Assembly: GCF_009905605.1 (NCBI RefSeq)
Contig: NZ_JAAAKZ010000011.1
Coordinates: 1-64,000 of the forward strand
Length of the DNA stretch: 64,000 nt
Origin: Runella sp. CRIBMP
Lineage (GTDB): Bacteria > Bacteroidota > Bacteroidia > Cytophagales > Spirosomataceae
Direction: 5' to 3'
Made by a program: the position numbers and the translations under genes. Positions 1 through 64,000 of the stretch are shown in pieces. The notes below the pieces were generated by a model, which made no database searches, was not told where the DNA came from, and saw only the letters and a program-made list of their open reading frames with translations. Every line of letters starts with the position of its first letter. Within the stretch, counting starts at the first letter, position 1.

Positions 1-100
1 GTAATCACGCTTCAATACTTATCCACAGCTGGCCTAATTATCCATCATTCAATGGCCTTCTTTAGCATCATTATACACAAAAGCGTATTTTGATTATGAG

Positions 101-394
101 TTGGCAAAGAAAAATACCCAACAGGCACAAATCACGGCCGATTTAACAACAAGGCAATTGGTCAATGATTTTGAAAAGGCTGTTTCGCAACTGCAAAGTC
201 ATGTCGATGTTCTTGAGATTCAGCAAGATACCTACGAGAAAAACAAAAACCTTTATTCAGAAGGACTTATCAGCATTGACCGAACATTGACCAGTTTCAA
301 TGCCATGCTCAACGCCCAATACAGCCTTATTTCTTCAAAGGTGAGTGTAATGCTCGCCCAATCAAAAATTGTTTTTAACAATAAAATCAGGTAA
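101..394 (+). CDS. TolC-like outer-membrane efflux protein, C-terminal part only
   Basis: This 97-residue frame has the long amphipathic helices of TolC-family efflux channels (an AKKN-type start, then helices around residues 12-60 and 65-95). Family members normally have 400-480 residues, so only the last quarter is here. The frame is open upstream from about position 38, after an in-frame TAA at 35-37, and the only start in it is a TTG at 101. Another frame over positions 3-62 could carry the preceding segment (it reads a proline-x-phenylalanine-asparagine-glycine string), which would imply a one-base frameshift near 60. It lies 2 bases before the HlyD adaptor gene, the usual place for the outer-membrane channel of such an efflux operon. 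Whether it is cut by a frameshift or a true 5' deletion cannot be settled so close to the window edge. Confidence 0.55.
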   Translation: MAKKNTQQAQITADLTTRQLVNDFEKAVSQLQSHVDVLEIQQDTYEKNKNLYSEGLISIDRTLTSFNAMLNAQYSLISSKVSVMLAQSKIVFNNKIR

Positions 395-396
395 CA

Positions 397-1539
397 ATGA
401 AAAGTAGATTGATAGTATTCATCGCACTTGTGGGTCTGTTGAGTGCTTGCGGCAAAAAAAACCAAGAAACCAAACCCACTCGTAAAGATGTAATCGAAAC
501 GGTCTTTGCCTCGGGTATTTTGGAAGCTAAAAATACCTATACACTCAAAGCACAAACGGATGGCTATCTGTCAGCGGTCAATTTTGAAGAGGGCCAGATC
601 GTGAGTGCAGGTAAAATATTGGCAGTGGTTGACAACAAAGAGAGCGGTTTCAACCGGGAAAGTGCTGGAGAATTGTACAGCATTGCCCAAGCCAACACCC
701 AAAGCAATGCCCCGGCTTTATTGCAGGCCCAAAATGACATCAACCTCAATAAACAAAAAATGGAGCAGGATCATGTGCAATGGCAACGCTATAAAAAGCT
801 TTGGGAAAGCAACAGTATTGCCAAAATAGACCTTGAAAACAGCGAATTGCAATACAAAACTTCAAAGACCAATTATGAAAGCTCGCTCGAAAATTACAGG
901 GAAATCAAGCAACAAGCCGAACAGCAAGTGATTAGCAATAGGGCATTGAAAGAAGTAAATACTGTGGTGTTGAGTAAAAATCAGATCAAAGCGCAAAAAA
1001 GCGGCAAAGTCTATAAAAAATACAAGCAGACAGGCGACTACGTTACCCGTGGCGAAGCCATTGCTTTGATTGGCGAGCCGGCCGATATTTATGCAAGGGT
1101 AAATGTGGATGAGAGCAACATTGGCAAAATCAAAGTTGGCCAAGAGGCATTGGTGCAACTCAATACCCACAAAGACAAAACCTACAAAGGTACAGTAGCC
1201 GAAATTTTGCCTGCTTTTGACGAAAGTACTCAGTCGTTTATCTGCAAAATCACTTTCAATGAAGCCCTTGACTTTTCTATTGTAAACACCCAATTACAAT
1301 GCAATATTACGGTGGCTACCGCCAAGAACGCCCTATTGATACCCAGAAATTTCGTTGATTTTGGGGGATTTGTACAGGTAAAAGACAAGAAAGAAAAGGT
1401 AAAGATTACGATCAAATTTGCCAGCAGTGATTGGGTACAGGTACTGAGCGGAATTACGGATAGTACGATTTTAATCACAGAAAATATTGAAGCTAACGAA
1501 ATAGTCACTTCTGAAGTAGGGTCACAATTAAAGCCGTAG
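397..1539 (+). CDS. HlyD/MacA-type periplasmic adaptor lipoprotein of an efflux pump
   Basis: The 380-residue protein is a membrane fusion protein that would bridge the inner-membrane ABC transporter and a TolC channel. It begins with a lipoprotein signal ending in LLSAC (Cys18). Two half-lipoyl motifs follow, at about residues 50-80 and 198-228, separated by a charged coiled-coil hairpin (about 95-195), and then a beta-barrel and membrane-proximal region. The ATG lies 2 bases after the TolC-like gene and the stop is 1 base before the permease ATG, so the genes are probably translated together. Adaptors of this arrangement usually serve macrolide, peptide or lipoprotein-linked export; the substrate cannot be read from the sequence. 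Confidence 0.88.
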   Translation: MKSRLIVFIALVGLLSACGKKNQETKPTRKDVIETVFASGILEAKNTYTLKAQTDGYLSAVNFEEGQIVSAGKILAVVDNKESGFNRESAGELYSIAQANTQSNAPALLQAQNDINLNKQKMEQDHVQWQRYKKLWESNSIAKIDLENSELQYKTSKTNYESSLENYREIKQQAEQQVISNRALKEVNTVVLSKNQIKAQKSGKVYKKYKQTGDYVTRGEAIALIGEPADIYARVNVDESNIGKIKVGQEALVQLNTHKDKTYKGTVAEILPAFDESTQSFICKITFNEALDFSIVNTQLQCNITVATAKNALLIPRNFVDFGGFVQVKDKKEKVKITIKFASSDWVQVLSGITDSTILITENIEANEIVTSEVGSQLKP

Positions 1540-1540
1540 A

Positions 1541-2773
1541 ATGAAAAAGAACATAAATATAGACATTGCTTTTACACATATTTATACGAGGAAAAAGCAA
1601 ACCATGGTAGCTGCATTGGGAGTAGCTATTGGAGTAGGCATGTATTTATTCATGAATTCGTTGGACGCTGGTTTCAGCAAATATTCCACTGACGAAATAT
1701 TCAAAAATAATGCCCACATAAAAATTTATAAAAATGATGAAATAAGCAAACCTTTGACTACAGATGATAGCTCAGGTTTGCGAGTTATTATCAATCCCCA
1801 GATTACTACTTTATCAAAAAAAATCATCAATCCGGAGGCATTGTTAGCTGCGGTAAAAAGCCAACCCTACGTTACAAACGCTATTGCTCAAGTAAATTTT
1901 GATGCATATTATAACCGGGGCAAAGCCCAAATAAAAGGTACGGGGAACGGAGTGAACATGATAGAATATGCTCAAATGTTTAATACCGATAAATATATGG
2001 TGGCAGGTAACACCGAAGCATTACAGGGTAACCTCAACGGAATCATTATTGGCAGTGGTATTTCTGAAAAACTGAGTTTAAGTATAAATGATAACATAAC
2101 CGTAACCTCTTCTTTCGGGATCGTAAAAGTGATGAAAATCGTGGGAATATTTATGACAGGCAGCAGCATGAATGACAACACCAAATCCTATGTGAACATA
2201 AGCACAGCACAGCAGTTTATAAAGGAAGGGCCCTCATTTGTGAGTACACTTTTCATCAATACCCGTGATGCCAATAACCCAGAGCCTTTTGTCCAGAAAT
2301 TACAGCAATTGACTTCCTATACGGTAGAAGACTGGAAAACAAGCAATGCAGATGTTTTAAGTGGCAACAACACCCGTGAAACCATGATGGGAGCTATTTC
2401 AATGGCTATTTTAATTGTGGCTGGATTCGGAATTTACAATATTTTGAGTTCAACGATTATTCAAAAAATAAATGATATAGCCATACTTAAAGCCACAGGT
2501 TTTAATGGCAACGATGTAGTGAAAATATTTATTGTTGAGGCTATTATTATGGGAATAATCGGAACGGCGGTCGGTTTGCTTTTGGGCTCAGTTTTAATTG
2601 CCATCATGTCAAATATCTATATGGGTGGCCCGGTTGGCTATTTTCCCATTGGTTTTGAGATTACACTTTTTATCAGAAGCTTTATTTTAGGTATGTTAAT
2701 AACTCTTTGTGCCGGATATTTCCCTGCTCGCAAAGCCGCAAAAGTTGACCCCGTTGAAATTTTCAGAAAGTAG
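1541..2773 (+). CDS. ABC transporter permease (FtsX/MacB-type)
   Basis: This is a 410-residue inner-membrane permease. A single membrane segment near residues 18-38 is followed by a large periplasmic (MacB-PCD-like) domain to about residue 270, then the FtsX domain with three further membrane segments near 280-305, 325-355 and 375-395. The C-terminal PARKAAKVDPVEI is the typical end of MacB/LolC/LolE-type permeases. No ATPase is fused to it; the ATPase is the separate next gene. It begins 1 base after the adaptor stop. Function is therefore mechanotransmission export together with the flanking adaptor, ATPase and TolC-like protein. Confidence 0.88.
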   Translation: MKKNINIDIAFTHIYTRKKQTMVAALGVAIGVGMYLFMNSLDAGFSKYSTDEIFKNNAHIKIYKNDEISKPLTTDDSSGLRVIINPQITTLSKKIINPEALLAAVKSQPYVTNAIAQVNFDAYYNRGKAQIKGTGNGVNMIEYAQMFNTDKYMVAGNTEALQGNLNGIIIGSGISEKLSLSINDNITVTSSFGIVKVMKIVGIFMTGSSMNDNTKSYVNISTAQQFIKEGPSFVSTLFINTRDANNPEPFVQKLQQLTSYTVEDWKTSNADVLSGNNTRETMMGAISMAILIVAGFGIYNILSSTIIQKINDIAILKATGFNGNDVVKIFIVEAIIMGIIGTAVGLLLGSVLIAIMSNIYMGGPVGYFPIGFEITLFIRSFILGMLITLCAGYFPARKAAKVDPVEIFRK

Positions 2774-2829
2774 CACCTTCGACCCCCATCTTCTCTTTTA
2801 AAAAAAGATAGTTAAAAGACAGAAAATAA

Positions 2830-3561
2830 ATGAATACATTGATAGAAAAAACCTCCATCGGGGGTTTGGAGGTTGTTTTAAGCACCCGAAATTTAGGAAA
2901 ATACTTTTATGACCCCGTGAAATTTAAAGCTTTAGACAATGTCAGCTTTGATGCTTACGAAGGCGAGTTCCTGACCCTTGTGGGCAAAAGCGGCTCGGGC
3001 AAATCCACCCTTCTGTATTGCCTGAGTACGATGGACACCGTCTATGAAGGCGAATTGTACATCAAAGGTGAGAAAATAACGGGTAAAAAGCCCGATGAGT
3101 TGGCCGCTATTCGCAATGAAAATATCGGTTTCGTTTTTCAATTTCACTATCTGTTGCCCGAGTTTACGTGTTTAAAAAATGTAATGATCCCCGCTCGAAG
3201 ATTGGGGAAATACGGCTACGAAGAAATAGAACATAAGGCTTATGAAAAACTCAAAATATTGGGTTTACAAGACCAGGCGCTTAAACCGGCTTCCAAGTTG
3301 AGCGGTGGTCAACAGCAAAGGGTAGCCATCGCCCGGGCGTTGATCAACGACCCCGCCATTCTGATGGGAGATGAGCCAACTGGAAATTTGGACAGTAAAA
3401 ACTCGGCTGTTGTGTTTGATATTTTCAAAGAGATTTCGAGCCAATACGGCCAGACCATCATAGCAGTAACCCATGATAATGACTTCGCCAAAGCTTCTGA
3501 CAGAACCATAGAATTGGCCGACGGTAGGATAATCGATCAGGACAAAAATGATTTTGAGTGA
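2830..3561 (+). CDS. ABC transporter ATP-binding protein (MacB/LolD-type)
   Basis: The 243-residue cytoplasmic ATPase energises the preceding permease. Walker A (GKSGSGKST) is at residues 52-60, the signature LSGGQQQR at about 158-165, and Walker B with the adjoining D-loop (MGDEPTGNLD) at about 179-188; the H-loop histidine is in the VTHDND string near the end. Length and motifs match the LolD/MacB ATPase family, with an N-terminal extension of about 15 residues. It is separated from the permease by 56 bases that hold no clear terminator, so it probably belongs to the same operon and is its last gene. Confidence 0.9.
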   Translation: MNTLIEKTSIGGLEVVLSTRNLGKYFYDPVKFKALDNVSFDAYEGEFLTLVGKSGSGKSTLLYCLSTMDTVYEGELYIKGEKITGKKPDELAAIRNENIGFVFQFHYLLPEFTCLKNVMIPARRLGKYGYEEIEHKAYEKLKILGLQDQALKPASKLSGGQQQRVAIARALINDPAILMGDEPTGNLDSKNSAVVFDIFKEISSQYGQTIIAVTHDNDFAKASDRTIELADGRIIDQDKNDFE

Positions 3562-4228
3562 ACCTTTCAGCATTCAGCCTTACCTGTATGCGCCTAACAC
3601 GGTATTTTCAGTAGTATCCGATTGATTAGGAGTGTTAATAGGGTGGTGTAGTCATTTGCTGTAGCTTATCGATACGAGCCGGTTGCGGTGTTTGTACTTC
3701 ATGCGTATTTTAGGGCACCAGATGATTTGAACACCTTAATTTTTATATATAGGGCGGAGAGGCTTCTTAGCAGGTTTTTTTTAGGATGAGACGCTCCAAG
3801 GCATGTTGATCCGGGACCTAATGACGAATCCGTAGCACCGCCTGGGTTATTCAGTCGTTAGCTTTTAACTATCTCTAAGCGTTTTGATACTTATTTGCTA
3901 AAATATTGGAAAATATTGCCAATTCATCGGTATACAACTATGGCTAAAGCCCATTTCTTTGCATGAAATTAGTCTCCATTGTTTTACGTCCTGTCATTAA
4001 AAAAAAACAGAACGAATGTGCGGAATCGGAGATATATTGAGACAACCGCTGTGCGGAAGTATTTCTAAATTAATGATGCTGTTGAAAGTGTACAATAAAA
4101 GTAGATAGATGCCCTTGACAAATCAATCTCCGGCAAATTTTGTTGGGGATTGCTTCTTTTGCGGCAAACGACACCTTATTGAGCAGACATTTTAAATCAC
4201 TCGACGACCAGTAATTTGTAACCTGAGC
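3562..4228. other. Non-coding interval with an AraC-box-like element
   Basis: No convincing complete gene lies in these 667 bases. Position 3896 starts a 21-bp-spaced direct repeat described separately. Close to the 3' end (about 4118-4206) one plus-strand frame gives a short helix-turn-helix-like string ending at a TAA just before the dehydrogenase gene; it is too short and too degenerate to call a gene and may be the tail of a lost regulator. The lack of coding sequence fits a deletion or erosion zone in front of the decayed fucose operon. Confidence 0.4.
3896..3922 (+). promoter_or_regulatory. Direct-repeat element, copy A (TGCTA/TGCCA spaced 21 bp)
   Basis: TGCTA at 3896 and TGCCA at 3917 start exactly 21 bp apart, with TTGG in between. 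The whole 27-bp block closely matches blocks at 35711 and 46192. Two half-sites in the same direction two helical turns apart is the arrangement bound by AraC-family dimers. It stands about 307 bp upstream of the dehydrogenase/fucP operon. Confidence 0.5.
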
Positions 4229-4627
4229 ATGTTTCAACTGACCAATAAAATTGCGGTAATTACCGGCGGAGGAAGTGGTATCGGCAAAGCCATTTCCATT
4301 CTTTTTGCCCGCATGGGAGCTACCGTTCATATCTTTGAGCTGAATAGCGAGGCCTCAAAAGAAGCCGTGAGGCAAATAACTTATGACGGAGGCCGGGCCT
4401 TTGCTCAAGTCTGTGATGTGACCAATCAACGTGAAGTGCTGACCGCGTTCAACAAGATCAAACATATCGACATTTTAGTCAATAATGCAGGAATTGCACA
4501 CGTCGGTAAGATGGAAACCACCTCTGCTGAGGATTTTGACCGAATCCTGAACGTCAATGTCAGGGGAGTCTATAACTGCCTGTATGCGGCGGGTATTCAT
4601 TTAGACCGTTCACTCAGTGAACCTTAA
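4229..4627 (+). pseudogene. Short-chain dehydrogenase, N-terminal half only (deoxysugar-acid type)
   Basis: The 132-residue product has the NAD(P)-binding half of a classical short-chain dehydrogenase: TGGGSGIG at residues 12-19, an acidic coenzyme-discriminating residue after the second strand, NNAG near 86-89 and the N-V-N-V-RG helix. Classical members have about 250 residues. The catalytic serine and the YxxxK pair that should follow are absent: after LYAA the reading changes to an unrelated tail and stops. The last third of the domain and the active site are therefore deleted and the product cannot be an active dehydrogenase. In complete Bacteroidota fucose operons a dehydrogenase of this type oxidises a keto-deoxy-fuconate intermediate; assigning that role here is inference from the neighbouring fucose permease. 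Confidence 0.75.
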
Positions 4628-4636
4628 ATCTTTACG

Positions 4637-5890
4637 ATGAAAAATGCCAAACCGAATTATGTCATTCCTTTCGCTTTAGTGACAAGCCTTTTTTTTCTGT
4701 GGGGTATTTCAAATAACCTGACGGGTATCCTGATTCCGCACTTACGAAAAGCGCTTTTACTGACCAACACGCAGTCTACTTTCGTGGATACGGCCGTTTA
4801 TTTGGCTTATTTTTTAGCGGCCATTCCGGCGGGATCAGTGCTGAAGCGCTTTGGTTATAAACATGGGATTATTACAGGGCTGTTGGTTTTCAGCGCAGGA
4901 GCGTTTTTGTTCATTCCCGCCGCCGATAGCCGCAGTTTCAGTCTCTTTCTGTTGGGGCTGTTTATCATCGGCTGTGGACTGACGATGCTCGAAACGGCGG
5001 CCAATCCGTACGCCACCAAACTCGGTGATCCCCAAGGAGCGACCGCTCGCCTCAATTTAGCCCAGTCCTTCAACGGTCTGGCGGCTTTTCTGGCTCCCAT
5101 GATCGGTACGCTGTTTATTCTTTCGGGAAAAGAATACTCTGCGGCAGAACTTGCCGCCATGCCGGTGGCAGAAAAAATGGCCTATCTCACCGCCGAAGCT
5201 GCTTCCGTGAAAATGCCTTACCTGATTTTGGGGAGTTTTCTGCTGGTGCTGGCCGTGGTTTTTGCTGTGCTGAAATTTCCCGAATTTAAAGAAGGAACCG
5301 GCGGAGTATCTTCGGGCAGCATTGGCAAAGCCCTCAAATATAAGCACTTGGTTTGGGCTGTCACAGCCCAGTTCTTTTACGTGGGAGCCCAGGTCTGCGT
5401 AACGAGTTTTTTTATCAGAATGGCTGTTTCGGGCGGCGGAGTGGACGAGAAAACGGCAGGGTATTATCTCGGGGTATACGGTCTGCTGTTCATGTCAGGC
5501 AGGTTTATCGGAACAATCATCATGCGGTATATTCAACCCGCAACCCTTCTTTCCGTATACGCCTTACTCTGTATACTTCTCAGCGGTGTGGCTATTTTTG
5601 CCGAAGGTAAAAACGTGGTACTGGCTTTGGGCGGTTTGGGATTTTTTATGTCGATCATGTTTCCGACGATATTTTCACTGGGTATCAAAGACCTGAACGA
5701 AAATACCAAACCCGCCTCTTCGCTAATTGTCATGTCTATCATTGGCGGGGCTATTTTTCCAGTAATCATGGGTAAGATCATTGACAACGCCGGTGATGAT
5801 ATTCAGAAAGGTTACGTTGTTCCTTTGCTGTGCTTTTTTATGGTTCTTTTTTTCGGCATGAAAGGCCATCAACCTAAAAACTCCATATAA
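4637..5890 (+). CDS. fucP: L-fucose:proton symporter (MFS, FucP type)
   Basis: This 417-residue protein has twelve hydrophobic segments and the FucP-family opening (FFLWGISNNL near residues 20-29), the ETAANPYATKLG string near 118-130 and the RLNLAQSFNGLA string following it. It would carry L-fucose, or a related deoxy sugar, across the inner membrane with protons. The gene starts 9 bases after the truncated dehydrogenase and 2 bases before the mutarotase, so it belongs to the same operon. Length and motifs are intact, in contrast with both neighbours. Related sugar porters of the same family (glucose/galactose GluP) look similar, so fucose specificity rests partly on context. Confidence 0.85.
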   Translation: MKNAKPNYVIPFALVTSLFFLWGISNNLTGILIPHLRKALLLTNTQSTFVDTAVYLAYFLAAIPAGSVLKRFGYKHGIITGLLVFSAGAFLFIPAADSRSFSLFLLGLFIIGCGLTMLETAANPYATKLGDPQGATARLNLAQSFNGLAAFLAPMIGTLFILSGKEYSAAELAAMPVAEKMAYLTAEAASVKMPYLILGSFLLVLAVVFAVLKFPEFKEGTGGVSSGSIGKALKYKHLVWAVTAQFFYVGAQVCVTSFFIRMAVSGGGVDEKTAGYYLGVYGLLFMSGRFIGTIIMRYIQPATLLSVYALLCILLSGVAIFAEGKNVVLALGGLGFFMSIMFPTIFSLGIKDLNENTKPASSLIVMSIIGGAIFPVIMGKIIDNAGDDIQKGYVVPLLCFFMVLFFGMKGHQPKNSI

Positions 5891-5892
5891 AT

Positions 5893-6234
5893 ATGAAACA
5901 ATTCTGTTTAGCTTTGGATTTAAAAGATGATGCCGGGCTGATCGCCGAATACGAACGGTTGCATCAGAATATTTGGCCTGAAATCTAAGCGTCGATCATT
6001 GATTCGGGTATTGTGAGCATGGAAATTTACCGTATCGGCGTTCGCCTGTATATGATCATGGAAACCGCCGATAATTTTTCCTTTGAGGCAAAACGGAAAG
6101 CAGATGCCGAGAACCCGAAAGTCAGGGAATGGGAAGATTTTGTATGGCAATACCAACAGGCCTTACCGATGGCCAAAGAAGGAGAAAAATGGCTGATGAT
6201 GACTAAAATTTTTGATCTGAAAAATAAATCATGA
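5893..6234 (+). pseudogene. L-rhamnose/L-fucose mutarotase (DUF718) with an in-frame stop codon
   Basis: Reading from the ATG at 5893 gives a 113-codon mutarotase of normal length (a LALDLKDD start, ERLHQNIWPEI, then a tail with NPKVREWEDFVW and WLMMTKIFDL), except that codon 32 (5986-5988) is TAA. Homology continues in the same frame directly after it (IIDSGIVSMEIYRIG). This is a simple nonsense mutation, with no frameshift. The enzyme interconverts anomers of the sugar in the cytoplasm. An internal ATG at 6019 could restart translation but would lack the first strand and the conserved histidine-containing N-terminus. The stop overlaps the ATG of the next gene by the ATGA arrangement, so the gene was once translationally coupled. 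A sequencing error would have to be excluded. Confidence 0.82.
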
Positions 6235-7379
6235 CACCACTACAGTACAATACCGATTATCCGTCAGTTGATGACCTGATACGTATGGCCAAAAAGCGCG
6301 TTCCCCGCTTTGCCTTTGAATATTTGGACGGAGGCTGCAATGAGGATGTAAATCTGATCAAGAATACGGCAGAACTCCGGGAAGTGGAATTAAAACCCTA
6401 CTACCTTTCCAAGCATACGGGCTCCACCCTCAAAACCGAACTTTTCGGACATATCTACGACGCTCCTTTCGGGATCGCCCCCATCGGATTACAGGGGTTG
6501 GTGTGGCCCAATGCCCCGGAAATATTGGCAAAAGCGGCTTTACAGCATAATATCCCCTTTATTTTAAGTACCGTTTCCACCGCTAGTATCGAGCGAATCG
6601 GTGAATTGACCGAAGGAAAGTTTTGGTTTCAGTTATACCATCCCAAAGAAGATACGTTACGGGACGACATCCTTGACAGAGCCGAAGCGGCAGGCTGCAA
6701 GGTACTGTGCGTCCTGTGCGATGTACCCAGTTTCGGGTTCCGCCCCCGCGACATTCGTAACGGCCTGGCGATGCCGCCCAAAATGTCTTTGACTAATTTT
6801 CTGCAGATTTTCGGTAGACCCGCCTGGGCCCTGAATACCCTCTATCATGGACAACCCGGTTTTGCCACCATGAAAAAATACATGCCCAAAGGCTTGAATA
6901 TGAAAGCGCTGGGCGCTTATATGAATCAAACGTTTTCGGGACGGGTCAACGAAGCCAAAATCGCCGCCATCCGTGACCGATGGAAAGGAAAACTGGTACT
7001 GAAAGGAGTGGCAAGCGAGGAAGATACCGAATTGGCCGTAAAACTAGGGCTGGATGGTATCATTGTCTCCAATCACGGAGGCCGCCAATTGGACGCGGCT
7101 CAATCGGCGATAAAATCGCTCCTGCCGATTGTTGAAAACTATAAGGGGAAAATCAAAATTATGATGGACAGTGGCGTTCGTTCGGGACCCGACGTAGCCC
7201 GTACCCTTGCAAGCGGAGCAGATTTTGCCTTTATGGGCCGCACCTTTATGTACGGGGTGGGTGCCCTGGGCAATGAAGGAGGCAACCATACCATCAGTAT
7301 GCTGAAAGTGCAATTGCAGCAGGTAATGGATCAGATATGCTGTGAGCGGGTGGAGGACTTTCCGAATTTTTTGGTTTGA
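6231..7379 (+). CDS. FMN-dependent alpha-hydroxy acid dehydrogenase (L-lactate dehydrogenase-like)
   Basis: The 382-residue TIM-barrel protein belongs to the lactate/glycolate oxidase family. It has the RVPRFAFEYLDGG start near residues 23-35, APIGLQGLVWP for FMN contact, and the diagnostic SNHGGRQLD near residues 280-288 with the catalytic histidine and the substrate-binding arginine. DSGVRSGPDV and the GRTFMYG phosphate site follow. It would oxidise an L-2-hydroxy acid to the keto acid, passing electrons to quinone or oxygen. Next to fucose genes the likely substrate is L-lactate, the end product of non-phosphorylating fucose breakdown (inference). The start codon overlaps the mutarotase stop. 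Confidence 0.85.
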   Translation: MTPLQYNTDYPSVDDLIRMAKKRVPRFAFEYLDGGCNEDVNLIKNTAELREVELKPYYLSKHTGSTLKTELFGHIYDAPFGIAPIGLQGLVWPNAPEILAKAALQHNIPFILSTVSTASIERIGELTEGKFWFQLYHPKEDTLRDDILDRAEAAGCKVLCVLCDVPSFGFRPRDIRNGLAMPPKMSLTNFLQIFGRPAWALNTLYHGQPGFATMKKYMPKGLNMKALGAYMNQTFSGRVNEAKIAAIRDRWKGKLVLKGVASEEDTELAVKLGLDGIIVSNHGGRQLDAAQSAIKSLLPIVENYKGKIKIMMDSGVRSGPDVARTLASGADFAFMGRTFMYGVGALGNEGGNHTISMLKVQLQQVMDQICCERVEDFPNFLV

Positions 7380-7400
7380 ACACCGTAATCTGATTCTTTT

Positions 7401-8717
7401 ATGGCCTTAATTATCACTGTTTGCGGACTTATCCTACTGGTTTTATTCATTTCCTATTTTAAAGTTCATACTTTTTTAAGCTTTATTGTTGTCTCTTTGG
7501 GGGTTGGTCTGGCTTTGGAGATGCCACCACAGGCCATTCTGAAAGCCATACAGCAGGGAATGGGAAGTACGTTAGGATCGATTGTGTCCATTATTGCCCT
7601 TGGGGCAATGCTCGGAAAATTGGTTGCGCAAAGCGGGGCGGCACAACGTATTTCGACCGAAATGGTGAAGTTTATCGGCACAGATTATGTACGCTGGGCG
7701 TTTATGATCACGGGTTTTATCGTAGGTTTACCTTTGTTTTATTCCGTGGGTTTTATGCTTTTGGCTCCATTGGTCATCACCTTTGCCTATCGTTTCAAAC
7801 TCCCTGCCGTTTACATCGGGCTTCCCATGCTGGCCTCGCTTTCCGTAACGCAGGGGTATTTGCCCCCGCACCCTGCTCCCCTGGCGATTGTAAAGCAGTT
7901 TAATGCCGACATGGGTTTGACCCTTTTCTACGGAATCATTGTGGCGATTCCGGCCATACTGATTTCGGGGGCACTGTTCGGGGTAACGCTGAAAAAATAT
8001 ACAACCCTTCCCAATCCGGCTTTCGTTGCTTCCGATTTGCCTGAATCAGAAATGCCTTCGCTGTTCAGCAGTCTTTTTTCGGTGTTATTACCCATTGGGT
8101 TAATCGGTGCAACGACTGTTCTTTCCTCCTTTCTGCCCGAAAATTCATTTCTTTTTGAGGCACTCGGTTTCATCGGCGACTCCACCGTAAGCATGTTTAT
8201 TTCGGTATTGGCGGCCGTGTATCTGCTGGGTATCCGGCAAAACCGAAAAATGGCGGAGATAACGGCCCTTTTGGGAGATTCCATCAAAGACGTAGCCATG
8301 CTTTTTCTGATTTTTGGGGGAGCGGGAGCGCTGAAACAGGTCCTGACAGATGGCGGGGTCACCCAATCCATTGTCGAACAGATGCAGCATTCCACGCTTC
8401 ATCCGCTTATTTTGGGGTGGGGGATGGCCGCTGTCATTCGGGTGGCGGTAGGTTCATCCACCGTTTCAGGTATTACAACGGCTGGATTTATGGCTCCTTT
8501 GCTATCCACAACGCAGACCGAACCGCACCTGATGGTGTTGAGCATCGGGGCGGGGAGCATGATGTTTTCGCACGTAAACGATGCTGGCTTCTGGCTTTTT
8601 CGGGAATACTTTCAACTATCCTTGGCAGATACCCTCAAAACCTGGTCGGTGATGGAAACGCTGGTTTCGGTATCAGGTTTGTTAGGCGTGATGCTGTTAA
8701 ATGCAATAATCGGTTGA
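7401..8717 (+). CDS. GntP-family sugar-acid/proton symporter
   Basis: This is a 438-residue polytopic protein with about 12-14 hydrophobic segments and the GntP-family signatures: a GLPLFYSVGFMLLAPL string near residues 112-127, a GYLPPHPAP loop near 151-159, and an AVGSSTVSGITTAGF string in the second half. Members take up gluconate, idonate or related aldonates. It starts 21 bases after the hydroxy acid dehydrogenase and is the last gene of this operon. In this context it could import a fuconate- or lactate-like acid. The sequence identifies the family but not the substrate. Confidence 0.85.
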   Translation: MALIITVCGLILLVLFISYFKVHTFLSFIVVSLGVGLALEMPPQAILKAIQQGMGSTLGSIVSIIALGAMLGKLVAQSGAAQRISTEMVKFIGTDYVRWAFMITGFIVGLPLFYSVGFMLLAPLVITFAYRFKLPAVYIGLPMLASLSVTQGYLPPHPAPLAIVKQFNADMGLTLFYGIIVAIPAILISGALFGVTLKKYTTLPNPAFVASDLPESEMPSLFSSLFSVLLPIGLIGATTVLSSFLPENSFLFEALGFIGDSTVSMFISVLAAVYLLGIRQNRKMAEITALLGDSIKDVAMLFLIFGGAGALKQVLTDGGVTQSIVEQMQHSTLHPLILGWGMAAVIRVAVGSSTVSGITTAGFMAPLLSTTQTEPHLMVLSIGAGSMMFSHVNDAGFWLFREYFQLSLADTLKTWSVMETLVSVSGLLGVMLLNAIIG

Positions 8718-8753
8718 AATTCATCGACTTCTTTACAAAGTTTAATTTTTTCC

Positions 8754-8761
8754 TACTTTTG
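8754..8761 (+). promoter_or_regulatory. Promoter -7 box for sigma factor gene 1
   Basis: TACTTTTG fits the Bacteroidota housekeeping -7 consensus TAnnTTTG and lies 44 bases before the best sigma ATG. The -33 element is weak (a TTTA at 8732-8735, 18 bases upstream). Confidence 0.4.
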
Positions 8762-8804
8762 TTGAATTTAATGCGACATTGAGGAATCCGTGATAAACGT
8801 AACA

Positions 8805-9377
8805 ATGACCGACGAAACCCTTTGGCAGGCGGTACGTGAAGGCAGCGAAACTGCCTTTGAGGCGTTGTATCGTCGGTATTTTCAGGTACTCTTCAGTTAT
8901 GGAAAACGCATTCACCAAGACGAAGATGCGGTAAACGATGCCATTCAGGATCTGTTTGTGGATATTTGGCGCAGTCGTCATTCGTTAAGTCAGGCCCAAT
9001 CGGTTAAATTTTATCTGATTCGTTCGCTTCGTCGAAAAATTCATCGCTCGCTCAAAGCCGATTTTCTCCATGGTGAAGAATGGGGAAAGGTAGAAGAGTC
9101 GTTTTTACCGATGGAAGACTCACCGGAAACCTTATTTACCCATGAAGAAGATACCCTGATTCAGTCAGAAAAGTTAACGGCCTGGTTGAGTCAATTACCC
9201 CCCCGTCAAAATGAGGCGCTTCTGCTTCGGTATTATCATAATTTTGAGTATTCAGAAATTGCCGACCTTCTTCATATCAAAGAGCAAACCGCCCGTAACC
9301 TTGTTCAGAAAGCCCTTCAGATCCTTCGTAAACTGGCTATTTCCTTGATTATCATTGCCGTGCCGTTTTTTTTATGA
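8805..9377 (+). CDS. ECF RNA polymerase sigma factor (FecI-like), module 1
   Basis: This is a sigma-70 region 2 plus region 4 protein of about 190 residues. DAIQDLFVDIWRSR represents region 2.2-2.4, and a helix-turn-helix (SEIADLLHIKEQTARNLVQKAL) represents region 4.2. A GTG at 8790 is also possible; the ATG at 8805 puts the conserved TLWQAVREGSETAFE start near the N-terminus as in relatives. The next genes are FecR, SusC with an N-terminal STN signalling domain, and SusD. That is the standard trans-envelope relay in which ligand binding to SusC releases the sigma factor to transcribe the import genes. A short hydrophobic tail ends the protein. Confidence 0.9.
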   Translation: MTDETLWQAVREGSETAFEALYRRYFQVLFSYGKRIHQDEDAVNDAIQDLFVDIWRSRHSLSQAQSVKFYLIRSLRRKIHRSLKADFLHGEEWGKVEESFLPMEDSPETLFTHEEDTLIQSEKLTAWLSQLPPRQNEALLLRYYHNFEYSEIADLLHIKEQTARNLVQKALQILRKLAISLIIIAVPFFL

Positions 9378-9399
9378 TTTTTTCAATTTTTTTTTCGAT

Positions 9400-9423
9400 T
9401 CAGGAGGTTGAAAACCTTCCTGA
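9400..9423 (+). other. Hairpin between sigma and anti-sigma genes
   Basis: TCAGGAGGTT and AACCTTCCTGA pair with one bulged base around a GAA loop, just upstream of fecR 1. The stem buries an AGGAGG string. It could reduce read-through or translation; no functional proof can be had from sequence. Confidence 0.3.
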
Positions 9424-9477
9424 TTGTCTCTTTCTATACAGAATGGGAATAGTACCATTATTTCCAAAATAGTCACC

Positions 9478-10584
9478 ATGAAATATTCGCAATTCACCAC
9501 CAGCGATTTTATAGAAGATGCTCATTTTCGGCGATGGGTTCAATTCCCCACGGCCGAATCTTCGGCTTTTTGGGAAGATTTTTTACAACGGCACCCTGAA
9601 AAAAAGCAGGAAATTACCGTTGCCCAAAATATATTGTTGACCCTTGAAGCGCAGGTGGAGAGCGGTTTCTCCACAAAAGCAAATGAAGACAGGGTGTTTC
9701 AGCAGATACAGCAGCAGCTCGGGGAAGAGCAGGAGGTTAAAATCCGTCGCTTACCGGTGTGGGCTCGTTGGGCAGCGGCGGCATCAGTGGTATTGGTGAT
9801 GAGCTGGTGGTTTGTAAATCGTCAAACTGCCCCTATTGAGTTGACGTATGAAGTGAATCGGGAGCAGTCCGAATCACCATTAACAGAAAAAGTAAACGAT
9901 ACGCCCAAACCCATTCTTGTCACGCTTGCCGACGGAAGTTCCATTTTTCTAAGCCCCAAAAGTAGGATAAGTTACGCCAAAACCTTCAACGAAGGGAGTA
10001 AACGAGAGGTGTATCTGAGCGGAGAAGCATTTTTTGAAGTGGCCAAAAATCCAAATAAACCATTTTTTGTGTACGCCAATGAATTGGTCACCAAGGTACT
10101 GGGTACAAGTTTTAATGTAAAGGCGTTTCCCGAAGATAAAAATGTAGAGGTTAAAGTTCGGACGGGTCGAGTAGCAGTTGCTGTAGCCGAGAAAATCAGT
10201 AATCGGAAAAATATCAGCAATAGAGAACGTGAGGGCATAGTGTTGTTGCCTAATCAACAGGCAGTCTTATCACGGCAGGAAATCCGGTTGGTAAAGTCGT
10301 TGGTAGAAAATCCAACTTTACTGAGTGCCACTACACCCACACCGATGCGGTACTCATTTGTGTTTGAAGCTGCCCAGGCTTCTGATGTATTCAATATGAT
10401 TGAAAAGGCCTACGGGATTGACATGGTGTTTGATGAGGAAATTTTCTCCAAGTGCCAGTTTACCGCCGACTTAACCGACGAGTCACTCTATGAAAAACTG
10501 GATATTATCTGTAAAAGTATTGAAGCCAACTATCAGATTTTAGATGCTCAGATCATTATTTCGGGCAAAGGCTGTGCCAATTAA
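9478..10584 (+). CDS. FecR-family anti-sigma factor, module 1
   Basis: The 368-residue protein starts at the ATG at 9478 (a TTG at 9424 in the same frame is less likely, because MKYSQFTTSDFI matches the beginning of the second FecR in this window). It has a cytoplasmic sigma-binding N-terminus of about 90 residues and one membrane segment near 95-113. The periplasmic FecR domain follows (PILVTLADGSSIFLSP, then VYLSGEAFFEVAKNP and TKVLGTSFNVKAF), and then a C-terminal DUF4974/secretin-like domain that contacts the STN domain of SusC. It would hold sigma factor 1 inactive until its partner SusC signals. It is about 50 percent alike by eye to the FecR at 24448. Confidence 0.9.
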   Translation: MKYSQFTTSDFIEDAHFRRWVQFPTAESSAFWEDFLQRHPEKKQEITVAQNILLTLEAQVESGFSTKANEDRVFQQIQQQLGEEQEVKIRRLPVWARWAAAASVVLVMSWWFVNRQTAPIELTYEVNREQSESPLTEKVNDTPKPILVTLADGSSIFLSPKSRISYAKTFNEGSKREVYLSGEAFFEVAKNPNKPFFVYANELVTKVLGTSFNVKAFPEDKNVEVKVRTGRVAVAVAEKISNRKNISNREREGIVLLPNQQAVLSRQEIRLVKSLVENPTLLSATTPTPMRYSFVFEAAQASDVFNMIEKAYGIDMVFDEEIFSKCQFTADLTDESLYEKLDIICKSIEANYQILDAQIIISGKGCAN

Positions 10585-10650
10585 CCTATTATTCACCAAA
10601 CACAAAGCTGAATGAACTGAACCGGTACCTGATTATCCATTAAAAAAAGA

Positions 10651-10682
10651 GAAGTCGGCAATGCACCACCATCACCGACTTC
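10651..10682 (+). terminator. Hairpin after fecR 1
   Basis: GAAGTCGG (10651-10658) and CCGACTTC (10675-10682) form a perfect 8-bp stem about 67 bases after the fecR stop. No strong T-run follows, so it may be a weak terminator or an RNA-processing structure that separates the regulatory genes from susC. Confidence 0.45.
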
Positions 10683-10705
10683 ATAAGCCCCTATCGCGCG
10701 AACGA

Positions 10706-10724
10706 CATCTGTAGTGTACAGATG
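10706..10724 (+). promoter_or_regulatory. Palindrome in the susC 1 leader
   Basis: CATCTGTA, loop GTG, TACAGATG is a perfect 8-bp inverted repeat 47 bases before the susC start. It could be an mRNA leader hairpin or a protein-binding site near the sigma-dependent promoter. Confidence 0.4.
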
Positions 10725-10771
10725 CGGGGGTGTTTTGTCAAATTTTTCGTTTAACAAAAACATTCAAATCT

Positions 10772-13700
10772 ATGAAAAAAAGTAACACTGCCCGGCATTG
10801 GGCGGTTAAAATCATGCAATGGTCCTTTATACATCTGTGTATTGCCCTGATTTTTGCTAATCTTTCGTTTGCTGATGACGCAGCGGCGCAGGAGGTGCTG
10901 GAGCGTCGTATTTCGATTCAGGTTACCAATCAGAACATTAATTCAGTACTTTCCGAAATTGAAAAAATTGCCGAAGTAAAGTTTTCGTACAGTCCCAATC
11001 TCATTCGGGCATCCCGTAAAATTACGGTAACTGCCTCCAACGAGAAACTTTCGGCGGTGTTGGAAAAACTGCTGACTCCCCAAAAATTGTCTTACGAAAT
11101 TGTCGGAAGGCAGATCATTCTCAAACGGGGAATATCGGAAAAAACCCAAACCGGACAACTTGAGCTCCCAAACGCATTTCCCCAAATGCTCGACCAAATC
11201 ATTACAGGAACCGTCACCGATGAAAGCGGTTCCGGATTGCCTGGGGTAAGTATTTTGGTCAAAGGAACCCAACGCGGCACCACGACGGATGCTGGTGGTA
11301 AATACAAAATAGACGTACCCGATGGCAGTGCAGTTTTGGTGTTTTCGTTTGTGGGGTATTTGTCGCAGGAGGTAGCGGTTGGGAATCAAAGCCAACTCAA
11401 CCTAAGCCTTAAAGTAGATACCAAGACGTTGGATGAGGTAGTGGTTACGGCATTTGGTATCAAGCGCGACCAAAAGGCCTTAGGATATGCTTCACAAAAA
11501 GTAGCCGGTGAACACATATCAGCCGTCGGCAATACCAACATTCAAAACTCATTGCAAGGGAAAGCAGCGGGGGTCCAGGTACGATTGAGCAGTGGCATGC
11601 CGGGCCGTCCTGCCCTGGTAAATATCCGGGGCTCCCGTTCCATTACGGGTTCAAATGAGCCTCTGTATGTCATTGACGGTTTACCCGTGGCGGCCGGGGG
11701 GCGTTCCATTGATTTCAATCCTGCGGATGTGGAATCAATGGATATTTTGAAAGGACCGGCGGCGGCGGCCCTGTATGGCGTAAGGGCGTCGAACGGGGTG
11801 ATCGTTATTACGACCAAAAGCGGCAAAAACGCCAATCGCAAGCCTACTGTTACGTTTGAATCACAATTTGCTCAGGATAAAGTTAGTTTTTTACCCAAGT
11901 TGCAATACGAGTACGCACAGGGAAATAACGGTGTGTTTGATCAAAACGGATTATTTGCCTACGGCCCCAAAATCAGTACACTCGGTACCTATACCAATTT
12001 GTTGGGTCAGCAGGAACAGGCCGCTTCGTACCGAAATATGGAGGAGTTTTACGGAACGGGTTCTACTTTCAATAATAATTTGGAAATAGCACAGGGTGGA
12101 AGTTTCGGCAACTACGCCATTGGGGTAGGCCGCACTGACCAAACGGGGGTGATTGCCAATACCGGCTTGCAGCGCACCAACATCAAATTCAACGGATTGT
12201 TGACCCCGTTTTCGAAATTCAAAGTAGGTGTCTCCATAAATTATGCAGATATTAACGTTAATGACTTTCCCGATGAGGTAGGAAACGCTGCTTTTTTTCG
12301 TACTGTTTACGAAACTCCACCTTCCTACAACCTGAAAGGAAAACCTTATGCCGAGGCCACTGACCCTTACCGGCAAATCCTGTTTCGAGCCGCCCAAAAC
12401 AACCCCTATTGGATTGTAGAAAACAACTTTCGAAACAGTCGGACTGCACGCACTTACGGAAACCTGTTTTTAGAATATCAATTGGCCAAAGGCTTGAAGG
12501 TGACTTATAGGGTGGGCTTGGACAATTTTAATACCAAAATCGAAACTTACGACGAATTGGGCACGGGGCCGACAGGAAGAACAAATCCACCAAGCGGAGG
12601 GAAATTTTTATTGCAAAACCAACAGGAAACTCAGCTTAACTCTAACTTATTTTTGAGTTATGACCGAAATTTGACCAAAGATTTGGTACTGAATGTGATT
12701 GCAGGAAATGAGTTGTTTGACATTCGTCGTACCAACAACAGCACCAATAGTGCAAATCTGGTAGTGGGCGACTGGCCCAACATTGCCAACGGCACAACCA
12801 TTACCGCCAACAACAGCAACAACGCCCAACGAGTTGTAGGTTTTTACGGCAATGCAAACCTTGGCTACAAAGAAATGTTGTATCTGAACCTGTCGGCTCG
12901 GCAGGATTATGCCTCCAATTTACCTTCAGGCAAGCGCTCTTTTCTGTATCCTTCAGCAGGGTTGAGTTTTGTATTGACTGAAGCCGTGCCATCACTCCAA
13001 AACCTGTTTACTTTTGCCAAACTGCGAGCCAACTACGCCGAGGTAGGTCAATTGGGACAGCTTTTCGTCAATGGCGTAGGCTACTCGGCTGCCAATCCTG
13101 GGTTTCAATTTCCGCTCAACGGAGTGGCTGGGTTTTTGCCAAGCAGTACCAGCATCAGTTCTACGCTTCGCCCTGAAAACACCCGTAGTGTAGAATTGGG
13201 AACGGAACTGCGTTTTCTAAAAAATCGAATCAGTGTTGATTATACCTATTTCAGAAGCCTATCCGACGGACAGATATTTGGTATTCCGCTGCCTCCTTCC
13301 ACGGGTTTTGGCAGTCAGGTGAATAATGCCGGAAAAATGCTTTCGAGGGGGCATGAAATTATGCTTCGTCTGACTCCCCTGAAAAACTCCGACTTCCATT
13401 GGGACTTCAACGTTAATTTCTCGAAATACAAAACCACCGTTGAAGAACTGCCCTCGGGCCTGACCCGCATTTTGCTGGCAGATGCCCAATCAAAAGTTCA
13501 ACTGGTGGCAGAAAAAGGACAGGTGTATCCTTCTTTCTACGGTCGTCCCTACCAACGAGACCCTGCTTCAGGCCAAATTGTGGTAAGTTCCACCAACGGA
13601 ATTCCATTGCAATCACCGACACTGCAAATTTTGGGTACACCCAACCCTGACTTTGAATTCAATTTTATCAACTCGTTTCGGTTTAAGTCTTTGACCTTTG

Positions 13701-14197
13701 GTTTTCAGGTAGATTGGCGCAAAGGGGGGCTGTTTTATTCTCAGTTACAGGACGAATCAAGGGTAAGGGGTTTATCAGAAGCTACGCTCGACCGGGAGAT
13801 TCAACAGGTGATTCCCGGCAAAAAAGGAAGGTTTGTAAACGGGGCCTTGGTAGTAGAAGGTGATAATGACGTTGCCATTTACAAAACCAACACGTATTGG
13901 GCCGCATTGAGTGCCAACCATGAATCTAACTTAGACGATGCCACGTTTGTTCGATTACGGGAAATAAGCCTCAATTATGATCTGCCTGCTGCAATCACCA
14001 AAAAAATTGGTATGTCAAGGGCAAGTCTTTTTTTGACGGGCCGTAATTTGTTCCTGATTACCAACACGTTTGTTGATCCCGAATTGAACATGACGACTAA
14101 TTTTTCAGGAGCCAGTACGGGTAATTCGGTGGGAATTGAGTGGTATCAACAACCCCAAACCCGCAGTTTAGGAGGAGGGATCCGCCTCAAATTTTAA
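10772..14197 (+). CDS. SusC/RagA TonB-dependent outer-membrane transporter with STN domain, module 1
   Basis: The product has about 1141 residues from the ATG at 10772 (the upstream GTG at 10730 adds 14 residues before the signal peptide). Order of parts: signal peptide, STN domain (about 45-105) that reads out to FecR, CarboxypepD-regulatory domain (about 135-215, GTVTDESGSGLPGVSILVKG), the SusC linker DEVVVTAFG, plug domain (about 235-345) and a 22-strand beta-barrel ending in a terminal phenylalanine (GGGIRLKF). It imports an oligomer or sugar derivative too large for porins, using TonB energy, with the SusD lipoprotein downstream as a lid. The STN domain ties it to sigma factor 1. The ligand is unknown; the neighbouring FAD enzymes are the best clue. 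Confidence 0.93.
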   Translation: MKKSNTARHWAVKIMQWSFIHLCIALIFANLSFADDAAAQEVLERRISIQVTNQNINSVLSEIEKIAEVKFSYSPNLIRASRKITVTASNEKLSAVLEKLLTPQKLSYEIVGRQIILKRGISEKTQTGQLELPNAFPQMLDQIITGTVTDESGSGLPGVSILVKGTQRGTTTDAGGKYKIDVPDGSAVLVFSFVGYLSQEVAVGNQSQLNLSLKVDTKTLDEVVVTAFGIKRDQKALGYASQKVAGEHISAVGNTNIQNSLQGKAAGVQVRLSSGMPGRPALVNIRGSRSITGSNEPLYVIDGLPVAAGGRSIDFNPADVESMDILKGPAAAALYGVRASNGVIVITTKSGKNANRKPTVTFESQFAQDKVSFLPKLQYEYAQGNNGVFDQNGLFAYGPKISTLGTYTNLLGQQEQAASYRNMEEFYGTGSTFNNNLEIAQGGSFGNYAIGVGRTDQTGVIANTGLQRTNIKFNGLLTPFSKFKVGVSINYADINVNDFPDEVGNAAFFRTVYETPPSYNLKGKPYAEATDPYRQILFRAAQNNPYWIVENNFRNSRTARTYGNLFLEYQLAKGLKVTYRVGLDNFNTKIETYDELGTGPTGRTNPPSGGKFLLQNQQETQLNSNLFLSYDRNLTKDLVLNVIAGNELFDIRRTNNSTNSANLVVGDWPNIANGTTITANNSNNAQRVVGFYGNANLGYKEMLYLNLSARQDYASNLPSGKRSFLYPSAGLSFVLTEAVPSLQNLFTFAKLRANYAEVGQLGQLFVNGVGYSAANPGFQFPLNGVAGFLPSSTSISSTLRPENTRSVELGTELRFLKNRISVDYTYFRSLSDGQIFGIPLPPSTGFGSQVNNAGKMLSRGHEIMLRLTPLKNSDFHWDFNVNFSKYKTTVEELPSGLTRILLADAQSKVQLVAEKGQVYPSFYGRPYQRDPASGQIVVSSTNGIPLQSPTLQILGTPNPDFEFNFINSFRFKSLTFGFQVDWRKGGLFYSQLQDESRVRGLSEATLDREIQQVIPGKKGRFVNGALVVEGDNDVAIYKTNTYWAALSANHESNLDDATFVRLREISLNYDLPAAITKKIGMSRASLFLTGRNLFLITNTFVDPELNMTTNFSGASTGNSVGIEWYQQPQTRSLGGGIRLKF

Positions 14198-14229
14198 GTA
14201 ACGTTTTACAACCATATGCTTCAATTCCA

Positions 14230-15678
14230 ATGAAAAAGACCCTATACTTCAGTGCTTTCCTGTCACTTATTCTCAGTGCGTGCTCAGACGAAAAACTCAA
14301 TGAGATTGACACTAATCCCAATATCATTTCTGACGCACCATTGAATACCATTCTCCCTGCTGCTCAAATGATGGTATTTCAACGGGTGGTAGGCAGCATT
14401 TCCATCATTAGTGGCTATGCTTCAGAACACACCAATTTCACGGGAGTAAATACGGCTACCAAATTGCAGATTGGCGGTGCTTCTACCCTCGGCGTAAGCG
14501 GTGGTACCAACTGGACGAGTGGTTTTCAGGCGATACGCTATTTCAACGACGTTAGAGCCAAAGCTGATAAACAGCAACGTCAGGGCTATGCGGCCATTGC
14601 CGATATTATGTCGGCTTATACTTTATTACTTTTGGTAGATACCTACGGTGATATTCCTTACAAAGAGGTAGGTCTGGAGAGTATCATTCAGCCAAAGTTT
14701 GACAAAGCCCAGGACTTATATGCCGAAATGCAGAAATTGCTCGATGCAGGTATTCAAAAATGCGACCAGGCAACTACGGCGGCCACTCGCCCGGGAAACG
14801 ATGATTTGGTGTTTAAAGGCAATATGACGCTTTGGAAAAAAACGGCTTGGGGCCTGAAAGCCCGTTTGTTAAATCGCCTGAGCAATGTAAGCCCCAAAGA
14901 TGCCGATGTTTTAACGGCTATCGGGAATTCGTTTTCCTCTGCCGAAAACTTCACGGTCACGGGTTATCAGAGCAATCCTGAAAACGCCAATCCCATTGCC
15001 AACAACTTTATGAATGCCTCTACCATTGTGATAGCCGACGGAATTGTCACGGCCATGAAGTCGTTTCTTGAATCAAATGAAGATGTGTTGGCCGACCCGA
15101 GAGCCAATATTTGGTTTACCAAAATTGGCGGTAAAGTCATAACGCCCCCCACAAGCAAGGCAAATACCGACGTAACCCTCAACGGTACGCTGTATTCAAA
15201 ACCTTTGTATCTTCAAAACCGTACTTCACCTTTGCCCTTATTGACTTACACCGAATTGAAATTTATCGAAGCTGAAGCTCAATTGCGTTTGGGTGATAAA
15301 GCCAAGGCATACACCGCCTACGATGCAGCCGTGCGGTCGGCGATGGCCCAATCGGCTGTTTTTAACTCAGCAGCGGCGATTACTGCTGCTCAAATCAACG
15401 CTTATTTGGCCCGGCCAAAAGTGTTGATGGGAGTTGATAAATTGACATTGAAAGACATTATTACCCAGAAATACATATTCCTGTTCGTGTTTCAAAGTCA
15501 GGAAGCGTATAATGATGTCCGTCGTACGGGCCTGATTACCCTCAACGACCCTGATGGTACCGCAAAACGCTTTCCGTATCCGGTAGATGAAATCTCCCGT
15601 AACGCAAACGCTCCGCAGGTATCTGACCAGAATACTGTGTATCAGGACAATGCTCGCTTGTTTTGGGCTAAACTTTAA
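14230..15678 (+). CDS. SusD/RagB-family outer-membrane lipoprotein, module 1
   Basis: The 482-residue surface lipoprotein starts at the ATG at 14230, where a lipoprotein signal ends in LILSAC (Cys18). An in-frame start at 14140 inside susC would add 30 residues without a signal and is rejected. It has the SusD-like_2 layout: ETDTNPN-type start (DTNPNIISDAPLNTILPAAQ), the LLLLVDTYGDIPYKE string near 135-150, TPR-like helices, and a C-terminal FPYPVDEI motif. It binds the imported ligand on top of SusC. It is the last gene before a strong terminator. Confidence 0.92.
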   Translation: MKKTLYFSAFLSLILSACSDEKLNEIDTNPNIISDAPLNTILPAAQMMVFQRVVGSISIISGYASEHTNFTGVNTATKLQIGGASTLGVSGGTNWTSGFQAIRYFNDVRAKADKQQRQGYAAIADIMSAYTLLLLVDTYGDIPYKEVGLESIIQPKFDKAQDLYAEMQKLLDAGIQKCDQATTAATRPGNDDLVFKGNMTLWKKTAWGLKARLLNRLSNVSPKDADVLTAIGNSFSSAENFTVTGYQSNPENANPIANNFMNASTIVIADGIVTAMKSFLESNEDVLADPRANIWFTKIGGKVITPPTSKANTDVTLNGTLYSKPLYLQNRTSPLPLLTYTELKFIEAEAQLRLGDKAKAYTAYDAAVRSAMAQSAVFNSAAAITAAQINAYLARPKVLMGVDKLTLKDIITQKYIFLFVFQSQEAYNDVRRTGLITLNDPDGTAKRFPYPVDEISRNANAPQVSDQNTVYQDNARLFWAKL

Positions 15679-15686
15679 CCAATCTC

Positions 15687-15722
15687 ATTCTGTTTCTGAG
15701 CGATTGAGTTCAGAAACAGAAT
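15687..15722 (+). terminator. Terminator after susD 1
   Basis: ATTCTGTTTCTGA and TCAGAAACAGAAT form a perfect 13-bp stem with a 10-base loop, followed by CTCTTTATT. It ends the module 1 operon just ahead of the FAD enzyme genes. Confidence 0.75.
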
Positions 15723-15740
15723 CTCTTTATTCACAATTTG

Positions 15741-17603
15741 ATGATGAAAGCAGTCCTTGCTTGCTTAATTTTATTCCTATCGGTTATTTCGTTTGGACAG
15801 ACTCCCAAACAATTTGACGTGGTGGTTTACGGTGCTACGCCTGCGGGTATTGCCGCTTCGGTCAATGCGGCTCAATTGGGCGTAAAGGTAGCCCTGATTG
15901 AAGAATCCAATCACATTGGCGGACTCACCTCCGGTGGATTATCATTTACCGATTTTCGCACTTTTGAGGCAGTGCAGGGCACATTTCGAGAATTTATGAA
16001 CCGTGTATTGGCTTATTATACAAGTACTTATGGGCCTGAATCACAGCAGGTGAAAGATTGCTATCGAGGGGCTTATTATGAGCCGAAAGTTGCTAAATTA
16101 ATTTTTGAGCAAATGCTGTCGGAGCAGCCTAATATTGAGGTTTTTACCAATTACAGACTGGAAAGAACGGAAAAAAAGGGCAACCGATTGACGGGGGTAA
16201 GCTTTGCCTCTACCGCAGGAAAAGCGCCGATTATGACCAAAGCAACGGTTTTTATTGATGCCACCTACGAGGGCGATTTGATAGCAAAAGCAGGCTGTGC
16301 GTATCGTTTGGGCAGAGAATCCAAAGAAGAATTTGGGGAACGATATGCTGGAAAGGTCTTTATGGAAGATGGAAAATTTTTGGCAGGAAGCACGGGGGGC
16401 GGCGATAAAGAAATTCAAAATTATAATTTCAGAATTTGTATGACAAAAGACCTGGCCAATGCTATTCCAGTACCTAAGCCCACTAATTACGTCAGAGATT
16501 CCTATTTACCATTACTCGAAGAAATAAAAAGCGGCAAAATCAGGCAGTTTAACCTCAATTTGGTCACCATACGTTCAATTCCCAACAACAAAGCCGACGT
16601 AAATGACCGTCATTTTGCTTCGTTGAGTTTGGCCTTGTGGGGTGAAAGTCATACCTGGCCCGAAGGCAGTCCGGAACACCGAAAGATGCTTTATGAAAGA
16701 CACAAAGACCATGCTTTGGGCTTGATTTATTTTGTTCAGAATGATAGAGAAATTCCTGCGTCCATTCAGGCCGAAGCCCGAAATTGGGGTTTGCCCAAAG
16801 ATGAATATACCTACAACGAAAACTTTACTCCTGCCCTCTATGTACGGGAAGGGCGAAGATTGGTCGGTAGTTATATTTTCAAAGAGCAGGATACCCAACA
16901 AGCCTCCAACAGCTTGCGGGCACCCCTGCAAGCCAATTCCATTGCCGTGGGTGATTATGGGCTGAATTCACACGGAACTGGCAAACGAACCGCTTTTCAC
17001 CCTACTATTCGTGATGGGCAGTTCAGTGCGGCGTTTTCCAACGTGCCGCATCAGATTCCTTATGGAGTGATTGTACCTAAAATGATAGATGGTTTGTTGG
17101 CCCCCGTGCCTATTTCAGCAACGCACGTGGGTTACTCTGCCCTGCGTATGGAGCCTATCTGGACTGCTTTGGGGCAGGCAGCCGGCGTAGCAGCGGCTTT
17201 GGCAATCAAACAAAAAGTACAGTTGAGAAATGTGAAAGTACATGAAATTCAGGAGATTTTGCACGAAAAGGGAGCGATAACGATTTATTTTTCTGATGTG
17301 TTGCCTGGTTCTCCTTTTTTCAAAGCTGCTCAATATTTCGGTCAAAAGGGCTTTTTAGTAAAAGTACCTGCCATTGATACTGTCCATTTTGAAGACCATT
17401 TAAAGTTTATTCAAGGGCAATTTACTGCCGCTTTTCCGCACCATTATGTATATCCCCATCAAAAAATGAATCAGAAATTAATGAATCATTGGTTAGAAAT
17501 CATCAGCTATAAGGCTACTGATAGCGAAAAGGAAATTTTTTTGACCATGACCCGTGGGGATTTTTTGAATGAACTGTATCGAAAATTCAAAACTCACAAA
17601 TAA
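15741..17603 (+). CDS. Secreted FAD-dependent oxidoreductase, pair 1 large member
   Basis: The 620-residue protein has a Sec signal peptide (cleavage after SFGQ, about residue 20) and an N-terminal Rossmann motif VVVYGATPAGIAASVNAA, in which threonine replaces the central glycine of GxGxxG. HIGGLTSGGLSFTDF and a second FAD motif (ATVFIDATYEGDL) follow. The C-terminal LEPIWTALGQAAGVAAALAIK-like region (MEPIWTALGQAAG) closes the FAD site. The family (FAD_oxidored) is often mislabelled xanthan lyase and has no proven substrate. The long insertion between the FAD halves probably forms a substrate domain. It is followed 17 bases later by the Tat-type member. It is about half identical by eye to the gene at 19016. 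Confidence 0.85.
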   Translation: MMKAVLACLILFLSVISFGQTPKQFDVVVYGATPAGIAASVNAAQLGVKVALIEESNHIGGLTSGGLSFTDFRTFEAVQGTFREFMNRVLAYYTSTYGPESQQVKDCYRGAYYEPKVAKLIFEQMLSEQPNIEVFTNYRLERTEKKGNRLTGVSFASTAGKAPIMTKATVFIDATYEGDLIAKAGCAYRLGRESKEEFGERYAGKVFMEDGKFLAGSTGGGDKEIQNYNFRICMTKDLANAIPVPKPTNYVRDSYLPLLEEIKSGKIRQFNLNLVTIRSIPNNKADVNDRHFASLSLALWGESHTWPEGSPEHRKMLYERHKDHALGLIYFVQNDREIPASIQAEARNWGLPKDEYTYNENFTPALYVREGRRLVGSYIFKEQDTQQASNSLRAPLQANSIAVGDYGLNSHGTGKRTAFHPTIRDGQFSAAFSNVPHQIPYGVIVPKMIDGLLAPVPISATHVGYSALRMEPIWTALGQAAGVAAALAIKQKVQLRNVKVHEIQEILHEKGAITIYFSDVLPGSPFFKAAQYFGQKGFLVKVPAIDTVHFEDHLKFIQGQFTAAFPHHYVYPHQKMNQKLMNHWLEIISYKATDSEKEIFLTMTRGDFLNELYRKFKTHK

Positions 17604-17620
17604 ATTCTAAAACGATTTTA

Positions 17621-19006
17621 ATGAATACCATTATGGAACGCAGGCATTTTTTAAGTACGGCTTTGCTCAGTGCGGCAAACCCACTACTGCAATCATTTTC
17701 GGCACCGGATGCTCATACGGCAGCCGCTTTGCAAGAATCAGCCCGTGAAATCCCCGTTACGGGAGAATACGATGTCATTGTCTGCGGAGCAGGCCCGGCG
17801 GGCGTTTCCGCAGCAATTGAAGCAGGCCGAAACGGGGCAAAAACCCTTTTACTGGAAGTCCATGGGTGTTTGGGAGGTGTTTGGACATCGGGTAATCTGA
17901 CGTGGATTATTGATAACCAAAATAAACCCGGCCTCATGCGCGAAATCATGCAGGACTTGACCCAACGGGGCGGCAGTGCCACCATTTCGGGTGGAGACAG
18001 TTTTGGATTTGATGCCGAAGAAATGAAGGTATTGCTCGAAGAATATTGTCTGAAAGCCAACGTAACCGTTCGACTATTTACCCGTGTGGCAGCAACCGCC
18101 AAAAAAGACAACCGTCTGACCCACATTGTCACTGAATCTAAATCAGGACGGGAAGCCTGGGCGGGTAAAATCTTTATTGATTGCTCAGGCGACGGTGATT
18201 TGGCAGCACAGGCCGGCTGCAAATACGAATACGGCGGCAGCGACGGCGTTGGGCAGCCCATGAGTTTGTTATGTTTAGTGAGCGGCATTCACTACAATGA
18301 AATCAAGCCGTTTGTGCGAGATGCCGAAGACAGCAAAATAGGTACACCTTCTAAAAAAAGATTGGAAAATGAAATTATTCGAGGAGGAGTAAAACCTTCT
18401 TATACCCGTCCCGGCCTGTACCCCATTCGGGAAGATCTGTATATGTTGATGACCAACCACGAGTACGGATTTAACGGCACCGATGCCAATCAGGTTTCTT
18501 TGGCTACGCTGCGGGCGAGAGCCGAGTTGCACAAAATCGTGAATGGGCTACGTGGTTTGGGCGGCGTTTGGAAAAACCTGCGGATTGTGGCCACGGGGGA
18601 GCAGATAGGTGTTCGGGAGGGGCGTCGGATTCACGGGCTTTACACCGTTACCCGTAAAGATTTAATGGAAGGTGCCCGCCAACACGATGCCGTGTGTCGG
18701 GTCAATATGGGCGTAGATGTTCATTCCGTCAAGAAAGATGATGAATCCAAAGGCAGTTACAGTCGTGGGGTAAAATTGTTGCCTTATGATATTCCGATGC
18801 GGGCATTGATTGCTTCTGACGTACAGGGGCTGATGATGGCAGGGCGGTGCATCAGCGGCGATTTTATTGCCCATTCCAGCTATCGAGTAACGGGCAACGC
18901 CGTGCCGATGGGACAGGCGGCAGGAAGAGTAGGGGCGATTGCCGCCTTATCGAATAGGCTTCCACAAGAGGTAAAATGGGAAGAAGTAAAATGGCAGGTT
19001 GAATAA
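17621..19006 (+). CDS. FAD-dependent oxidoreductase with Tat-type leader, pair 1 small member
   Basis: The 461-residue protein begins with a twin-arginine-like leader (ERRHFLSTALLSA near residues 6-18), so it is probably exported folded with its flavin. The FAD site VIVCGAGPAGVSAAIEAG carries the full GxGxxG, followed by GCLGGVWTSGNL. A second FAD string (KIFIDCSGDGDLAAQAG) and a C-terminal MMAGRCISGDFIAHSSYRVTGNA motif complete the fold. It belongs to the same broad FAD_oxidored family as the preceding gene but is shorter and lacks its C-terminal extension. Substrate unknown. It lies 17 bases after the large member and 9 bases before the second copy of the pair, so all four are probably one transcript. 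Confidence 0.84.
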   Translation: MNTIMERRHFLSTALLSAANPLLQSFSAPDAHTAAALQESAREIPVTGEYDVIVCGAGPAGVSAAIEAGRNGAKTLLLEVHGCLGGVWTSGNLTWIIDNQNKPGLMREIMQDLTQRGGSATISGGDSFGFDAEEMKVLLEEYCLKANVTVRLFTRVAATAKKDNRLTHIVTESKSGREAWAGKIFIDCSGDGDLAAQAGCKYEYGGSDGVGQPMSLLCLVSGIHYNEIKPFVRDAEDSKIGTPSKKRLENEIIRGGVKPSYTRPGLYPIREDLYMLMTNHEYGFNGTDANQVSLATLRARAELHKIVNGLRGLGGVWKNLRIVATGEQIGVREGRRIHGLYTVTRKDLMEGARQHDAVCRVNMGVDVHSVKKDDESKGSYSRGVKLLPYDIPMRALIASDVQGLMMAGRCISGDFIAHSSYRVTGNAVPMGQAAGRVGAIAALSNRLPQEVKWEEVKWQVE

Positions 19007-19015
19007 AAATAAAGC

Positions 19016-20902
19016 ATGATAAATTTACGCATAATAATCGTTTTATTGTTAACAATAGGTACTTGGGCGAAAGCCCAAACCAAAACCGACGTTGTCATTT
19101 ACGGGGCCACGCCCTCGGGTATTTTTGCCGCCATCAATACCGCCCGTCAGGGGCACAGTGTGGCTTTGGTGGAAGAATACAAACACATCGGCGGGCTGAT
19201 GTCGGGCGGACTGTCATTTACTGATTTCATCTCACAGGAAGCATTAAGTGGTACTTTTAATGAATATCGATTCAGGGCATTGGCCTATTATGAAAAAAGG
19301 TACGGCAAAAACTCCAGGCAGGTAAAAGAGTGCTATTTCGGCGTGAATGCCGAGCCGCACGTAACCGAATTGATTTTCGGGCAAATGTTGACAGAACTGC
19401 CACTGATAAAAGTATATACTCAACACCGAATCACCAGGGCTTTTGTTATAAAAAACAAGCGGGGTGAATCAAAAATACAATCGGCAACTTTTATTAATTT
19501 GTTTGATAAAAAGCCGATTGCAATTTCAGGTAAAGTCTTTATTGATGCTACCTACGAAGGGGATCTGGCCGTAGCGGCAGGAGCGGAATACCGGGTCGGC
19601 AGGGAGTCACGACATGAGTTTTGCGAACGCTTTGCGGGGCATATTTTCTCGAAAGGCGGACAGATTCTGACGGGCGGTACGGGTGAAGGCGACAAAAAAG
19701 TGCAGGCCTACAATTTCCGCATCATCATGACTGATTCGGTCGAAAACAGCCGAAAAGTGGAAATGCCCCAAAACTATAACCGTGAAAAGTATTTACCGAT
19801 TTCCCAAGTATTTAAAAGCGGAAAAGTAAAGCAAATTTTTACTCAAAGTGCCGAAGGGATTTTACGGGTGCAGCCCATCGCCAACCGCAAGGCCGACATC
19901 AACGACATCAAAAATGCCCCCGTGCGTATGTCGTCGTTGGGGAAAAATTATGAATATCCCGACGGAAGTACCGAAGTTCGTTCACGTATCATTCAGGAGC
20001 ACCGCGAACATATTTTGGGCATGATTTACTTTCTACAAAATGATGAAAGTATTCCTCCTGACATTCGCAGAGAAGCGCAAATTTGGGGATTGGCCAAAGA
20101 TGAATTTACGGATACTGACGGGGCGGCCCCCCGCAATTTCCCGTATCGTCTTTACATCCGCGAAGCTCGTCGGATCATGGGTGACGTGGTTTTTACCGAA
20201 AAAGATACCTATCAGGCACCTAACTCCATTCGTTCCGTATTAAATCCAAATACGGTGGCCATTTGTGATTACGCCCTCAATTGTCACGGAGTTTCGGCCC
20301 CTGGGCCTGTCTATGCAGACATGACCGAAGGAGATTTTAACTTTGTCCCGCAGCCTTTTCAGATTCCTTACGGGGTGATGTTGCCTAAGAAATTTGAGAA
20401 CTTACTCGTGCCCGTAGCTGTTTCGTCGAGTCACGTCGGTTTTTGCGGAATCCGTTTAGAACCCACCTGGTCGGCATTGGGGCAGGCGGCAGGATTGGCC
20501 GCGCATTTGAGTATCAAAAACGGCGTGAAGGTAACCGCAGTAAAAGTACAGGAATTACAATCCCTGTTGTTGAAAAACAAGGCTAAAATCATCTACGTGA
20601 GTGATGTGGACGCCGATTCGCCCTATTTTGAAGCCGTTCAATATTTTGGGGCAAAAGGTTTCTTTCACGAGTTGTACCCGCTGGAACAGGTTCAAATCAA
20701 GCCTCGGACTGTCCATAAATTGCAATACATGGATGCCATAGACTACCATAACCTTGAATCGGAGAAAGTACTGGAAGAGATATTGGCCCTGCATTGGATC
20801 AGGAAACTGCCGGATGGTCAACAAGCCGATGCGAAGAAATTATACCAATCAAAACTCTGGAAAAGGGGCGAATTTTTGAACAACCTTTACCTTAAAAAAT
20901 AA
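19016..20902 (+). CDS. Secreted FAD-dependent oxidoreductase, pair 2 large member
   Basis: The 628-residue paralogue of the gene at 15741 has the same order of parts: signal peptide ending near AKAQ (residue 21), VVIYGATPSGIFAAINTA, HIGGLMSGGLSFTDF, GKVFIDATYEGDLAVAAG, LEPTWSALGQAAGLAAHLSI, and a C-terminal tail ending RGEFLNNLYLK. It shares with its paralogue the Thr in place of the central Gly of the dinucleotide motif. It starts 9 bases after the previous stop. The divergence between the copies suggests an old duplication with separate substrates or steps rather than a recent amplification. Confidence 0.85.
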   Translation: MINLRIIIVLLLTIGTWAKAQTKTDVVIYGATPSGIFAAINTARQGHSVALVEEYKHIGGLMSGGLSFTDFISQEALSGTFNEYRFRALAYYEKRYGKNSRQVKECYFGVNAEPHVTELIFGQMLTELPLIKVYTQHRITRAFVIKNKRGESKIQSATFINLFDKKPIAISGKVFIDATYEGDLAVAAGAEYRVGRESRHEFCERFAGHIFSKGGQILTGGTGEGDKKVQAYNFRIIMTDSVENSRKVEMPQNYNREKYLPISQVFKSGKVKQIFTQSAEGILRVQPIANRKADINDIKNAPVRMSSLGKNYEYPDGSTEVRSRIIQEHREHILGMIYFLQNDESIPPDIRREAQIWGLAKDEFTDTDGAAPRNFPYRLYIREARRIMGDVVFTEKDTYQAPNSIRSVLNPNTVAICDYALNCHGVSAPGPVYADMTEGDFNFVPQPFQIPYGVMLPKKFENLLVPVAVSSSHVGFCGIRLEPTWSALGQAAGLAAHLSIKNGVKVTAVKVQELQSLLLKNKAKIIYVSDVDADSPYFEAVQYFGAKGFFHELYPLEQVQIKPRTVHKLQYMDAIDYHNLESEKVLEEILALHWIRKLPDGQQADAKKLYQSKLWKRGEFLNNLYLKK

Positions 20903-20910
20903 CGATACCC

Positions 20911-22305
20911 ATGCTAAAAAGAAGAGATTTTCTGAAAACGGGGGCTTTATCGGCTTTCGCTCCCATGTCAACGTTGGAAGCGGGCAACTTAAAAAAAGAT
21001 GCACAAACATTTCAGGAACCCAAGCGTGATTTACCCGTCGTAAAAGAAACCGACGTAATTGTCTGCGGCGGCGGGCCGGCCGGAATCGGTGCGGCGTTGA
21101 GTGCAGCTCGAAGCGGGGCCAAAACCACTTTGATAGAAGTTCACGGATGTTTGGGCGGGGTCTGGACGGCGAGTCTGTTGAGTAACATCATTGATCATGA
21201 AGGCAAGCCTGGCATCATGAAAGAGATCATTGACCGCTTGGATGCTACCGATGCCCAATATACAGCCAAGAAATACGATGCCGAACGAATGAAATGGACA
21301 CTCGAACAGCTGTGCTGGGAAGCGGGAGTGGAGGTTCGCCTGCACACCCGCGTCACGGCTGCTTACAAAGGCAAAAACAATACAATCGATTACATCGCCA
21401 CCGAGAGTTTTTCGGGCAGGGAAGCCTGGAAAGCGAAGGTATTTATTGATACTACGGGCAACGGAGAACTTGCGGCCCGGGCCGGCTGCGGGTTTGAAAT
21501 GGGTGAACCCCAAACGGGCAGAGTCCAGCCCATGTCATTGATGGTCATTTTGAGCGGTTTAAACGAAGATGATCTGGTAAAGGCGGGTTATATTAAAGGC
21601 TACGGCAAAGACGGTTCTCCTTCAGAAACGGGCAAGAAAAAATTGCACGCTGAAATTCAAAAAACAGGGATTGATGCCAGTTATTCCATGCCCTCCTTTT
21701 TCTCCATCCGTCCCGATATGGTGGCCCTGATGGTCAATCACCAGTACGGCGTATCGGCCACGGATGCAGGGGCGGTTTCACAGGCGACCGTGGAAGCCCG
21801 TAACGAAGTCAATAAAATCATTGACGGACTGCGAAAGTCGGGAGGCATGTGGTCGAATGTTCGGATTGTGACCACCGCCGCCCAAATCGGTATCCGGGAA
21901 GGACGCCGCATTCACGGACTCTATACCCTGACCAAAGAGGATCTGATGCGGGGAGCTACCTTTGAAGACGGTGTGTGCACGGTCAGGTTCGTGGTGGATA
22001 TTCACTCGCTGGTTAAAGGTGAAGGCGGCGGTTACGGCAGTGGCGGAGTAAAAATGAAGCCTTACCAAATTCCGTTGCGCTCATTGATTGCCAAAGATGT
22101 GAATAACCTGATGATGGCCGGTCGGTGCATCAGCGGTGATTTTTACGCCCACGCGAGTTACAGGGTCACGGGAAATGCCGTTCCCATGGGCGAGGCTGCC
22201 GGGAAAGTAGCCGCCAAAGCGGCCCTGAGCCATCGGTTACCCAAAGACGTGCAATGGCAGGAGGTGTATGGTCTTCAAATGAATAAAAAACACAAAACTC
22301 ACTAA
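20911..22305 (+). CDS. FAD-dependent oxidoreductase with Tat-type leader, pair 2 small member
   Basis: The 464-residue paralogue of the gene at 17621 has a twin-arginine leader KRRDFLKTGALSA (residues 3-15), VIVCGGGPAGIGAALSAARSG, GCLGGVWTASLLSNI, VFIDTTGNGELAARAG, and a MMAGRCISGDFYAHASYRVTGNAVP signature in two adjoining blocks near the C-terminus. It should act in the periplasm. It starts 8 bases after the large member of its pair. The repeating order large-small-large-small argues that each small member works with the large one before it. Confidence 0.84.
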   Translation: MLKRRDFLKTGALSAFAPMSTLEAGNLKKDAQTFQEPKRDLPVVKETDVIVCGGGPAGIGAALSAARSGAKTTLIEVHGCLGGVWTASLLSNIIDHEGKPGIMKEIIDRLDATDAQYTAKKYDAERMKWTLEQLCWEAGVEVRLHTRVTAAYKGKNNTIDYIATESFSGREAWKAKVFIDTTGNGELAARAGCGFEMGEPQTGRVQPMSLMVILSGLNEDDLVKAGYIKGYGKDGSPSETGKKKLHAEIQKTGIDASYSMPSFFSIRPDMVALMVNHQYGVSATDAGAVSQATVEARNEVNKIIDGLRKSGGMWSNVRIVTTAAQIGIREGRRIHGLYTLTKEDLMRGATFEDGVCTVRFVVDIHSLVKGEGGGYGSGGVKMKPYQIPLRSLIAKDVNNLMMAGRCISGDFYAHASYRVTGNAVPMGEAAGKVAAKAALSHRLPKDVQWQEVYGLQMNKKHKTH

Positions 22306-22381
22306 GGGTTTTTGCCCCGATGTACGTCCTGTATAAACGGAGGATTCCGTACGGATGTTTTTTTCAGTAAACTCAATTCAA

Positions 22382-23623
22382 ATGCATAACACGTTAACCC
22401 AAAAAACCACTCTCCAACATTTATTGAGTATCCCCGTCATTGTTGCCGCGTTAGGCTATTTTGTAGATATTTATGATTTACTGCTTTTCGGCATCGTGCG
22501 CATTCCCAGCCTGGAATCCATGGGGCTGTCGGCCGCCGAAGTTTCCACCACGGGGGCCTCCATCCTCAATTGGCAAATGACGGGTCTTTTGCTGGGCGGC
22601 ATCCTGTGGGGCGTGCTGGGCGATAAAAAAGGACGTTTGTCGGTACTGTTCGGCTCTATCCTTACCTATTCCATTGCCAACATTGCCTGCGGCTTTGTGC
22701 AATCGCCGGATATGTACAAAATACTTCGTTTTGTAGCGGGCATCGGTCTGGCCGGCGAATTGGGTGCGGGCATCACGTTGGTTTCAGAAATATTGCCTAA
22801 ACAACTTCGGGCCATCGGGACCTCTTTGGTAGCTGGCGTCGGCCTGTTAGGCGCTGTGGCTGCGTATTTTACGGTCGAGTTTTTTGATTGGCGAACTGCC
22901 TATTTCATCGGCGGGGGCATGGGCATCACGCTGTTGCTGCTGAGGCTGGGGGTGTTTGAATCGGGGGCCTTTGAAGCCATCAAATCGCAGAAACGGGTTG
23001 AAAAGGGCAACTTTTTTTCGCTGTTTACCAGGCGCGAGCGGTTGATAAGATACCTGAAATGTGTCGGCATGGGCCTTCCCACGTGGTTTGTGATCGGCAT
23101 CCTGGCTACCTTCAGCAATGAATTCGGCAAAGCGTTGAATATCTCTGAGCCAATCCTGCCGGGCCTTTCGATCATGTGGTGCTACATCGGCCTGTCGGCG
23201 GGCGATCTGGCAAGCGGTTTTTTAAGTCACGGTCTGCGTTCCCGCAAAAAAGCGGTGCTGTATCTGATGTTGTTTACAGCGGTCTTTACGGGGGTATATC
23301 TTTACGGAGGAGTTCAAACACCATCAATGCTTTATGGACTTACCGTGCTGCTGGGGTTTGGCATTGGCTATTGGGCCATGTTTGTGACCATCGGAGCAGA
23401 GCAATTCGGCACGAACCTTCGGGCCACGGCGGCCACGACCATTCCCAATATGGTACGGGGTACGGTGGTGTTGATGACTACGCTGTTCGGTTATTTCAAA
23501 AGCGGGTTCAGCGTAATTGACTCTGGTGCTTTGGTAGGAGCACTATGTTTTATGATCGGACTTTACTGCACGCTGACCATTGCCGAAACCCACGATAAAG
23601 ATCTGGACTTTCTGGAAAAATAG
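22382..23623 (+). CDS. MFS transporter (MHS/aromatic-acid or niacin-type)
   Basis: This is a 413-residue major facilitator with twelve hydrophobic segments. The start loop FVDIYDLLLFGIV is typical of metabolite:proton symporters, and the cytoplasmic loop GVLGDKKGRLSVLFGS (D-K-K-G-R) lies after segment 2. An ATG at 22355 in the same frame would add nine residues; the ATG at 22382 gives the more usual short cytoplasmic start. It follows the four FAD oxidoreductase genes by about 75 bases and ends in a good terminator, so it probably imports the product formed by those enzymes (inference). The substrate type of this family (carboxylates, aromatic acids) hints at an acidic product. Confidence 0.82.
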   Translation: MHNTLTQKTTLQHLLSIPVIVAALGYFVDIYDLLLFGIVRIPSLESMGLSAAEVSTTGASILNWQMTGLLLGGILWGVLGDKKGRLSVLFGSILTYSIANIACGFVQSPDMYKILRFVAGIGLAGELGAGITLVSEILPKQLRAIGTSLVAGVGLLGAVAAYFTVEFFDWRTAYFIGGGMGITLLLLRLGVFESGAFEAIKSQKRVEKGNFFSLFTRRERLIRYLKCVGMGLPTWFVIGILATFSNEFGKALNISEPILPGLSIMWCYIGLSAGDLASGFLSHGLRSRKKAVLYLMLFTAVFTGVYLYGGVQTPSMLYGLTVLLGFGIGYWAMFVTIGAEQFGTNLRATAATTIPNMVRGTVVLMTTLFGYFKSGFSVIDSGALVGALCFMIGLYCTLTIAETHDKDLDFLEK

Positions 23624-23647
23624 TAGATAGGTTAAATGAACGACATT

Positions 23648-23675
23648 AACCCCTGCCGGGCTTCCGCCAGGGGTT
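23648..23675 (+). terminator. Terminator after the MFS gene
   Basis: AACCCCTG and CAGGGGTT pair around a 12-base GC-rich loop, followed by TCTTATTTT. It ends the FAD oxidoreductase/MFS transcript. Confidence 0.75.
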
Positions 23676-23725
23676 TCTTATTTTGTTGGCCAGTTTAGGG
23701 GTTTTTACATGAAAAAAACAATTTA

Positions 23726-23758
23726 TTTGTAGAATAAATCAATAAGTGTCTATTTTTG
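23726..23758 (+). promoter_or_regulatory. Promoter of sigma factor gene 2 (TTTG-N21-TATTTTTG)
   Basis: TTTG at 23726-23729 and TATTTTTG at 23751-23758, 21 bases apart, fit the Bacteroidota -33/-7 consensus well. The start of transcription would be near 23765, which places the in-frame GTG at 23746 outside the mRNA and favours a TTG start at 23785. Confidence 0.6.
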
Positions 23759-23784
23759 GGTTGATTCTAAACGCGTCACGGCAA

Positions 23785-24381
23785 TTGATAACTACCCAAA
23801 ATGATATACAGCTTTGGCAGGCCTTCAAAAAAGGAGATCGTGAAGCGTTTGCGGAGTTATACAATCGGCACATTGAAGATTTACTCAGTTATGGTTACCG
23901 GGTTACTTCTGACCGGCAACTTATCAGGGACAGTGTACAGGATCTTTTCCTGCATCTGTGGCGAACCCGCGAAAATCTGGCGGAAACAGATTCCGTGCGT
24001 TTTTATTTATACCGTTCATTGCGAAACAGAATTGTTCGTAACAGTGAAAAAAATAATCATGTTGCCATCGACTCCGCCCATCTGTTTGAAAATATCATTG
24101 GAGAATTGTCATCTGAAGATGATCTGATTGCTGGAGAGCAATTGACTGAGCGCCATTTACGACTTAAACTGGCGATTCAGCAACTGCCTAAACGTCAACA
24201 GGAAATCATACAGTTGCGTTATTATCATGATTTCAGTTTTGAGGAAATCTCCGAAATGATGCATATCAATCAGCAATCGGTCAGAAATCTGTTGCACAAA
24301 GCCATTACCGAACTTCGGCATTATTTTACAACATTATGGTGGTTTCTGTTACCCTTCACGGCATTATTCAAAAAAAATTAA
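23785..24381 (+). CDS. ECF RNA polymerase sigma factor (FecI-like), module 2
   Basis: The protein of about 198 residues has region 2 (SVQDLFLHLWRTRENL) and region 4 with a helix-turn-helix (FEEISEMMHINQQSVRNLLHKA). Starting at the TTG at 23785 gives MITTQNDIQLWQAFKKGDREAF, in which the conserved LWQAFKKGD block sits at the usual distance from the N-terminus. The longer GTG start at 23746 would lie upstream of the predicted start of transcription. It is followed by fecR, susC with STN, and susD, the same order as module 1. The two sigma factors are clearly related but differ enough to expect separate promoters. Confidence 0.87.
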   Translation: MITTQNDIQLWQAFKKGDREAFAELYNRHIEDLLSYGYRVTSDRQLIRDSVQDLFLHLWRTRENLAETDSVRFYLYRSLRNRIVRNSEKNNHVAIDSAHLFENIIGELSSEDDLIAGEQLTERHLRLKLAIQQLPKRQQEIIQLRYYHDFSFEEISEMMHINQQSVRNLLHKAITELRHYFTTLWWFLLPFTALFKKN

Positions 24382-24447
24382 AAAAAATTCAATTAAAAAG
24401 GGTACAAAACATAAGTCAGCCGGTTTAGGGGGTAGAATGGCTTGATT

Positions 24448-25539
24448 ATGACAAAATCATACGAAAACTACACCCTCGAAGAATTCATCACAGATGATGA
24501 TTTTATCCAATGGGCCAAATATCCGACACCCGCTGCTGACGTTTTTTGGCAGAACTATCTAGAAAAATATCCCGAACAGAGTCGGGTGGTTCATCATGCC
24601 AGGTCGGCGGTGCAGCAGTTGGCGTTGGTTTCCGGTCAAAAAGCTCCTGTGGAGGAAACTCCGGGTATTTGGATGACCATTGAGGAGAACCTAAACGATT
24701 CAAGTAAACGTATATATATAGGCGTTAATTCATATTGGCGGTACATAGCTGCGGCTGCCTGTGTGCTGTTTGTGTTGGGCATTGGGTATTGGGTGACGAA
24801 AGAATCTTCTCAGCAGACCAACGCAGTGTACCAGCAATTGGTGGCCCAAACCCGCCTGCCCCTTAGAGAGGTGGTGAACAACGCCGAAACGAGCCTCAAA
24901 GTAAAGATGCCCGACGGCAGTACGGTTATGCTGGAACCCAGCAGCCGAATAAGTTATAACGAGTCATTTTCGGGACCGCTTCGCGAAATTTATTTATCGG
25001 GTGAAGCGTTCTTTGATGTCATGAAAAACCCCGAAAAACCGTGTATGGTCTATGCCAACGGGTTGGTAACCAAGGTGCTGGGAACCAGCTTTCTGATTCG
25101 GGCCAACGAACGGGAAAAACAGGTGATCGTACAGGTAAAAACTGGTAGGGTTTCCGTATTTGCCGGTAGTGTCGCTCGGAATCAGGACCCTGAAACGAAG
25201 GGAATTGTGTTAACGCCTAATCAACGGGTGACATTCGGTAAAGAAGACGAGCGTTTGACGCGTTCATTGGTGGAAAAACCGTCGGTGATTTTGACAACGG
25301 AAGAATTGCGGCATCTGTCATTTGAGAATGCACCCGTTAATGACATATTTGCCGCACTTAAAAAAGCCTATGGCGTTGATATTGTTTACGATGAAGAGGT
25401 GATGGTCAGGTGCCGCCTAACCACCTCGCTGACCGATGAAACTCTTTTTGAAAAGCTTGATATTATCTGCGAAGGCATTGAGGCTACTTATAAGGTAGTT
25501 GATGCTCAGGTGATTATATCAGGAAAGGGCTGTAATTGA
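24448..25539 (+). CDS. FecR-family anti-sigma factor, module 2
   Basis: The 363-residue protein starts at the ATG at 24448 (MTKSYENYTLEEFI). A cytoplasmic segment of about 90 residues precedes one membrane segment (YIAAAACVLFVLGIGYW, near 98-114). The periplasmic FecR domain follows (KVKMPDGSTVMLEPSSRISY, IYLSGEAFFDVMKNPEKP, TKVLGTSFLIRA), and then a C-terminal domain ending AQVIISGKGCN. The final GKGC is shared with the FecR of module 1. It should sequester sigma factor 2 and receive the signal from the STN domain of the following SusC. Confidence 0.9.
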   Translation: MTKSYENYTLEEFITDDDFIQWAKYPTPAADVFWQNYLEKYPEQSRVVHHARSAVQQLALVSGQKAPVEETPGIWMTIEENLNDSSKRIYIGVNSYWRYIAAAACVLFVLGIGYWVTKESSQQTNAVYQQLVAQTRLPLREVVNNAETSLKVKMPDGSTVMLEPSSRISYNESFSGPLREIYLSGEAFFDVMKNPEKPCMVYANGLVTKVLGTSFLIRANEREKQVIVQVKTGRVSVFAGSVARNQDPETKGIVLTPNQRVTFGKEDERLTRSLVEKPSVILTTEELRHLSFENAPVNDIFAALKKAYGVDIVYDEEVMVRCRLTTSLTDETLFEKLDIICEGIEATYKVVDAQVIISGKGCN

Positions 25540-25596
25540 TTCTTAAAACGCAAACCATCTGAAATGATTCAAAAAAGAACCTGATCTTACAAAGAA

Positions 25597-25625
25597 AGCC
25601 GATAACGATTCCGGCGTTATCGGCT
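25597..25625 (+). terminator. Hairpin after fecR 2
   Basis: AGCCGATAACG and CGTTATCGGCT are a perfect 11-bp stem with a 7-base loop, 58 bases after the fecR stop. It is the positional counterpart of the stem at 10651. No T-run follows directly. Confidence 0.55.
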
Positions 25626-25655
25626 CCAAATTTCCTTCATGGTTCTTATGAACCG

Positions 25656-25675
25656 CATCCGATTTCCGGCGGATG
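25656..25675 (+). promoter_or_regulatory. Hairpin in the susC 2 leader
   Basis: CATCCG and CGGATG pair across an 8-base loop 50 bases before the susC start; a second small stem GGTTC/GAACC is at 25641-25654. Position matches the palindrome 47 bases before susC 1. Confidence 0.35.
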
Positions 25676-25724
25676 TGAAGGGTAGTTTTTTGCTTCTTCT
25701 AATCACAAAAACCTCTGTAAATCA

Positions 25725-28700
25725 ATGAAAAAAAGATTACAAATCAAAAAAAAAGGGCTCCAACTCATGAAACTCACGCTCATACAGTGCTGCATTGCGA
25801 TGATTTTCGCGGGGGTGTCGCTGGCAAGGGATGTTTCCGCTCAGGAATTGCTGAATCGTAAAATCAGTATTCAAATTGAAAATCAGGACCTTTTGAGCGT
25901 TCTGACCACAATAGAAAAAAAAGCCAATGTAAAATTTACGTACCGCCCCAAATTGATCGTTTCGGCACCTAGGATCACCATCAGTGCCTCAAATGAGCCA
26001 TTGGAGGCAGTATTAGCTAAAATATTGATTCCGTTCAAGATCAAATACAAAGTGATCAGCAATCAGATTATCCTGTCGAGGGTTACGGCATCCTCCCTGA
26101 AAGAACTGGACCTAACTGAGGTGCCCTCCCCAAACGTCGAAGCCTTTACAGAACAGGTCGTTACAGGAAAAGTAACCGATGAAAACGCCGTTGGGCTGCC
26201 CGGCGTAAGTATTCTGGTCAAAGGTACCCAGCGCGGTACGACCACCAACGCCGACGGCGAATTTAAAATTGCCGTTCCTGACGAAAGCGCTATGTTGATT
26301 TTTTCCTTTGTGGGTTACCTTCCGCAGGAAATTACGATCGGGAGCCGTACTTCCGTTACCATCAGCCTAAAAGCCGACATAAAAGCCCTGGGTGAAGTGG
26401 TCGTTGTGGGCTACGGAACACAGTCACGCCGAAACATCACTGGCTCAGTGGTGAGCGTAGATCTGAAACAGATGGAAGGGTTGCCCAATACCAACATCGC
26501 TCAGGCACTGCGCGGCCGCGTGGCGGGGGTGCAGTTTACCGACAACGGCCGGCCCGGTCAGGGAGGCAGCATTTTGATACGCGGACAGCGCTCCATTTCG
26601 GCCAGCAATAATCCGCTAATCATTTTAGACGGTATCTTCTTTGAAGGAAGCCTGAATGACATCAATCCCGGAGATGTTGAATCCATGGAAGTGCTGAAAG
26701 ACGCTTCCGCAACCGCTATTTACGGCGCGCGGGCGGCCAACGGGGTGATTTTGATTTCTTCCAAAAAAGGAACGACCGAAAAGCCGACTATTCGTTTCAG
26801 TACTTTTTACGGAACCTCGAATTGGAGTTATCGACCCAAATTATTGACTCCTGAGCGGTACATTCAAAAAACATTGGATTGGCGCAGCCAGAGCGGTCTG
26901 GAAGCAGACCCGGCAAAGGTTTCCAATTACCTGACCATTACAGAAGCCAAAAACTACGCTGCTGGCAACACCGTTGATCCATGGGAGGCCGCTTCGCAAA
27001 CAGCGGGAGTTCAAAACGTAGATCTGAGCATTTCAGGCCGTACTGGAAAAACCAATTATTTCATTTCCGGAAATTATGCTGATGAAAAAGGGCTGATCTA
27101 TAATGACAATGCCAAACGGATAGGTGTACGAATCAACCTTGATAATCAAATCACCCGTTGGCTCAAAGCAGGGGTAAACGCCCAGTATGCCGAGCGAGAT
27201 CTGTCGGGCAATGAAGCGGATATGAGTGTAGCCATCTGGACCTCACCCTACAATGATATCTGGGCCGATGAAGCCAAAACCGACCCCAAACCGTTGGGCA
27301 ATGAAGACGGTTTGGTGGGGAGTATTCTACTGAATGCCGTCATCAACAAGAATCGGGAGATTCAGCGCAATCTGTTCGCAAATTTCTACGCGGTGGTTGA
27401 TTTCCCATTTATCAGCGGCTTGTCGTATCGTATCAATTATTCGCCAAATTACCGCTGGTACAACCTGGATAACTTCAGCCCAATCTATGACCGCAACAGC
27501 CGGAAAGAATTGGGAAATGCCAATCGACGTGCGGATTTCACCAACGCTTGGGTGTTGGAAAACATCATTACGTATGATAAAAGAATCGGAACGAATCAAA
27601 ATGTGGATGTTACTTTACTGTATGGCCGTAACCAAACTTTTACCGAATCAATAATAGGCTCGGGAACGGATTTTTCAGGATCAAGCGATGCCAACGGCTG
27701 GAATAACCTTTCACTGGCCAAGATTCAGACTTCTGCTTCATCGGCGTCGGCGGTGGATGCGATTTCTTCAATGGCACGCGTCAACTACCGTTTTATGGAC
27801 AGGTACCTGCTTACCCTAACGGCACGACGCGACGGCAACTCGGTATTTGGAGCCAACAACAAGTTCGGAGTGTTTCCATCGGCAGCGTTGGCGTGGATTG
27901 CATCCGAAGAACCCTTTCTGAAAAATATTTCGGCCATTAACCTGCTCAAAGTCAGACTTTCGTACGGTTCAGTGGGTAATCAGGCGATTTCAGCCTATCA
28001 GTCGCTTACCCGACAGGGACAGGTTCAGTACGTTTACGGCGACGGCGGCTCTACCTCTACCGGTCTTTTTCCTGCCAATTTAGCCAATCCTGACCTGGGA
28101 TGGGAAACGACCACCACCGCCAATTTTGCCGTTGATTTTGAGCTGTTTAAAGGAAAAGTGGGAGGAGCGGTGGAATACTATAACATGAATACCCGCGACC
28201 TTCTGCTGACCCGCCAACTGCCAGGCCCGACAGGATTTTCGTCCATCCTGACCAACGTCGGAGCCACAAATAACAAAGGCATTGAGGTAACAATCAATAC
28301 GCTGAACGTTCAAAAAGGTAAGCTGGAATGGTCAAGCAACATTGCCTTTTCCACCAATAAGAACCGAATAGTACACATTTACCAAAGCGATGCCAACGGG
28401 GATGGTATTGAAGACAACGACATCAACAACCGCTGGTTTATCGGCCAGCCGATTTCGGTGGCCTATGATTACAAAATTGATGGCGTATATCAGGTGGGGG
28501 ATCAAATTCCTGCCGGTCAGAAAGCTGGGTTTTTCCGGATGCAGGATGCAAACGGCGACGGGAAAATTGATGTAAATGACCGTCAGGTATTGGGAACACT
28601 GCAACCAAAATACCGCTGGAATATAACAAACAACGTTCGTTACGGTCCGTTTAATCTGATGTTTTCAATCAATGCCCTGCAGGGATGGATCAATACAAAC

Positions 28701-29084
28701 AACCTGCTGGCGCTGGATAATGCCGCCGGCGGTAATGGTGCGGGTAACTTCCCAGGCCGGGCCTCAAATTTTCTGGATGCAGATTGGTGGACTCCGGAGA
28801 ATAAATCCAACACGCGCTCTTCTCTGGTATACACCAATCCTTTTGGACACGCGTATTATCAAAACCGCGATTTTGTACGAATTCAGGAAGTTTCATTGGC
28901 GTATGATTTTCCCCGTTCCCTGCTGAATCGAATGAAAATGAATGGCTTAAAAGTATACCTGAGCGGCCGGAATCTGTACACATTTACCGAATGGCAGGCC
29001 ATGGACCCCGAAAGCGGACAGGGTTCGCGGGGGGCGTTTCCTACACCTCGTACAGTATCTGCTGGTTTAAACGTAAGTTTTTAG
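25725..29084 (+). CDS. SusC/RagA TonB-dependent outer-membrane transporter with STN domain, module 2
   Basis: The 1119-residue protein has a signal peptide (cleavage near SAQE, residue 39), an STN domain at about 45-105, a CarboxypepD-regulatory domain (VTGKVTDENAVGLPGVSILVKG, split over about 142-163), the linker GEVVVVGYGTQ, plug domain and beta-barrel ending LNVSF. SusC 1 and SusC 2 share the leader, STN and regulatory domain closely, but their plug and barrel sequences diverge, indicating different ligands handled by parallel signalling modules. Partner SusD follows after a 20-base gap. The imported substrate is not deducible. Confidence 0.93.
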   Translation: MKKRLQIKKKGLQLMKLTLIQCCIAMIFAGVSLARDVSAQELLNRKISIQIENQDLLSVLTTIEKKANVKFTYRPKLIVSAPRITISASNEPLEAVLAKILIPFKIKYKVISNQIILSRVTASSLKELDLTEVPSPNVEAFTEQVVTGKVTDENAVGLPGVSILVKGTQRGTTTNADGEFKIAVPDESAMLIFSFVGYLPQEITIGSRTSVTISLKADIKALGEVVVVGYGTQSRRNITGSVVSVDLKQMEGLPNTNIAQALRGRVAGVQFTDNGRPGQGGSILIRGQRSISASNNPLIILDGIFFEGSLNDINPGDVESMEVLKDASATAIYGARAANGVILISSKKGTTEKPTIRFSTFYGTSNWSYRPKLLTPERYIQKTLDWRSQSGLEADPAKVSNYLTITEAKNYAAGNTVDPWEAASQTAGVQNVDLSISGRTGKTNYFISGNYADEKGLIYNDNAKRIGVRINLDNQITRWLKAGVNAQYAERDLSGNEADMSVAIWTSPYNDIWADEAKTDPKPLGNEDGLVGSILLNAVINKNREIQRNLFANFYAVVDFPFISGLSYRINYSPNYRWYNLDNFSPIYDRNSRKELGNANRRADFTNAWVLENIITYDKRIGTNQNVDVTLLYGRNQTFTESIIGSGTDFSGSSDANGWNNLSLAKIQTSASSASAVDAISSMARVNYRFMDRYLLTLTARRDGNSVFGANNKFGVFPSAALAWIASEEPFLKNISAINLLKVRLSYGSVGNQAISAYQSLTRQGQVQYVYGDGGSTSTGLFPANLANPDLGWETTTTANFAVDFELFKGKVGGAVEYYNMNTRDLLLTRQLPGPTGFSSILTNVGATNNKGIEVTINTLNVQKGKLEWSSNIAFSTNKNRIVHIYQSDANGDGIEDNDINNRWFIGQPISVAYDYKIDGVYQVGDQIPAGQKAGFFRMQDANGDGKIDVNDRQVLGTLQPKYRWNITNNVRYGPFNLMFSINALQGWINTNNLLALDNAAGGNGAGNFPGRASNFLDADWWTPENKSNTRSSLVYTNPFGHAYYQNRDFVRIQEVSLAYDFPRSLLNRMKMNGLKVYLSGRNLYTFTEWQAMDPESGQGSRGAFPTPRTVSAGLNVSF

Positions 29085-29104
29085 TCCCTTTTACTATTGA
29101 AAAG

Positions 29105-30721
29105 ATGAAAAAATATATTCAAATTTCCCTGAAAGGATTGCTTTTAATTCCTTTTTTCCTGCTCACTCAAGCCTGCGATGAAGCGGTTCTGAATGAAAAA
29201 CCCCTTTCATTTCTTTCACCGGATGTTACACTCACCAACAATGCCGGTTTCCAGAGTGCAATTACGGCCCTTCATCAGGCCGTGCGTGAAGTAGCGGGTA
29301 TCGACGATCAAAATGCGTACTGGTCGGTTTATTTCGGTACCGATATTGGGTCCATCGGGGTCAGAGATGCCTATTTAAGAAATTACGAAACCCAACTCAC
29401 CCCTACGTTTACGGGTGTCAATCATTTTTGGGATTGGGGGTATTTGAATCTTTTGCCGAGAGCCAATCAGATCATCGACTATGCACAGCGCCCTACGGCG
29501 GTTTGGAGCGATGAAAAGCAAAAAAATGCGGTCATTGCCGAAGCCCGGTTTTTCAGGGCCTATGCCCACAATATGCTCACCAATCTGTACGGAGATGTGG
29601 TGATTGCTGATAAAATTGCCACTGGCCCCAAAGTCGATTACCAACGAAGTCCGAGAAAACAAGTGCTGGAGTTTGCCAAGGCCGACCTGGATTTTGCGTC
29701 TCAGTGGCTTCCGTTGGCAGAGCCTCAACCCGGCAGAATCGTAAAAAATGCCGCTGACCATTTACTGACTGAGGTAAACATCAGTTTGGGAAACTACGAT
29801 AAAGCTATTGAGACCGCTACGTCTGTTATTAATTCGGGACGGAACCAACTCATGACCCAACGGTTCGGCACGCAGCGAACCCAACCCGGGGATGTGTACT
29901 CCGACTTATGGAAAGACGGAAATCAAAACCGTTCGGGCGGTAATCTGGAAAATATATGGGTGATTCAGTACGAATTTCAAACTCCCGGTGGGGTGACCGT
30001 TTCTGGAAACGGACGTAACTGGTTGCGGTGCTGGGGCGCACGCTATTTCGACGCCCGTGATCCCGATAATGCTTCTGGGATGCTGATCGTTGACAGTCTG
30101 GGGCGGGGTGTAAGTTGGATGCGGCCGAGCAATCATGTATTGTATGATATTTGGAAAGAAGACCCCAACGATATGCGTAACTCACAGTACAATATCCGTC
30201 GCAAATGGTACTATAATAATCCGGCCTCCAAGCATTTTTTGAAGGAGGTCAAATATCACCCGAATTTGGATACGCTGTACCACATATACCCCGCTTTCCG
30301 AAAGGTGGAAGGGCTGTCTTTGGGAGGAGCTACCAACGGACGGACCTGGAATGACTGGCCGATGATGCGACTGGCGGAAACGTATTTATTACGCGCCGAG
30401 GCTTATTTAATGAAGGGCGATAAACAAAAGGCGGCCGATGATCTCAATGTCGTCAGGGCGCGGGCCAAAGCTAAACCGGTAGCGGCAGACCGGGTCGATC
30501 TGGACTATATTCTCGACGAGCGTTTGCGGGAACTGATCGTGGAAGAACCTCGTCGACTGACGTTAAGCCGAATGGGCAAACTGGTGGAAAGGACTAAAAA
30601 ATACAACGGTTTTGCCACTACGATCAATACCATTCAACCCAAAAACGCCCTATTCCCTATTCCGCAGAAGTTCATTGATGCTAATTTTGGTGCAAAAATT
30701 ATCCAGAATCCCGGGTACTAA
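29105..30721 (+). CDS. SusD/RagB-family outer-membrane lipoprotein, module 2
   Basis: The 538-residue lipoprotein starts at the ATG at 29105, where the signal MKKYIQISLKG leads to FFLLTQAC (Cys24). A longer frame from 28991 overlaps susC and has no signal, so it is rejected. It is the standard RagB/SusD type with tetratricopeptide helices: EARFFRAYAHNMLTNLYGDV near 157-176, an R-L-A-E-TYLLRAEAYL block near 450, and a C-terminal LFPIPQKFID. It differs from SusD 1 and SusD 3, which are of the shorter SusD-like_2 type, so the ligands should differ. Confidence 0.92.
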   Translation: MKKYIQISLKGLLLIPFFLLTQACDEAVLNEKPLSFLSPDVTLTNNAGFQSAITALHQAVREVAGIDDQNAYWSVYFGTDIGSIGVRDAYLRNYETQLTPTFTGVNHFWDWGYLNLLPRANQIIDYAQRPTAVWSDEKQKNAVIAEARFFRAYAHNMLTNLYGDVVIADKIATGPKVDYQRSPRKQVLEFAKADLDFASQWLPLAEPQPGRIVKNAADHLLTEVNISLGNYDKAIETATSVINSGRNQLMTQRFGTQRTQPGDVYSDLWKDGNQNRSGGNLENIWVIQYEFQTPGGVTVSGNGRNWLRCWGARYFDARDPDNASGMLIVDSLGRGVSWMRPSNHVLYDIWKEDPNDMRNSQYNIRRKWYYNNPASKHFLKEVKYHPNLDTLYHIYPAFRKVEGLSLGGATNGRTWNDWPMMRLAETYLLRAEAYLMKGDKQKAADDLNVVRARAKAKPVAADRVDLDYILDERLRELIVEEPRRLTLSRMGKLVERTKKYNGFATTINTIQPKNALFPIPQKFIDANFGAKIIQNPGY

Positions 30722-30750
30722 ACACATTTCATAGAATTAAAAAGTAGATA

Positions 30751-30794
30751 GTACCTAAAATCACCGTCTAAGTGTCGGCGGTGATTTTAGGTAC
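30751..30794 (+). terminator. Terminator after susD 2
   Basis: GTACCTAAAATCACCG and its exact complement CGGTGATTTTAGGTAC make a perfect 16-bp stem with a 12-base loop, 30 bases after the susD stop. It closes the module 2 operon. Confidence 0.75.
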
Positions 30795-30950
30795 ACTTCT
30801 GCGAAAGAAAACGCACATGGAAAAGCGGTGAATAAAAAAGGTTTCCTTTTTTGGCAAATTATGGCAAAATTAGTAATACCATAAGCATATATGGATTAAG
30901 CTTGCAGAACCCGGCAAAAATGAATTGTATCTTTTTAACTTACCTGAAGC

Positions 30951-32840
30951 GTGAATACTATCTTAAAAATAACCTCCCTTTTTAGTTTACTCATTTGGGG
31001 AACGCTTTCTTCACTCCGCGCTCAATCCGATTCCCTCAAGGTGATTTCCCCCAATGGCCAACTCACTTTTACGCTGACTCTCAAAGACATAGAAGCAGAA
31101 AAGTCCGTCCCTTTTTACGAGATTATGTATCAGGCGCGGCCCGCGATCGCCTCATCCCGATTGGGGTTAAAAACATTGCCAACTGGTTTTGGGTACAGCG
31201 ATTGGTCCAAAGAACTGCGAATCACAGGGACGGCAAAAAGAAGTCAAACGGCCAAATGGCAGCCCGTTTACGGAGAGCAGAGTCAGTATAATGACAATTT
31301 CAATGAACTGACCCTAACCTTCCAACACACCGATTTGAAACGAAAAGGATCGATGCAATTGATTATCAGGGCGTATGATGAAGGCATTGCTTTCAAGTAT
31401 CATTTTCCCGAAGAATTAAGTACGCAGATTCTGGAATTTGGTGATGAACTCACCCATTTCACCCTGCCGCCTGATACGCAGGCGTGGCACACTCCCGCAG
31501 CACAGGCAGAATACGAAAAAAAGCCCCTGAAAGATTGGAAGAAATCGGCGGAACTACCCCTGACGCTGGAGCTTTCTAACGGGCTGTACGCAAGCATTGC
31601 GCAGGCAGAACAGGTTAATTATCCCCGCGTTAGATTAATAACAACCGAAAAAGAAAATGTTCTGAGAACCCAACTCTTTGGAGAGGTGGTGGAAACATCG
31701 CCTTTCTCTACTTCGTGGCGAGTGGTGATGGTGGCCGAAACACCCAGTCGGCTTTTGGAAAACAATTACCTGATCCTGAACCTGAATCCGCCGTCTGAAA
31801 TCCAAAATACGGCGTGGATCAAACCAGGGCTGGTCATGCGGGAAGTCACCCTTTCGACCGACGGGGCAAAAAAACTGGTGGATTTTGCCGTAGACCAGCT
31901 GATCGATTACATTCATTTTGACGCGGGTTGGTACGGATATGAATACGAGGTAAAGGAAGATGCCACCACTGTTACAGTTGATCCGCGCCGCAACCCTAAA
32001 GGAGACCTGGATTTGCAGGAAGCCATTCGGTATGCTGCCTCCAAAGGCATAAAGGTGATTCTGTACGTGAATCACCGTGCATTGGAGCGGCAACTGGATA
32101 CGTTATTACCCCTCTACAAACGTTGGGGCGTAGCAGGAATCAAGTACGGGTTTGTGCATACCGGGTCCCATCGCTGGACTGCGTGGCTGCACGAAGCGGT
32201 GAAAAAAGCGGCCAAATACGAAATGGTGCTGGACATCCATGACGAGTATCGACCCTCGGGATTCAGCCGAACGTACCCGAATTTACTGACGCAAGAAGGG
32301 GTTTTGGGGAATGAAGGGTTTCCCGACGCTACCCACAATACCGTGCTGCCCTTCACCCGTTACATTGCCGGAGCTGCCGATTATACGTATTGTTTTAACG
32401 TGGAAACGATTCGGCCCGGCATAAGCAAAACGACCAAAGCGCACCAATTGGCGCTGCCGGTCATTTATTACAGTCCCTTACAGTATGTATTTTGGTACGG
32501 CAAACCGGAACATTATCCCAACAAAGATGAAATTGAATTTTGGAAAGGGATACCGACCGTTTGGGACGAAACAAAAGTAGTGAACGGGCGGCCCGGCGAA
32601 TCGGTCACGGTAGCCCGCCGGAAAGGAAGCGTCTGGTACGCCGGCATCATTACCAATAACCAAGCCCGCACCGTTGACCTTACCTTTTCTTTTTTGCAAC
32701 CTGACAAAACCTATACGGCCACCCTTTACGAAGACGACGGCACGGGAAAAATTAAACGAACTGATAAACGCGTTACTTCCACTTCTGTACTTCCGCTTGT
32801 ATTGGCACCGGCTGGCGGGGCTTGCCTCAAAATTCGGTGA
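30951..32840 (+). CDS. Glycoside hydrolase family 97 (SusB-like)
   Basis: The 629-residue periplasmic glycosidase has a signal peptide ending near LRAQ (residue 25); the start is a GTG. Order: N-terminal beta-sandwich (VISPNGQLTFTLTL, SRLGLKT), TIM barrel with HFDAGWYGYEYE near 319-330, GIKYGFVHTGSH, LDIHDEYRPSGFSRTYPNL, and LTQEGVLGNEG, then a C-terminal beta domain. The two glutamates in TQEGVLGNE have the same 6-residue spacing as a metal/catalytic pair of SusB. The GIKYGFV block has glycine where retaining members carry an aspartate nucleophile, so the mechanism is uncertain. GH97 enzymes cleave alpha-glucosides or alpha-galactosides. It follows module 2 after a strong terminator, so it is separately transcribed. 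Confidence 0.88.
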   Translation: MNTILKITSLFSLLIWGTLSSLRAQSDSLKVISPNGQLTFTLTLKDIEAEKSVPFYEIMYQARPAIASSRLGLKTLPTGFGYSDWSKELRITGTAKRSQTAKWQPVYGEQSQYNDNFNELTLTFQHTDLKRKGSMQLIIRAYDEGIAFKYHFPEELSTQILEFGDELTHFTLPPDTQAWHTPAAQAEYEKKPLKDWKKSAELPLTLELSNGLYASIAQAEQVNYPRVRLITTEKENVLRTQLFGEVVETSPFSTSWRVVMVAETPSRLLENNYLILNLNPPSEIQNTAWIKPGLVMREVTLSTDGAKKLVDFAVDQLIDYIHFDAGWYGYEYEVKEDATTVTVDPRRNPKGDLDLQEAIRYAASKGIKVILYVNHRALERQLDTLLPLYKRWGVAGIKYGFVHTGSHRWTAWLHEAVKKAAKYEMVLDIHDEYRPSGFSRTYPNLLTQEGVLGNEGFPDATHNTVLPFTRYIAGAADYTYCFNVETIRPGISKTTKAHQLALPVIYYSPLQYVFWYGKPEHYPNKDEIEFWKGIPTVWDETKVVNGRPGESVTVARRKGSVWYAGIITNNQARTVDLTFSFLQPDKTYTATLYEDDGTGKIKRTDKRVTSTSVLPLVLAPAGGACLKIR

Positions 32841-32850
32841 AAGGCCTATA

Positions 32851-32883
32851 AGGTTAAATCCCCACTCGCCGGCGATTTAATCT
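32851..32883. terminator. Terminator between convergent genes
   Basis: AGGTTAAATC and GATTTAATCT pair over 10 bp with one G-U, loop 13 bases, between the GH97 gene and the minus-strand SnoaL-like gene. Confidence 0.45.
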
Positions 32884-32896
32884 TACATGAGTTGCA

Positions 32897-33484
32897 TTAA
32901 AATTTAGGCAGCGGCTGAATCAAACCTTTGTAATCAGGTGCATCCTGGTAGACGGTGTGATAGGTTCGTTTGATAAACACCCATTTTCCGTCTTCTTTGA
33001 TCAATTCATCTTCGTACATCGACAGGTTATAATTACCGTGTTTATCATCCGACCTGCGGGCCACTTCATTGACATATACCCGCGCCGTTGCCGTATCACC
33101 ATTGACTTGAATAACCAAAGCGGAAGGCATCTGCACGAAAAAATCCCAAAGGCCAAGCATTTTAATGACGGAAGCCCCCATGTTTTCTTTCCCTTTGAAT
33201 TCGACATTGATGGGCGGCCCGATTTTCCAAACTCCTTCTTTTGCCCAGAGAGATTGAAACTGTTCTCCGTCCTTACGATTGGCGGCGTCACTGAAGCGGT
33301 AAATAGTGTTTCGAATTTCTGATTCGTCCAGCAATTGGCGGTGCTGAACTTTCAGATTGTCAAAGTCTTTTTGAAGTTGTTCGGTAGATTGCCCGGTCCG
33401 TTGATTACAGGAGTTCAGGGTGAAAAGGGTCGTCAGCAGTAAGCCGATAGCGACTTTTTCGGTAAAGGATGGGATGAAATGCAT
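32897..33484 (-). CDS. SnoaL/NTF2-like secreted lipoprotein
   Basis: The 195-residue protein has a lipoprotein signal ending in LFTLNSC (Cys26). A short helical linker (about 35-55) precedes a SnoaL-like cone-shaped domain of about 130 residues (IRNTIYRFSDAANRKDGEQF, then VWKIGPPINVEFKGKENM and WVFIKRTYHTVYQD). Such domains occur in small hydratases, dehydratases and ligand-binding proteins. Active-site polar residues cannot be assigned by eye. It is followed on the same strand by nothing in its operon and preceded by a second, smaller SnoaL-like gene 61 bases upstream. The role is unknown. Confidence 0.75.
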   Translation of the reverse strand: MHFIPSFTEKVAIGLLLTTLFTLNSCNQRTGQSTEQLQKDFDNLKVQHRQLLDESEIRNTIYRFSDAANRKDGEQFQSLWAKEGVWKIGPPINVEFKGKENMGASVIKMLGLWDFFVQMPSALVIQVNGDTATARVYVNEVARRSDDKHGNYNLSMYEDELIKEDGKWVFIKRTYHTVYQDAPDYKGLIQPLPKF

Positions 33485-33545
33485 AACTTAAAGGGTTTCG
33501 GAGTTGATGGATAAGCTGAAATGAACAAAAAACACGGCGGCCGTC

Positions 33546-33956
33546 TTATCCACGGGCAAACCATTGCGGATATACAAAGCCAAAATATTCCTCAAAGCCC
33601 GTCAAAACGCCCGCTTCAAATGTCAAAGCGATCAGGTTGAATCCGTCGTAAGGCTGGGCTTGGTTCATGACTGTCCCCGCCGAATCAAATTGAAAAATAA
33701 TATGGTTGTTTTGGGCAGTGACCCGTAGGCTGCGAAAGCTTAACTCATTGGGCGAAAGGGTTCGGTCGTCCATCAGTTTCAGGAACGTTTCACGGGCTGA
33801 GTGCCCATCGTGCCTGCCCAGTAACGGATGTGAGAAAGCAATGAATCCTTCGGTGATAAATTCTTTCATTTGAACGTAGTCGCCGGTTTTTTCGCCCGTT
33901 TGCCAAGCGGTAAAAACAGTGATACCTGCAGACTCCAAAGCGGTGGAGTTGTTCAT
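33546..33956 (-). CDS. SnoaL/NTF2-like protein, cytoplasmic
   Basis: The 136-residue protein without a signal peptide fits the SnoaL-like polyketide-cyclase/NTF2 fold: first helix with FTAWQTGEKTGDYVQMKEF, a beta strand GFIAFSHPLLG, and a closing strand around GVLTGFEEYFGFV. It lies between the Crp-type regulator gene and the larger SnoaL-like lipoprotein gene, all on the minus strand, and is probably controlled with them. No catalytic assignment is possible. The pair of adjacent SnoaL-like genes, one exported and one not, is unusual. Confidence 0.7.
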   Translation of the reverse strand: MNNSTALESAGITVFTAWQTGEKTGDYVQMKEFITEGFIAFSHPLLGRHDGHSARETFLKLMDDRTLSPNELSFRSLRVTAQNNHIIFQFDSAGTVMNQAQPYDGFNLIALTFEAGVLTGFEEYFGFVYPQWFARG

Positions 33957-34001
33957 TTTAAGGTTTTATTTTAAAAACATTTACCCGAAATGAATGTTCA
34001 A

Positions 34002-34043
34002 AAAGAGCCAAAAAGTTACCTTATGGCAACTTTTTGGCTCTTT
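34002..34043 (-). terminator. Terminator overlapping the end of the Crp-type gene
   Basis: AAAGAGCCAAAAAGTT and AACTTTTTGGCTCTTT form a perfect 16-bp stem with a 10-base loop. One arm lies inside the last codons of the regulator (lysine/arginine/alanine repeats) and the stop codon is in the loop region. Confidence 0.6.
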
Positions 34044-34611
34044 TGGCCCGTTTTTTTCTGAGTCTGCTCAGTGATGTATGGGTAATTCCCAAAAAGGAAG
34101 CAAGGTGTTTTTGCGGTACCCACTGACTGTACATCGGGTTTTTCAATAACAACTCATAGCGTTCTTCGGCCGATTGGTATTGAAACTGAATGATGCGGTC
34201 AATAATGTGTACAACCGCCTCCCCCCAGATTTTAGCCTGAAAGGTCTCCCACTGTGGTACCGATTCCGAAATACGCTGAAACGCTTCCTTTGAGATTCTG
34301 ACGTATTCAATGTCGGTCAGGGCCTGAATGAAAAACTTCGAGGGTCTGCCGCTGATAAAACTCTGAATATCCGATCCGATATAGCCTGGAAGAGCAAACC
34401 ATACGGCCACCTCTTTGCCTCGGCTATCTTTGAGGTATACGCGCGTGCAGCCTTTGGTGATCAGGATGAACTCTTCGGATACCTCCTCTGCACTGAGCAG
34501 TATACGGTTTTTTTTTGCTTTTTGCAGATCAAACCGAGAAGCAATGAATTGAAGTTGCTCGTCGGTTACGTCAATGTAGTGTTGGATAAAGGTATACAGG
34601 GCGGAAAACAT
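34021..34611 (-). CDS. Crp/Fnr-family transcriptional regulator
   Basis: The 196-residue protein has an N-terminal cyclic-nucleotide-binding-like beta roll (about 20-115, with EEFILITKGCTRVYLKD) and a C-terminal winged helix (QWVPQKHLASFLGITHTSLSRLRKK in two adjoining blocks near 165-190). The short arginine/lysine-rich end (RAKRAKKLP) replaces the usual longer wing. Relatives in Bacteroidota commonly control a neighbouring oxidoreductase or SnoaL-like gene; here the two SnoaL-like genes lie just downstream. The effector is unknown and the cAMP-contact residues are not obviously conserved. Confidence 0.85.
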   Translation of the reverse strand: MFSALYTFIQHYIDVTDEQLQFIASRFDLQKAKKNRILLSAEEVSEEFILITKGCTRVYLKDSRGKEVAVWFALPGYIGSDIQSFISGRPSKFFIQALTDIEYVRISKEAFQRISESVPQWETFQAKIWGEAVVHIIDRIIQFQYQSAEERYELLLKNPMYSQWVPQKHLASFLGITHTSLSRLRKKRAKRAKKLP

Positions 34612-34802
34612 AATAAGGGAGGCTTGAAACGGGTAACTGTTCAGTAAGGCAGCGGCGGGTTAGGGTTATAGGGCATCTTAATGAGAATCGTAACGGATCT
34701 GGCTAAAAAACTTTCCGAAAAGGAATCCCTTACCAAAGAGGGGAGCGCTTCAGAATCGGGCAGAAAGGTATACATCGGTGTAGTTCACTCGGTCCCCAAA
34801 AC

Positions 34803-35669
34803 TTAGGCAATGTATTCCCGCTGGTACTGGATCGGGCTTTTTCCGGTCAGACTCTTGAAATATTTATTAAAGTTAGAAAATGTATGAAAACCGCTCTCGA
34901 AGCATATCTGGGCAATACTCAAATTATTTTCCCGAAGCAGTTTACACGCATGCCCTACCCGGAGCTCCAGCAGAAACCGGGAATACGTTTTGCGGCTGCG
35001 GCTTTTAAAATACCGACAGAACGAATTGGGGCTGATATTGGCTACCGCCGCCACTTCTTCAATACTGATCTTTTGCTGAAAATGCGTAAGCGAATAGGTA
35101 TATATACGATTAATGCGGTCGGTGTCGTCCTCGTCGAGTTGGGGCGTTTGAAAAGTGGTGGACAGTAGCTCATAGTCATGGCTTTGCGCCAGAATATCCA
35201 AAATTTGGTACAGGGTAATGAGTCGGTTGCCGGAGGTTTGATGCAGTAGCGACTGAATAAGTTCCCGGCTGGTATCCCGAGCGCTGTCCAAAAATCGAAT
35301 GCCGTGTTTGGCCCTTTGGATTAGTTCGGCAATGGCTTGATTCTCAGGAAGGGAAAGAAAGGTGCTGCCCCACATATCCCCCAAAAAGTGTACCACCGTC
35401 GCCTGAGCGTAAAGGTCTTCATTTCCCTGAAAATACTTTTCATCGCAGCGCCAGTAATGCGGCAGATTGGAGCCGATCAGCAGTACATCACCGCTGTTGA
35501 AATGCTGAATGCTGTCGCCAACAAATTGAGTACCAGAGCCCTGTTCGATATGCAATAATTCCAGCTCTGGATGATAGTGCCAGCGGTTATAAAAGTATAG
35601 CACCACATCACGACGTACACTGAATGACTGAGCCAATGCCTTCGATACTTTTAATAATTGCGGTTTCAT
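34803..35669 (-). CDS. AraC-family transcriptional regulator with cupin sensor domain
   Basis: The 288-residue protein carries an N-terminal cupin (HYHPELELLHIEQGSGTQFVGD in two strands near 31-52, then GDVLLIGSNLPHYW) and a C-terminal AraC double helix-turn-helix: SIEEVAAVANISPNSFCRYFK near 200-220 and SIAQICFESGFHTFSNFNKYFK near 250-271. It belongs to the sugar-responsive cupin/AraC type that senses a saccharide. It is divergent from the alpha-L-fucosidase remnant, and the region between carries copy B of a 21-bp direct repeat found also near the fucose operon and upstream of the hydrolase at 46306. It is therefore the best candidate for the regulator of those sites (inference). Confidence 0.87.
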   Translation of the reverse strand: MKPQLLKVSKALAQSFSVRRDVVLYFYNRWHYHPELELLHIEQGSGTQFVGDSIQHFNSGDVLLIGSNLPHYWRCDEKYFQGNEDLYAQATVVHFLGDMWGSTFLSLPENQAIAELIQRAKHGIRFLDSARDTSRELIQSLLHQTSGNRLITLYQILDILAQSHDYELLSTTFQTPQLDEDDTDRINRIYTYSLTHFQQKISIEEVAAVANISPNSFCRYFKSRSRKTYSRFLLELRVGHACKLLRENNLSIAQICFESGFHTFSNFNKYFKSLTGKSPIQYQREYIA

Positions 35670-35710
35670 GGAAACAGAATTACAGTATTTGTAAACAATG
35701 TTTAATTTGA

Positions 35711-35741
35711 TGCCAAAATAATGGTAAATATTGCCAAAATA
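35711..35741 (-). promoter_or_regulatory. Direct-repeat element, copy B (TGCCA/TGCCA spaced 21 bp)
   Basis: TGCCAAAATA at 35711 and again at 35732, exactly 21 bp apart, with TGG in the middle. It sits 42 bp upstream of the AraC gene and about 175 bp upstream of the fucosidase remnant, where an autoregulator would bind. Confidence 0.55.
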
Positions 35742-35914
35742 GATGAATTTACACTTGATTCTATTTCATTTTTTTGTTGAAGAATTCTATTCTGGCTATT
35801 TTTTACCGATAAAATAATTAAATCTCAGACGCACAGAGAGAACCAAGGAAAACCGTCTTTCCGATAAGCTCTTAATTTTACTTTAATCTCGTCTAATTCA
35901 ACACTTTCTTACCA

Positions 35915-36163
35915 ATGAAAAAACTGCTGATTTTAAGTATTGCAGTAATCTTGTCACTCTGTGGATATGCACAAAAGACCTATCAGGCCGATTGGGCCTC
36001 CATCGACAGCCGCCCCGTTCCGTCGTGGTTTGAAGATGCCAAATTCGGTATTTTTATCCATTGGGGAGTGTATTCCGTGCCTTCCTACAGTCCGACCGTC
36101 AGAGACAGCGTCGGAATCTATGACCGCTATGCCGAGCATTATTGGCGAAGGCTCTACAACTGA
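35915..36163 (+). pseudogene. Alpha-L-fucosidase (GH29), N-terminal remnant
   Basis: The 82-residue product has a signal peptide ending near CGYAQ (residue 20) and the unmistakable GH29 opening: [20 protein letters not shown] near 33-52, then SVPSYSP and [10 protein letters not shown]29 enzymes have about 430-500 residues; the catalytic aspartate nucleophile and everything after the first barrel strand are missing. After WRRLYN the frame stops and 150 bases of unrelated sequence lead into the 3-ketoglycoside cassette. It is a deletion remnant. It shows that this region once released L-fucose, matching the fucose permease 31 kb away and the nearby AraC regulator. Confidence 0.85.
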
Positions 36164-36317
36164 AAAACACGTGTTTTATTTGGGAACCGTATTAGTGGAA
36201 AAATGAAAAAAACGGAGTAAGGCAATTCGAAGGTAGAAAAATGGGTAATAGGACCTTTTCTAATAGGCGACAGTTGTTGGTGTGGCCGTCCGATTAACAA
36301 CCAAAATTATACAAATA

Positions 36318-36923
36318 ATGAACAGAAGAGAATACATTAGTCACGTAGCCGTTTTACTGGGGGGAGCGTTTTCGATGCCCACCCTGCTGGCCATAGAGCG
36401 TTTGGAATATCCTCGTGCCGAAGCACCGGCAGCCGTGTTTCAACTCAATAATATACAGCGTACAATTGTGGCCGAAGTGGCTGAAATGATCATTCCCCAG
36501 ACCGAAACGGCGGGTGCAAAAGAGGCTGGTGTACCGTCATTTATTGAACTCATGCTCAATGACTGTTACCGTACGCCCGTGCACCTCAGTTTTATTGAAG
36601 GTGTCGAGGAACTGCGGGCAGCGGGCTTTTTAACCAAAAACGGGGCTGAGAAAACGGAACTGCTGCGTAAGGTTGAAAAAGATACCAAAGAGCTCATGAA
36701 AGCCTACAATATGCAGCAATCAAAAATGGGCGACAACGAAGACCGTGAATTGATGAAAGTACAGACAAAAGGTCTTCCTTTCTGGCGACTGATGAAAGAG
36801 CTGACTCTGCTCGGTTATTTCACATCCGAAGCGGGCATCAAAGGTTCTTTTGAGTACGTGCCGATTCCCGGAAAACTGGAAGAGGTAAAAATCAAACCCA
36901 ACCAAAAAATCTACGCATACTAA
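36318..36923 (+). CDS. Gluconate 2-dehydrogenase subunit 3-family protein (LacC-like, twin-arginine leader)
   Basis: The 201-residue small subunit starts at the ATG at 36318, giving MNRREYISHVAVLLGGAF, a twin-arginine-type leader; the earlier in-frame start at 36282 would bury it. The body matches the subunit 3 family: ERTIVAEVAEMIIP-like helix (QRTIVAEVAEMIIPQTETAG), then AGVPSFIELMLNDCY. In the related sugar 3-dehydrogenases this subunit carries the GMC flavoprotein through the Tat pathway and holds it in the periplasm. It lies 16 bases before the GMC gene, as in known lacC/lacA pairs. No separate cytochrome subunit gene follows. Confidence 0.83.
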   Translation: MNRREYISHVAVLLGGAFSMPTLLAIERLEYPRAEAPAAVFQLNNIQRTIVAEVAEMIIPQTETAGAKEAGVPSFIELMLNDCYRTPVHLSFIEGVEELRAAGFLTKNGAEKTELLRKVEKDTKELMKAYNMQQSKMGDNEDRELMKVQTKGLPFWRLMKELTLLGYFTSEAGIKGSFEYVPIPGKLEEVKIKPNQKIYAY

Positions 36924-36939
36924 TATAAACGGTCTGAAA

Positions 36940-38658
36940 ATGAATTTAAACCTGACAGTGGATAAAACGCACCGATACGATGCGATTGTGGTCGGCTCGG
37001 GCATGACAGGAGGCATGGCGGCCAAAGAACTGACCGAGAAAGGCTTAAGCGTGCTTATGATTGAGCGCGGGCGTGAAGTCAAACACATTGAGGATTATGA
37101 CACGGCCATGAAAGCCCCGTGGGAATTTGCTCACCGTGGGAAAGTACCCGTTCATTCGGCGGAAGAATTGTGGGCCAATAACCGTTTCGGGACGCTGGCC
37201 AACGAAGAAACTGGGCCGTTCTTTACCAACGATAAACAAAATCCTTACATCGAAAAACGCCCTTTCGACTGGATTCGGGCCTACCATACCGGTGGTAAAT
37301 CCATGCACTGGGGGCGACAGTCGTACCGCTGGAATCGTAGAGACTTTGAGGCCAACGCTTTGGAAGGCATCGGAGTGGACTGGCCGATTCGCTACGATGA
37401 CCTAGCCCCTTGGTACACCCACGCCGAAAAATTTGTGGGCATCAACGGCAGTAAAGATAATCTGGAAGTGCTTCCCGACGGTTTTTTTCTGCCTCCCATG
37501 CCGATGTATTCGCCCGAGCGGCATTTTACGGAGAAAGTAAAGACAAAGCTGGGTCGCCCCGTCATCATCGGGCGTACGGCCAATCTAACCAAGCCTCAAC
37601 CCTGGCATATCGCTCTGGGCCGAGCTACCTGCCAATACCGCAGCAAATGCGCCCGGGGCTGTCCGTACGGCGCGGTGTACAGCTCACTTTCGGGAGCCAT
37701 TCCTGCCGCCGCCAAAACCAAACGCCTTTCCATGCTGCACGACAGCATTGTGGCGGAAGTGCTCTACGATGAGAAAAGCCAAAAAGCCAAAGGGGTTCGG
37801 GTGATAAACCAAAATACCCTCGAAGTCAGTGAATATTTTGCCAAAATTATTTTTCTCAATGCAGGCTCAATGAATACCGCCGCGTTGCTGCTGAACTCCA
37901 AATCAAGTCGCTTTCCGAATGGTTTGGGCAACGACAGCGATCAGGTAGGCCGTAACATCATGGACCACCATTTGGGCGTCGGAGCCAACGCTTCCATTGA
38001 AGGCTTTGAAGAGAATATCGTCTTCGGTCAACGCCCCAATTCCCTTTATATTCCCCGTTTCAGAAACTGGGGCAATGACCGACAAACGGCTTATCTGCGC
38101 GGCTTCGGGTACCAGGGCGGGGCAAGTCGCAGTGACTGGAAGCGCGGCGCGGGGCAGGATGGTTTCGGGGCCGATTTCAAAAAGGAAATGACACAACCCG
38201 GCATGTGGAGCATCGGTTTTGGCGGTTTTGGGGAAGTACTGCCTAACCCTAACAACCGGATGTACCTTGATTCGGAAAAAAAAGACAAATGGGGTATTCC
38301 GATGATCGTGTTTGATGCCGCATTCGGTGAAAACGAAATCGCCATGCGAAAAGACATTGCCAATTCAGCGGCCGAAATGCTGGAAGCGGCAGGATTCAAA
38401 TCCATTACAACCTACAACCGCCCCGAGGTTCATTTAGGTCTGGGCATCCACGAAATGGGTACTGCCCGTATGGGGAAAGATGCCAAAACGTCGGTTCTAA
38501 ATAAATACAATCAGATTCACGCCTGCAAAAACGTGTTCGTCACCGACGGGGCGGCAATGGCTTCCTCTTCCTGCGTCAATCCTTCGCTGACCTATATGGC
38601 CCTTACGGCCAGGGCGGCCGACTTTGCGGTGGCGGAGCTGAAAAGAAAAAATCTGTAG
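36940..38658 (+). CDS. GMC-family FAD dehydrogenase (sugar 3-dehydrogenase, LacA-like)
   Basis: The 572-residue flavoprotein has the dinucleotide motif VVGSGMTGGMAAKEL near 15-29, a GKSMHWGRQSYRW string near 113-125 where FAD is held, a cysteine-containing block (CQYRSKCARGCPYGAVYSS) near 229-247, and the catalytic region GIHEMGTARMG with the active-site histidine near 505, then SSCVNPSLTYMALTARAADFA with the asparagine. It has no leader of its own and would be exported with the small subunit. Established relatives oxidise the C3 hydroxyl of glucosides or lactose to 3-keto sugars. The DUF1080 gene 150 bases downstream fits the next step. Confidence 0.86.
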   Translation: MNLNLTVDKTHRYDAIVVGSGMTGGMAAKELTEKGLSVLMIERGREVKHIEDYDTAMKAPWEFAHRGKVPVHSAEELWANNRFGTLANEETGPFFTNDKQNPYIEKRPFDWIRAYHTGGKSMHWGRQSYRWNRRDFEANALEGIGVDWPIRYDDLAPWYTHAEKFVGINGSKDNLEVLPDGFFLPPMPMYSPERHFTEKVKTKLGRPVIIGRTANLTKPQPWHIALGRATCQYRSKCARGCPYGAVYSSLSGAIPAAAKTKRLSMLHDSIVAEVLYDEKSQKAKGVRVINQNTLEVSEYFAKIIFLNAGSMNTAALLLNSKSSRFPNGLGNDSDQVGRNIMDHHLGVGANASIEGFEENIVFGQRPNSLYIPRFRNWGNDRQTAYLRGFGYQGGASRSDWKRGAGQDGFGADFKKEMTQPGMWSIGFGGFGEVLPNPNNRMYLDSEKKDKWGIPMIVFDAAFGENEIAMRKDIANSAAEMLEAAGFKSITTYNRPEVHLGLGIHEMGTARMGKDAKTSVLNKYNQIHACKNVFVTDGAAMASSSCVNPSLTYMALTARAADFAVAELKRKNL

Positions 38659-38691
38659 TCAGCAGAGTGGCAAGGCATACTGGGTTTACAT

Positions 38692-38738
38692 CTTTGAAAC
38701 TTACCCGTAAACCTAAGAGGAGCGGGTGAGTTTCAAAG
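38692..38738 (+). terminator. Hairpin between the GMC gene and DUF1080 gene 1
   Basis: CTTTGAAACTTACCCG and CGGGTGAGTTTCAAAG pair over 16 bp with one G-U and a 15-base loop, 34 bases after the GMC stop. No long T-run, so partial read-through into the DUF1080 gene is possible. Confidence 0.6.
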
Positions 38739-38807
38739 AAATAGGGAAACGGTTATTTTTCGTCGTTTTGCCGCTTTTGTAATACCTACACAAACCGGTA
38801 TACAAGA

Positions 38808-39587
38808 ATGGAAATGAAAAATACTTTGCTTTCCCTGTTGCTTTTAACAGGCAGTACCCTTACTTCTTACGCTCAGAAGACGGATTGGTCTAAAAAGAAT
38901 TGGTCCAAGCCCGAAGCAACTGAGTTTTGGGACGTAAAACCGCCTATCGTTACTCCGGCCCAAAAGCCTGGTGATGCCCCCTCCGATGCAATGGTTTTGT
39001 TTAACGGTACAACGATGAATCAATGGGTAATGTCCAAAGACGGTTCTCCGGCCAACTGGAACCTGAAGGACGGAGCCATGACTGTGAAACTGAATACCGG
39101 TGATATTCAGACCAAAGAGCAATTCGGCAGTTGTCAACTGCACGTTGAATTTAAAATTCCCGCCGATTCCAAAAATTCTGCCGACCCGCATAACGCTGGC
39201 AACAGCGGGGTTTTCCTTCAGGAACGCTACGAAGTGCAGATTTTTGATTCATACCAAGATGAAGTGCCGCTTTACTCCAACGGCCAATGCGGAAGTCTAT
39301 ACAAACAGGCCATTCCGCTGGCCAACGCATGCAGCCAGCCTGGTGAGTGGAATACTTACGATATTTTTTATACCGAACCCTCTTTTCATCCCAACGGAGC
39401 TGTCAATGTTCCAGCGTATGTAACGGTAGTTCACAATGGTATATTGGTCTTGAATCACTTCCAAATTCAGGGCCCGATCGCTTACATTGGCGTGCCTAAG
39501 TACGAGCCCCACGGCAAAGCGTCTCTAAAACTTCAGGGACACGGCAGCGAAGTCAGTTTCAGAAATATCTGGATTCGACCTTTGTAA
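38808..39587 (+). CDS. DUF1080 secreted hydrolase (3-keto-disaccharide hydrolase type), copy 1
   Basis: The 259-residue protein has a signal peptide ending near TSYAQ (residue 23) and a DUF1080 concanavalin-like domain: AMVLFNGTTMNQWVMSKDG near 60-78, FKIPADSKNSADPHNAGNSG with the conserved acidic and asparagine residues, then VFLQERYEVQIFDSY. The family cleaves 3-ketoglycosides by elimination in characterised cases. Together with the LacC-like and LacA-like genes upstream it makes a short periplasmic oxidise-then-cleave pathway (inference). A second DUF1080 protein is encoded at 57023; the two differ in length and C-terminus. Confidence 0.83.
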   Translation: MEMKNTLLSLLLLTGSTLTSYAQKTDWSKKNWSKPEATEFWDVKPPIVTPAQKPGDAPSDAMVLFNGTTMNQWVMSKDGSPANWNLKDGAMTVKLNTGDIQTKEQFGSCQLHVEFKIPADSKNSADPHNAGNSGVFLQERYEVQIFDSYQDEVPLYSNGQCGSLYKQAIPLANACSQPGEWNTYDIFYTEPSFHPNGAVNVPAYVTVVHNGILVLNHFQIQGPIAYIGVPKYEPHGKASLKLQGHGSEVSFRNIWIRPL

Positions 39588-39616
39588 CTGTTTTTTGAGG
39601 TAAAGGTAAGCCAGTC

Positions 39617-39669
39617 TTGGCCGCTGTTTGCAGAACTTTCACAGGATTCGATCGGCAAACAGCGGCCAA
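39617..39669. terminator. Bidirectional terminator between convergent genes
   Basis: TTGGCCGCTGTTTGC and its exact complement are separated by 23 bases and followed by A/T-rich bases on both sides (AAAAAAA after the right arm). It serves DUF1080 gene 1 (plus) and the minus-strand susCD/phosphodiesterase operon. Confidence 0.7.
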
Positions 39670-39681
39670 AAAAATGCAGGC

Positions 39682-41223
39682 TTAGGGCTTACCAGCGGGT
39701 ACCCTTTCCACTTTGGTATGATCAACATAGGCATGCTTTCCCAGCAGGGTTCGCTCTACCCGCAAAGTATACGTGCCGCCAGGATAGGGAGCGGTTGAAA
39801 TGATCGTTTCTTTTTTGGCAATCGGGGTCTGCTGCTCCGTCTCTTCCGTCAATAATTCGTGAAATACCCGTCCGTCCATGCTTTCAGGAACTGGAATATG
39901 ATGAATATGCAACACCGTAGGCACAATATCAATAAAAGACGTAGGCAACTCACTCTCAGTTGCCTTTCTGAAACTCGGCCCGCCCGCAATCAGGGGTATG
40001 TGCACTTCGTAAGGGCTGAAACAGCCGTGGCCCGCGATGCCGCCGCTGTAGCTTGAACCGGCATACCCCATGCCGTTTTTGTCATCATTCCAATTATAAT
40101 CTACCAGAATATCAGCCGCCCGCTCGGCATGATTCCAGTGAACGGCATCAAACGAAACAGTACCTTTTACCCATCCTTTTGTGTCGCCCGGACGATCCGC
40201 CTTTGTGAAAATGCCCCCGATCCATTCCTGAGCCTGTAAAGCGGAAACAATTTTTTCGATCATTGGCTTATCGTGGTTTTGAACATACACGGCCCCGCCG
40301 ACCACCACAACATCGTCACTTTCTTTGTCTTTTTTTAGGCCCGATTTGATCAGAAATTCGGCAATTCCGTTTTTGCCAATGTGTGTAACGAATCCGTGGT
40401 CGGCGGAAATAATGATGTTGAAATGATCGGTAAGTCCTTTGCGTTCCAATTCAGCCAGGATTCTTCCGAACTGCTCGTCGACGGATTTAATGGAGGCCAT
40501 GGTCTTGGGAAAGCCGATGCCGTCACCGTGGGCCGTCCCGTCGGGGTCTGAAAACCATATAGTACTCACCAGCGGGCCGTCCATTCGGAGTCCGTATTTC
40601 AGTAAGGCGTCCGTAACCCATTGATGTTGAGGTGAATTGGGCGTGGCATGGGCGGGAATCGGTCCAATCTCTTTTTCCAAAACGGGTTTCAGGATTTCGG
40701 GTAAGATCAGCCCGGGATTGACCACTGCGCCGCCGCTGACCTTATGGTTTTGCAGAAATGCCTGTCCGGTAGAGCCGGAACTGAATACCATCATTTTGGC
40801 TCCGGCCTGTTGCAGAGCTTCTCCCATGGAAACGGTGGTCAGAAGCTGGTCGTTGGTGACGGTCGCCACCTTCATGAGCTCGGAAGCATCTCCGGTATTC
40901 AGCCCTTTGGTGGCATTGATTTGCGGAAAATAGACGGTATTTCCCATCAATCCGTGGGTGGCCGGATAGCTGCCCGTGGCAAAAGAAGAAGAGTTGACCC
41001 GGGTAACGGTCGGAAAAACGCTGTGGTGGTGTTTTCCATAAATGCCCTTTTTACGGAATGCGTCGACATTCGGCATGGTTTGCGGGGTAATATAATCTGG
41101 ACGCAGACCGTCAAAAATAACGATCAGTGTTCTGAGGGAGTCCGGTGCGGTCTGGGCCGTTGCCGTACCAAGGTTCAGAAGAGCGGCCAGTAGGACCGCC
41201 AATGAGGTGAATTTAGGAAGCAT
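39682..41223 (-). CDS. Ectonucleotide pyrophosphatase/phosphodiesterase-like secreted enzyme
   Basis: The 513-residue protein starts at the ATG at 41223 (MLPKFTSLAVLLAALLNLGT signal); a frame start at 41259 would put 12 residues before the signal and overlap susD. It belongs to the alkaline phosphatase superfamily, NPP type. IVIFDGLRPDYI gives the first metal aspartate, FPTVTRVNSSSFATGSYPATHG the nucleophile threonine and following asparagine, STIWFSDPDGTAHGDG the Asp/His metal pair, and IISADHGF the last pair; a final metal histidine follows GGIAGHG. It would hydrolyse phosphodiester or pyrophosphate bonds in the periplasm. It lies 20 bases after susD 3, in the same operon. Confidence 0.85.
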   Translation of the reverse strand: MLPKFTSLAVLLAALLNLGTATAQTAPDSLRTLIVIFDGLRPDYITPQTMPNVDAFRKKGIYGKHHHSVFPTVTRVNSSSFATGSYPATHGLMGNTVYFPQINATKGLNTGDASELMKVATVTNDQLLTTVSMGEALQQAGAKMMVFSSGSTGQAFLQNHKVSGGAVVNPGLILPEILKPVLEKEIGPIPAHATPNSPQHQWVTDALLKYGLRMDGPLVSTIWFSDPDGTAHGDGIGFPKTMASIKSVDEQFGRILAELERKGLTDHFNIIISADHGFVTHIGKNGIAEFLIKSGLKKDKESDDVVVVGGAVYVQNHDKPMIEKIVSALQAQEWIGGIFTKADRPGDTKGWVKGTVSFDAVHWNHAERAADILVDYNWNDDKNGMGYAGSSYSGGIAGHGCFSPYEVHIPLIAGGPSFRKATESELPTSFIDIVPTVLHIHHIPVPESMDGRVFHELLTEETEQQTPIAKKETIISTAPYPGGTYTLRVERTLLGKHAYVDHTKVERVPAGKP

Positions 41224-41243
41224 ATCGCTGCGTTTTAGTTTAT

Positions 41244-42728
41244 TTATTTTTCCCACCATACTTTTATGTCACTGTTGTCTCCGCCCATGGAAGCCACCGC
41301 CGCCGAAAGGCCTTCGGGATTCAGGGATTGGAGATACGTAGGATATGGCACACGGCTTGGAAATTTATTTTCGGCCGGAATACCCGTGCCGCGCGGTAAG
41401 ACCGGATAGCCCGTACGGCGTTTTTCAAACCATGATTGGTAATCTACAAAGAAAAAGGCGTAGTATTTTTGGAGCATAATCTGCTCCAGTTGCTTTTCTG
41501 CGGGGGCAGCGGCATCGTAGGCCACTCCCTTTTGGTTTAAAAAACCGGCAGGCAGTGTGGCCCCCCACTGCACCATAGAAGAAGCTATGCCGGCTTCGTA
41601 ATGGGCTTTGGGGGTTTTGCCAGTGCTGTATCCTTTGAGGGCAAGTTCCGCCCGGATAAATTCCGTTTCGGCAAAAGTCATCATGATACCAAGCTGCGGC
41701 AGGGTTTTGAGGGCGTCGGTGTAACTGGAATTTTGACCTACCACGTATTCCAGCGTGGTGGGATAACCGCTCTGAATGCCCCTAAAAACAGGGGTGCCGT
41801 TGACGGTGACCGGAATAGCCCAAACGGCACGGCGCGGGTCCTGAACGGCATTGAGGGGTTCGAGGAAAAACTCGGTAAAATACGTACCTTCTCGCCAATC
41901 GAGGGTGCGGGCATTATAATAAGGATTAAAATACGGGAAAGTGCCCGGGTAGCGAAAAATGGCATCATCGGCTGTAGCCGTAAAAGTGGGGTATTTTGCA
42001 GGGTCGGCCAGTATACCGTTGAGCTGCTCTTTAATGTTCAGCTCGCCGTCGCGCTTCAGGAGTCGGAGCAACAGGCGAAGCCGGAGCGAATTGGCAAACT
42101 TTTTCCATTTTTGGATACCGACATTTTTGCCACCGGTCAGTGCGTTGGCGTTGTAGACCAAATCACCGCCGTAGGTCAGGGCTTTGGTATCGTCAAAGAG
42201 GCTGTTGGCCGTTTCCAGGTCTTTCAGAATCTGTGTATAAATATCTTTTTGTTTGTCAAAGGCAGGTTTGAAATTTCCTTCGGTCGCTTTGATGGCCTGC
42301 GAATAGGGCACATCACCATACAGATCAGTCAGAATTGAGTATGCCCAGCACTTATAAATGAGGGCAATGCCTTTGTAATTATTCTCTTTGAGCCGGTCGG
42401 CAATGGCGTACATATCCTCAATGTCGGTCAGGTTTTGGTAAAGACCCGACCATGCCCCTGCGCCAGGATTGACGATATACCGGTGCAGGCCCTGCCCGCT
42501 CGTGCTGGCACGCGGGGCATCTACTTGCATTAGCTCGTGGGTGAAGTTGCGGGCCGCCGATACCCCGTTGTTGACAATTCGGTACTGTAACTGCCCAAGA
42601 ATAACCCCCGGATTAACCTGCTCGGGGCGGTTGGGATCGGCGTTGATCTCCTCAAAGTTTTGGGTACATGACGTCAGAGACGCAATGATGATGAAGAGCA
42701 AAACGAGGCGTTGCGGTATATTTTTCAT
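41244..42728 (-). CDS. SusD/RagB-family outer-membrane lipoprotein, locus 3
   Basis: The 494-residue lipoprotein has a signal ending in IIIASLTSC (Cys21). It is of the SusD-like_2 type: FEEINADPNRPEQVNPGVIL near 25-44, AYSILTDLYGDVPYSQA near 128-144, and a C-terminal KFPSRVPYPTYLQSLN. It lies between susC 3 (24 bases) and the pyrophosphatase gene (20 bases). It resembles SusD 1 in type more than SusD 2. The cotranscribed phosphodiesterase suggests that the ligand carries a phosphodiester or nucleotide group (inference). Confidence 0.9.
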   Translation of the reverse strand: MKNIPQRLVLLFIIIASLTSCTQNFEEINADPNRPEQVNPGVILGQLQYRIVNNGVSAARNFTHELMQVDAPRASTSGQGLHRYIVNPGAGAWSGLYQNLTDIEDMYAIADRLKENNYKGIALIYKCWAYSILTDLYGDVPYSQAIKATEGNFKPAFDKQKDIYTQILKDLETANSLFDDTKALTYGGDLVYNANALTGGKNVGIQKWKKFANSLRLRLLLRLLKRDGELNIKEQLNGILADPAKYPTFTATADDAIFRYPGTFPYFNPYYNARTLDWREGTYFTEFFLEPLNAVQDPRRAVWAIPVTVNGTPVFRGIQSGYPTTLEYVVGQNSSYTDALKTLPQLGIMMTFAETEFIRAELALKGYSTGKTPKAHYEAGIASSMVQWGATLPAGFLNQKGVAYDAAAPAEKQLEQIMLQKYYAFFFVDYQSWFEKRRTGYPVLPRGTGIPAENKFPSRVPYPTYLQSLNPEGLSAAVASMGGDNSDIKVWWEK

Positions 42729-42751
42729 GATTCTTTATGTCCGTAATATAG

Positions 42752-45700
42752 TTAAAACTTAAACGTCAGGTTCACTCCCATGCTGCGGGTGGAAGGAAAC
42801 TGGGTCAGCTCCACACCAGGCGTCAGGGTTCCGTTGTTGAGGTTGCCGCCTTCGGGGTCAAAACCCGGAAACGAAGTAAAATTGAAAAGGTCGCGACCAA
42901 ACACCGCCACGCTCATCTGTCGTATGCCAGTACGGCGGAGTAATTGTTGCGGAACGTTACCTTCAAACCGAACTTCTCTGATCTTTAAGAATGAAGCATC
43001 AAAAATGTTGGTTTCGGCATTGCTGATCTGAAAGTAGTTGTCGTAGTAGGCGCTTGCGGCCACTTTAACGGTATTGGGCTTATATGAGCCGTCGGACTGT
43101 AACACTACGCCGTTGCCGATCAAACCGCCGTCGCGCCCGGGCAGGGTAACGCGCGTTTTGCCGAGGGTATTGTTTTTATGATTGGTTTGCGAATACATAC
43201 TTCCGCCCATTTGTCCATCCAGCAATATGCTCACTCTGAACCCTTTATAATTAAATTCGTTCATAATGCTTCCTTTCCAGTCGGCAAAGGCATTGCCCCA
43301 TTTTTTAACGTTCGGGTCAAGTTGGGCGGGCAGGCCGTTGGTGCCGTAGATGATTTGGCCATCGGGCGAGCGCTGAAAACCGCGCCCGTACATGTCGCCC
43401 ATCAGGCCGCCTACGCGGGCTTCAATGCTGACGTTGCTCCCGTGATTGTAAATGGTCTGGTTAGTAATGCCTTCGGCAAGATCCTTCACATAACTGCGAT
43501 TGCGTGACCAGATCAGCGTGGTATTCCATGTAAAAGTGGGGTTACTTACGGGTTTGCCCGTGAGTTTTACTTCCCATCCTTTGCTGTTGATGAGGCCCGC
43601 ATTGATGAGCGCATTGGAAAATCCCGACGTGGGGTCGAGCGGAACCGCCAGAATCTGGTTGCGGCTGTTGTTGTTGTAATAGGCCACATCCATGCCAAGA
43701 CGGTTTTTATACAGACGTAGGTCGATGCCCAGTTCATAACTGGACGTGATCTCGGGCTTGAGGTTGGCATTGAACAAGGTTCCCGGGTTGGTAAAACTGT
43801 TTCCGTAAATACGGTCGTAGTAGCGGGCGGTTTGGTAGGGGCGCGTATCATTGCCCACCTGCGCCCACGACGCTCTGAACTTGGCAAAGGAAATGGCTTC
43901 CGGCAGGGTAAACAATTCGTTCAGTAGGAAGCTGCTGCTCACGGAGGGGTAAAAAAAGGAATTGTTGGCAAAAGGCAGCGTGCTGGACCAGTCATTCCGA
44001 CCGGTCAGGTCAAGAAAAATCTTTTCGTCGTAGGCAAACTGCGCCGATCCGTAAACGCTGTTGATGGCTTTTTTCGTTTTGAGCGGGTCGGCAACGGCCT
44101 GATCCAGGCTGTTGGAAATCTGATAGATACCCGGTTGAGCCAACTGATCGGCATACATTCCCGCAAAATCATAGGTTTGGCGCATGGCATTACCTCCAGC
44201 AGAAGCCGTCAGGCTGATTTTATTGGATAGATTGTCTTTGTAGGTCAGCAAAAAATCCGTGTTAGATTCATAACTGAAGACATTTTGCTCCCTGAACATC
44301 CCTCTGGGGTACTTGGTCATGCTGAAAGGGCGCTGCTGCGAGCGGTATTCAAAAGACATATCCACGCCCGTTCGGACCATCAGGTCCAGTTTTTTTGAAA
44401 TTTCATAGTTAGCCGATATATTTCCGATCAGCCCATGTTTGTTCAATTTATTCAGCATCTCGTACATGCTCAGGTAAGGATTATCAGGCCCAGGATTGAA
44501 CGGATTGCGTTGTTGCACTCCTTCCAGACCTGGCTGCCAATAGGGCTTGTACCATTCGGGCCGCACATTTGGCGCGGGCCCGATGATCAGGAAATACATC
44601 AGCGATTGATTGTTGTAGCCTGCGGCGGGAAGATTATCGCTGCGTTTATTGGTATAATTGGCCTTTCCCATGATCTTCAGTCGGCTCGACAGTTGCTGAT
44701 TGACCGACAGTGCGGCATTGATGCGTTCAAAACCTGTATTGGGGATGATCCACTCGTTTTTTAAGTGAGTAAACGAAAACCGAGCCGACCCTTTATCCGT
44801 TCCGCCTTCGAGCGAAAGACTGTTGGAAAAGGTTCGTCCCGTTTGGAAATACCCCGAGATGTAGTCTTTGTAGGCTACCCAGGGAGTGCGTTCTGTGGGC
44901 TTGCCGTCGGGAGCGTCGGGATTGTACTGAAAGTAGGATTGACCGTTAAATTTCGGGCCCCACGCCCGTCCGGCGGCGGCCGTGGTGCTTGTATTGATGC
45001 CGTCGGCACTGTTTAAGTAGGAATAATAGGCGTCGGTACGCCCTTCACCGTACTCAAACTGATAATCGGGCCAGCGGTTTACCTGCTCAATGTTGAAGTT
45101 GGTATTGAAAGTCACGCCGATGCCCCGGTCTTTGCGGACCCCGGTTTTTGTGGTGATGATCAGCGCACCGCCCGCGGCCCGGCTCCCGTAGAGAGCCGTG
45201 GCTCCGGGGCCTTTCAGCACCGTAACTTTTTCTATATCGTCGGGGTTAAGGTCAGAAACGGTAGAGCCGTAATCAATCGGACTGTCGGCCGAAAGGTGCG
45301 AGCTGAAGCCCGTGCCCGTGATTTTGCTGCTGATAGGAACACCGTCCACTACGATCAGGGCCTGATTGTTTTCCAGATTGAGCGATGATTCACCCCGGAG
45401 TGTAATCCGGGCCGAGCCCATGGGCCCGCCGCCTACGCCCTGAATGTTCAGTCCCGCCACTTTTCCCGAAAGGGTATTGGCCCAGTTGTTGGTTTTGGCA
45501 TCCACTACGACGTTGGCATTGATGGTTTGGGCGGCAAAACCCAGTGATTTTTCTTCACGTTTGATACCCAATGCCGTCACCACCACCTCACTTAGGGTTT
45601 TGGTATCCTCCTGTAAAACAACATCAATGCTGCTGCGATTGCCTGGAGTTATCTCCTGAGTGGCAAATCCGATGGCGGAGAACGTTAATACGGAGGTGGC

Positions 45701-45907
45701 AGTTACCCCGTTGAGTTTGTAATTTCCGTTGGCGTCTGAGGAGGTGCCGACGGTGCCGCCTTTGATCAGAACGTTCACTCCTGGTACCGCCTCTCCCGAA
45801 GCCGAAGTGATCTTGCCTGAAACCGATGCAATCTGAGCTTGTACAAAAGAGGAGAAGATACAGCACAACACCATTAGCCATCCACTGCAAAGTAGATTTT
45901 TTTTCAT
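42752..45907 (-). CDS. SusC/RagA TonB-dependent outer-membrane transporter without STN domain, locus 3
   Basis: The 1051-residue protein has a signal peptide (cleavage near FVQAQ, residue 25), then directly a CarboxypepD-regulatory domain (SVSGKITSASGEAVPGVNVL near 29-48), the linker SEVVVTALGIKREEK, plug domain with the VVDGVPI string near 190, and a beta-barrel ending VNLTFKF. Unlike the two other SusC proteins here it lacks the N-terminal STN domain, and no sigma/FecR pair is adjacent, so it is controlled in another way. One candidate site is the 21-bp repeat element at 46192 in the divergent upstream region. Confidence 0.93.
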   Translation of the reverse strand: MKKNLLCSGWLMVLCCIFSSFVQAQIASVSGKITSASGEAVPGVNVLIKGGTVGTSSDANGNYKLNGVTATSVLTFSAIGFATQEITPGNRSSIDVVLQEDTKTLSEVVVTALGIKREEKSLGFAAQTINANVVVDAKTNNWANTLSGKVAGLNIQGVGGGPMGSARITLRGESSLNLENNQALIVVDGVPISSKITGTGFSSHLSADSPIDYGSTVSDLNPDDIEKVTVLKGPGATALYGSRAAGGALIITTKTGVRKDRGIGVTFNTNFNIEQVNRWPDYQFEYGEGRTDAYYSYLNSADGINTSTTAAAGRAWGPKFNGQSYFQYNPDAPDGKPTERTPWVAYKDYISGYFQTGRTFSNSLSLEGGTDKGSARFSFTHLKNEWIIPNTGFERINAALSVNQQLSSRLKIMGKANYTNKRSDNLPAAGYNNQSLMYFLIIGPAPNVRPEWYKPYWQPGLEGVQQRNPFNPGPDNPYLSMYEMLNKLNKHGLIGNISANYEISKKLDLMVRTGVDMSFEYRSQQRPFSMTKYPRGMFREQNVFSYESNTDFLLTYKDNLSNKISLTASAGGNAMRQTYDFAGMYADQLAQPGIYQISNSLDQAVADPLKTKKAINSVYGSAQFAYDEKIFLDLTGRNDWSSTLPFANNSFFYPSVSSSFLLNELFTLPEAISFAKFRASWAQVGNDTRPYQTARYYDRIYGNSFTNPGTLFNANLKPEITSSYELGIDLRLYKNRLGMDVAYYNNNSRNQILAVPLDPTSGFSNALINAGLINSKGWEVKLTGKPVSNPTFTWNTTLIWSRNRSYVKDLAEGITNQTIYNHGSNVSIEARVGGLMGDMYGRGFQRSPDGQIIYGTNGLPAQLDPNVKKWGNAFADWKGSIMNEFNYKGFRVSILLDGQMGGSMYSQTNHKNNTLGKTRVTLPGRDGGLIGNGVVLQSDGSYKPNTVKVAASAYYDNYFQISNAETNIFDASFLKIREVRFEGNVPQQLLRRTGIRQMSVAVFGRDLFNFTSFPGFDPEGGNLNNGTLTPGVELTQFPSTRSMGVNLTFKF

Positions 45908-45956
45908 AATTTTACTGCGTTTTTAGTGACCTGATAAGAAACTGAAAATCACTTGA

Positions 45957-45982
45957 GTCACAGCCGGTGCAACGGCTGTGAC
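45957..45982 (-). promoter_or_regulatory. Hairpin in the susC 3 leader
   Basis: GTCACAGCCG and CGGCTGTGAC pair perfectly with a 6-base loop (GTGCAA), 50 bases before the susC 3 start. On the plus strand it is followed by TTTTTTT and would look like a terminator, but no plus-strand gene precedes it; on the minus strand it lies in the untranslated leader. Confidence 0.5.
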
Positions 45983-46005
45983 TTTTTTTATAAAATGTTT
46001 CGCTG

Positions 46006-46013
46006 CAAAATTA
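46006..46013 (-). promoter_or_regulatory. Promoter -7 box for susC 3
   Basis: TAATTTTG on the minus strand matches TAnnTTTG, 99 bases upstream of the susC start. A good -33 TTTG at the right distance is missing, which fits an activator-dependent promoter. Confidence 0.4.
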
Positions 46014-46191
46014 GGGCTTCAGCAAGCCGCCGACGTTAAGAAACGTTTAAGGCTTTGTTAATTTTACTAACAGCCGATGCTTCATTTGTTCATAAAACGT
46101 TACTTTCAGAAAGAATTTACCTTTGAATTCCTGTATCAATCCATATACATCGTAAAACCTGCCGAGCGAGTAACTGCCTGGGTGGAGGGGA

Positions 46192-46219
46192 TGCCAAAAT
46201 AGTGGAAAAAGTTGCCAAC
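46192..46219 (+). promoter_or_regulatory. Direct-repeat element, copy C (TGCCA/TGCCA spaced 21 bp)
   Basis: TGCCAAAATA at 46192 and TGCCAA at 46213, 21 bp apart, with GTGGAAA between them, the third copy of the element at 3896 and 35711. It is 87 bp upstream of the hydrolase gene and about 180 bp from the susC 3 -7 box. Confidence 0.5.
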
Positions 46220-46305
46220 ATCTGCGGAGTAAACCTTGGAAAAACAAAGGTTATTTGCAGTATAATGTCTATAAAAAATGTACTAATATTTCCTGATACA
46301 GCACT

Positions 46306-47535
46306 ATGCAACTGTTTTATCTATTTCTCCTTGTGTTTTCGATGGGTGTACAGTCTGTTCAGGCTAAGTATGTTGAGATCAACATTCAGCCCCAAGCAGG
46401 AGAACAGTTCAAATCTGCCGCGTATCGGTTATGGATTCCTCGCAATACGGCTACCGTTAGGGGAATAATTGTCAAACAGCACGGCTGCGGTACAGGAGCC
46501 TCCAATCACGGGCTCAACCACGCCAATGATCTTCAATGGCAGGCCCTGGCCCAAAAGCATCAAATGGCACTGTTAGGTACGGAGCTGACTAATTTTGAAG
46601 CCTGTTCGCAGTGGTTCAATACGCAGGCAGGTTCAGGAAATGCCTTTCTCCGGGCACTGCAGGCTCTTGCCGAAAAGACGGGTCATGCCGAGTTGACTGC
46701 CGTTCCGTGGGCATTATGGGGTCATTCGGGCGGCGGGTTTTGGTGTACAGGGATGCTGTTTGACCATCCTAAAAGTGTACTGTGCGCTATACCGAGGTCG
46801 GGTGGGTATGCTTCCATGGTTTGGAATGCCGCTGTAAAAGAAATCCCGGTCATGTGGATGGCAGGTGAAAAAGACATTGTTGACGGTCAGGATTATGTCA
46901 AAGCGCTTACCTTCAAATCCTTTAATGCATACCGACGCCTCGGGGCGTATTGGGGGGTAGCTATTGATCCCAAAGCCGACCACGGCAACCGCGATGGCCG
47001 CAGTTTTTACATACGATGGATGGATGAAATGCTTTCGTTGCGACTCCCGAAAGAGGCCCGAAAGCCCGTGCTGTTGGATTCCCTGATAGGTTGGTTGGGG
47101 CATCCGACTTCGTTTGAGATCAAGCCTTTTGCGGCTGTACCTGAAAAACGAAATGATTGGGTTTGGCTGCCTTCCGAATCGGCCGCTCATCACTGGCAAG
47201 AGTTTGTCCGTAGGGGATGGGTGACGGATACTTCAGCCCCGCCCACTCCGCAAAACCTATCCCTAAGCCCTGCCTCATCGACTGGGGTCATGTTGAAATG
47301 GGAGGCGGAGATTGATTTGGAGAGCGGAATAAAGCAGTTTACTATTTATAGGAACGGTGCATTGGCAGGAACAGTGCCGGGGCAGAAATCCAATTTTCAC
47401 GATGCGCCGGAGCCCGCGAATCCACTTTTTCACTACGTGTTTTCTTCACTGAGTCAATCGGACAAAATCACCGTTACGGCAGTAAATTATCAAAATCTCG
47501 AAAGCGGAAAAAGTAAAGAAATCAGTATAAAGTAG
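46306..47535 (+). CDS. Secreted alpha/beta hydrolase with C-terminal fibronectin type III-like domain
   Basis: The 409-residue protein has a signal peptide ending near QSVQA (residue 20). An alpha/beta hydrolase domain of about 280 residues follows: KQHGCGTGASNHG near 57-69 (oxyanion region), the nucleophile elbow GHSGGG with Ser141, an acid candidate in GEKDIVDGQD near 183-192 and a histidine in KADHGN near 219-224. A beta-sandwich of about 100 residues (TSAPPTPQNLSLSPASSTGV split near 305-324) ends the protein, like a fibronectin type III module. It probably is an esterase acting on acylated glycans (inference). Copy C of the direct repeat lies just upstream. Confidence 0.78.
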   Translation: MQLFYLFLLVFSMGVQSVQAKYVEINIQPQAGEQFKSAAYRLWIPRNTATVRGIIVKQHGCGTGASNHGLNHANDLQWQALAQKHQMALLGTELTNFEACSQWFNTQAGSGNAFLRALQALAEKTGHAELTAVPWALWGHSGGGFWCTGMLFDHPKSVLCAIPRSGGYASMVWNAAVKEIPVMWMAGEKDIVDGQDYVKALTFKSFNAYRRLGAYWGVAIDPKADHGNRDGRSFYIRWMDEMLSLRLPKEARKPVLLDSLIGWLGHPTSFEIKPFAAVPEKRNDWVWLPSESAAHHWQEFVRRGWVTDTSAPPTPQNLSLSPASSTGVMLKWEAEIDLESGIKQFTIYRNGALAGTVPGQKSNFHDAPEPANPLFHYVFSSLSQSDKITVTAVNYQNLESGKSKEISIK

Positions 47536-47623
47536 GAGCATCTGTTCTTTTTTCTTCGCTATTGGACTTAATAAAAACGTTTTAAGCGCTTATTAGCTAT
47601 TTTCTCATTATTAATTTTTAGAA

Positions 47624-50227
47624 ATGAAGATCATTAAGTTGAAATATCTATTATTGGCCTTGTGTTTAACTGGATTCACGGTCGCTACTGACGTTCCCAG
47701 TAAACCCGACGACAGCCGTTTTACCAAGATCGTGCTGGACGATGACCTTAATGAACCCATGGAACTGGACATTGCCGACGACGGGGTGGTGTATTATATT
47801 GAACGGATCGGTAACCTCAACAGTTTTGACCCTAAAACCAATAAAAAAAAGCTCATTGCCAAGCTGAGTGTACGTGCTACCGCCGAAGACGGACTGCTGG
47901 GCCTGGCCCTTGACCCTAATTTCAGTACCAATCATTGGCTGTACATGTATTACGGCGACCCAGTACCTCAAAGAGAGGGGTTTGCAAACGTACTTTGTCG
48001 TTTTGAGGTCACAGCCACCGGATTGATCAATAAAAAAGAAATTCTACGCGTACCGCTGCTGCACGAAGGAGTCAATCATTCAGCGGGCTCGCTTGCCTTT
48101 GACGCGAAAGGGAATTTGTATCTTTCCACCGGCGATAACACCAGTCCATTTGAATCAGACGGCTATTCGCCTTCGGATGACCGTCCTGGCCGCCTTCGCT
48201 TTGACGCCCTCAAATCATCTGGCAATACCAATGACCTGCGCGGTAAAATTCTGCGAATTCATCCTACAATGGATGGCGCATATACCATTCCCGAAGGAAA
48301 CCTGTTTCCCAAAGGCACGCCCGGCACCCGTCCTGAAATCTACGTGATGGGATGCCGCAATCCCTACCGTATTTCGGTAGATAACCGTACTGGATTTCTG
48401 TACTGGGGAGAAGTGGGCCCGGATGCCGGGAATGACAGCCTGATGCGCGGCCCGAGAGGAAATGACGAAATCAATCAGGCACGCCGGGCAGGAAATTTCG
48501 GTTGGCCGATGTTTGTCGGCAACAATAAGCCGTATTATCGTTATGATTTTGATGCAAAGAAATCGGGAGAGCTGTTTGATGCTCGGAAACCGATTAATTT
48601 TTCCCGCAACAATACAGGGCTGAAAGAACTTCCTCCCGCCCAAAGCGCCTTCATTTGGTATCCGTATGCCGATTCTCCCGAGTTTCCAGAACTTGGTACG
48701 GGCGGGCGCAATGCCATGGGTGGCCCGGTCTATTATTACGATGATTATGAAGCTTTTGCGGGAAAGTTCCCCCGCTATTTTGACAAAAAACTTTTTATAT
48801 ACGACTGGATGCGAGGATGGGTGTTTATGGCTAAAATGAAAGAAAACGGTGATTTGGAAAAATTGGAGCGCTTTCTGCCGGAGACCGAATTCAACCACCC
48901 CGTTGATATGGCCTTTAATAAGAAGGGTGAGCTCTACATGCTGGAATACGGTACTTACTGGCGCGCCAAAAATACCGATGCCAAACTGGTTCGGATTGAA
49001 TACAACGAAGGTAACCGCGCCCCGGTGGCCAAAATTACAGCCGATAAAACCGTTGGAGCCGCGCCGCTGAAGGTCCGATTTTCGGCCAAAGGTTCTTTTG
49101 ATTATGATAAATCCGATTCGCTGAAGTATGAGTGGTTTTTTACGGCAAACACCGTACAGGGTCGGGGGCCTGAGCCAACCTTTACCTTTACCAAGCCTGG
49201 TATTTATCAAAGTCGAGTACGGGTCACTGACCCCAAAGGAAAAATGACGGAAAACAGACTGACGGTACGCGTAGGCAACGAACCGCCGACAGTCAGGGTG
49301 GACTGGCAGGGAAATCGCTCTTTTTATTTCGATGAAAGCGAAGTCAACTATCAGGTAAAAGTAACTGACCGCGAGGACAAAATCACTGACCCCAAGCGAA
49401 TCAAGGTATTGTTTCATTACCTGCCAGAAGGTGAAGACGCAGCAGGTATGATGGCTACAGGAGAAGTGACGCTGAAAGGCAAAACATTGATAGAACAAAG
49501 TGACTGCAAGGCATGTCACGCCCTCAATAATAAATCCGTAGGTCCGAGCTATCAGGAGGTAGCCAAACGCTATTCCGAAGTCGACATTTCGAAACTGGCC
49601 GAAAAGATCATCAACGGCGGGGGAGGGGTTTGGACCAAAGACCACGTGATGTCGGCGCACCCGCAACTGCTCAAGGAAGATGCCGCCGAAATGGTTCGGT
49701 ATATACTTTCACTCAACAGACCAAGCCCGCAGCTTCCGTCAAAGGGAAGTGTCAAACTAAGTCAGCCGCAGGGGAGCTATTTTATGATTGCCCGCTACAC
49801 CGATGCCGGAAGGCTGGTGGGGCAGGATATTGTTCGTTTGCGTCCCGCAAAATTTGTGGCTTCCGAAGCGGATGTATTCCATAAAGTGGCTAAGAAAAAC
49901 GCCCCCGCCCTAGGTGCTTCCACAATGAATTACAATGAAACTGGTGCCTGGATCTGCTTTAAAAATTTGGATTTGACCGGGTTAAAAACCCTGAAAACCA
50001 ATCTCTATACACCAAAACTGATCGGTACGCTGGAAATCAGGGCGGGCAGCCCGTTGGGGCCCGTCATTGCAGAAGTACCCGTCGGCGGTAAGGATGTAGA
50101 AGAAACCACGGTCCCCCTTCGTGCGTCCGAAGGGCTGCAGGATGTTTATGTCGTGTACAGGGAAACGTCGGGAGGAGCCAATATCTGGAAAACGCTGAAT
50201 CTTCGATGGCTTGAGTTTGGAAAGTAA
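47624..50227 (+). CDS. PQQ-type sugar dehydrogenase fused to PKD, cytochrome c and CBM6-like domains
   Basis: This is an 867-residue multidomain secreted protein. The signal peptide ends near residue 22. A glucose/sorbosone dehydrogenase-type beta-propeller (about 30-455) has the AEDGLLGLALDPNFSTNHW string and the HSAGSLAFDAKGNLYLSTGD block. A PKD domain lies at about 465-555 (NRAPVAKITADKTVGAAPLK), a cytochrome c domain with heme motif CKACH at 628-632, and a C-terminal carbohydrate-binding beta domain (about 715-867). It would oxidise a sugar at the cell surface or periplasm and pass electrons to its own heme. It follows the hydrolase by 88 bases and may share its transcript. Confidence 0.86.
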   Translation: MKIIKLKYLLLALCLTGFTVATDVPSKPDDSRFTKIVLDDDLNEPMELDIADDGVVYYIERIGNLNSFDPKTNKKKLIAKLSVRATAEDGLLGLALDPNFSTNHWLYMYYGDPVPQREGFANVLCRFEVTATGLINKKEILRVPLLHEGVNHSAGSLAFDAKGNLYLSTGDNTSPFESDGYSPSDDRPGRLRFDALKSSGNTNDLRGKILRIHPTMDGAYTIPEGNLFPKGTPGTRPEIYVMGCRNPYRISVDNRTGFLYWGEVGPDAGNDSLMRGPRGNDEINQARRAGNFGWPMFVGNNKPYYRYDFDAKKSGELFDARKPINFSRNNTGLKELPPAQSAFIWYPYADSPEFPELGTGGRNAMGGPVYYYDDYEAFAGKFPRYFDKKLFIYDWMRGWVFMAKMKENGDLEKLERFLPETEFNHPVDMAFNKKGELYMLEYGTYWRAKNTDAKLVRIEYNEGNRAPVAKITADKTVGAAPLKVRFSAKGSFDYDKSDSLKYEWFFTANTVQGRGPEPTFTFTKPGIYQSRVRVTDPKGKMTENRLTVRVGNEPPTVRVDWQGNRSFYFDESEVNYQVKVTDREDKITDPKRIKVLFHYLPEGEDAAGMMATGEVTLKGKTLIEQSDCKACHALNNKSVGPSYQEVAKRYSEVDISKLAEKIINGGGGVWTKDHVMSAHPQLLKEDAAEMVRYILSLNRPSPQLPSKGSVKLSQPQGSYFMIARYTDAGRLVGQDIVRLRPAKFVASEADVFHKVAKKNAPALGASTMNYNETGAWICFKNLDLTGLKTLKTNLYTPKLIGTLEIRAGSPLGPVIAEVPVGGKDVEETTVPLRASEGLQDVYVVYRETSGGANIWKTLNLRWLEFGK

Positions 50228-50242
50228 TTCTGGGGCAGAAAC

Positions 50243-50814
50243 TCAGTAGATATAAACGAGTGATTCATCGCTGTTTTTTCCGCTCAGGAAACTGCTGTAT
50301 GAACTTACCACCAGAGTATCGGCACTTGTTTTCAGGCTAGATTTCCGAATGATCAACTCATTGGAGAGGGTTTCGGCGCGTGATTTTGTCGATTTGTTTT
50401 CATTTTCAATTTCGTTGATACAGAGTTGGGCCGCCATGCTGCCCATTTCAAATCCCTTTTGGCCCAGACCCGTTACCGAAGGCTCAAGCAGCGCCAGTAA
50501 AGGATCGCAACTGAAAGCTGCCAATCCTAGTTGACTGCCGATGTGAAGACCCATTTTTTTTGTCTCGGAATAAACCGCCAACGCTATTTGTTCTCCAGTG
50601 GCAAAAATAGCATCGGGCTTTTGTTCCATACTCATCACCTTCTGAAAGCCCACTCGTCCTTCTTGAAAACTCATACCCGTTTTCACGATCAGTGATTCGT
50701 CAGGCGTCATTCCGTATCGACTGATAGCTTCCCGGTACCCTTTGATTCGACTGCGACAGGTGTTCAAATGATCTCCTCCCGTTAAAATAGCGATACGCTG
50801 ATAACCTGGAAGGT
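50243..50814 (-). pseudogene. LacI-type transcriptional regulator, DNA-binding part deleted
   Basis: About 190 residues match the effector-binding domain of LacI-family regulators: GYQRIAILTGGDHLNTCRSR near the beginning, GYREAISRYGM, PDAIFATGEQIALAVYSETK, and LGLAAFSCDPLL, then ELIIRKSS and a serine-rich tail. Full proteins have about 340 residues. The N-terminal helix-turn-helix and first third of the sensor domain are absent, and homology stops near position 50814, where the plus strand changes into an inositol-phosphate synthase fragment. It cannot bind DNA in the normal way. A GTG at 50830 opens the frame but codes for unrelated residues from the neighbouring gene. Confidence 0.8.
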
Positions 50815-50820
50815 GAAAAT

Positions 50821-51759
50821 GTGAAGACACACACCGACAAGTCGACGCTGGTCGAAGAGCTTTTGGCAGATATTGAAAATTTCAAAATTGCCCACAACTG
50901 CGACCGTCTTGTAATGGTATGGTGGGGTTCGACGGAAATTTACCATGAGGCACAAGAGGTACATTCTTCATTGGCAAAGTTTGAGGAAGGGTTACGTACA
51001 AATGACCCGGACATTGCCCCCTCAATGATGTATGCGTATGCCGCCTTAAAATCGGGGGTTCCTTTTGCCATGGGGGCACCCAATCTTTGTCTGGATATTC
51101 CCGCGCTGGAAGAATTGGCCCTATTGACCAACACCCCTATTGCGGGCAAAGACTTCAAAACGGGACAAACCCTGATGAAAACAATTGTGGCTCCTGGCTT
51201 AAGAGCAAGGGCTTTGGGCGTAAGAGGCTGGTTTTCAATCAATATTTTAGGTAACCGCGACGGATTGGTACTTGATGTTCCCGAAAACTTTAAAACCAAA
51301 GAAGTATCCAAGGGCAATGTGCTGGATGGAATCCTGAACGGTGAACAAAACCCTGAATTGTGGGGCGATATACATCACAAAGTGCGAATCGAATATTATC
51401 CTCCTTTGGGTGATAATAAGGAAGGTTGGGATAACATTGATATTTTCGGCTGGATGGGGTATCAGATGCAGATCAAAATTAATTTTCTTTGTCGGGATTC
51501 AATTTTGGCCGCACCGATCGTGCTTGACCTGGCCTTGTTTCTTGATTTGGCCAAGCGGGCCGAATTGGCGGGAATTCAGGAATGGCTTTCGTTTTATTGG
51601 AAAGCTCCTCAGACTTTGCCCGAACTGGAGCCTATCCACGATTTGTTTAAACAACTTGAGAAGCTCGAAAATACCCTTCGTTATCTGATGGGGGAAGAGC
51701 TGATCACGAACTTGGGTATGGATTACTACCAAAATGTGGAGGAAGATGCCTCTTATTAG
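50821..51759 (+). pseudogene. Inositol-3-phosphate synthase, N-terminal part deleted
   Basis: The 312-residue frame starts with VKTHTDKSTLVEELLADI and continues through NCDRLVMVWWGSTEIY, AMGAPNLCLDIPAL, GKDFKTGQTLMKTIVAPGL, RGWFSINILGNRDG and a normal C-terminus, all typical of myo-inositol-1-phosphate synthase. Full-length enzymes have about 430-440 residues; the first 120 or so, with the first part of the NAD-binding fold, are missing, and the sequence upstream belongs to a LacI-type gene on the other strand. The catalytic lysines in the GKDFKTGQT region remain, but NAD binding should fail. A GTG at 50821 might still start translation of a folded fragment. The usual role is glucose 6-phosphate to inositol phosphate for lipid synthesis. 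Confidence 0.8.
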
Positions 51760-51769
51760 TTGTACTGAT

Positions 51770-51805
51770 AAAAGTACTTTGGTAAAACTTTACCACAATA
51801 CTTTT
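51770..51805 (+). terminator. Terminator after the inositol-phosphate synthase fragment
   Basis: AAAAGTA...TACTTTT enclosing GGTAAA...TTTACC (loop AC, with 4-base internal mismatches) makes a long hairpin followed by ATTTG. Confidence 0.5.
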
Positions 51806-51994
51806 ATTTGAAATTACCATTTTATCAATTATTTTTCTCTGTCGTGAGCTTAGCCTGTTAAATCATAATTTTGGTGGTGAAACCTTTACATTCACTAACT
51901 AGCTCGCAACTACTATTTTCAATTTGAATTTATTGACAATTCACATTCTTTGATGTCTCATCAAGTAAATCATGATTATGTAACAGGGTACTTT

Positions 51995-52041
51995 TAGATA
52001 ATTTTATATCTAAAAAAAGAGATATTGATAAAATTATATCT
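51995..52041 (+). promoter_or_regulatory. Operator-like inverted repeats in front of parA
   Basis: Two inverted repeats lie in tandem: TAGATA-N6-TATCTA (51995-52012) and AGATAT-N10-ATATCT (52020-52041). Both contain the ATATCTA half-site. The second runs into the -7 box at 52041. ParA proteins with an N-terminal DNA-binding domain commonly repress their own promoter, so these are candidate autoregulatory sites. Confidence 0.5.
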
Positions 52042-52048
52042 AATTTTG
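52041..52048 (+). promoter_or_regulatory. Promoter -7 box for parA-parB
   Basis: TAATTTTG matches TAnnTTTG and is 27 bases before the parA ATG. No clear -33 TTTG is present at the expected spacing. Confidence 0.4.
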
Positions 52049-52074
52049 GCTCTCTACTTTAACCCTTATTGCTG

Positions 52075-53019
52075 ATGTTGACACAGGATATTGTGTTTCG
52101 ATTTCTTAGATCAAAACCTGCACTGAATCATTCACAAATTGAAAAAGAGGCGGGATTGCCTTCAAAAACCCTCTACAAGGCGCAGGGTGGACTGATAAAT
52201 CTCAACGAGAACCACTTGTCTAAATTGGGACCAGTATTGAGAAACTATGGTTTTTCGGAGGAGCAATTCAGCAAAGCCAAAGTAATATCTATCGTCAATC
52301 ACAAAGGCGGAGTCGGAAAAACAACATCTACCATCAACCTTGGCAAAGCCCTGAGTTTGCTCGGGAACCGCGTGCTGATGCTGGACATGGATTCGCAGGG
52401 AAATTTGTCACAATGTTTTGGAATCCATCAACCCGAAACGCAGATAATTGATTCTTTGTTGGATAAAAGAGAGCTTCCAATCATCGAAATAGAGCCAAAA
52501 CTGCATTTATCCCCCTCTGATATTCAAATGGCTTACCGGGAGTTAGAACTGGTAAATTCAATTGGCAGCGAGAAGCGATTATCCAACAAACTTGCTCCTA
52601 TCCTCTCTGAGTATGATTTTATTTTGATTGACTGCCCTCCCGCTCTTAATGTGCTGACTACCTGCGCGCTGGTTGCTTCGCACGAATGTCTCATTCCGAT
52701 TCAGCCCGAAGCATCGGCCTATCACGGGGTTGAGAATCTGTTTAATCGTATTTTTGAAATTAGAGAACATTTGAATTATTCGTTACGAGTGAGGGGGATT
52801 TTTTTTACAATGGTTCACAAAAATCAGAGCGTTCATCGTACAATGATTGATCATATTTGTCAGGTTTATGGTCATTTTGCCATTTTTGACACCCTGATTG
52901 AAACCTCCACGGTCATCAAACAATCGCAGGTAGCCAAACAAGACCTGTTTGAATATTCCCCTAAATCCAATTCCGCAAACCAGTATTTGGCGCTGGCTAA
53001 GGAACTGGCAACAGCATAA
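52075..53019 (+). CDS. parA: ParA-family partition ATPase with N-terminal DNA-binding domain
   Basis: The 314-residue protein starts at the ATG at 52075 (a TTG at 52069 is also in frame). Residues 1-68 form a small helical domain (SQIEKEAGLPSKTLYKAQGG) resembling a helix-turn-helix, as in plasmid type Ia ParA proteins that repress their own operon. The ATPase follows: deviant Walker A KGGVGKTT at 77-84, VLMLDMDSQGNLSQCFG with the A' motif near 104-120, and FILIDCPPALNVLT near 181-194. It would drive segregation of the replicon on the nucleoid with ParB and a centromere. The parB ATG follows the stop by 14 bases. Confidence 0.9.
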   Translation: MLTQDIVFRFLRSKPALNHSQIEKEAGLPSKTLYKAQGGLINLNENHLSKLGPVLRNYGFSEEQFSKAKVISIVNHKGGVGKTTSTINLGKALSLLGNRVLMLDMDSQGNLSQCFGIHQPETQIIDSLLDKRELPIIEIEPKLHLSPSDIQMAYRELELVNSIGSEKRLSNKLAPILSEYDFILIDCPPALNVLTTCALVASHECLIPIQPEASAYHGVENLFNRIFEIREHLNYSLRVRGIFFTMVHKNQSVHRTMIDHICQVYGHFAIFDTLIETSTVIKQSQVAKQDLFEYSPKSNSANQYLALAKELATA

Positions 53020-53033
53020 ATTTTCTTCGAGAT

Positions 53034-53876
53034 ATGGCAAAAGATTTCATGTCGGGTATCAAAAAAGCAACAGCTCAATTGCCTAGTTCGGCATTTTCTG
53101 AAGTGGAAAAAATAAAAAAGCAACTTATCATTCTGGAAGAACTTCGTCAATTTATTACCCCACTGACGACCGACGAATTGTCCATACTGGAAGCAAATAT
53201 CTTGAGTCAGGGATGTAAAGACCCACTGGCCGTATGGGAAACAACTCGAAAGGCGGCGGGTTTGGATGACACTGACGAAATGGCTTATGTGTTAATCGAC
53301 GGGCACAATCGATACACGATTTGCCAAAAATATACGATTGATTTTAAGATTGTACTTCTAAAGTTTGATGACCTTGAGAAAGTCAAGGATTACATGATTG
53401 ATTTCCAACTAGGACGTCGAAATTTAAGCCCCGAGCAATTGTCTTTTTTTAGGGGGCTAAGGTACAATCGTGAAAAAGGTCGCAAGGGAAAATACGACCG
53501 CGAAGAAGGTGGTATAGATATCTCGAAGCAGCTGGCCGATGAATTCAAAGTTAGCCAGCGTACAATTAAAAACGATGGAAATTTTGCCAAGGGTATTTCT
53601 AAGTTTTCGCCAGAGCTACGTCAACAGGTATTGGCTGGCAACGCCACTCTGAACAAAACAACAATACAGGAATTGGGCAAACGGGAAGATGTTGCTGAAG
53701 GAGCGTTTCAATCCCTTGAGGCACTTTCTGAGCCCGCCAAAACAGACTCATCTCCTTTTCTGGTAGAGCTGACACAACGCAAAAAGGAAGTAGCAAGAAT
53801 TGCGACAAATATGGTTTCAAAATCAGACTACGCACTGCTTGTGCAAAAGGTAAAAGAATTAAAAAAATATTTATAA
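53034..53876 (+). CDS. parB: ParB-family partition protein
   Basis: The 280-residue protein has the ParB/Srx N-terminal domain with the ILSQGCKDPLAVWET block near 52-66 and the IDGHNRYTICQKY motif near 86-98, in place of the chromosomal GERR box. A DNA-binding helix-turn-helix follows near 165-190 (ADEFKVSQRTIKNDGNFAKG) and a short C-terminal helix rich in lysine. The type resembles plasmid or mobile-element ParB proteins rather than chromosomal Spo0J. Two perfect palindromes immediately downstream are its probable binding sites. Confidence 0.85.
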   Translation: MAKDFMSGIKKATAQLPSSAFSEVEKIKKQLIILEELRQFITPLTTDELSILEANILSQGCKDPLAVWETTRKAAGLDDTDEMAYVLIDGHNRYTICQKYTIDFKIVLLKFDDLEKVKDYMIDFQLGRRNLSPEQLSFFRGLRYNREKGRKGKYDREEGGIDISKQLADEFKVSQRTIKNDGNFAKGISKFSPELRQQVLAGNATLNKTTIQELGKREDVAEGAFQSLEALSEPAKTDSSPFLVELTQRKKEVARIATNMVSKSDYALLVQKVKELKKYL

Positions 53877-53897
53877 TGTATTAATAATCAACATTTT

Positions 53898-53928
53898 AAC
53901 CATAAGTGCAAAACTTGCACTTATGGTT
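53898..53928. repeat. parS-like palindrome 1 (also a terminator-like hairpin)
   Basis: AACCATAAGTGCAA, spacer AAC, then the exact complement TTGCACTTATGGTT: 14-bp arms, 21 bases after the parB stop. A TTTTTACTTTTTT stretch follows, so it can also work as an intrinsic terminator for parA-parB. Confidence 0.7.
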
Positions 53929-54068
53929 TTTTACTTTTTTAATGTAGAAGTAGTGGCTACAAAAACACAGAAATATTCGGTTGTTCTTGTGAAAAAATGA
54001 AAGAATTTAAAATTGTTGTTTTTAAATACAAAGAATAAAAAATATTTATAACTATCTGATAAACAATA

Positions 54069-54107
54069 TTTTAATCATAAGTGCAAAACTTGCACTTATG
54101 ATTAAAA
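54069..54107. repeat. parS-like palindrome 2
   Basis: TTTTAATCATAAGTGCAA, spacer AAC, then the exact complement: 18-bp arms. The core CATAAGTGCAA-AAC-TTGCACTTATG is shared with palindrome 1. Where copy 1 has C-G at the fourth pair, this copy has T-A, so symmetry is kept by paired changes. No T-run follows, which argues against a terminator. Confidence 0.65.
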
Positions 54108-54355
54108 CGTCAAAAGTTATGTTCGTCTAGGACTTCACTCAAGGTTAAACATATACTAATTATCATCCAAATCAGAAAAAAGGTATATTCATTCGGTTGA
54201 ATTAGTAGTTTTGCGTGAGTTATGAGAGAACAAACTCGTCTTTTACTTAATAATTGGAGTTGAAGTAGCAAAATAAATCATCAAAAGACTTCGAAGTCAG
54301 TATTATAATCCGTTAAAACCCTACTTTACTCAATGACCATAAATTTCTATCTTAT

Positions 54356-56998
54356 ATGCTAAAAGTCTCCTACACACTAATTGCTTCATTGCTTTTCCTC
54401 ATTTTAAACGGTACCCAACCGTGGAGAACTGAAACACCGAAAAACTACACTACTACAACCAGAATTGATTCCCTACGGAATGCTTCAAGTTGGCCCGAAG
54501 AGCTTAGTATTTCTAATTTCAGCAGCGCCGACATCACACCCAGTCCAGCATGTATTGCCGTAGCTCCTTCAGGAGAGGTGTATGTTGGGGTTGATAAAAT
54601 GGGTTCACTTGGTAAAAAACCTGGCAATGGAAGTATAGTCAGATTGGTTGATACTAATAATGATGGAAAAATAGACCAACATACTACGTATGCTTTGGCG
54701 GACAATCCGCGTGGAATTCTACCCATTGGCGACCGGGTTTATGTACTTCATACCGTGTTCTCCAAAGAAACGGGAATTGCAACGGGAATGAATTTGGTGG
54801 TTTTTGAAGATAAAAACAATGATGGGGTGGCCGATGGACCTTCATCCCTTCTTATCGAGCACATCAGTTCGCCCAAATTTCTACAAAGTCGCGGAACTGA
54901 CCACGCCACCAACGGAATCCGCATGGGGATTGATGGATGGATTTACATAGCAGTTGGGGATTTTGGTTTCCATAACGCTACCGACCGTTCAGGAAAAAAA
55001 ATGACCATGTTGGGCGGGGGAATTGTCCGTGTTCGTCCTGATGGTACCGAAATGGAAGTATATACCCATGGCATGAGAAATATTTATGACGTAGCCATTG
55101 ACCCGTACATGAATATTTTTGCCCGGGGCAATACCAACGACGGCGGCGGTTGGAACATTCGTTTCAGCAACCAAATTCAGTCTGGCGAATACGGTTATCC
55201 CGTGTTGTTCAAACATTTTACCGATGAAATTATCCCCGCACTGATTGACTTGGGCGGCGGCTCGGGAACTGGAGCGCTGTTTATGGATGACGCAACTTGG
55301 CCCGCAAAATACAATAACGTACCCATGATGGCCGATTGGGGGCGCAGCCAGCTCTATATTCACCGCGTTACGCCAGATGGTGCCAGCTTTACTCAGAAAG
55401 AGGAGCCGTTTATTAAATTAGCCCAAATCACCGATATTGATATCGATGCTTCTGGGCGGGCTTATCTTTCAGCTTGGGATGGGGCAGGTTATTCGGGCAA
55501 TCCTAAAAAAGGATTTGTGGTACGGGCTGTCCCCAAAAACTGGGTTTACAAGCCTTTTGCTGACCTTAAAAAAGCGTCGGTAAGTAAGTTAACAGCCTAC
55601 TTATCTTCGGGCAGTGCAGTAGCTCGATTGGCGGCCCAGCAGGAATTGCTTACGCGTCCGACGAAAAAATACAGTAAGGCGGTTTGGAAATTAACAACCG
55701 ACAAAAATAAACCGCTTGCGGCACGCGTAGCGGCGCTTTTTACCTACGCACAAGCCACTGGAGTTGAGGGTATAGCGAATCTACTCAAGCTGACAGAAGA
55801 TGCAGATTTGAAAGAATTTGCGTTACGCGCATTGGCAGACCGAAAGGGAAATCTGGCGCCCGTGCCAACAGAACCATTCCTCAATGGATTAAAAGATTCT
55901 TCTCCTCGGGTTAGGGTGGCGGCTACCGTTGGACTGGGCCGTTTGGGTCGTACAGAGGTCGCTGATGCGCTGTTGCAAGTGGCCGTTCCTTCCACGTTTG
56001 CCGCTCCAGCCATTGGTACGGAAGGCCCTCACGCTACGCCAAATTCGGCCATTATTCCAGCCCACATCGCGGTACGGTCGCTTGTAAGCCTAAATGCCGT
56101 GGATGCTTGCGTAAAAGCCATTGGAACTGCCAATTCAACGATTGCGCTTTGGGCGTTGCGCTATATGCACGATTCTAAAGCTGCAAATGGGTTGATGGCT
56201 GCCTACCAGCGTACAAATGATGAATCGCTAAAAAAGCAAATCCTTACTACACTTTCGCGGATTTATAAAAAAGAAGCTGATTATGATGGCTCTTGGTGGT
56301 GGAGCACTCGCCCCGATACCCACGGGCCTTATTATAAAGCAATTACGTGGGAGTCTTCAGCGGCAATCAAGGATTTCTTGGTGGCGGAGTGGCAAAAATC
56401 GACCGATAAACAGTTTTACATCGACCTAAACAGTCGTCACCGGATGGAAATCCCTGAGTTTGGGAAAGAAGAACCAGTGGCCGTGAAGGAGGAAGTAAAG
56501 GTTGATTTGGAAAAAATCAGGAATAAAAAAGGACAGGTAGGAGAGGCGTCGATTGAAGATGTTATGTTGGCCATGGCCAAATTTCAGGGAGATGCGGCGT
56601 TAGGAAAAACGATTTTTACCCAACAAGGCTGTATTGCCTGCCACAGCCTTTCAAAAGGCGAAGTAATGAAAGGCCCTTTCATGGGGCAAATTGGCTCTAT
56701 CATGAATCGGGAACAGATTGCAGAATCTATCCTAAAGCCCAATGCCTCAATTTCGCAAGGATTTTCTACGGTTCTCATCACCGCCAAGCGTAATAAAAGC
56801 TACATGGGCTTCATTACGGAAGAATCGGCGACCAAAGTAGTATTGAGAGATATTACGGGGCAGGTCACAACCCTTAAAACATCTGACATTGTCAGTCGTA
56901 AAGAAATGGAAACGTCGATGATGCCTTCAGGGTTGGTTAATGCACTTTCTTACGAGGAATTTGCCTCATTGCTGACTTTCCTTGCCCAACAAAAATAA
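54356..56998 (+). CDS. PVC-type heme-binding CxxCH dehydrogenase-like protein
   Basis: The 880-residue secreted protein has a signal peptide over the first 20 or so residues. An N-terminal six-bladed propeller (about 45-400) carries calcium-loop-like strings (DTNNDGKID near 100-108 and DKNNDGVAD), a THGMRNIYDVAIDP block and GTDHATNGIRMG. A HEAT-like helical repeat region spans about 410-650 (ALRALADRKG, RVRVAATVGLGRLG). A C-terminal cytochrome c domain has heme motif CIACH at 759-763 and a methionine ligand candidate (SMMPSG). Such proteins are thought to oxidise sugars or pass electrons in the periplasm. The DUF1080 gene follows after 24 bases, an association seen widely in this family. Confidence 0.85.
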   Translation: MLKVSYTLIASLLFLILNGTQPWRTETPKNYTTTTRIDSLRNASSWPEELSISNFSSADITPSPACIAVAPSGEVYVGVDKMGSLGKKPGNGSIVRLVDTNNDGKIDQHTTYALADNPRGILPIGDRVYVLHTVFSKETGIATGMNLVVFEDKNNDGVADGPSSLLIEHISSPKFLQSRGTDHATNGIRMGIDGWIYIAVGDFGFHNATDRSGKKMTMLGGGIVRVRPDGTEMEVYTHGMRNIYDVAIDPYMNIFARGNTNDGGGWNIRFSNQIQSGEYGYPVLFKHFTDEIIPALIDLGGGSGTGALFMDDATWPAKYNNVPMMADWGRSQLYIHRVTPDGASFTQKEEPFIKLAQITDIDIDASGRAYLSAWDGAGYSGNPKKGFVVRAVPKNWVYKPFADLKKASVSKLTAYLSSGSAVARLAAQQELLTRPTKKYSKAVWKLTTDKNKPLAARVAALFTYAQATGVEGIANLLKLTEDADLKEFALRALADRKGNLAPVPTEPFLNGLKDSSPRVRVAATVGLGRLGRTEVADALLQVAVPSTFAAPAIGTEGPHATPNSAIIPAHIAVRSLVSLNAVDACVKAIGTANSTIALWALRYMHDSKAANGLMAAYQRTNDESLKKQILTTLSRIYKKEADYDGSWWWSTRPDTHGPYYKAITWESSAAIKDFLVAEWQKSTDKQFYIDLNSRHRMEIPEFGKEEPVAVKEEVKVDLEKIRNKKGQVGEASIEDVMLAMAKFQGDAALGKTIFTQQGCIACHSLSKGEVMKGPFMGQIGSIMNREQIAESILKPNASISQGFSTVLITAKRNKSYMGFITEESATKVVLRDITGQVTTLKTSDIVSRKEMETSMMPSGLVNALSYEEFASLLTFLAQQK

Positions 56999-57022
56999 TG
57001 TAACGTACTTAATAATATACCT

Positions 57023-57886
57023 ATGAAAGCATCATTGACAGGCCTATTGATCCTACTCGGAGTCGTGGCTTTTGGGCAAAAAAAAGCCGATAAAGAGGAA
57101 TGGAAACAATTGTTTAACGGTAAAAATCTCGACGGTTGGGATGTTAAAATCAGAGGATACGCCCTTAACGAAAATTTTGGAAATACCTTTCGGGTCGAAA
57201 ACGGCAGTATGGTTGTGAGGTATGACGCTTACGATGATTTCAAACAACAATACGGCCACATTTTCTACAAAGGTGATTTTTCGTATTATCGGGTTGCTGT
57301 AGAATACCGTTTTGTGGGCGAGCAGGCTCCCAAAGGAGAAGGCTGGGCCTGGCGCAATAGCGGCATCATGGTTCATGGTCAGCCCGCCGAAACCATGGGT
57401 TTAAAGCAAGATTTCCCAGCATCTATCGAAGTACAGTTATTGGGAGGAAACGACAAAAAACGTACTACCTGCAACCTATGTACGCCGGGTACAAATGTTG
57501 TCATTGACGGTAAGTTAATTACGCAACATTGCATTAATTCTACCTCACAAACCTATAATGGGGATCAATGGGTACGGGCCGAAGTACTGGTATTGGGCGA
57601 TTCACTCATTCAACATTTTGCAAATGGAGAAAAAGTGTTGGAATACAATAAACCCCAACTTGGAGGCGGTAACGTGAGCGGACACGACCCTGCACTGTTG
57701 GTCAACGGAAAATTATTGGAACATGGATCAATCTCGCTGCAAAGTGAAAGTCACCCCGTTGAATTCCGTAAAGTTGAGCTGTTGGAGCTGAAAGGATGTA
57801 TGGACCCGAAAGCCAAAAATTACAAATCCTATTTTGTAAAGGCCGATAACTCGACCTGTGAATACAAAAAAAGGAGAAGAAAATAA
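57023..57886 (+). CDS. DUF1080 secreted hydrolase-like protein, copy 2, with C-terminal cysteine motif
   Basis: The 287-residue protein has a signal peptide ending near AFGQ (residue 18), then the DUF1080 domain: WKQLFNGKNLDGWDVKIRG near 27-45, YRFVGEQAPKGEGWAWRNSG with the conserved asparagine, SIEVQLLGG, then a cysteine pair TCNLCTPG near 152-159. After about residue 255 comes a short module GCMDPKAKNYKSYF and NSTCEYKKRRRK with two cysteines, a pattern known from small repeated extracellular modules of Bacteroidota. It would act on 3-keto sugars formed by a dehydrogenase, probably the upstream CxxCH protein (inference). The strongly basic C-terminus is unusual. Confidence 0.84.
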   Translation: MKASLTGLLILLGVVAFGQKKADKEEWKQLFNGKNLDGWDVKIRGYALNENFGNTFRVENGSMVVRYDAYDDFKQQYGHIFYKGDFSYYRVAVEYRFVGEQAPKGEGWAWRNSGIMVHGQPAETMGLKQDFPASIEVQLLGGNDKKRTTCNLCTPGTNVVIDGKLITQHCINSTSQTYNGDQWVRAEVLVLGDSLIQHFANGEKVLEYNKPQLGGGNVSGHDPALLVNGKLLEHGSISLQSESHPVEFRKVELLELKGCMDPKAKNYKSYFVKADNSTCEYKKRRRK

Positions 57887-57905
57887 TCACTTAAGTCCTT
57901 CATTT

Positions 57906-57949
57906 AAAGGTGTTTGTTGAAGTAGTTGTTAGCTTCAACAAACACCTTT
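57906..57949. terminator. Bidirectional terminator between convergent genes
   Basis: AAAGGTGTTTGTTGAAG and its exact complement form a 17-bp stem with a 10-base loop, then TTTTATTA. It serves DUF1080 gene 2 and the CocE gene. Confidence 0.78.
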
Positions 57950-57977
57950 TTTTATTACAAAACATTGAAAGAAAGAA

Positions 57978-59945
57978 TTACTCTAACACCCTGACGCTGA
58001 CGTAAGAAGAACTATTGCCTGAGCAATACACACGGTGAAAGGCTTTCTGAAAATCACTCGCTTCTGCTTTGTAAATATTTACGAACTTTTGTGGATTACG
58101 GTCAACCAATGGAAACCAACTGCTTTGGACCTGAATCATAATTTTGTGACCCTTTTTGAAGCGGTGGGCGGCGTCCTGCATGTCGAAGGCTACATGCTCA
58201 ACTTTATTGGGTACCATTGCCTCAGGCACCGTAAAACTCTTTCTGAATTTAGACCGCATCACTTCTCCACGTACCAATAATTGAAAACCACCCATTGCTT
58301 TACGTGGATTTTCGGGGCTATCATTGGGCGCATTGCCCGGATAAACATCAATCAATTTTACCACAAAATCGGCGTCAGTGCCCGTGGTTGATACAAACAG
58401 ATTGGCAAAAACATTGCCCGAAATCGCCACATCCTCCGTCAAAACTTCCGATTCATACACCAGCACATCGGGGCGTTGGGCGGCAAATCGTTGGTCTTCG
58501 TACATGAAATCGCTTCCTCTGATATTTCTAATTTCGGCGGTGTAAGGAACGGGCTTGTCTGGGTCGCTTAGGTACTCATTGAATGCGGGTGGGGCCGTTG
58601 TGATGGTGGGCGAAAAAGAAAGACTACTATCAGAGTGCAGATAAAGTTTTTTTTCAACGGTATTTTTGGGAGGCCATTGGTCATATTTTTTCCATTCGTT
58701 GGAGCCAGTTTCAAAAATATAAGCTTTGGGCAGTTCTGGGTTTGGTTTTTCTTTCAGGTAATGATTAAAAAAGGGTAATTCAATGTTTGTTTGGTAAAAA
58801 TCGCTTGTACGGGAGCCAAAACGGATATGGCCCAACGATTCACCCGTGCCCCGTGCCCATCCGCCATGAATCCACGGACCCATGACCAAGTGATTGGGCG
58901 ATTTTGGTTGGTTACGTTCAATACCTGCGTAAGCTTTCAAAGGTCCGTACAAATCTTCTTGGTCAAACCAACCGCCCACCACCATCACGGCGGGTTTGAT
59001 GTTTTTAAGGTGCGGAACTGGCGTACGTGATTGCCAGAATTCATCGTACACTTCATGCTCCATCAACTGATTCCAAATGCGGTTTTCTCCCTTAAAAATC
59101 TTCTCATTTACATTTTTAAGCGGCCCTAGATTTTTATAAAACTCGTAGCCATCGGGAGTGCCGTAGGCCGAAAACCCTGGCTTCCCCTTGGGGCTAGGTG
59201 TGGGTCTTGGCGCGCCGTAAGAAGAGATAAACGAAAACGTACCCATCAAAAAAAATGCCCCGTTGTGGTGGCGGTCATCGCCCATAAACCAATCTGTTAC
59301 GGGGGCTTGTGGCGAAGAAGCCTTCAAAGCGGGATGCGCTTCGATGTTGGTCATGGTGGTATAATAACCCGGCGCAGAGATGCCCCAAGTGCCCACCCGA
59401 CCGTTGTTTCCTGCCACATTTTTGACTAACCAATCAATGGTATCAAATGCATCGGAGCTTTCGTCATTATCGGTTTTGTTTTTCTTGTTTGGAATAAACG
59501 GGCGATAGGCTTCAAAATCACCTTCAGACATGTATTTTCCTCTAACATCTTGATAAACAAAAATATACCCATCGCGTGCAAAATGCATGGAAGGCCCCAG
59601 TGATGTTTTGTACAGTGTGTCGCCATACGGTGCCGAACTGTAAGGCGTGCGGCAAAGCATAATGGGGTATTTTGCCCCCGTCGATACATCCTTTGGAACA
59701 TAAATAGAGGTAAACAGTTTGACCCCGTCACGCATGGGCACCATTCGTTCTAGTTTTGTATAATGCTGTCGCACGTAGATAGAATCTTCCTTGGCTTTTG
59801 TGAGTTGAGCCATCGAACCAGTGGAGTACAAAAGGAAAAAAAACAAAATCGACATGAAGCCAATTTGATCGTTTGAGGTAAACCAACGTGGGGGGAGTTT
59901 ACTAAATAATGGGGGGGGAGGAGACGTAAATCTAAGTTTTTGCAT
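57978..59945 (-). CDS. CocE/NonD-family (X-Pro dipeptidyl-peptidase type) hydrolase
   Basis: The 655-residue protein belongs to the S15-like alpha/beta hydrolases. MVPMRDGVKLFTSIYVPKD is near 68-86, YVFVYQDVRGKYMSEG-like string (YIFVYQDVRGKYMSEGDF) near 127-144, nucleophile GISAPGY with Ser190, an acid candidate in GGWFDQEDLYGPL, then a catalytic histidine in MGPWIHGGW; a C-terminal jelly-roll domain follows (VAISGNVFANLFVSTTG). A second ATG at 59855 begins a clear signal peptide (MSILFFFLLYSTGSMAQ), so the first 30 residues may be untranslated or a long n-region; a run of 8 G (C on the coding strand) at 59911-59918 lies within them. The substrate is an ester or peptide. Confidence 0.87.
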   Translation of the reverse strand: MQKLRFTSPPPPLFSKLPPRWFTSNDQIGFMSILFFFLLYSTGSMAQLTKAKEDSIYVRQHYTKLERMVPMRDGVKLFTSIYVPKDVSTGAKYPIMLCRTPYSSAPYGDTLYKTSLGPSMHFARDGYIFVYQDVRGKYMSEGDFEAYRPFIPNKKNKTDNDESSDAFDTIDWLVKNVAGNNGRVGTWGISAPGYYTTMTNIEAHPALKASSPQAPVTDWFMGDDRHHNGAFFLMGTFSFISSYGAPRPTPSPKGKPGFSAYGTPDGYEFYKNLGPLKNVNEKIFKGENRIWNQLMEHEVYDEFWQSRTPVPHLKNIKPAVMVVGGWFDQEDLYGPLKAYAGIERNQPKSPNHLVMGPWIHGGWARGTGESLGHIRFGSRTSDFYQTNIELPFFNHYLKEKPNPELPKAYIFETGSNEWKKYDQWPPKNTVEKKLYLHSDSSLSFSPTITTAPPAFNEYLSDPDKPVPYTAEIRNIRGSDFMYEDQRFAAQRPDVLVYESEVLTEDVAISGNVFANLFVSTTGTDADFVVKLIDVYPGNAPNDSPENPRKAMGGFQLLVRGEVMRSKFRKSFTVPEAMVPNKVEHVAFDMQDAAHRFKKGHKIMIQVQSSWFPLVDRNPQKFVNIYKAEASDFQKAFHRVYCSGNSSSYVSVRVLE

Positions 59946-60171
59946 AATGAAGTGAGGACAAAATAGAATAACCTATAATTATCGCAATATACTGCTTCAA
60001 CGCCTATTTTTAGCTAACAAAGGCGCTTAAACCTGTTTATTTTAAAGGTATTTTTTGAAAAGGCAGTTTTTTATTTTGTTTTTCAATTGTGATTTCTTCT
60101 CAAACAGTAGTTTAAATTTGCTATTTTTTGTAACTTGCCGAAATACAATAATCAATTATAACCTTTATTTG

Positions 60172-60549
60172 GTGAAAAAAGCGGCAAAACTGATTGGTTT
60201 CTTAGGCATTTTAACCCTGTATAGCTTTATATTAAGCTTATACAGTGGGAATGCTTTTGTCAACCATTCAGCAGATTTGCAACTTGCTGATTCTCAAAGT
60301 AAACACAGTAGTTCTGTACAATTACCAGAGCTATTTTGCCTCACTGCGCACGCCGAAATATCAGTTGCGCCTCCACAATCCCCTTCGTTTCCTCGTCCCG
60401 AAAACTTTATAAACAGGTTTCTGGCGTGCTACAAAACAGCTGAGCAGTTATTTGACACGACTTTTTCACAGTACAGTTTCTATTCCCTCAACTTATTGGT
60501 GCGTTTAGAGCGGACCGATATCATTTTTCCTTTCCATTACTTCTGGTAA
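60172..60549 (+). CDS. Unknown small secreted or membrane-anchored protein
   Basis: The frame is open from a TTG at 60055 (164 residues), but the GTG at 60172 gives a more natural start: VKKAAKLIGFLGILTLYSFI, a signal or anchor helix, and a product of about 125 residues. The remainder is polar and proline-containing (SVAPPQSPSFPRPENF) and ends FPFHYFW. No domain is recognised. Short proteins with the same type of aromatic end occur next to membrane genes in Cytophagales, but I cannot name a function. It is followed by a second unknown membrane protein 108 bases downstream. Confidence 0.5.
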   Translation: MKKAAKLIGFLGILTLYSFILSLYSGNAFVNHSADLQLADSQSKHSSSVQLPELFCLTAHAEISVAPPQSPSFPRPENFINRFLACYKTAEQLFDTTFSQYSFYSLNLLVRLERTDIIFPFHYFW

Positions 60550-60657
60550 TTAAGTTTTTATCCTTTCGTAACTTCTTATAAATTATTCTTTGCAGAAATG
60601 GCTTTGACTGTCGTCTCTGTAGCGATTGTGTATTTTAAAAATTTAAAAGACTAAAAA

Positions 60658-61149
60658 ATGGATTTAGGAGCTTCAATCGTAGGTATGATTGTCATACTTA
60701 TTTGTATCATACCGTTTGTTTTAATAAGTGTAAATAATCGTAAAAAAGGTGAGGAACTACGCCAAAGGCTTTTCGATTTTGCCAAAATGAGCAATTTTAC
60801 TGTCAGCAGATTTGATTCATGGCATCGTTCAAGCATTGGAATTGATGACCAAAATGACGTAATTTTCTTTACAAGAACCGTGAAGGACCAAGCGTTTTTA
60901 CAACAAATAAACCTCTCTGAAATTCAAAAATGTCGGGTCATTATCACCCGAAAAACAGCCAGTAGTTCGGGTGGAATCGATATACTTGAGTTGGCATTTA
61001 CTTACCAGAATAAACAAAAACCAGAGGTTATTTTGGAATTTTATAATGCTGCTCATGATAGTTTGACACTATCTGGTGAGCTGCAAATGGTAGAAAAATG
61101 GGGTAAGATTGTCAATGACAAAATTGCAGTAGTGACCTCTCTACGATAA
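60658..61149 (+). CDS. Unknown membrane-anchored protein
   Basis: The 163-residue protein has one N-terminal membrane helix (SIVGMIVILICIIPFVLISV near 6-25), then a short basic stretch (NNRKKGEELRQRL) and a mixed alpha/beta cytoplasmic domain with GIDDQNDVIFFT and a strand pair ILELAFTYQNKQKPEVILEF in two blocks. The positive residues following the helix suggest that the domain is cytoplasmic. No family recognised. It ends in a strong hairpin and lies between the unknown gene at 60172 and the YitT gene. Confidence 0.6.
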   Translation: MDLGASIVGMIVILICIIPFVLISVNNRKKGEELRQRLFDFAKMSNFTVSRFDSWHRSSIGIDDQNDVIFFTRTVKDQAFLQQINLSEIQKCRVIITRKTASSSGGIDILELAFTYQNKQKPEVILEFYNAAHDSLTLSGELQMVEKWGKIVNDKIAVVTSLR

Positions 61150-61158
61150 ATTTCCCCT

Positions 61159-61191
61159 CCCCAACAGTGTTGCTTAGCGACTCTGTTGGGG
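61159..61191 (+). terminator. Hairpin between the unknown membrane gene and the YitT gene
   Basis: CCCCAACAG and CTGTTGGGG pair perfectly, and inside them GTTGC pairs with GCGAC (one G-U) around a TTA loop. A T-run does not follow, so it may be a partial terminator or processing site. Confidence 0.55.
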
Positions 61192-61229
61192 ATAAAATTC
61201 ACACCCATCCATTTCAAAATATAAAAAAT

Positions 61230-62204
61230 ATGAATTCGTTCTTGACCAAAGTAATCACCCAAACGATTCTTCGCAATAAAAAATCGCTAGGGGACCAACA
61301 GAAATATTCAGACTTCGTACTGGCCAAAGGCTTTCGTGAACTCAAAATTAATATTGTCAGGTATTTCAAAGATTTTATCTTGGTTTGCCTCGGAATTGCG
61401 TCGGCCGCTTTTGGGTTGGAAAGTTTCTTGATTCCCAATAGTTTTATCGATGGAGGTGCCACTGGAATATCACTCCTTATTACAAAGCTGACGGGTATAC
61501 CTCTCGCGGTTTTATTAGTGCTGATAAATTTACCGTTTGTCTTCCTCGGTTACATCGTCATCGGCAAACAATTTGCGGTCAAAACGGCCCTCGCCATTGC
61601 GGGTTTAGCAGTTTGTGTGGCAACCGTTCATTTTCCGGAAATAACCAACGATAACTTGTTGGTGGCCGTATTTGGTGGTTTTTTTCTGGGAGCCGGAATT
61701 GGTTTATCCGTGAGGGGTGGGGCCGTGATTGATGGGACAGAAGTCTTGGCTATTTTTCTAAGCCGCAAGTTTGGCACCACCATCGGTGACATTATCATCA
61801 TGATTAACATTGTTATATTTTCGGCAGCAGCCTACTTTCTTTCCATTGAAACTGCCCTTTATTCAATGATTACGTATTTGGCTGCTTCCAAAACGTTAGA
61901 TTTTGTCATTGAGGGTATTGATGAATACACGGGCGTTACCATTATTTCGGTTCACAACGAAGAGATACGGCAAATGATTATCAACGAAATGGGCCGAGGT
62001 GTGACGGTATACAAAGGAAAACGCGGCTACGGTAAAAGCGGCGAAACTGGTGAATTTGATATTATTTACACGGTTATTACGCGTTTGGAGCTTAATAAAT
62101 TGAACACCGAGATTCAAACCATTGATCCCAATTCTTTCGTTGTAATGAGCAGTGTAAAAGATACCAAAGGTGGGATGATTAAAAAACGCTCATTGAAGCA
62201 CTGA
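61230..62204 (+). CDS. YitT-family membrane protein (DUF161/DUF2179)
   Basis: The 324-residue protein starts at the ATG at 61230 (MNSFLTKVI); an in-frame start at 61167 would put part of the terminator hairpin in the coding sequence. Five or six hydrophobic segments span about 50-235 with GLESFLIPNSFIDGGATGISLL near 65-86 in two blocks, PFVFLGYIVIG, and GGAVIDGTEVLAIFLSRKFG near 170-189. The C-terminal cytoplasmic DUF2179 domain (about 240-324) has RGVTVYKGKRGYGKSGE and TVITRLELNKL. The family's transport substrate is not established. Length is normal. Confidence 0.87.
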   Translation: MNSFLTKVITQTILRNKKSLGDQQKYSDFVLAKGFRELKINIVRYFKDFILVCLGIASAAFGLESFLIPNSFIDGGATGISLLITKLTGIPLAVLLVLINLPFVFLGYIVIGKQFAVKTALAIAGLAVCVATVHFPEITNDNLLVAVFGGFFLGAGIGLSVRGGAVIDGTEVLAIFLSRKFGTTIGDIIIMINIVIFSAAAYFLSIETALYSMITYLAASKTLDFVIEGIDEYTGVTIISVHNEEIRQMIINEMGRGVTVYKGKRGYGKSGETGEFDIIYTVITRLELNKLNTEIQTIDPNSFVVMSSVKDTKGGMIKKRSLKH

Positions 62205-62241
62205 TTAAAGTTTGTGAAAAACAGTATCGTTTAGTTTCGCG

Positions 62242-62263
62242 GGGAGTAGTAGAGGCTACTCCC
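62242..62263. terminator. Terminator between convergent yitT-like and repressor genes
   Basis: GGGAGTAG and CTACTCCC pair perfectly with loop TAGAGG, then TTTGAG. It lies 37 bases after the YitT stop and 17 bases past the repressor stop on the other strand. Confidence 0.6.
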
Positions 62264-62279
62264 TTTGAGTGCAAAAGGC

Positions 62280-63101
62280 TTATTTCTTGTCATTCAATCC
62301 TAACTTCAGGGCAATAAACTCTCTTTTTAGCCCCCTAATTTCATTCAGTATTTCGCCAAAGGGTGCTTCTTGTTCGGGTTCGGGAAGTTCAGAACTCATA
62401 TAAAGACTGAATTCCCAAATCTCCAACACCTCTTCCAATTTTAAATCATAGGGAGCATAAAGCTTATTTAAGGAAGTGAGTGTCAGGTACGGTTCGGTGG
62501 TTTGGACTGAGGGTTTAGCTGTTACTATTTTAAAAACAATGTCTTCTTTGGTGATGATGATATAAGCATTGTTTTCGCGGACGCTAAACCAGTTATGAAC
62601 ATGAGAGCCAAGTACATACGAGCCATCAGGTATTGGATACATAGAATCTCCTTCTATCTGAAACATCCGAAACTTCCGATTTGTGGGGAGCATTGGTAAC
62701 CTAAACTGTACCAACTCGGATATAAAATCGGCATCTTCGTGCCCTCCGCCAATGTACCCTGCTTTGGCTTTTTTCGGTACCAATTCTACGTTATCAAGGT
62801 TGTCGTTGCCCACTGATATGGGCAGAATGCGCAAGTTGAGGCCCTTGGCATTTTTGAGGTGAGCATTAAAGATTTCATCCAGTTGGCTGGCATTCATTGT
62901 TGCCAAATTTTTTCTAACCAACGTCTCCAGGCTTACCTTAAAAATATCAGCCAGACGCAGGAGAACGTCCATCGGTGGCATAGAACGTCCGCGTTCGTAT
63001 TGAGAATAGCTTCCCCGCCCGATTTGTACTGCATCGGCGATGTCATTCTGACTTTTATGTTCTTTGTTTCTGAGGAAAACAAGGTTTGAGGATACGTACA
63101 T
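62280..63101 (-). CDS. XRE/S24-type repressor (LexA/CI-like)
   Basis: The 273-residue protein starts at the ATG at 63101 (an in-frame TTG at 63131 lies upstream of the predicted start of transcription). An N-terminal helix-turn-helix (KSQNDIADAVQIGRGSYSQYERG near 16-38) is followed by a C-terminal S24 peptidase-like domain: possible Ala-Gly cleavage bond in KAKAGYIGG (Ala114/Gly115), catalytic serine in IEGDSMYPI (Ser153) and lysine candidate in EDIVFKIV (Lys191). CI/LexA-like repressors of this form dimerise through the C-terminal part and are inactivated by RecA-stimulated self-cleavage. It is divergent from the YopX-like gene, with perfect palindromes over both promoters. Confidence 0.85.
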   Translation of the reverse strand: MYVSSNLVFLRNKEHKSQNDIADAVQIGRGSYSQYERGRSMPPMDVLLRLADIFKVSLETLVRKNLATMNASQLDEIFNAHLKNAKGLNLRILPISVGNDNLDNVELVPKKAKAGYIGGGHEDADFISELVQFRLPMLPTNRKFRMFQIEGDSMYPIPDGSYVLGSHVHNWFSVRENNAYIIITKEDIVFKIVTAKPSVQTTEPYLTLTSLNKLYAPYDLKLEEVLEIWEFSLYMSSELPEPEQEAPFGEILNEIRGLKREFIALKLGLNDKK

Positions 63102-63109
63102 GCTACAAA

Positions 63110-63123
63110 TTGTTACGTAACAA
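63110..63123. promoter_or_regulatory. Repressor operator O1
   Basis: TTGTTACGTAACAA is a perfect 14-bp palindrome. It covers the end of the repressor -7 box and the expected start of transcription, so binding would shut off the repressor gene. Confidence 0.7.
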
Positions 63124-63152
63124 ATGTACAAATGGTTGGATAAATACCCAAA
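63121..63152 (-). promoter_or_regulatory. Promoter of the repressor gene (TTTG-N20-TACATTTG)
   Basis: On the minus strand TTTG (63152-63149) and TACATTTG (63128-63121) are 20 bases apart, an excellent fit to the Bacteroidota consensus. The start of transcription would be about 63114, 13 bases before the ATG. Confidence 0.7.
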
Positions 63153-63207
63153 TAGTAGCCAATTTATTGGTATACAAAAAATATACCTGAAAAATCATTG
63201 CAAAAAC

Positions 63208-63239
63208 TTGTATGTGATACATATTGTAACATATATTTG
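63208..63239 (+). promoter_or_regulatory. Divergent promoter of the YopX-like gene (TTG-N21-TATATTTG)
   Basis: TTG (63208-63210) and TATATTTG (63232-63239) are 21 bases apart. The expected start of transcription, near 63246, leaves a leader of about 108 bases before the YopX-like ATG. Confidence 0.6.
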
Positions 63240-63254
63240 CAACAATATGTATCA
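63215..63254. promoter_or_regulatory. Repressor operator O2
   Basis: TGATACATATTGT and its exact complement ACAATATGTATCA are 13-bp arms separated by 14 bases; the -7 box of the rightward promoter (63232-63239) lies in the spacer. The inner TTGT...ACAA ends match the ends of O1. Confidence 0.7.
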
Positions 63255-63353
63255 AAAATAATCATCTGATGTACAAGCTCAAATCTTTTGCGATACGGTT
63301 TTGGGTACAGTCATCCGAAGTGCTTTAAGTTCAAAATTTAAAACAACAATACG

Positions 63354-63824
63354 ATGGATTGGCTACCTAACAAACGAAATGTATTTAAGGTATGGGATGG
63401 AAAAAAAATGCATCTATCGCCAGTTAAGCTAACACTCGATGGTTTGCCTGTGCAACTTCATATTGATGAGGGATTGAAACTTATCTTACCTGATGGCTCA
63501 GCTTTTCAAACTAATCCGAAAATAAAACGGTTTATCGAACTCCAATTTATTGGCTTTAGTGACAAAAACGGGGAGAATCTCTTCGAAGCAGATATTGTCA
63601 TTTACAACGGACAACCTTGCGTCATTCTTTGGAATGAGGTTTTTAAAGCTTATCATTTTTATTCGGTCAAAGACAATAAACTCCATTTAGAAGGCCCAGT
63701 TAGAAGTTCGCATGAAAAAGAAATTGAGATATTAGGAAATATTTTAGAGAATCCTGAATTCATAAAACCATTTCGGGTTCAAATAAATAACTCCTTCAAT
63801 AACTCTCGACGCATGGCAGGATAG
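63354..63824 (+). CDS. YopX-family phage-like protein
   Basis: The 156-residue protein has the YopX order: an N-terminal FKVWDGKKM near 12-20, a middle strand block, LQFIGFSDKNGENLFEADIVIY near 63-84 (a DKNG plus E-x-D-I-V signature in two blocks) and EIEILGNILENPEF near the C-terminus. YopX proteins are common in temperate phages and mobile elements and have no fixed function. It is the first gene rightward of the repressor switch. Start: ATG at 63354. A basic tail (NNSRRMAG) ends the protein. Confidence 0.75.
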   Translation: MDWLPNKRNVFKVWDGKKMHLSPVKLTLDGLPVQLHIDEGLKLILPDGSAFQTNPKIKRFIELQFIGFSDKNGENLFEADIVIYNGQPCVILWNEVFKAYHFYSVKDNKLHLEGPVRSSHEKEIEILGNILENPEFIKPFRVQINNSFNNSRRMAG

Positions 63825-63903
63825 TTGCCGTCTACTACTTTAAGCTAATATTTTTTTTGCCTTTTTTCTTCGCTCATTAAGCTGCATTTATTGAATAAAT
63901 CAA

Positions 63904-63931
63904 TTGCACTTAGTTTTATAATTTTATATCT
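63904..63931. promoter_or_regulatory. parS half-site and parA operator-like 14-mer at the right edge
   Basis: TTGCACTTA (63904-63912) matches one arm of the parS-like palindromes, and ATAATTTTATATCT (63918-63931) is identical to the 14 bases at 51998-52011 in the parA operator region. In an A/T-rich stretch the second match could be chance. Confidence 0.3.
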
Positions 63932-63941
63932 TTTTTTTATT

Positions 63942-63964
63942 CGTAAGTAAAATTATTACTTACG
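63942..63964. other. Inverted repeat near the right edge
   Basis: CGTAAGTAA and TTACTTACG are perfect 9-bp arms with loop AATTA. It is either an operator or a terminator of the YopX-like gene. A TATTTTTG, possibly the -7 box of a gene beyond the window, ends at 64000. Confidence 0.45.
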
Positions 63965-64000
63965 ATAAGGTTTAATTATCACAAGTAATAATTATTTTTG

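Follow-up and report, generated by a model that had tools for sequence, protein, structure and literature searches.

A 21-bp direct-repeat element as the likely operator of an AraC-family protein proposed to regulate L-fucose use in Runella and its relatives

A 39-bp element found three times in a window of 64,000 nucleotides of Runella sp. CRIBMP (positions 1 to 64,000 of contig NZ_JAAAKZ010000011.1) is very likely the operator of the cupin/AraC protein encoded in the same window, which would be a regulator and activator of the use of L-fucose, a 6-deoxysugar. The protein is a switch of a well-known kind, and the regulator itself is new. To the first-pass annotation of this DNA the present analysis adds a fixed spacing, the assignment to a fucose pathway and a partial family-wide layout. 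The features of the window are listed in Table 1.

The first-pass annotation had described intergenic blocks at 3896, 35711 and 46192, each with two half-sites 21 bp apart. All three were found as described, in intergenic DNA on the + strand and with no mismatch to TGCYAAAATA-N-TGGWAAA-NN-TTGCCAA, and the spacing was borne out at 3896/3917, 35711/35732 and 46192/46213, the second half-site being easily recognised at 3917 and at 35732, whereas that at 46213 is weak, the poorest of the three. A half-site covers about 18 bp (TGCYAAWATA plus TGGWAAA) and the full element about 39 bp, for example 35711-35749. With up to three mismatches allowed, the degenerate pattern matched three times in the 64-kb window against 0 in 100 dinucleotide shuffles, and a search of the Runella genome (7.13 Mb, 55 contigs) returned the same three matches and no others; the reversed control pattern gave 0 matches in the 7.13-Mb genome at the same tolerance. 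A looser pattern, again with up to three mismatches, gave 25 matches in the genome, namely the three sites (0 mismatches) and 22 more, against 10 for the reversed control. One of the 22 extra matches had two mismatches and 21 had three; 13 lay inside open frames of at least 200 aa, and two had the tetranucleotide TTTG 62 bp past the site start (+62), a feature treated below. These pattern searches extended over the whole genome, and the matrix scan over the window and selected loci; matches as good as the three blocks, which the annotation had named as evidence against a regulon, were found neither by pattern in the genome nor by matrix in the window.

One of these two looser-pattern matches is a candidate for a weak fourth site (19.8 bits); it lies beyond the window, at G000:C3:113434, on the same contig and 67 kb from site 3; it is intergenic, has TTTG at +62 and has remnants of SDR, IolO-like epimerase and RpiB genes downstream. 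A looser-pattern match at locus L153 (8.1 bits, TTTG at +62) was set aside as a site. A Crp-type site was rejected because the published Bacteroides motif, as given in the excerpts available from PMC3878776, is a palindrome and the element here is a direct repeat.

Table 1. Features of the window around the three sites
Feature	Position	Strand	Remarks
Site 1, half-sites 3896 and 3917	3896..3934	+	0 mismatches; 34.3 bits
Predicted -7 element, site 1	3954..3961	+	TTTG at 3958 = +62
Truncated SDR dehydrogenase, 2-keto-3-deoxy-L-fuconate dehydrogenase type	4229..4627	+	132 aa vs 254 aa in G095
FucP L-fucose:H+ symporter, full length	4637..5890	+	TIGR00885 351.8 bits (cut-off 280.4)
FMN-dependent L-lactate dehydrogenase type, LldD-like	6231..7379	+	PF01070 4.3e-116; LldD model 250.8 bits, under cut-off 550
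GntP-family permease	7401..8717	+	PF02447; TIGR00791 488.9 bits
ECF sigma / FecR / SusC / SusD run downstream of site 1	8790..15678	+	like runs directly behind the site in G119 and G075
AraC-family regulator, 288 aa, proposed fucose regulator	34803..35669	-	cupin-type sensor + double helix-turn-helix
Site 2, half-sites 35711 and 35732	35711..35749	+	0 mismatches; 42.8 bits; kept before araC in relatives
Predicted -7 element, site 2	35769..35776	+	TTTG at 35773 = +62
GH29 alpha-L-fucosidase remnant, 82 aa	35915..36163	+	72% to N-terminus of G126 GH29
Site 3, half-sites 46192 and 46213 (second weak)	46192..46230	+	0 mismatches; 22.8 bits
Predicted -7 element, site 3	46250..46257	+	TTTG at 46254 = +62
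Esterase-like protein, proposed site 3 target	46306..47535	+	74% copy behind G111 site
Glucose/sorbosone dehydrogenase-like multidomain protein, after esterase	47624..50227	+	PF07995 7.1e-36; 90% in G111

The candidate regulator matched HTH_18 (3.5e-21, 75.7 bits, cut-off 33.6), HTH_AraC (43.4 bits, cut-off 26.6) and AraC_binding (9.9e-7, 29 bits, cut-off 21.1), and Cupin_2 at 25.7 bits, under the cut-off of 27.2. The C-terminal double helix-turn-helix (HTH), the N-terminal cupin-type domain and an operator built from direct half-sites with a spacing of about 21 bp, which mark the AraC/XylS family, are all present. In Escherichia coli, AraC is a cupin protein that acts at araI1-I2 of araBAD through two direct half-sites about 21 bp apart, the second of them by the promoter, and its gene is divergent. 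The Runella system resembles it in the AraC-family cupin protein, the 21-bp direct half-sites, the promoter-side second half-site and the divergent regulator gene, and differs from araBAD in the operator letters, the Bacteroidetes-type promoter and the sugar; a DNA loop is unsupported here.

The conservation of the element upstream of araC orthologues was determined in relatives. An orthologue list (at least 56% identity), picked by hand from a homology search of 200 family genomes, placed orthologues in 49 of the 200, own genome included, and orthologues also occur in named members of Runella, Dyadobacter, Rudanella and Fibrisoma. Upstream of the orthologues the element lies some 40 bp (mostly 37-43 bp) from the start codon and points away from araC, with clear sites in at least six genera (codes g1, g3, g5, g19, g30 and g32); the lack of conservation that the annotation had named as a ground for dropping the regulon was therefore not found. 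A 40-column matrix was built from 48 of the 51 distinct araC upstreams, the window's own and the weak L124 and L126 being dropped, with an effective sequence number of 8.8 after down-weighting of similar sequences. Its column-to-column correlation was positive only at offset 21 among offsets 5-29. When the window was scanned with this matrix, the window sites ranked first to third although absent from the training set (scores in Table 1), and the next best match in 64 kb scored 7.9 bits. Markov sequences of the same length (64 kb, n = 100) reached 20.5 bits at most, a value that site 3 exceeds only narrowly; with the 27-bp core, the three sites scored 33.6-36.7 bits (site 3, 34.7) against 19.5. 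Two genomes of genus g32 outside the training set, G112 and G141, gave 27.8 and 30.1 bits. An order-wide search of 291 genomes revealed, among the matches listed above 54%, only two outside the family, G244 (57%) and G259 (56%), both from another family; in these held-out genomes the element scored 34.1 and 34.7 bits, lay 46 bp from the araC start codon and faced LutA, LutB and LutC. The orthologue of G005 had only a weak site (11.1 bits).

Co-occurrence of element and orthologue, also suggested as a check, was evident: with the pattern at up to one mismatch, both were found in 40 of the 200 genomes, the orthologue only in 9, the pattern only in 16 and neither in 135, giving an odds ratio of 37.5 and a Fisher p of 1.6e-20, uncorrected for kinship. 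In all but one of the 40 genomes a match was no more than 100 bp away from araC; in the exception, G141, it was elsewhere, inside an open frame of 522 aa. By matrix, six of the nine orthologue-only genomes (G189, G144, G180, G079, G151 and G157, all in the training set) exceeded 35 bits, and the remaining three, outside training, were G112, G042 (25.2 bits) and G005. The 16 pattern-only genomes were examined except G009, G093, G094, G110, G154 and G181. Plausible sites were found in three Runella relatives, namely G075, G111 (where the site is degenerate) and G134, the last genome being 83% complete and its contig 5.6 kb long; in five of seven further ones the match fell inside an open frame of at least 200 aa.

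The genes that the element faces in relatives indicate the pathway. The annotation had suggested that such sites would stand before deoxysugar genes, and L-fucose transport and catabolic genes do face the site in many relatives, as expected of an L-fucose utilisation regulon. In G126 the facing operon encodes FucP (split over two frames), LutA, LutB, LutC and a galactarate/altronate-type (GD_AH) dehydratase, then an SDR, an FAH-type hydrolase, another SDR, which at 411.7 bits passes the cut-off (300) of the L-fucose dehydrogenase model, and a GH29 fucosidase. In each of the 34 named Dyadobacter loci, genes for the dehydratase, an SDR, the hydrolase and LutA stood on the site-facing side; two Dyadobacter loci that were scanned each had a gene of fuconolactonase-like type (at 272 and 278 bits, under the cut-off of 400), and in one of them FucP was above its cut-off. 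The parts available of PMC11199699 describe a non-phosphorylating L-fucose route 3 that ends in pyruvate and L-lactate (for further pathway background see the excerpts of PMC11378808). The target operons hold the same enzyme types, differing from route 3 as described there in the galactarate/altronate type of the dehydratase and in the LutABC or LldD-like lactate oxidation genes alongside; formation of L-lactate by that route fits the LutABC of relatives and the LldD-like gene of the window. An oxidative fucose locus has also been reported in Algoriphagus marincola HL-49, according to the portion available of PMC5507952, in which the family of its regulator is not given.

On the other hand, a rather unlikely alternative is that the regulator senses L-rhamnose, another 6-deoxysugar, or a shared pathway intermediate. 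For the FAH-type hydrolase the closest model was that of 2,4-didehydro-3-deoxy-L-rhamnonate hydrolase, although the match stayed under its cut-off, and the fucose and rhamnose routes converge on one intermediate, as stated in the excerpts of PMC11199699. The FucP, GH29 fucosidase, L-fucose dehydrogenase and fuconolactonase-like genes of the target operons argue for L-fucose as the sugar sensed.

Fucose genes do not accompany every orthologue. None of the tested ones was found within about 9-10 kb on either side in L121-L126 (orthologues 56-61%), nor in the surrounding DNA examined at the Runella loci L064, L108 and L110, where an orthologue is present. G126 carries two close homologues, each with a site, of 65% (L115, with the fucose operon) and 62% (L123, without it), so that L121-L123 may represent another paralogue that shares this operator. 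On a Saprospiraceae-labelled MAG contig (L068), FucP, dehydratase and GH29 genes accompany a Spirosomaceae-like regulator, and additional sites lie at 4681 and 10418; this locus can be read either as a binning error or as a transfer.

In the window, the placement of site 1 before a fucP operon held in that the site is upstream of fucP, but the first gene is the truncated SDR dehydrogenase, with fucP from 4637. The truncated SDR is 91% identical to the G095 copy and 60% to the G126 fucose-operon SDR over about 120 aa, and a counterpart of site 1 is present in G095 and G134. The LldD-like enzyme encoded further downstream would consume L-lactate made by the fucose pathway. Behind the site, G119 and G075 have directly the same kind of ECF sigma/FecR/SusC/SusD run as the window has downstream of site 1, and G129 has an ECF sigma gene. 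The positions of the element before ECF sigma genes in other Runella (L109:9400-9439, L111:9471-9510 and L114:3636) suggest that the sugar regulator may drive a sigma-factor cassette there. Four consecutive FAD-dependent oxidoreductases (PF12831) occupy window positions 15738-22305, behind SusC/SusD. Site 2 lies, as the annotation had it, between araC and the fucosidase remnant, which was probably its old target; longer GH29-type genes adjoin araC in L068 and L099. Site 3 has a degenerate counterpart (18.7 bits) in G111, before the same esterase/dehydrogenase pair. The esterase-like protein had no Pfam match and only a weak one, 31.2 bits against a cut-off of 150, to PHA-depolymerase. A YopX-domain protein (PF09643) is encoded at 63354-63824 of the window.

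In this strain the pathway appears to be damaged in part, so that the present role of the regulon may be reduced. Elsewhere in the genome, the closest FAH-type homologue (G000:C4:14282-15136) carries an in-frame stop, and two dehydratase homologues (62% and 60%) are open. G095 shows the opposite of the window, with a whole SDR and a fragment of FucP; the course of pathway decay thus appears to differ between sister lineages, with operators and regulator retained.

Binding of the element by one or more other AraC-family paralogues, and not only by the protein of the window, is improbable. G075 (L111) and G111 (L113) keep the element at 37.5 and 18.7 bits with no close AraC orthologue (best about 44%), paralogues agree to a large extent in layout and first box, and the two homologues of G126 each have such a site. 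Set against this, when 77 upstreams of paralogues of 40-53% were scanned with the matrix, none reached 20.5 bits (best 18.0) and 13 reached 10, and in a separate paralogue set only the Fibrisoma montanum / G018 upstream passed 20.5 bits (28.4). Moreover, it is the orthologue itself that the element precedes in at least six genera, and G075 may have lost its regulator recently, as its 27-bp core is identical to that of G119.

In many paralogue upstreams (L160-L173 and L174-L250, from several clades), different words are found about 40 bp ahead of the start codon. In 93 paralogue upstreams, grouped in 39 clusters, the mean best self-match peaked at period 21 with 8.77 of 18, compared to 7.57 in shuffles at that period (n = 100, sd 0.28, maximum 8.18) and to 6.95-8.05 at the other real periods from 10 to 35. 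At period 21, five of the 39 clusters scored 12 of 18 or more, against 0-2 clusters at other periods; in 10 of 39 cluster representatives TTTG stood 100-105 bp from the start codon. Since few clusters have a strong 21-bp repeat or the TTTG, the shared layout is a tendency, shown for some clades.

FCRYFK in HTH1 did not vary among the 61 orthologues and 17 paralogues compared, and HTH2 was variable at about residues 262-270. Residue 265, whose counterpart in MarA is presumably a position that contacts a base, varies together with a single base of the site: of 42 distinct orthologue/site combinations, the pair of residue 265 and site position 12 was Ala/T in 26, Ser/G in 14 and Ser/A in 2, hinting at a possible DNA contact. 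A quick tree (residues 1-250) placed two changes on each trait, which coincide, one of them on well-supported branches and with a long-branch warning; being too few for significance, these changes make the covariation suggestive only. A wider model is conceivable, though we hold it as tentative. The clade would keep a rigid layout, in which the operator stands some 62 bp ahead of the -7 of a divergent operon and some 40 bp ahead of the regulator's own start codon, the shared first box being read by the invariant HTH1 and the variable second by HTH2; the specificity of each paralogue would be readable from its own upstream, with residue 265 (Ser-G, Ala-T) in the code, and the Runella regulon would have survived the loss of some pathway genes and shifted to other targets.

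The distance from the element to the promoter bears on its mode of action. TTTG lies exactly 62 bp past the site start in all three window copies, where the spacing was first noticed, and it was counted afterwards in other sites. In 51 distinct araC upstreams, the window's included, TTTG was at +62 in 43, +61 in 6 and +63 in 1, and was missing in 1. An initial selection of nine non-araC sites, including two from the window, had it at +62 in eight and +61 in one. All 15 non-araC sites, that is, every non-araC matrix match above 16 bits in the scan of relatives' loci plus the window's two, several being the same site in sister genomes, had it at +62 in ten and +61 in one; of the four that lacked it, three were just past araC in Dyadobacter and one was on the opposite strand of another L068 site. 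Off-target rows had TTTG at +62 in 0 of 21 (20 distinct places, L034 and L127 being the same), 19 of the 21 being inside open frames of at least 200 aa, and the frequency of TTTG in the roughly masked non-coding DNA of the window was 0.0108 per position. Since TTTG is outside the matrix columns, the spacing is independent of how the sites were found. The held-out sites of G244 and G259 have TTTA in place of TTTG at +62. A second, weaker match (17.2-22.7 bits) was observed just past araC at L067:8907, L069:8925, L088:8929 and L099:8915, with TTTG at +62 in one of the four.

We take TTTG at +62 to be the core of the Bacteroidetes -7 promoter element TAnnTTTG. The distance from operator to core promoter is then fixed, as in class II araBAD-like activation, and points to the regulator being a class II activator with its second monomer in the -33 place. 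That the element mainly represses araC, as autoregulation with no activation of the facing genes, is very unlikely: its position about 40 bp before the araC start, also in Runella whose facing gene is lost or broken, is in line with such a role, but the element also precedes non-araC genes, points at them and mostly keeps the same +62 spacing to the -7. No convincing -33/-7 promoter for araC itself overlapping the site was seen by eye. Chance or a mobile repeat with no regulatory meaning has a negligible probability, since no equal copy was found in the rest of the 7.1 Mb, for which reason a mobile repeat was rejected, and the element keeps one conserved place across genera and a fixed spacing.

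These observations are consistent with an activator that would work as follows. Two monomers would bind head to tail, 21 bp apart, one per half-site, the second covering the region of the would-be -33 element upstream of the TTTG-type -7 that starts 62 bp after the site; from this geometry, the inducer-bound protein would recruit RNA polymerase to the gene faced by the site, which in many relatives heads an oxidative fucose operon. The predicted Runella targets are the SDR-fucP-lldD-gntP genes and later genes for site 1, the fucosidase remnant for site 2 and the esterase/dehydrogenase pair for site 3. The annotation had proposed that the AraC protein controls these loci and itself. Comparative genomics supports the first part; for the second the indication is one of position only, site 2 being 41 bp before the araC start codon, which suggests that the protein probably adjusts its own synthesis.

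Among regulators already described, one close in kind is RhaR (BT3768) of Bacteroides, an AraC-family protein whose predicted motif has a 21-bp direct-repeat periodicity according to the excerpts of PMC3870299 and PMC3878776; the former also predicts 21-bp-period direct repeats for AraC-family rhamnose regulators in Bacteroides and other groups. As far as these excerpts go, RhaR and the Runella protein have in common the phylum, the family, the role as activator of a deoxysugar pathway (proposed for the Runella protein) and the repeat period (PMC3870299, PMC3878776), and they differ in that RhaR serves L-rhamnose and a different kind of pathway. The FucR types recorded in the parts available of PMC12566272 and PMC3878776 are of the DeoR family in E. 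coli, GntR in B. thetaiotaomicron and IclR in C. jejuni. These proteins control L-fucose use but belong to families other than that of the proposed regulator (PMC12566272, PMC3878776, same parts). In the open-licence literature, no paper on an AraC-type fucose regulator in these genera was found.

A locus in a poorly studied family thus gains a proposed regulator, operator, promoter spacing and pathway, and the AraC family would join the protein families known to control L-fucose use. As some paralogues carry other letters in the same place, sugar regulators not yet characterised in these glycan-degrading bacteria may be decodable from sequence.
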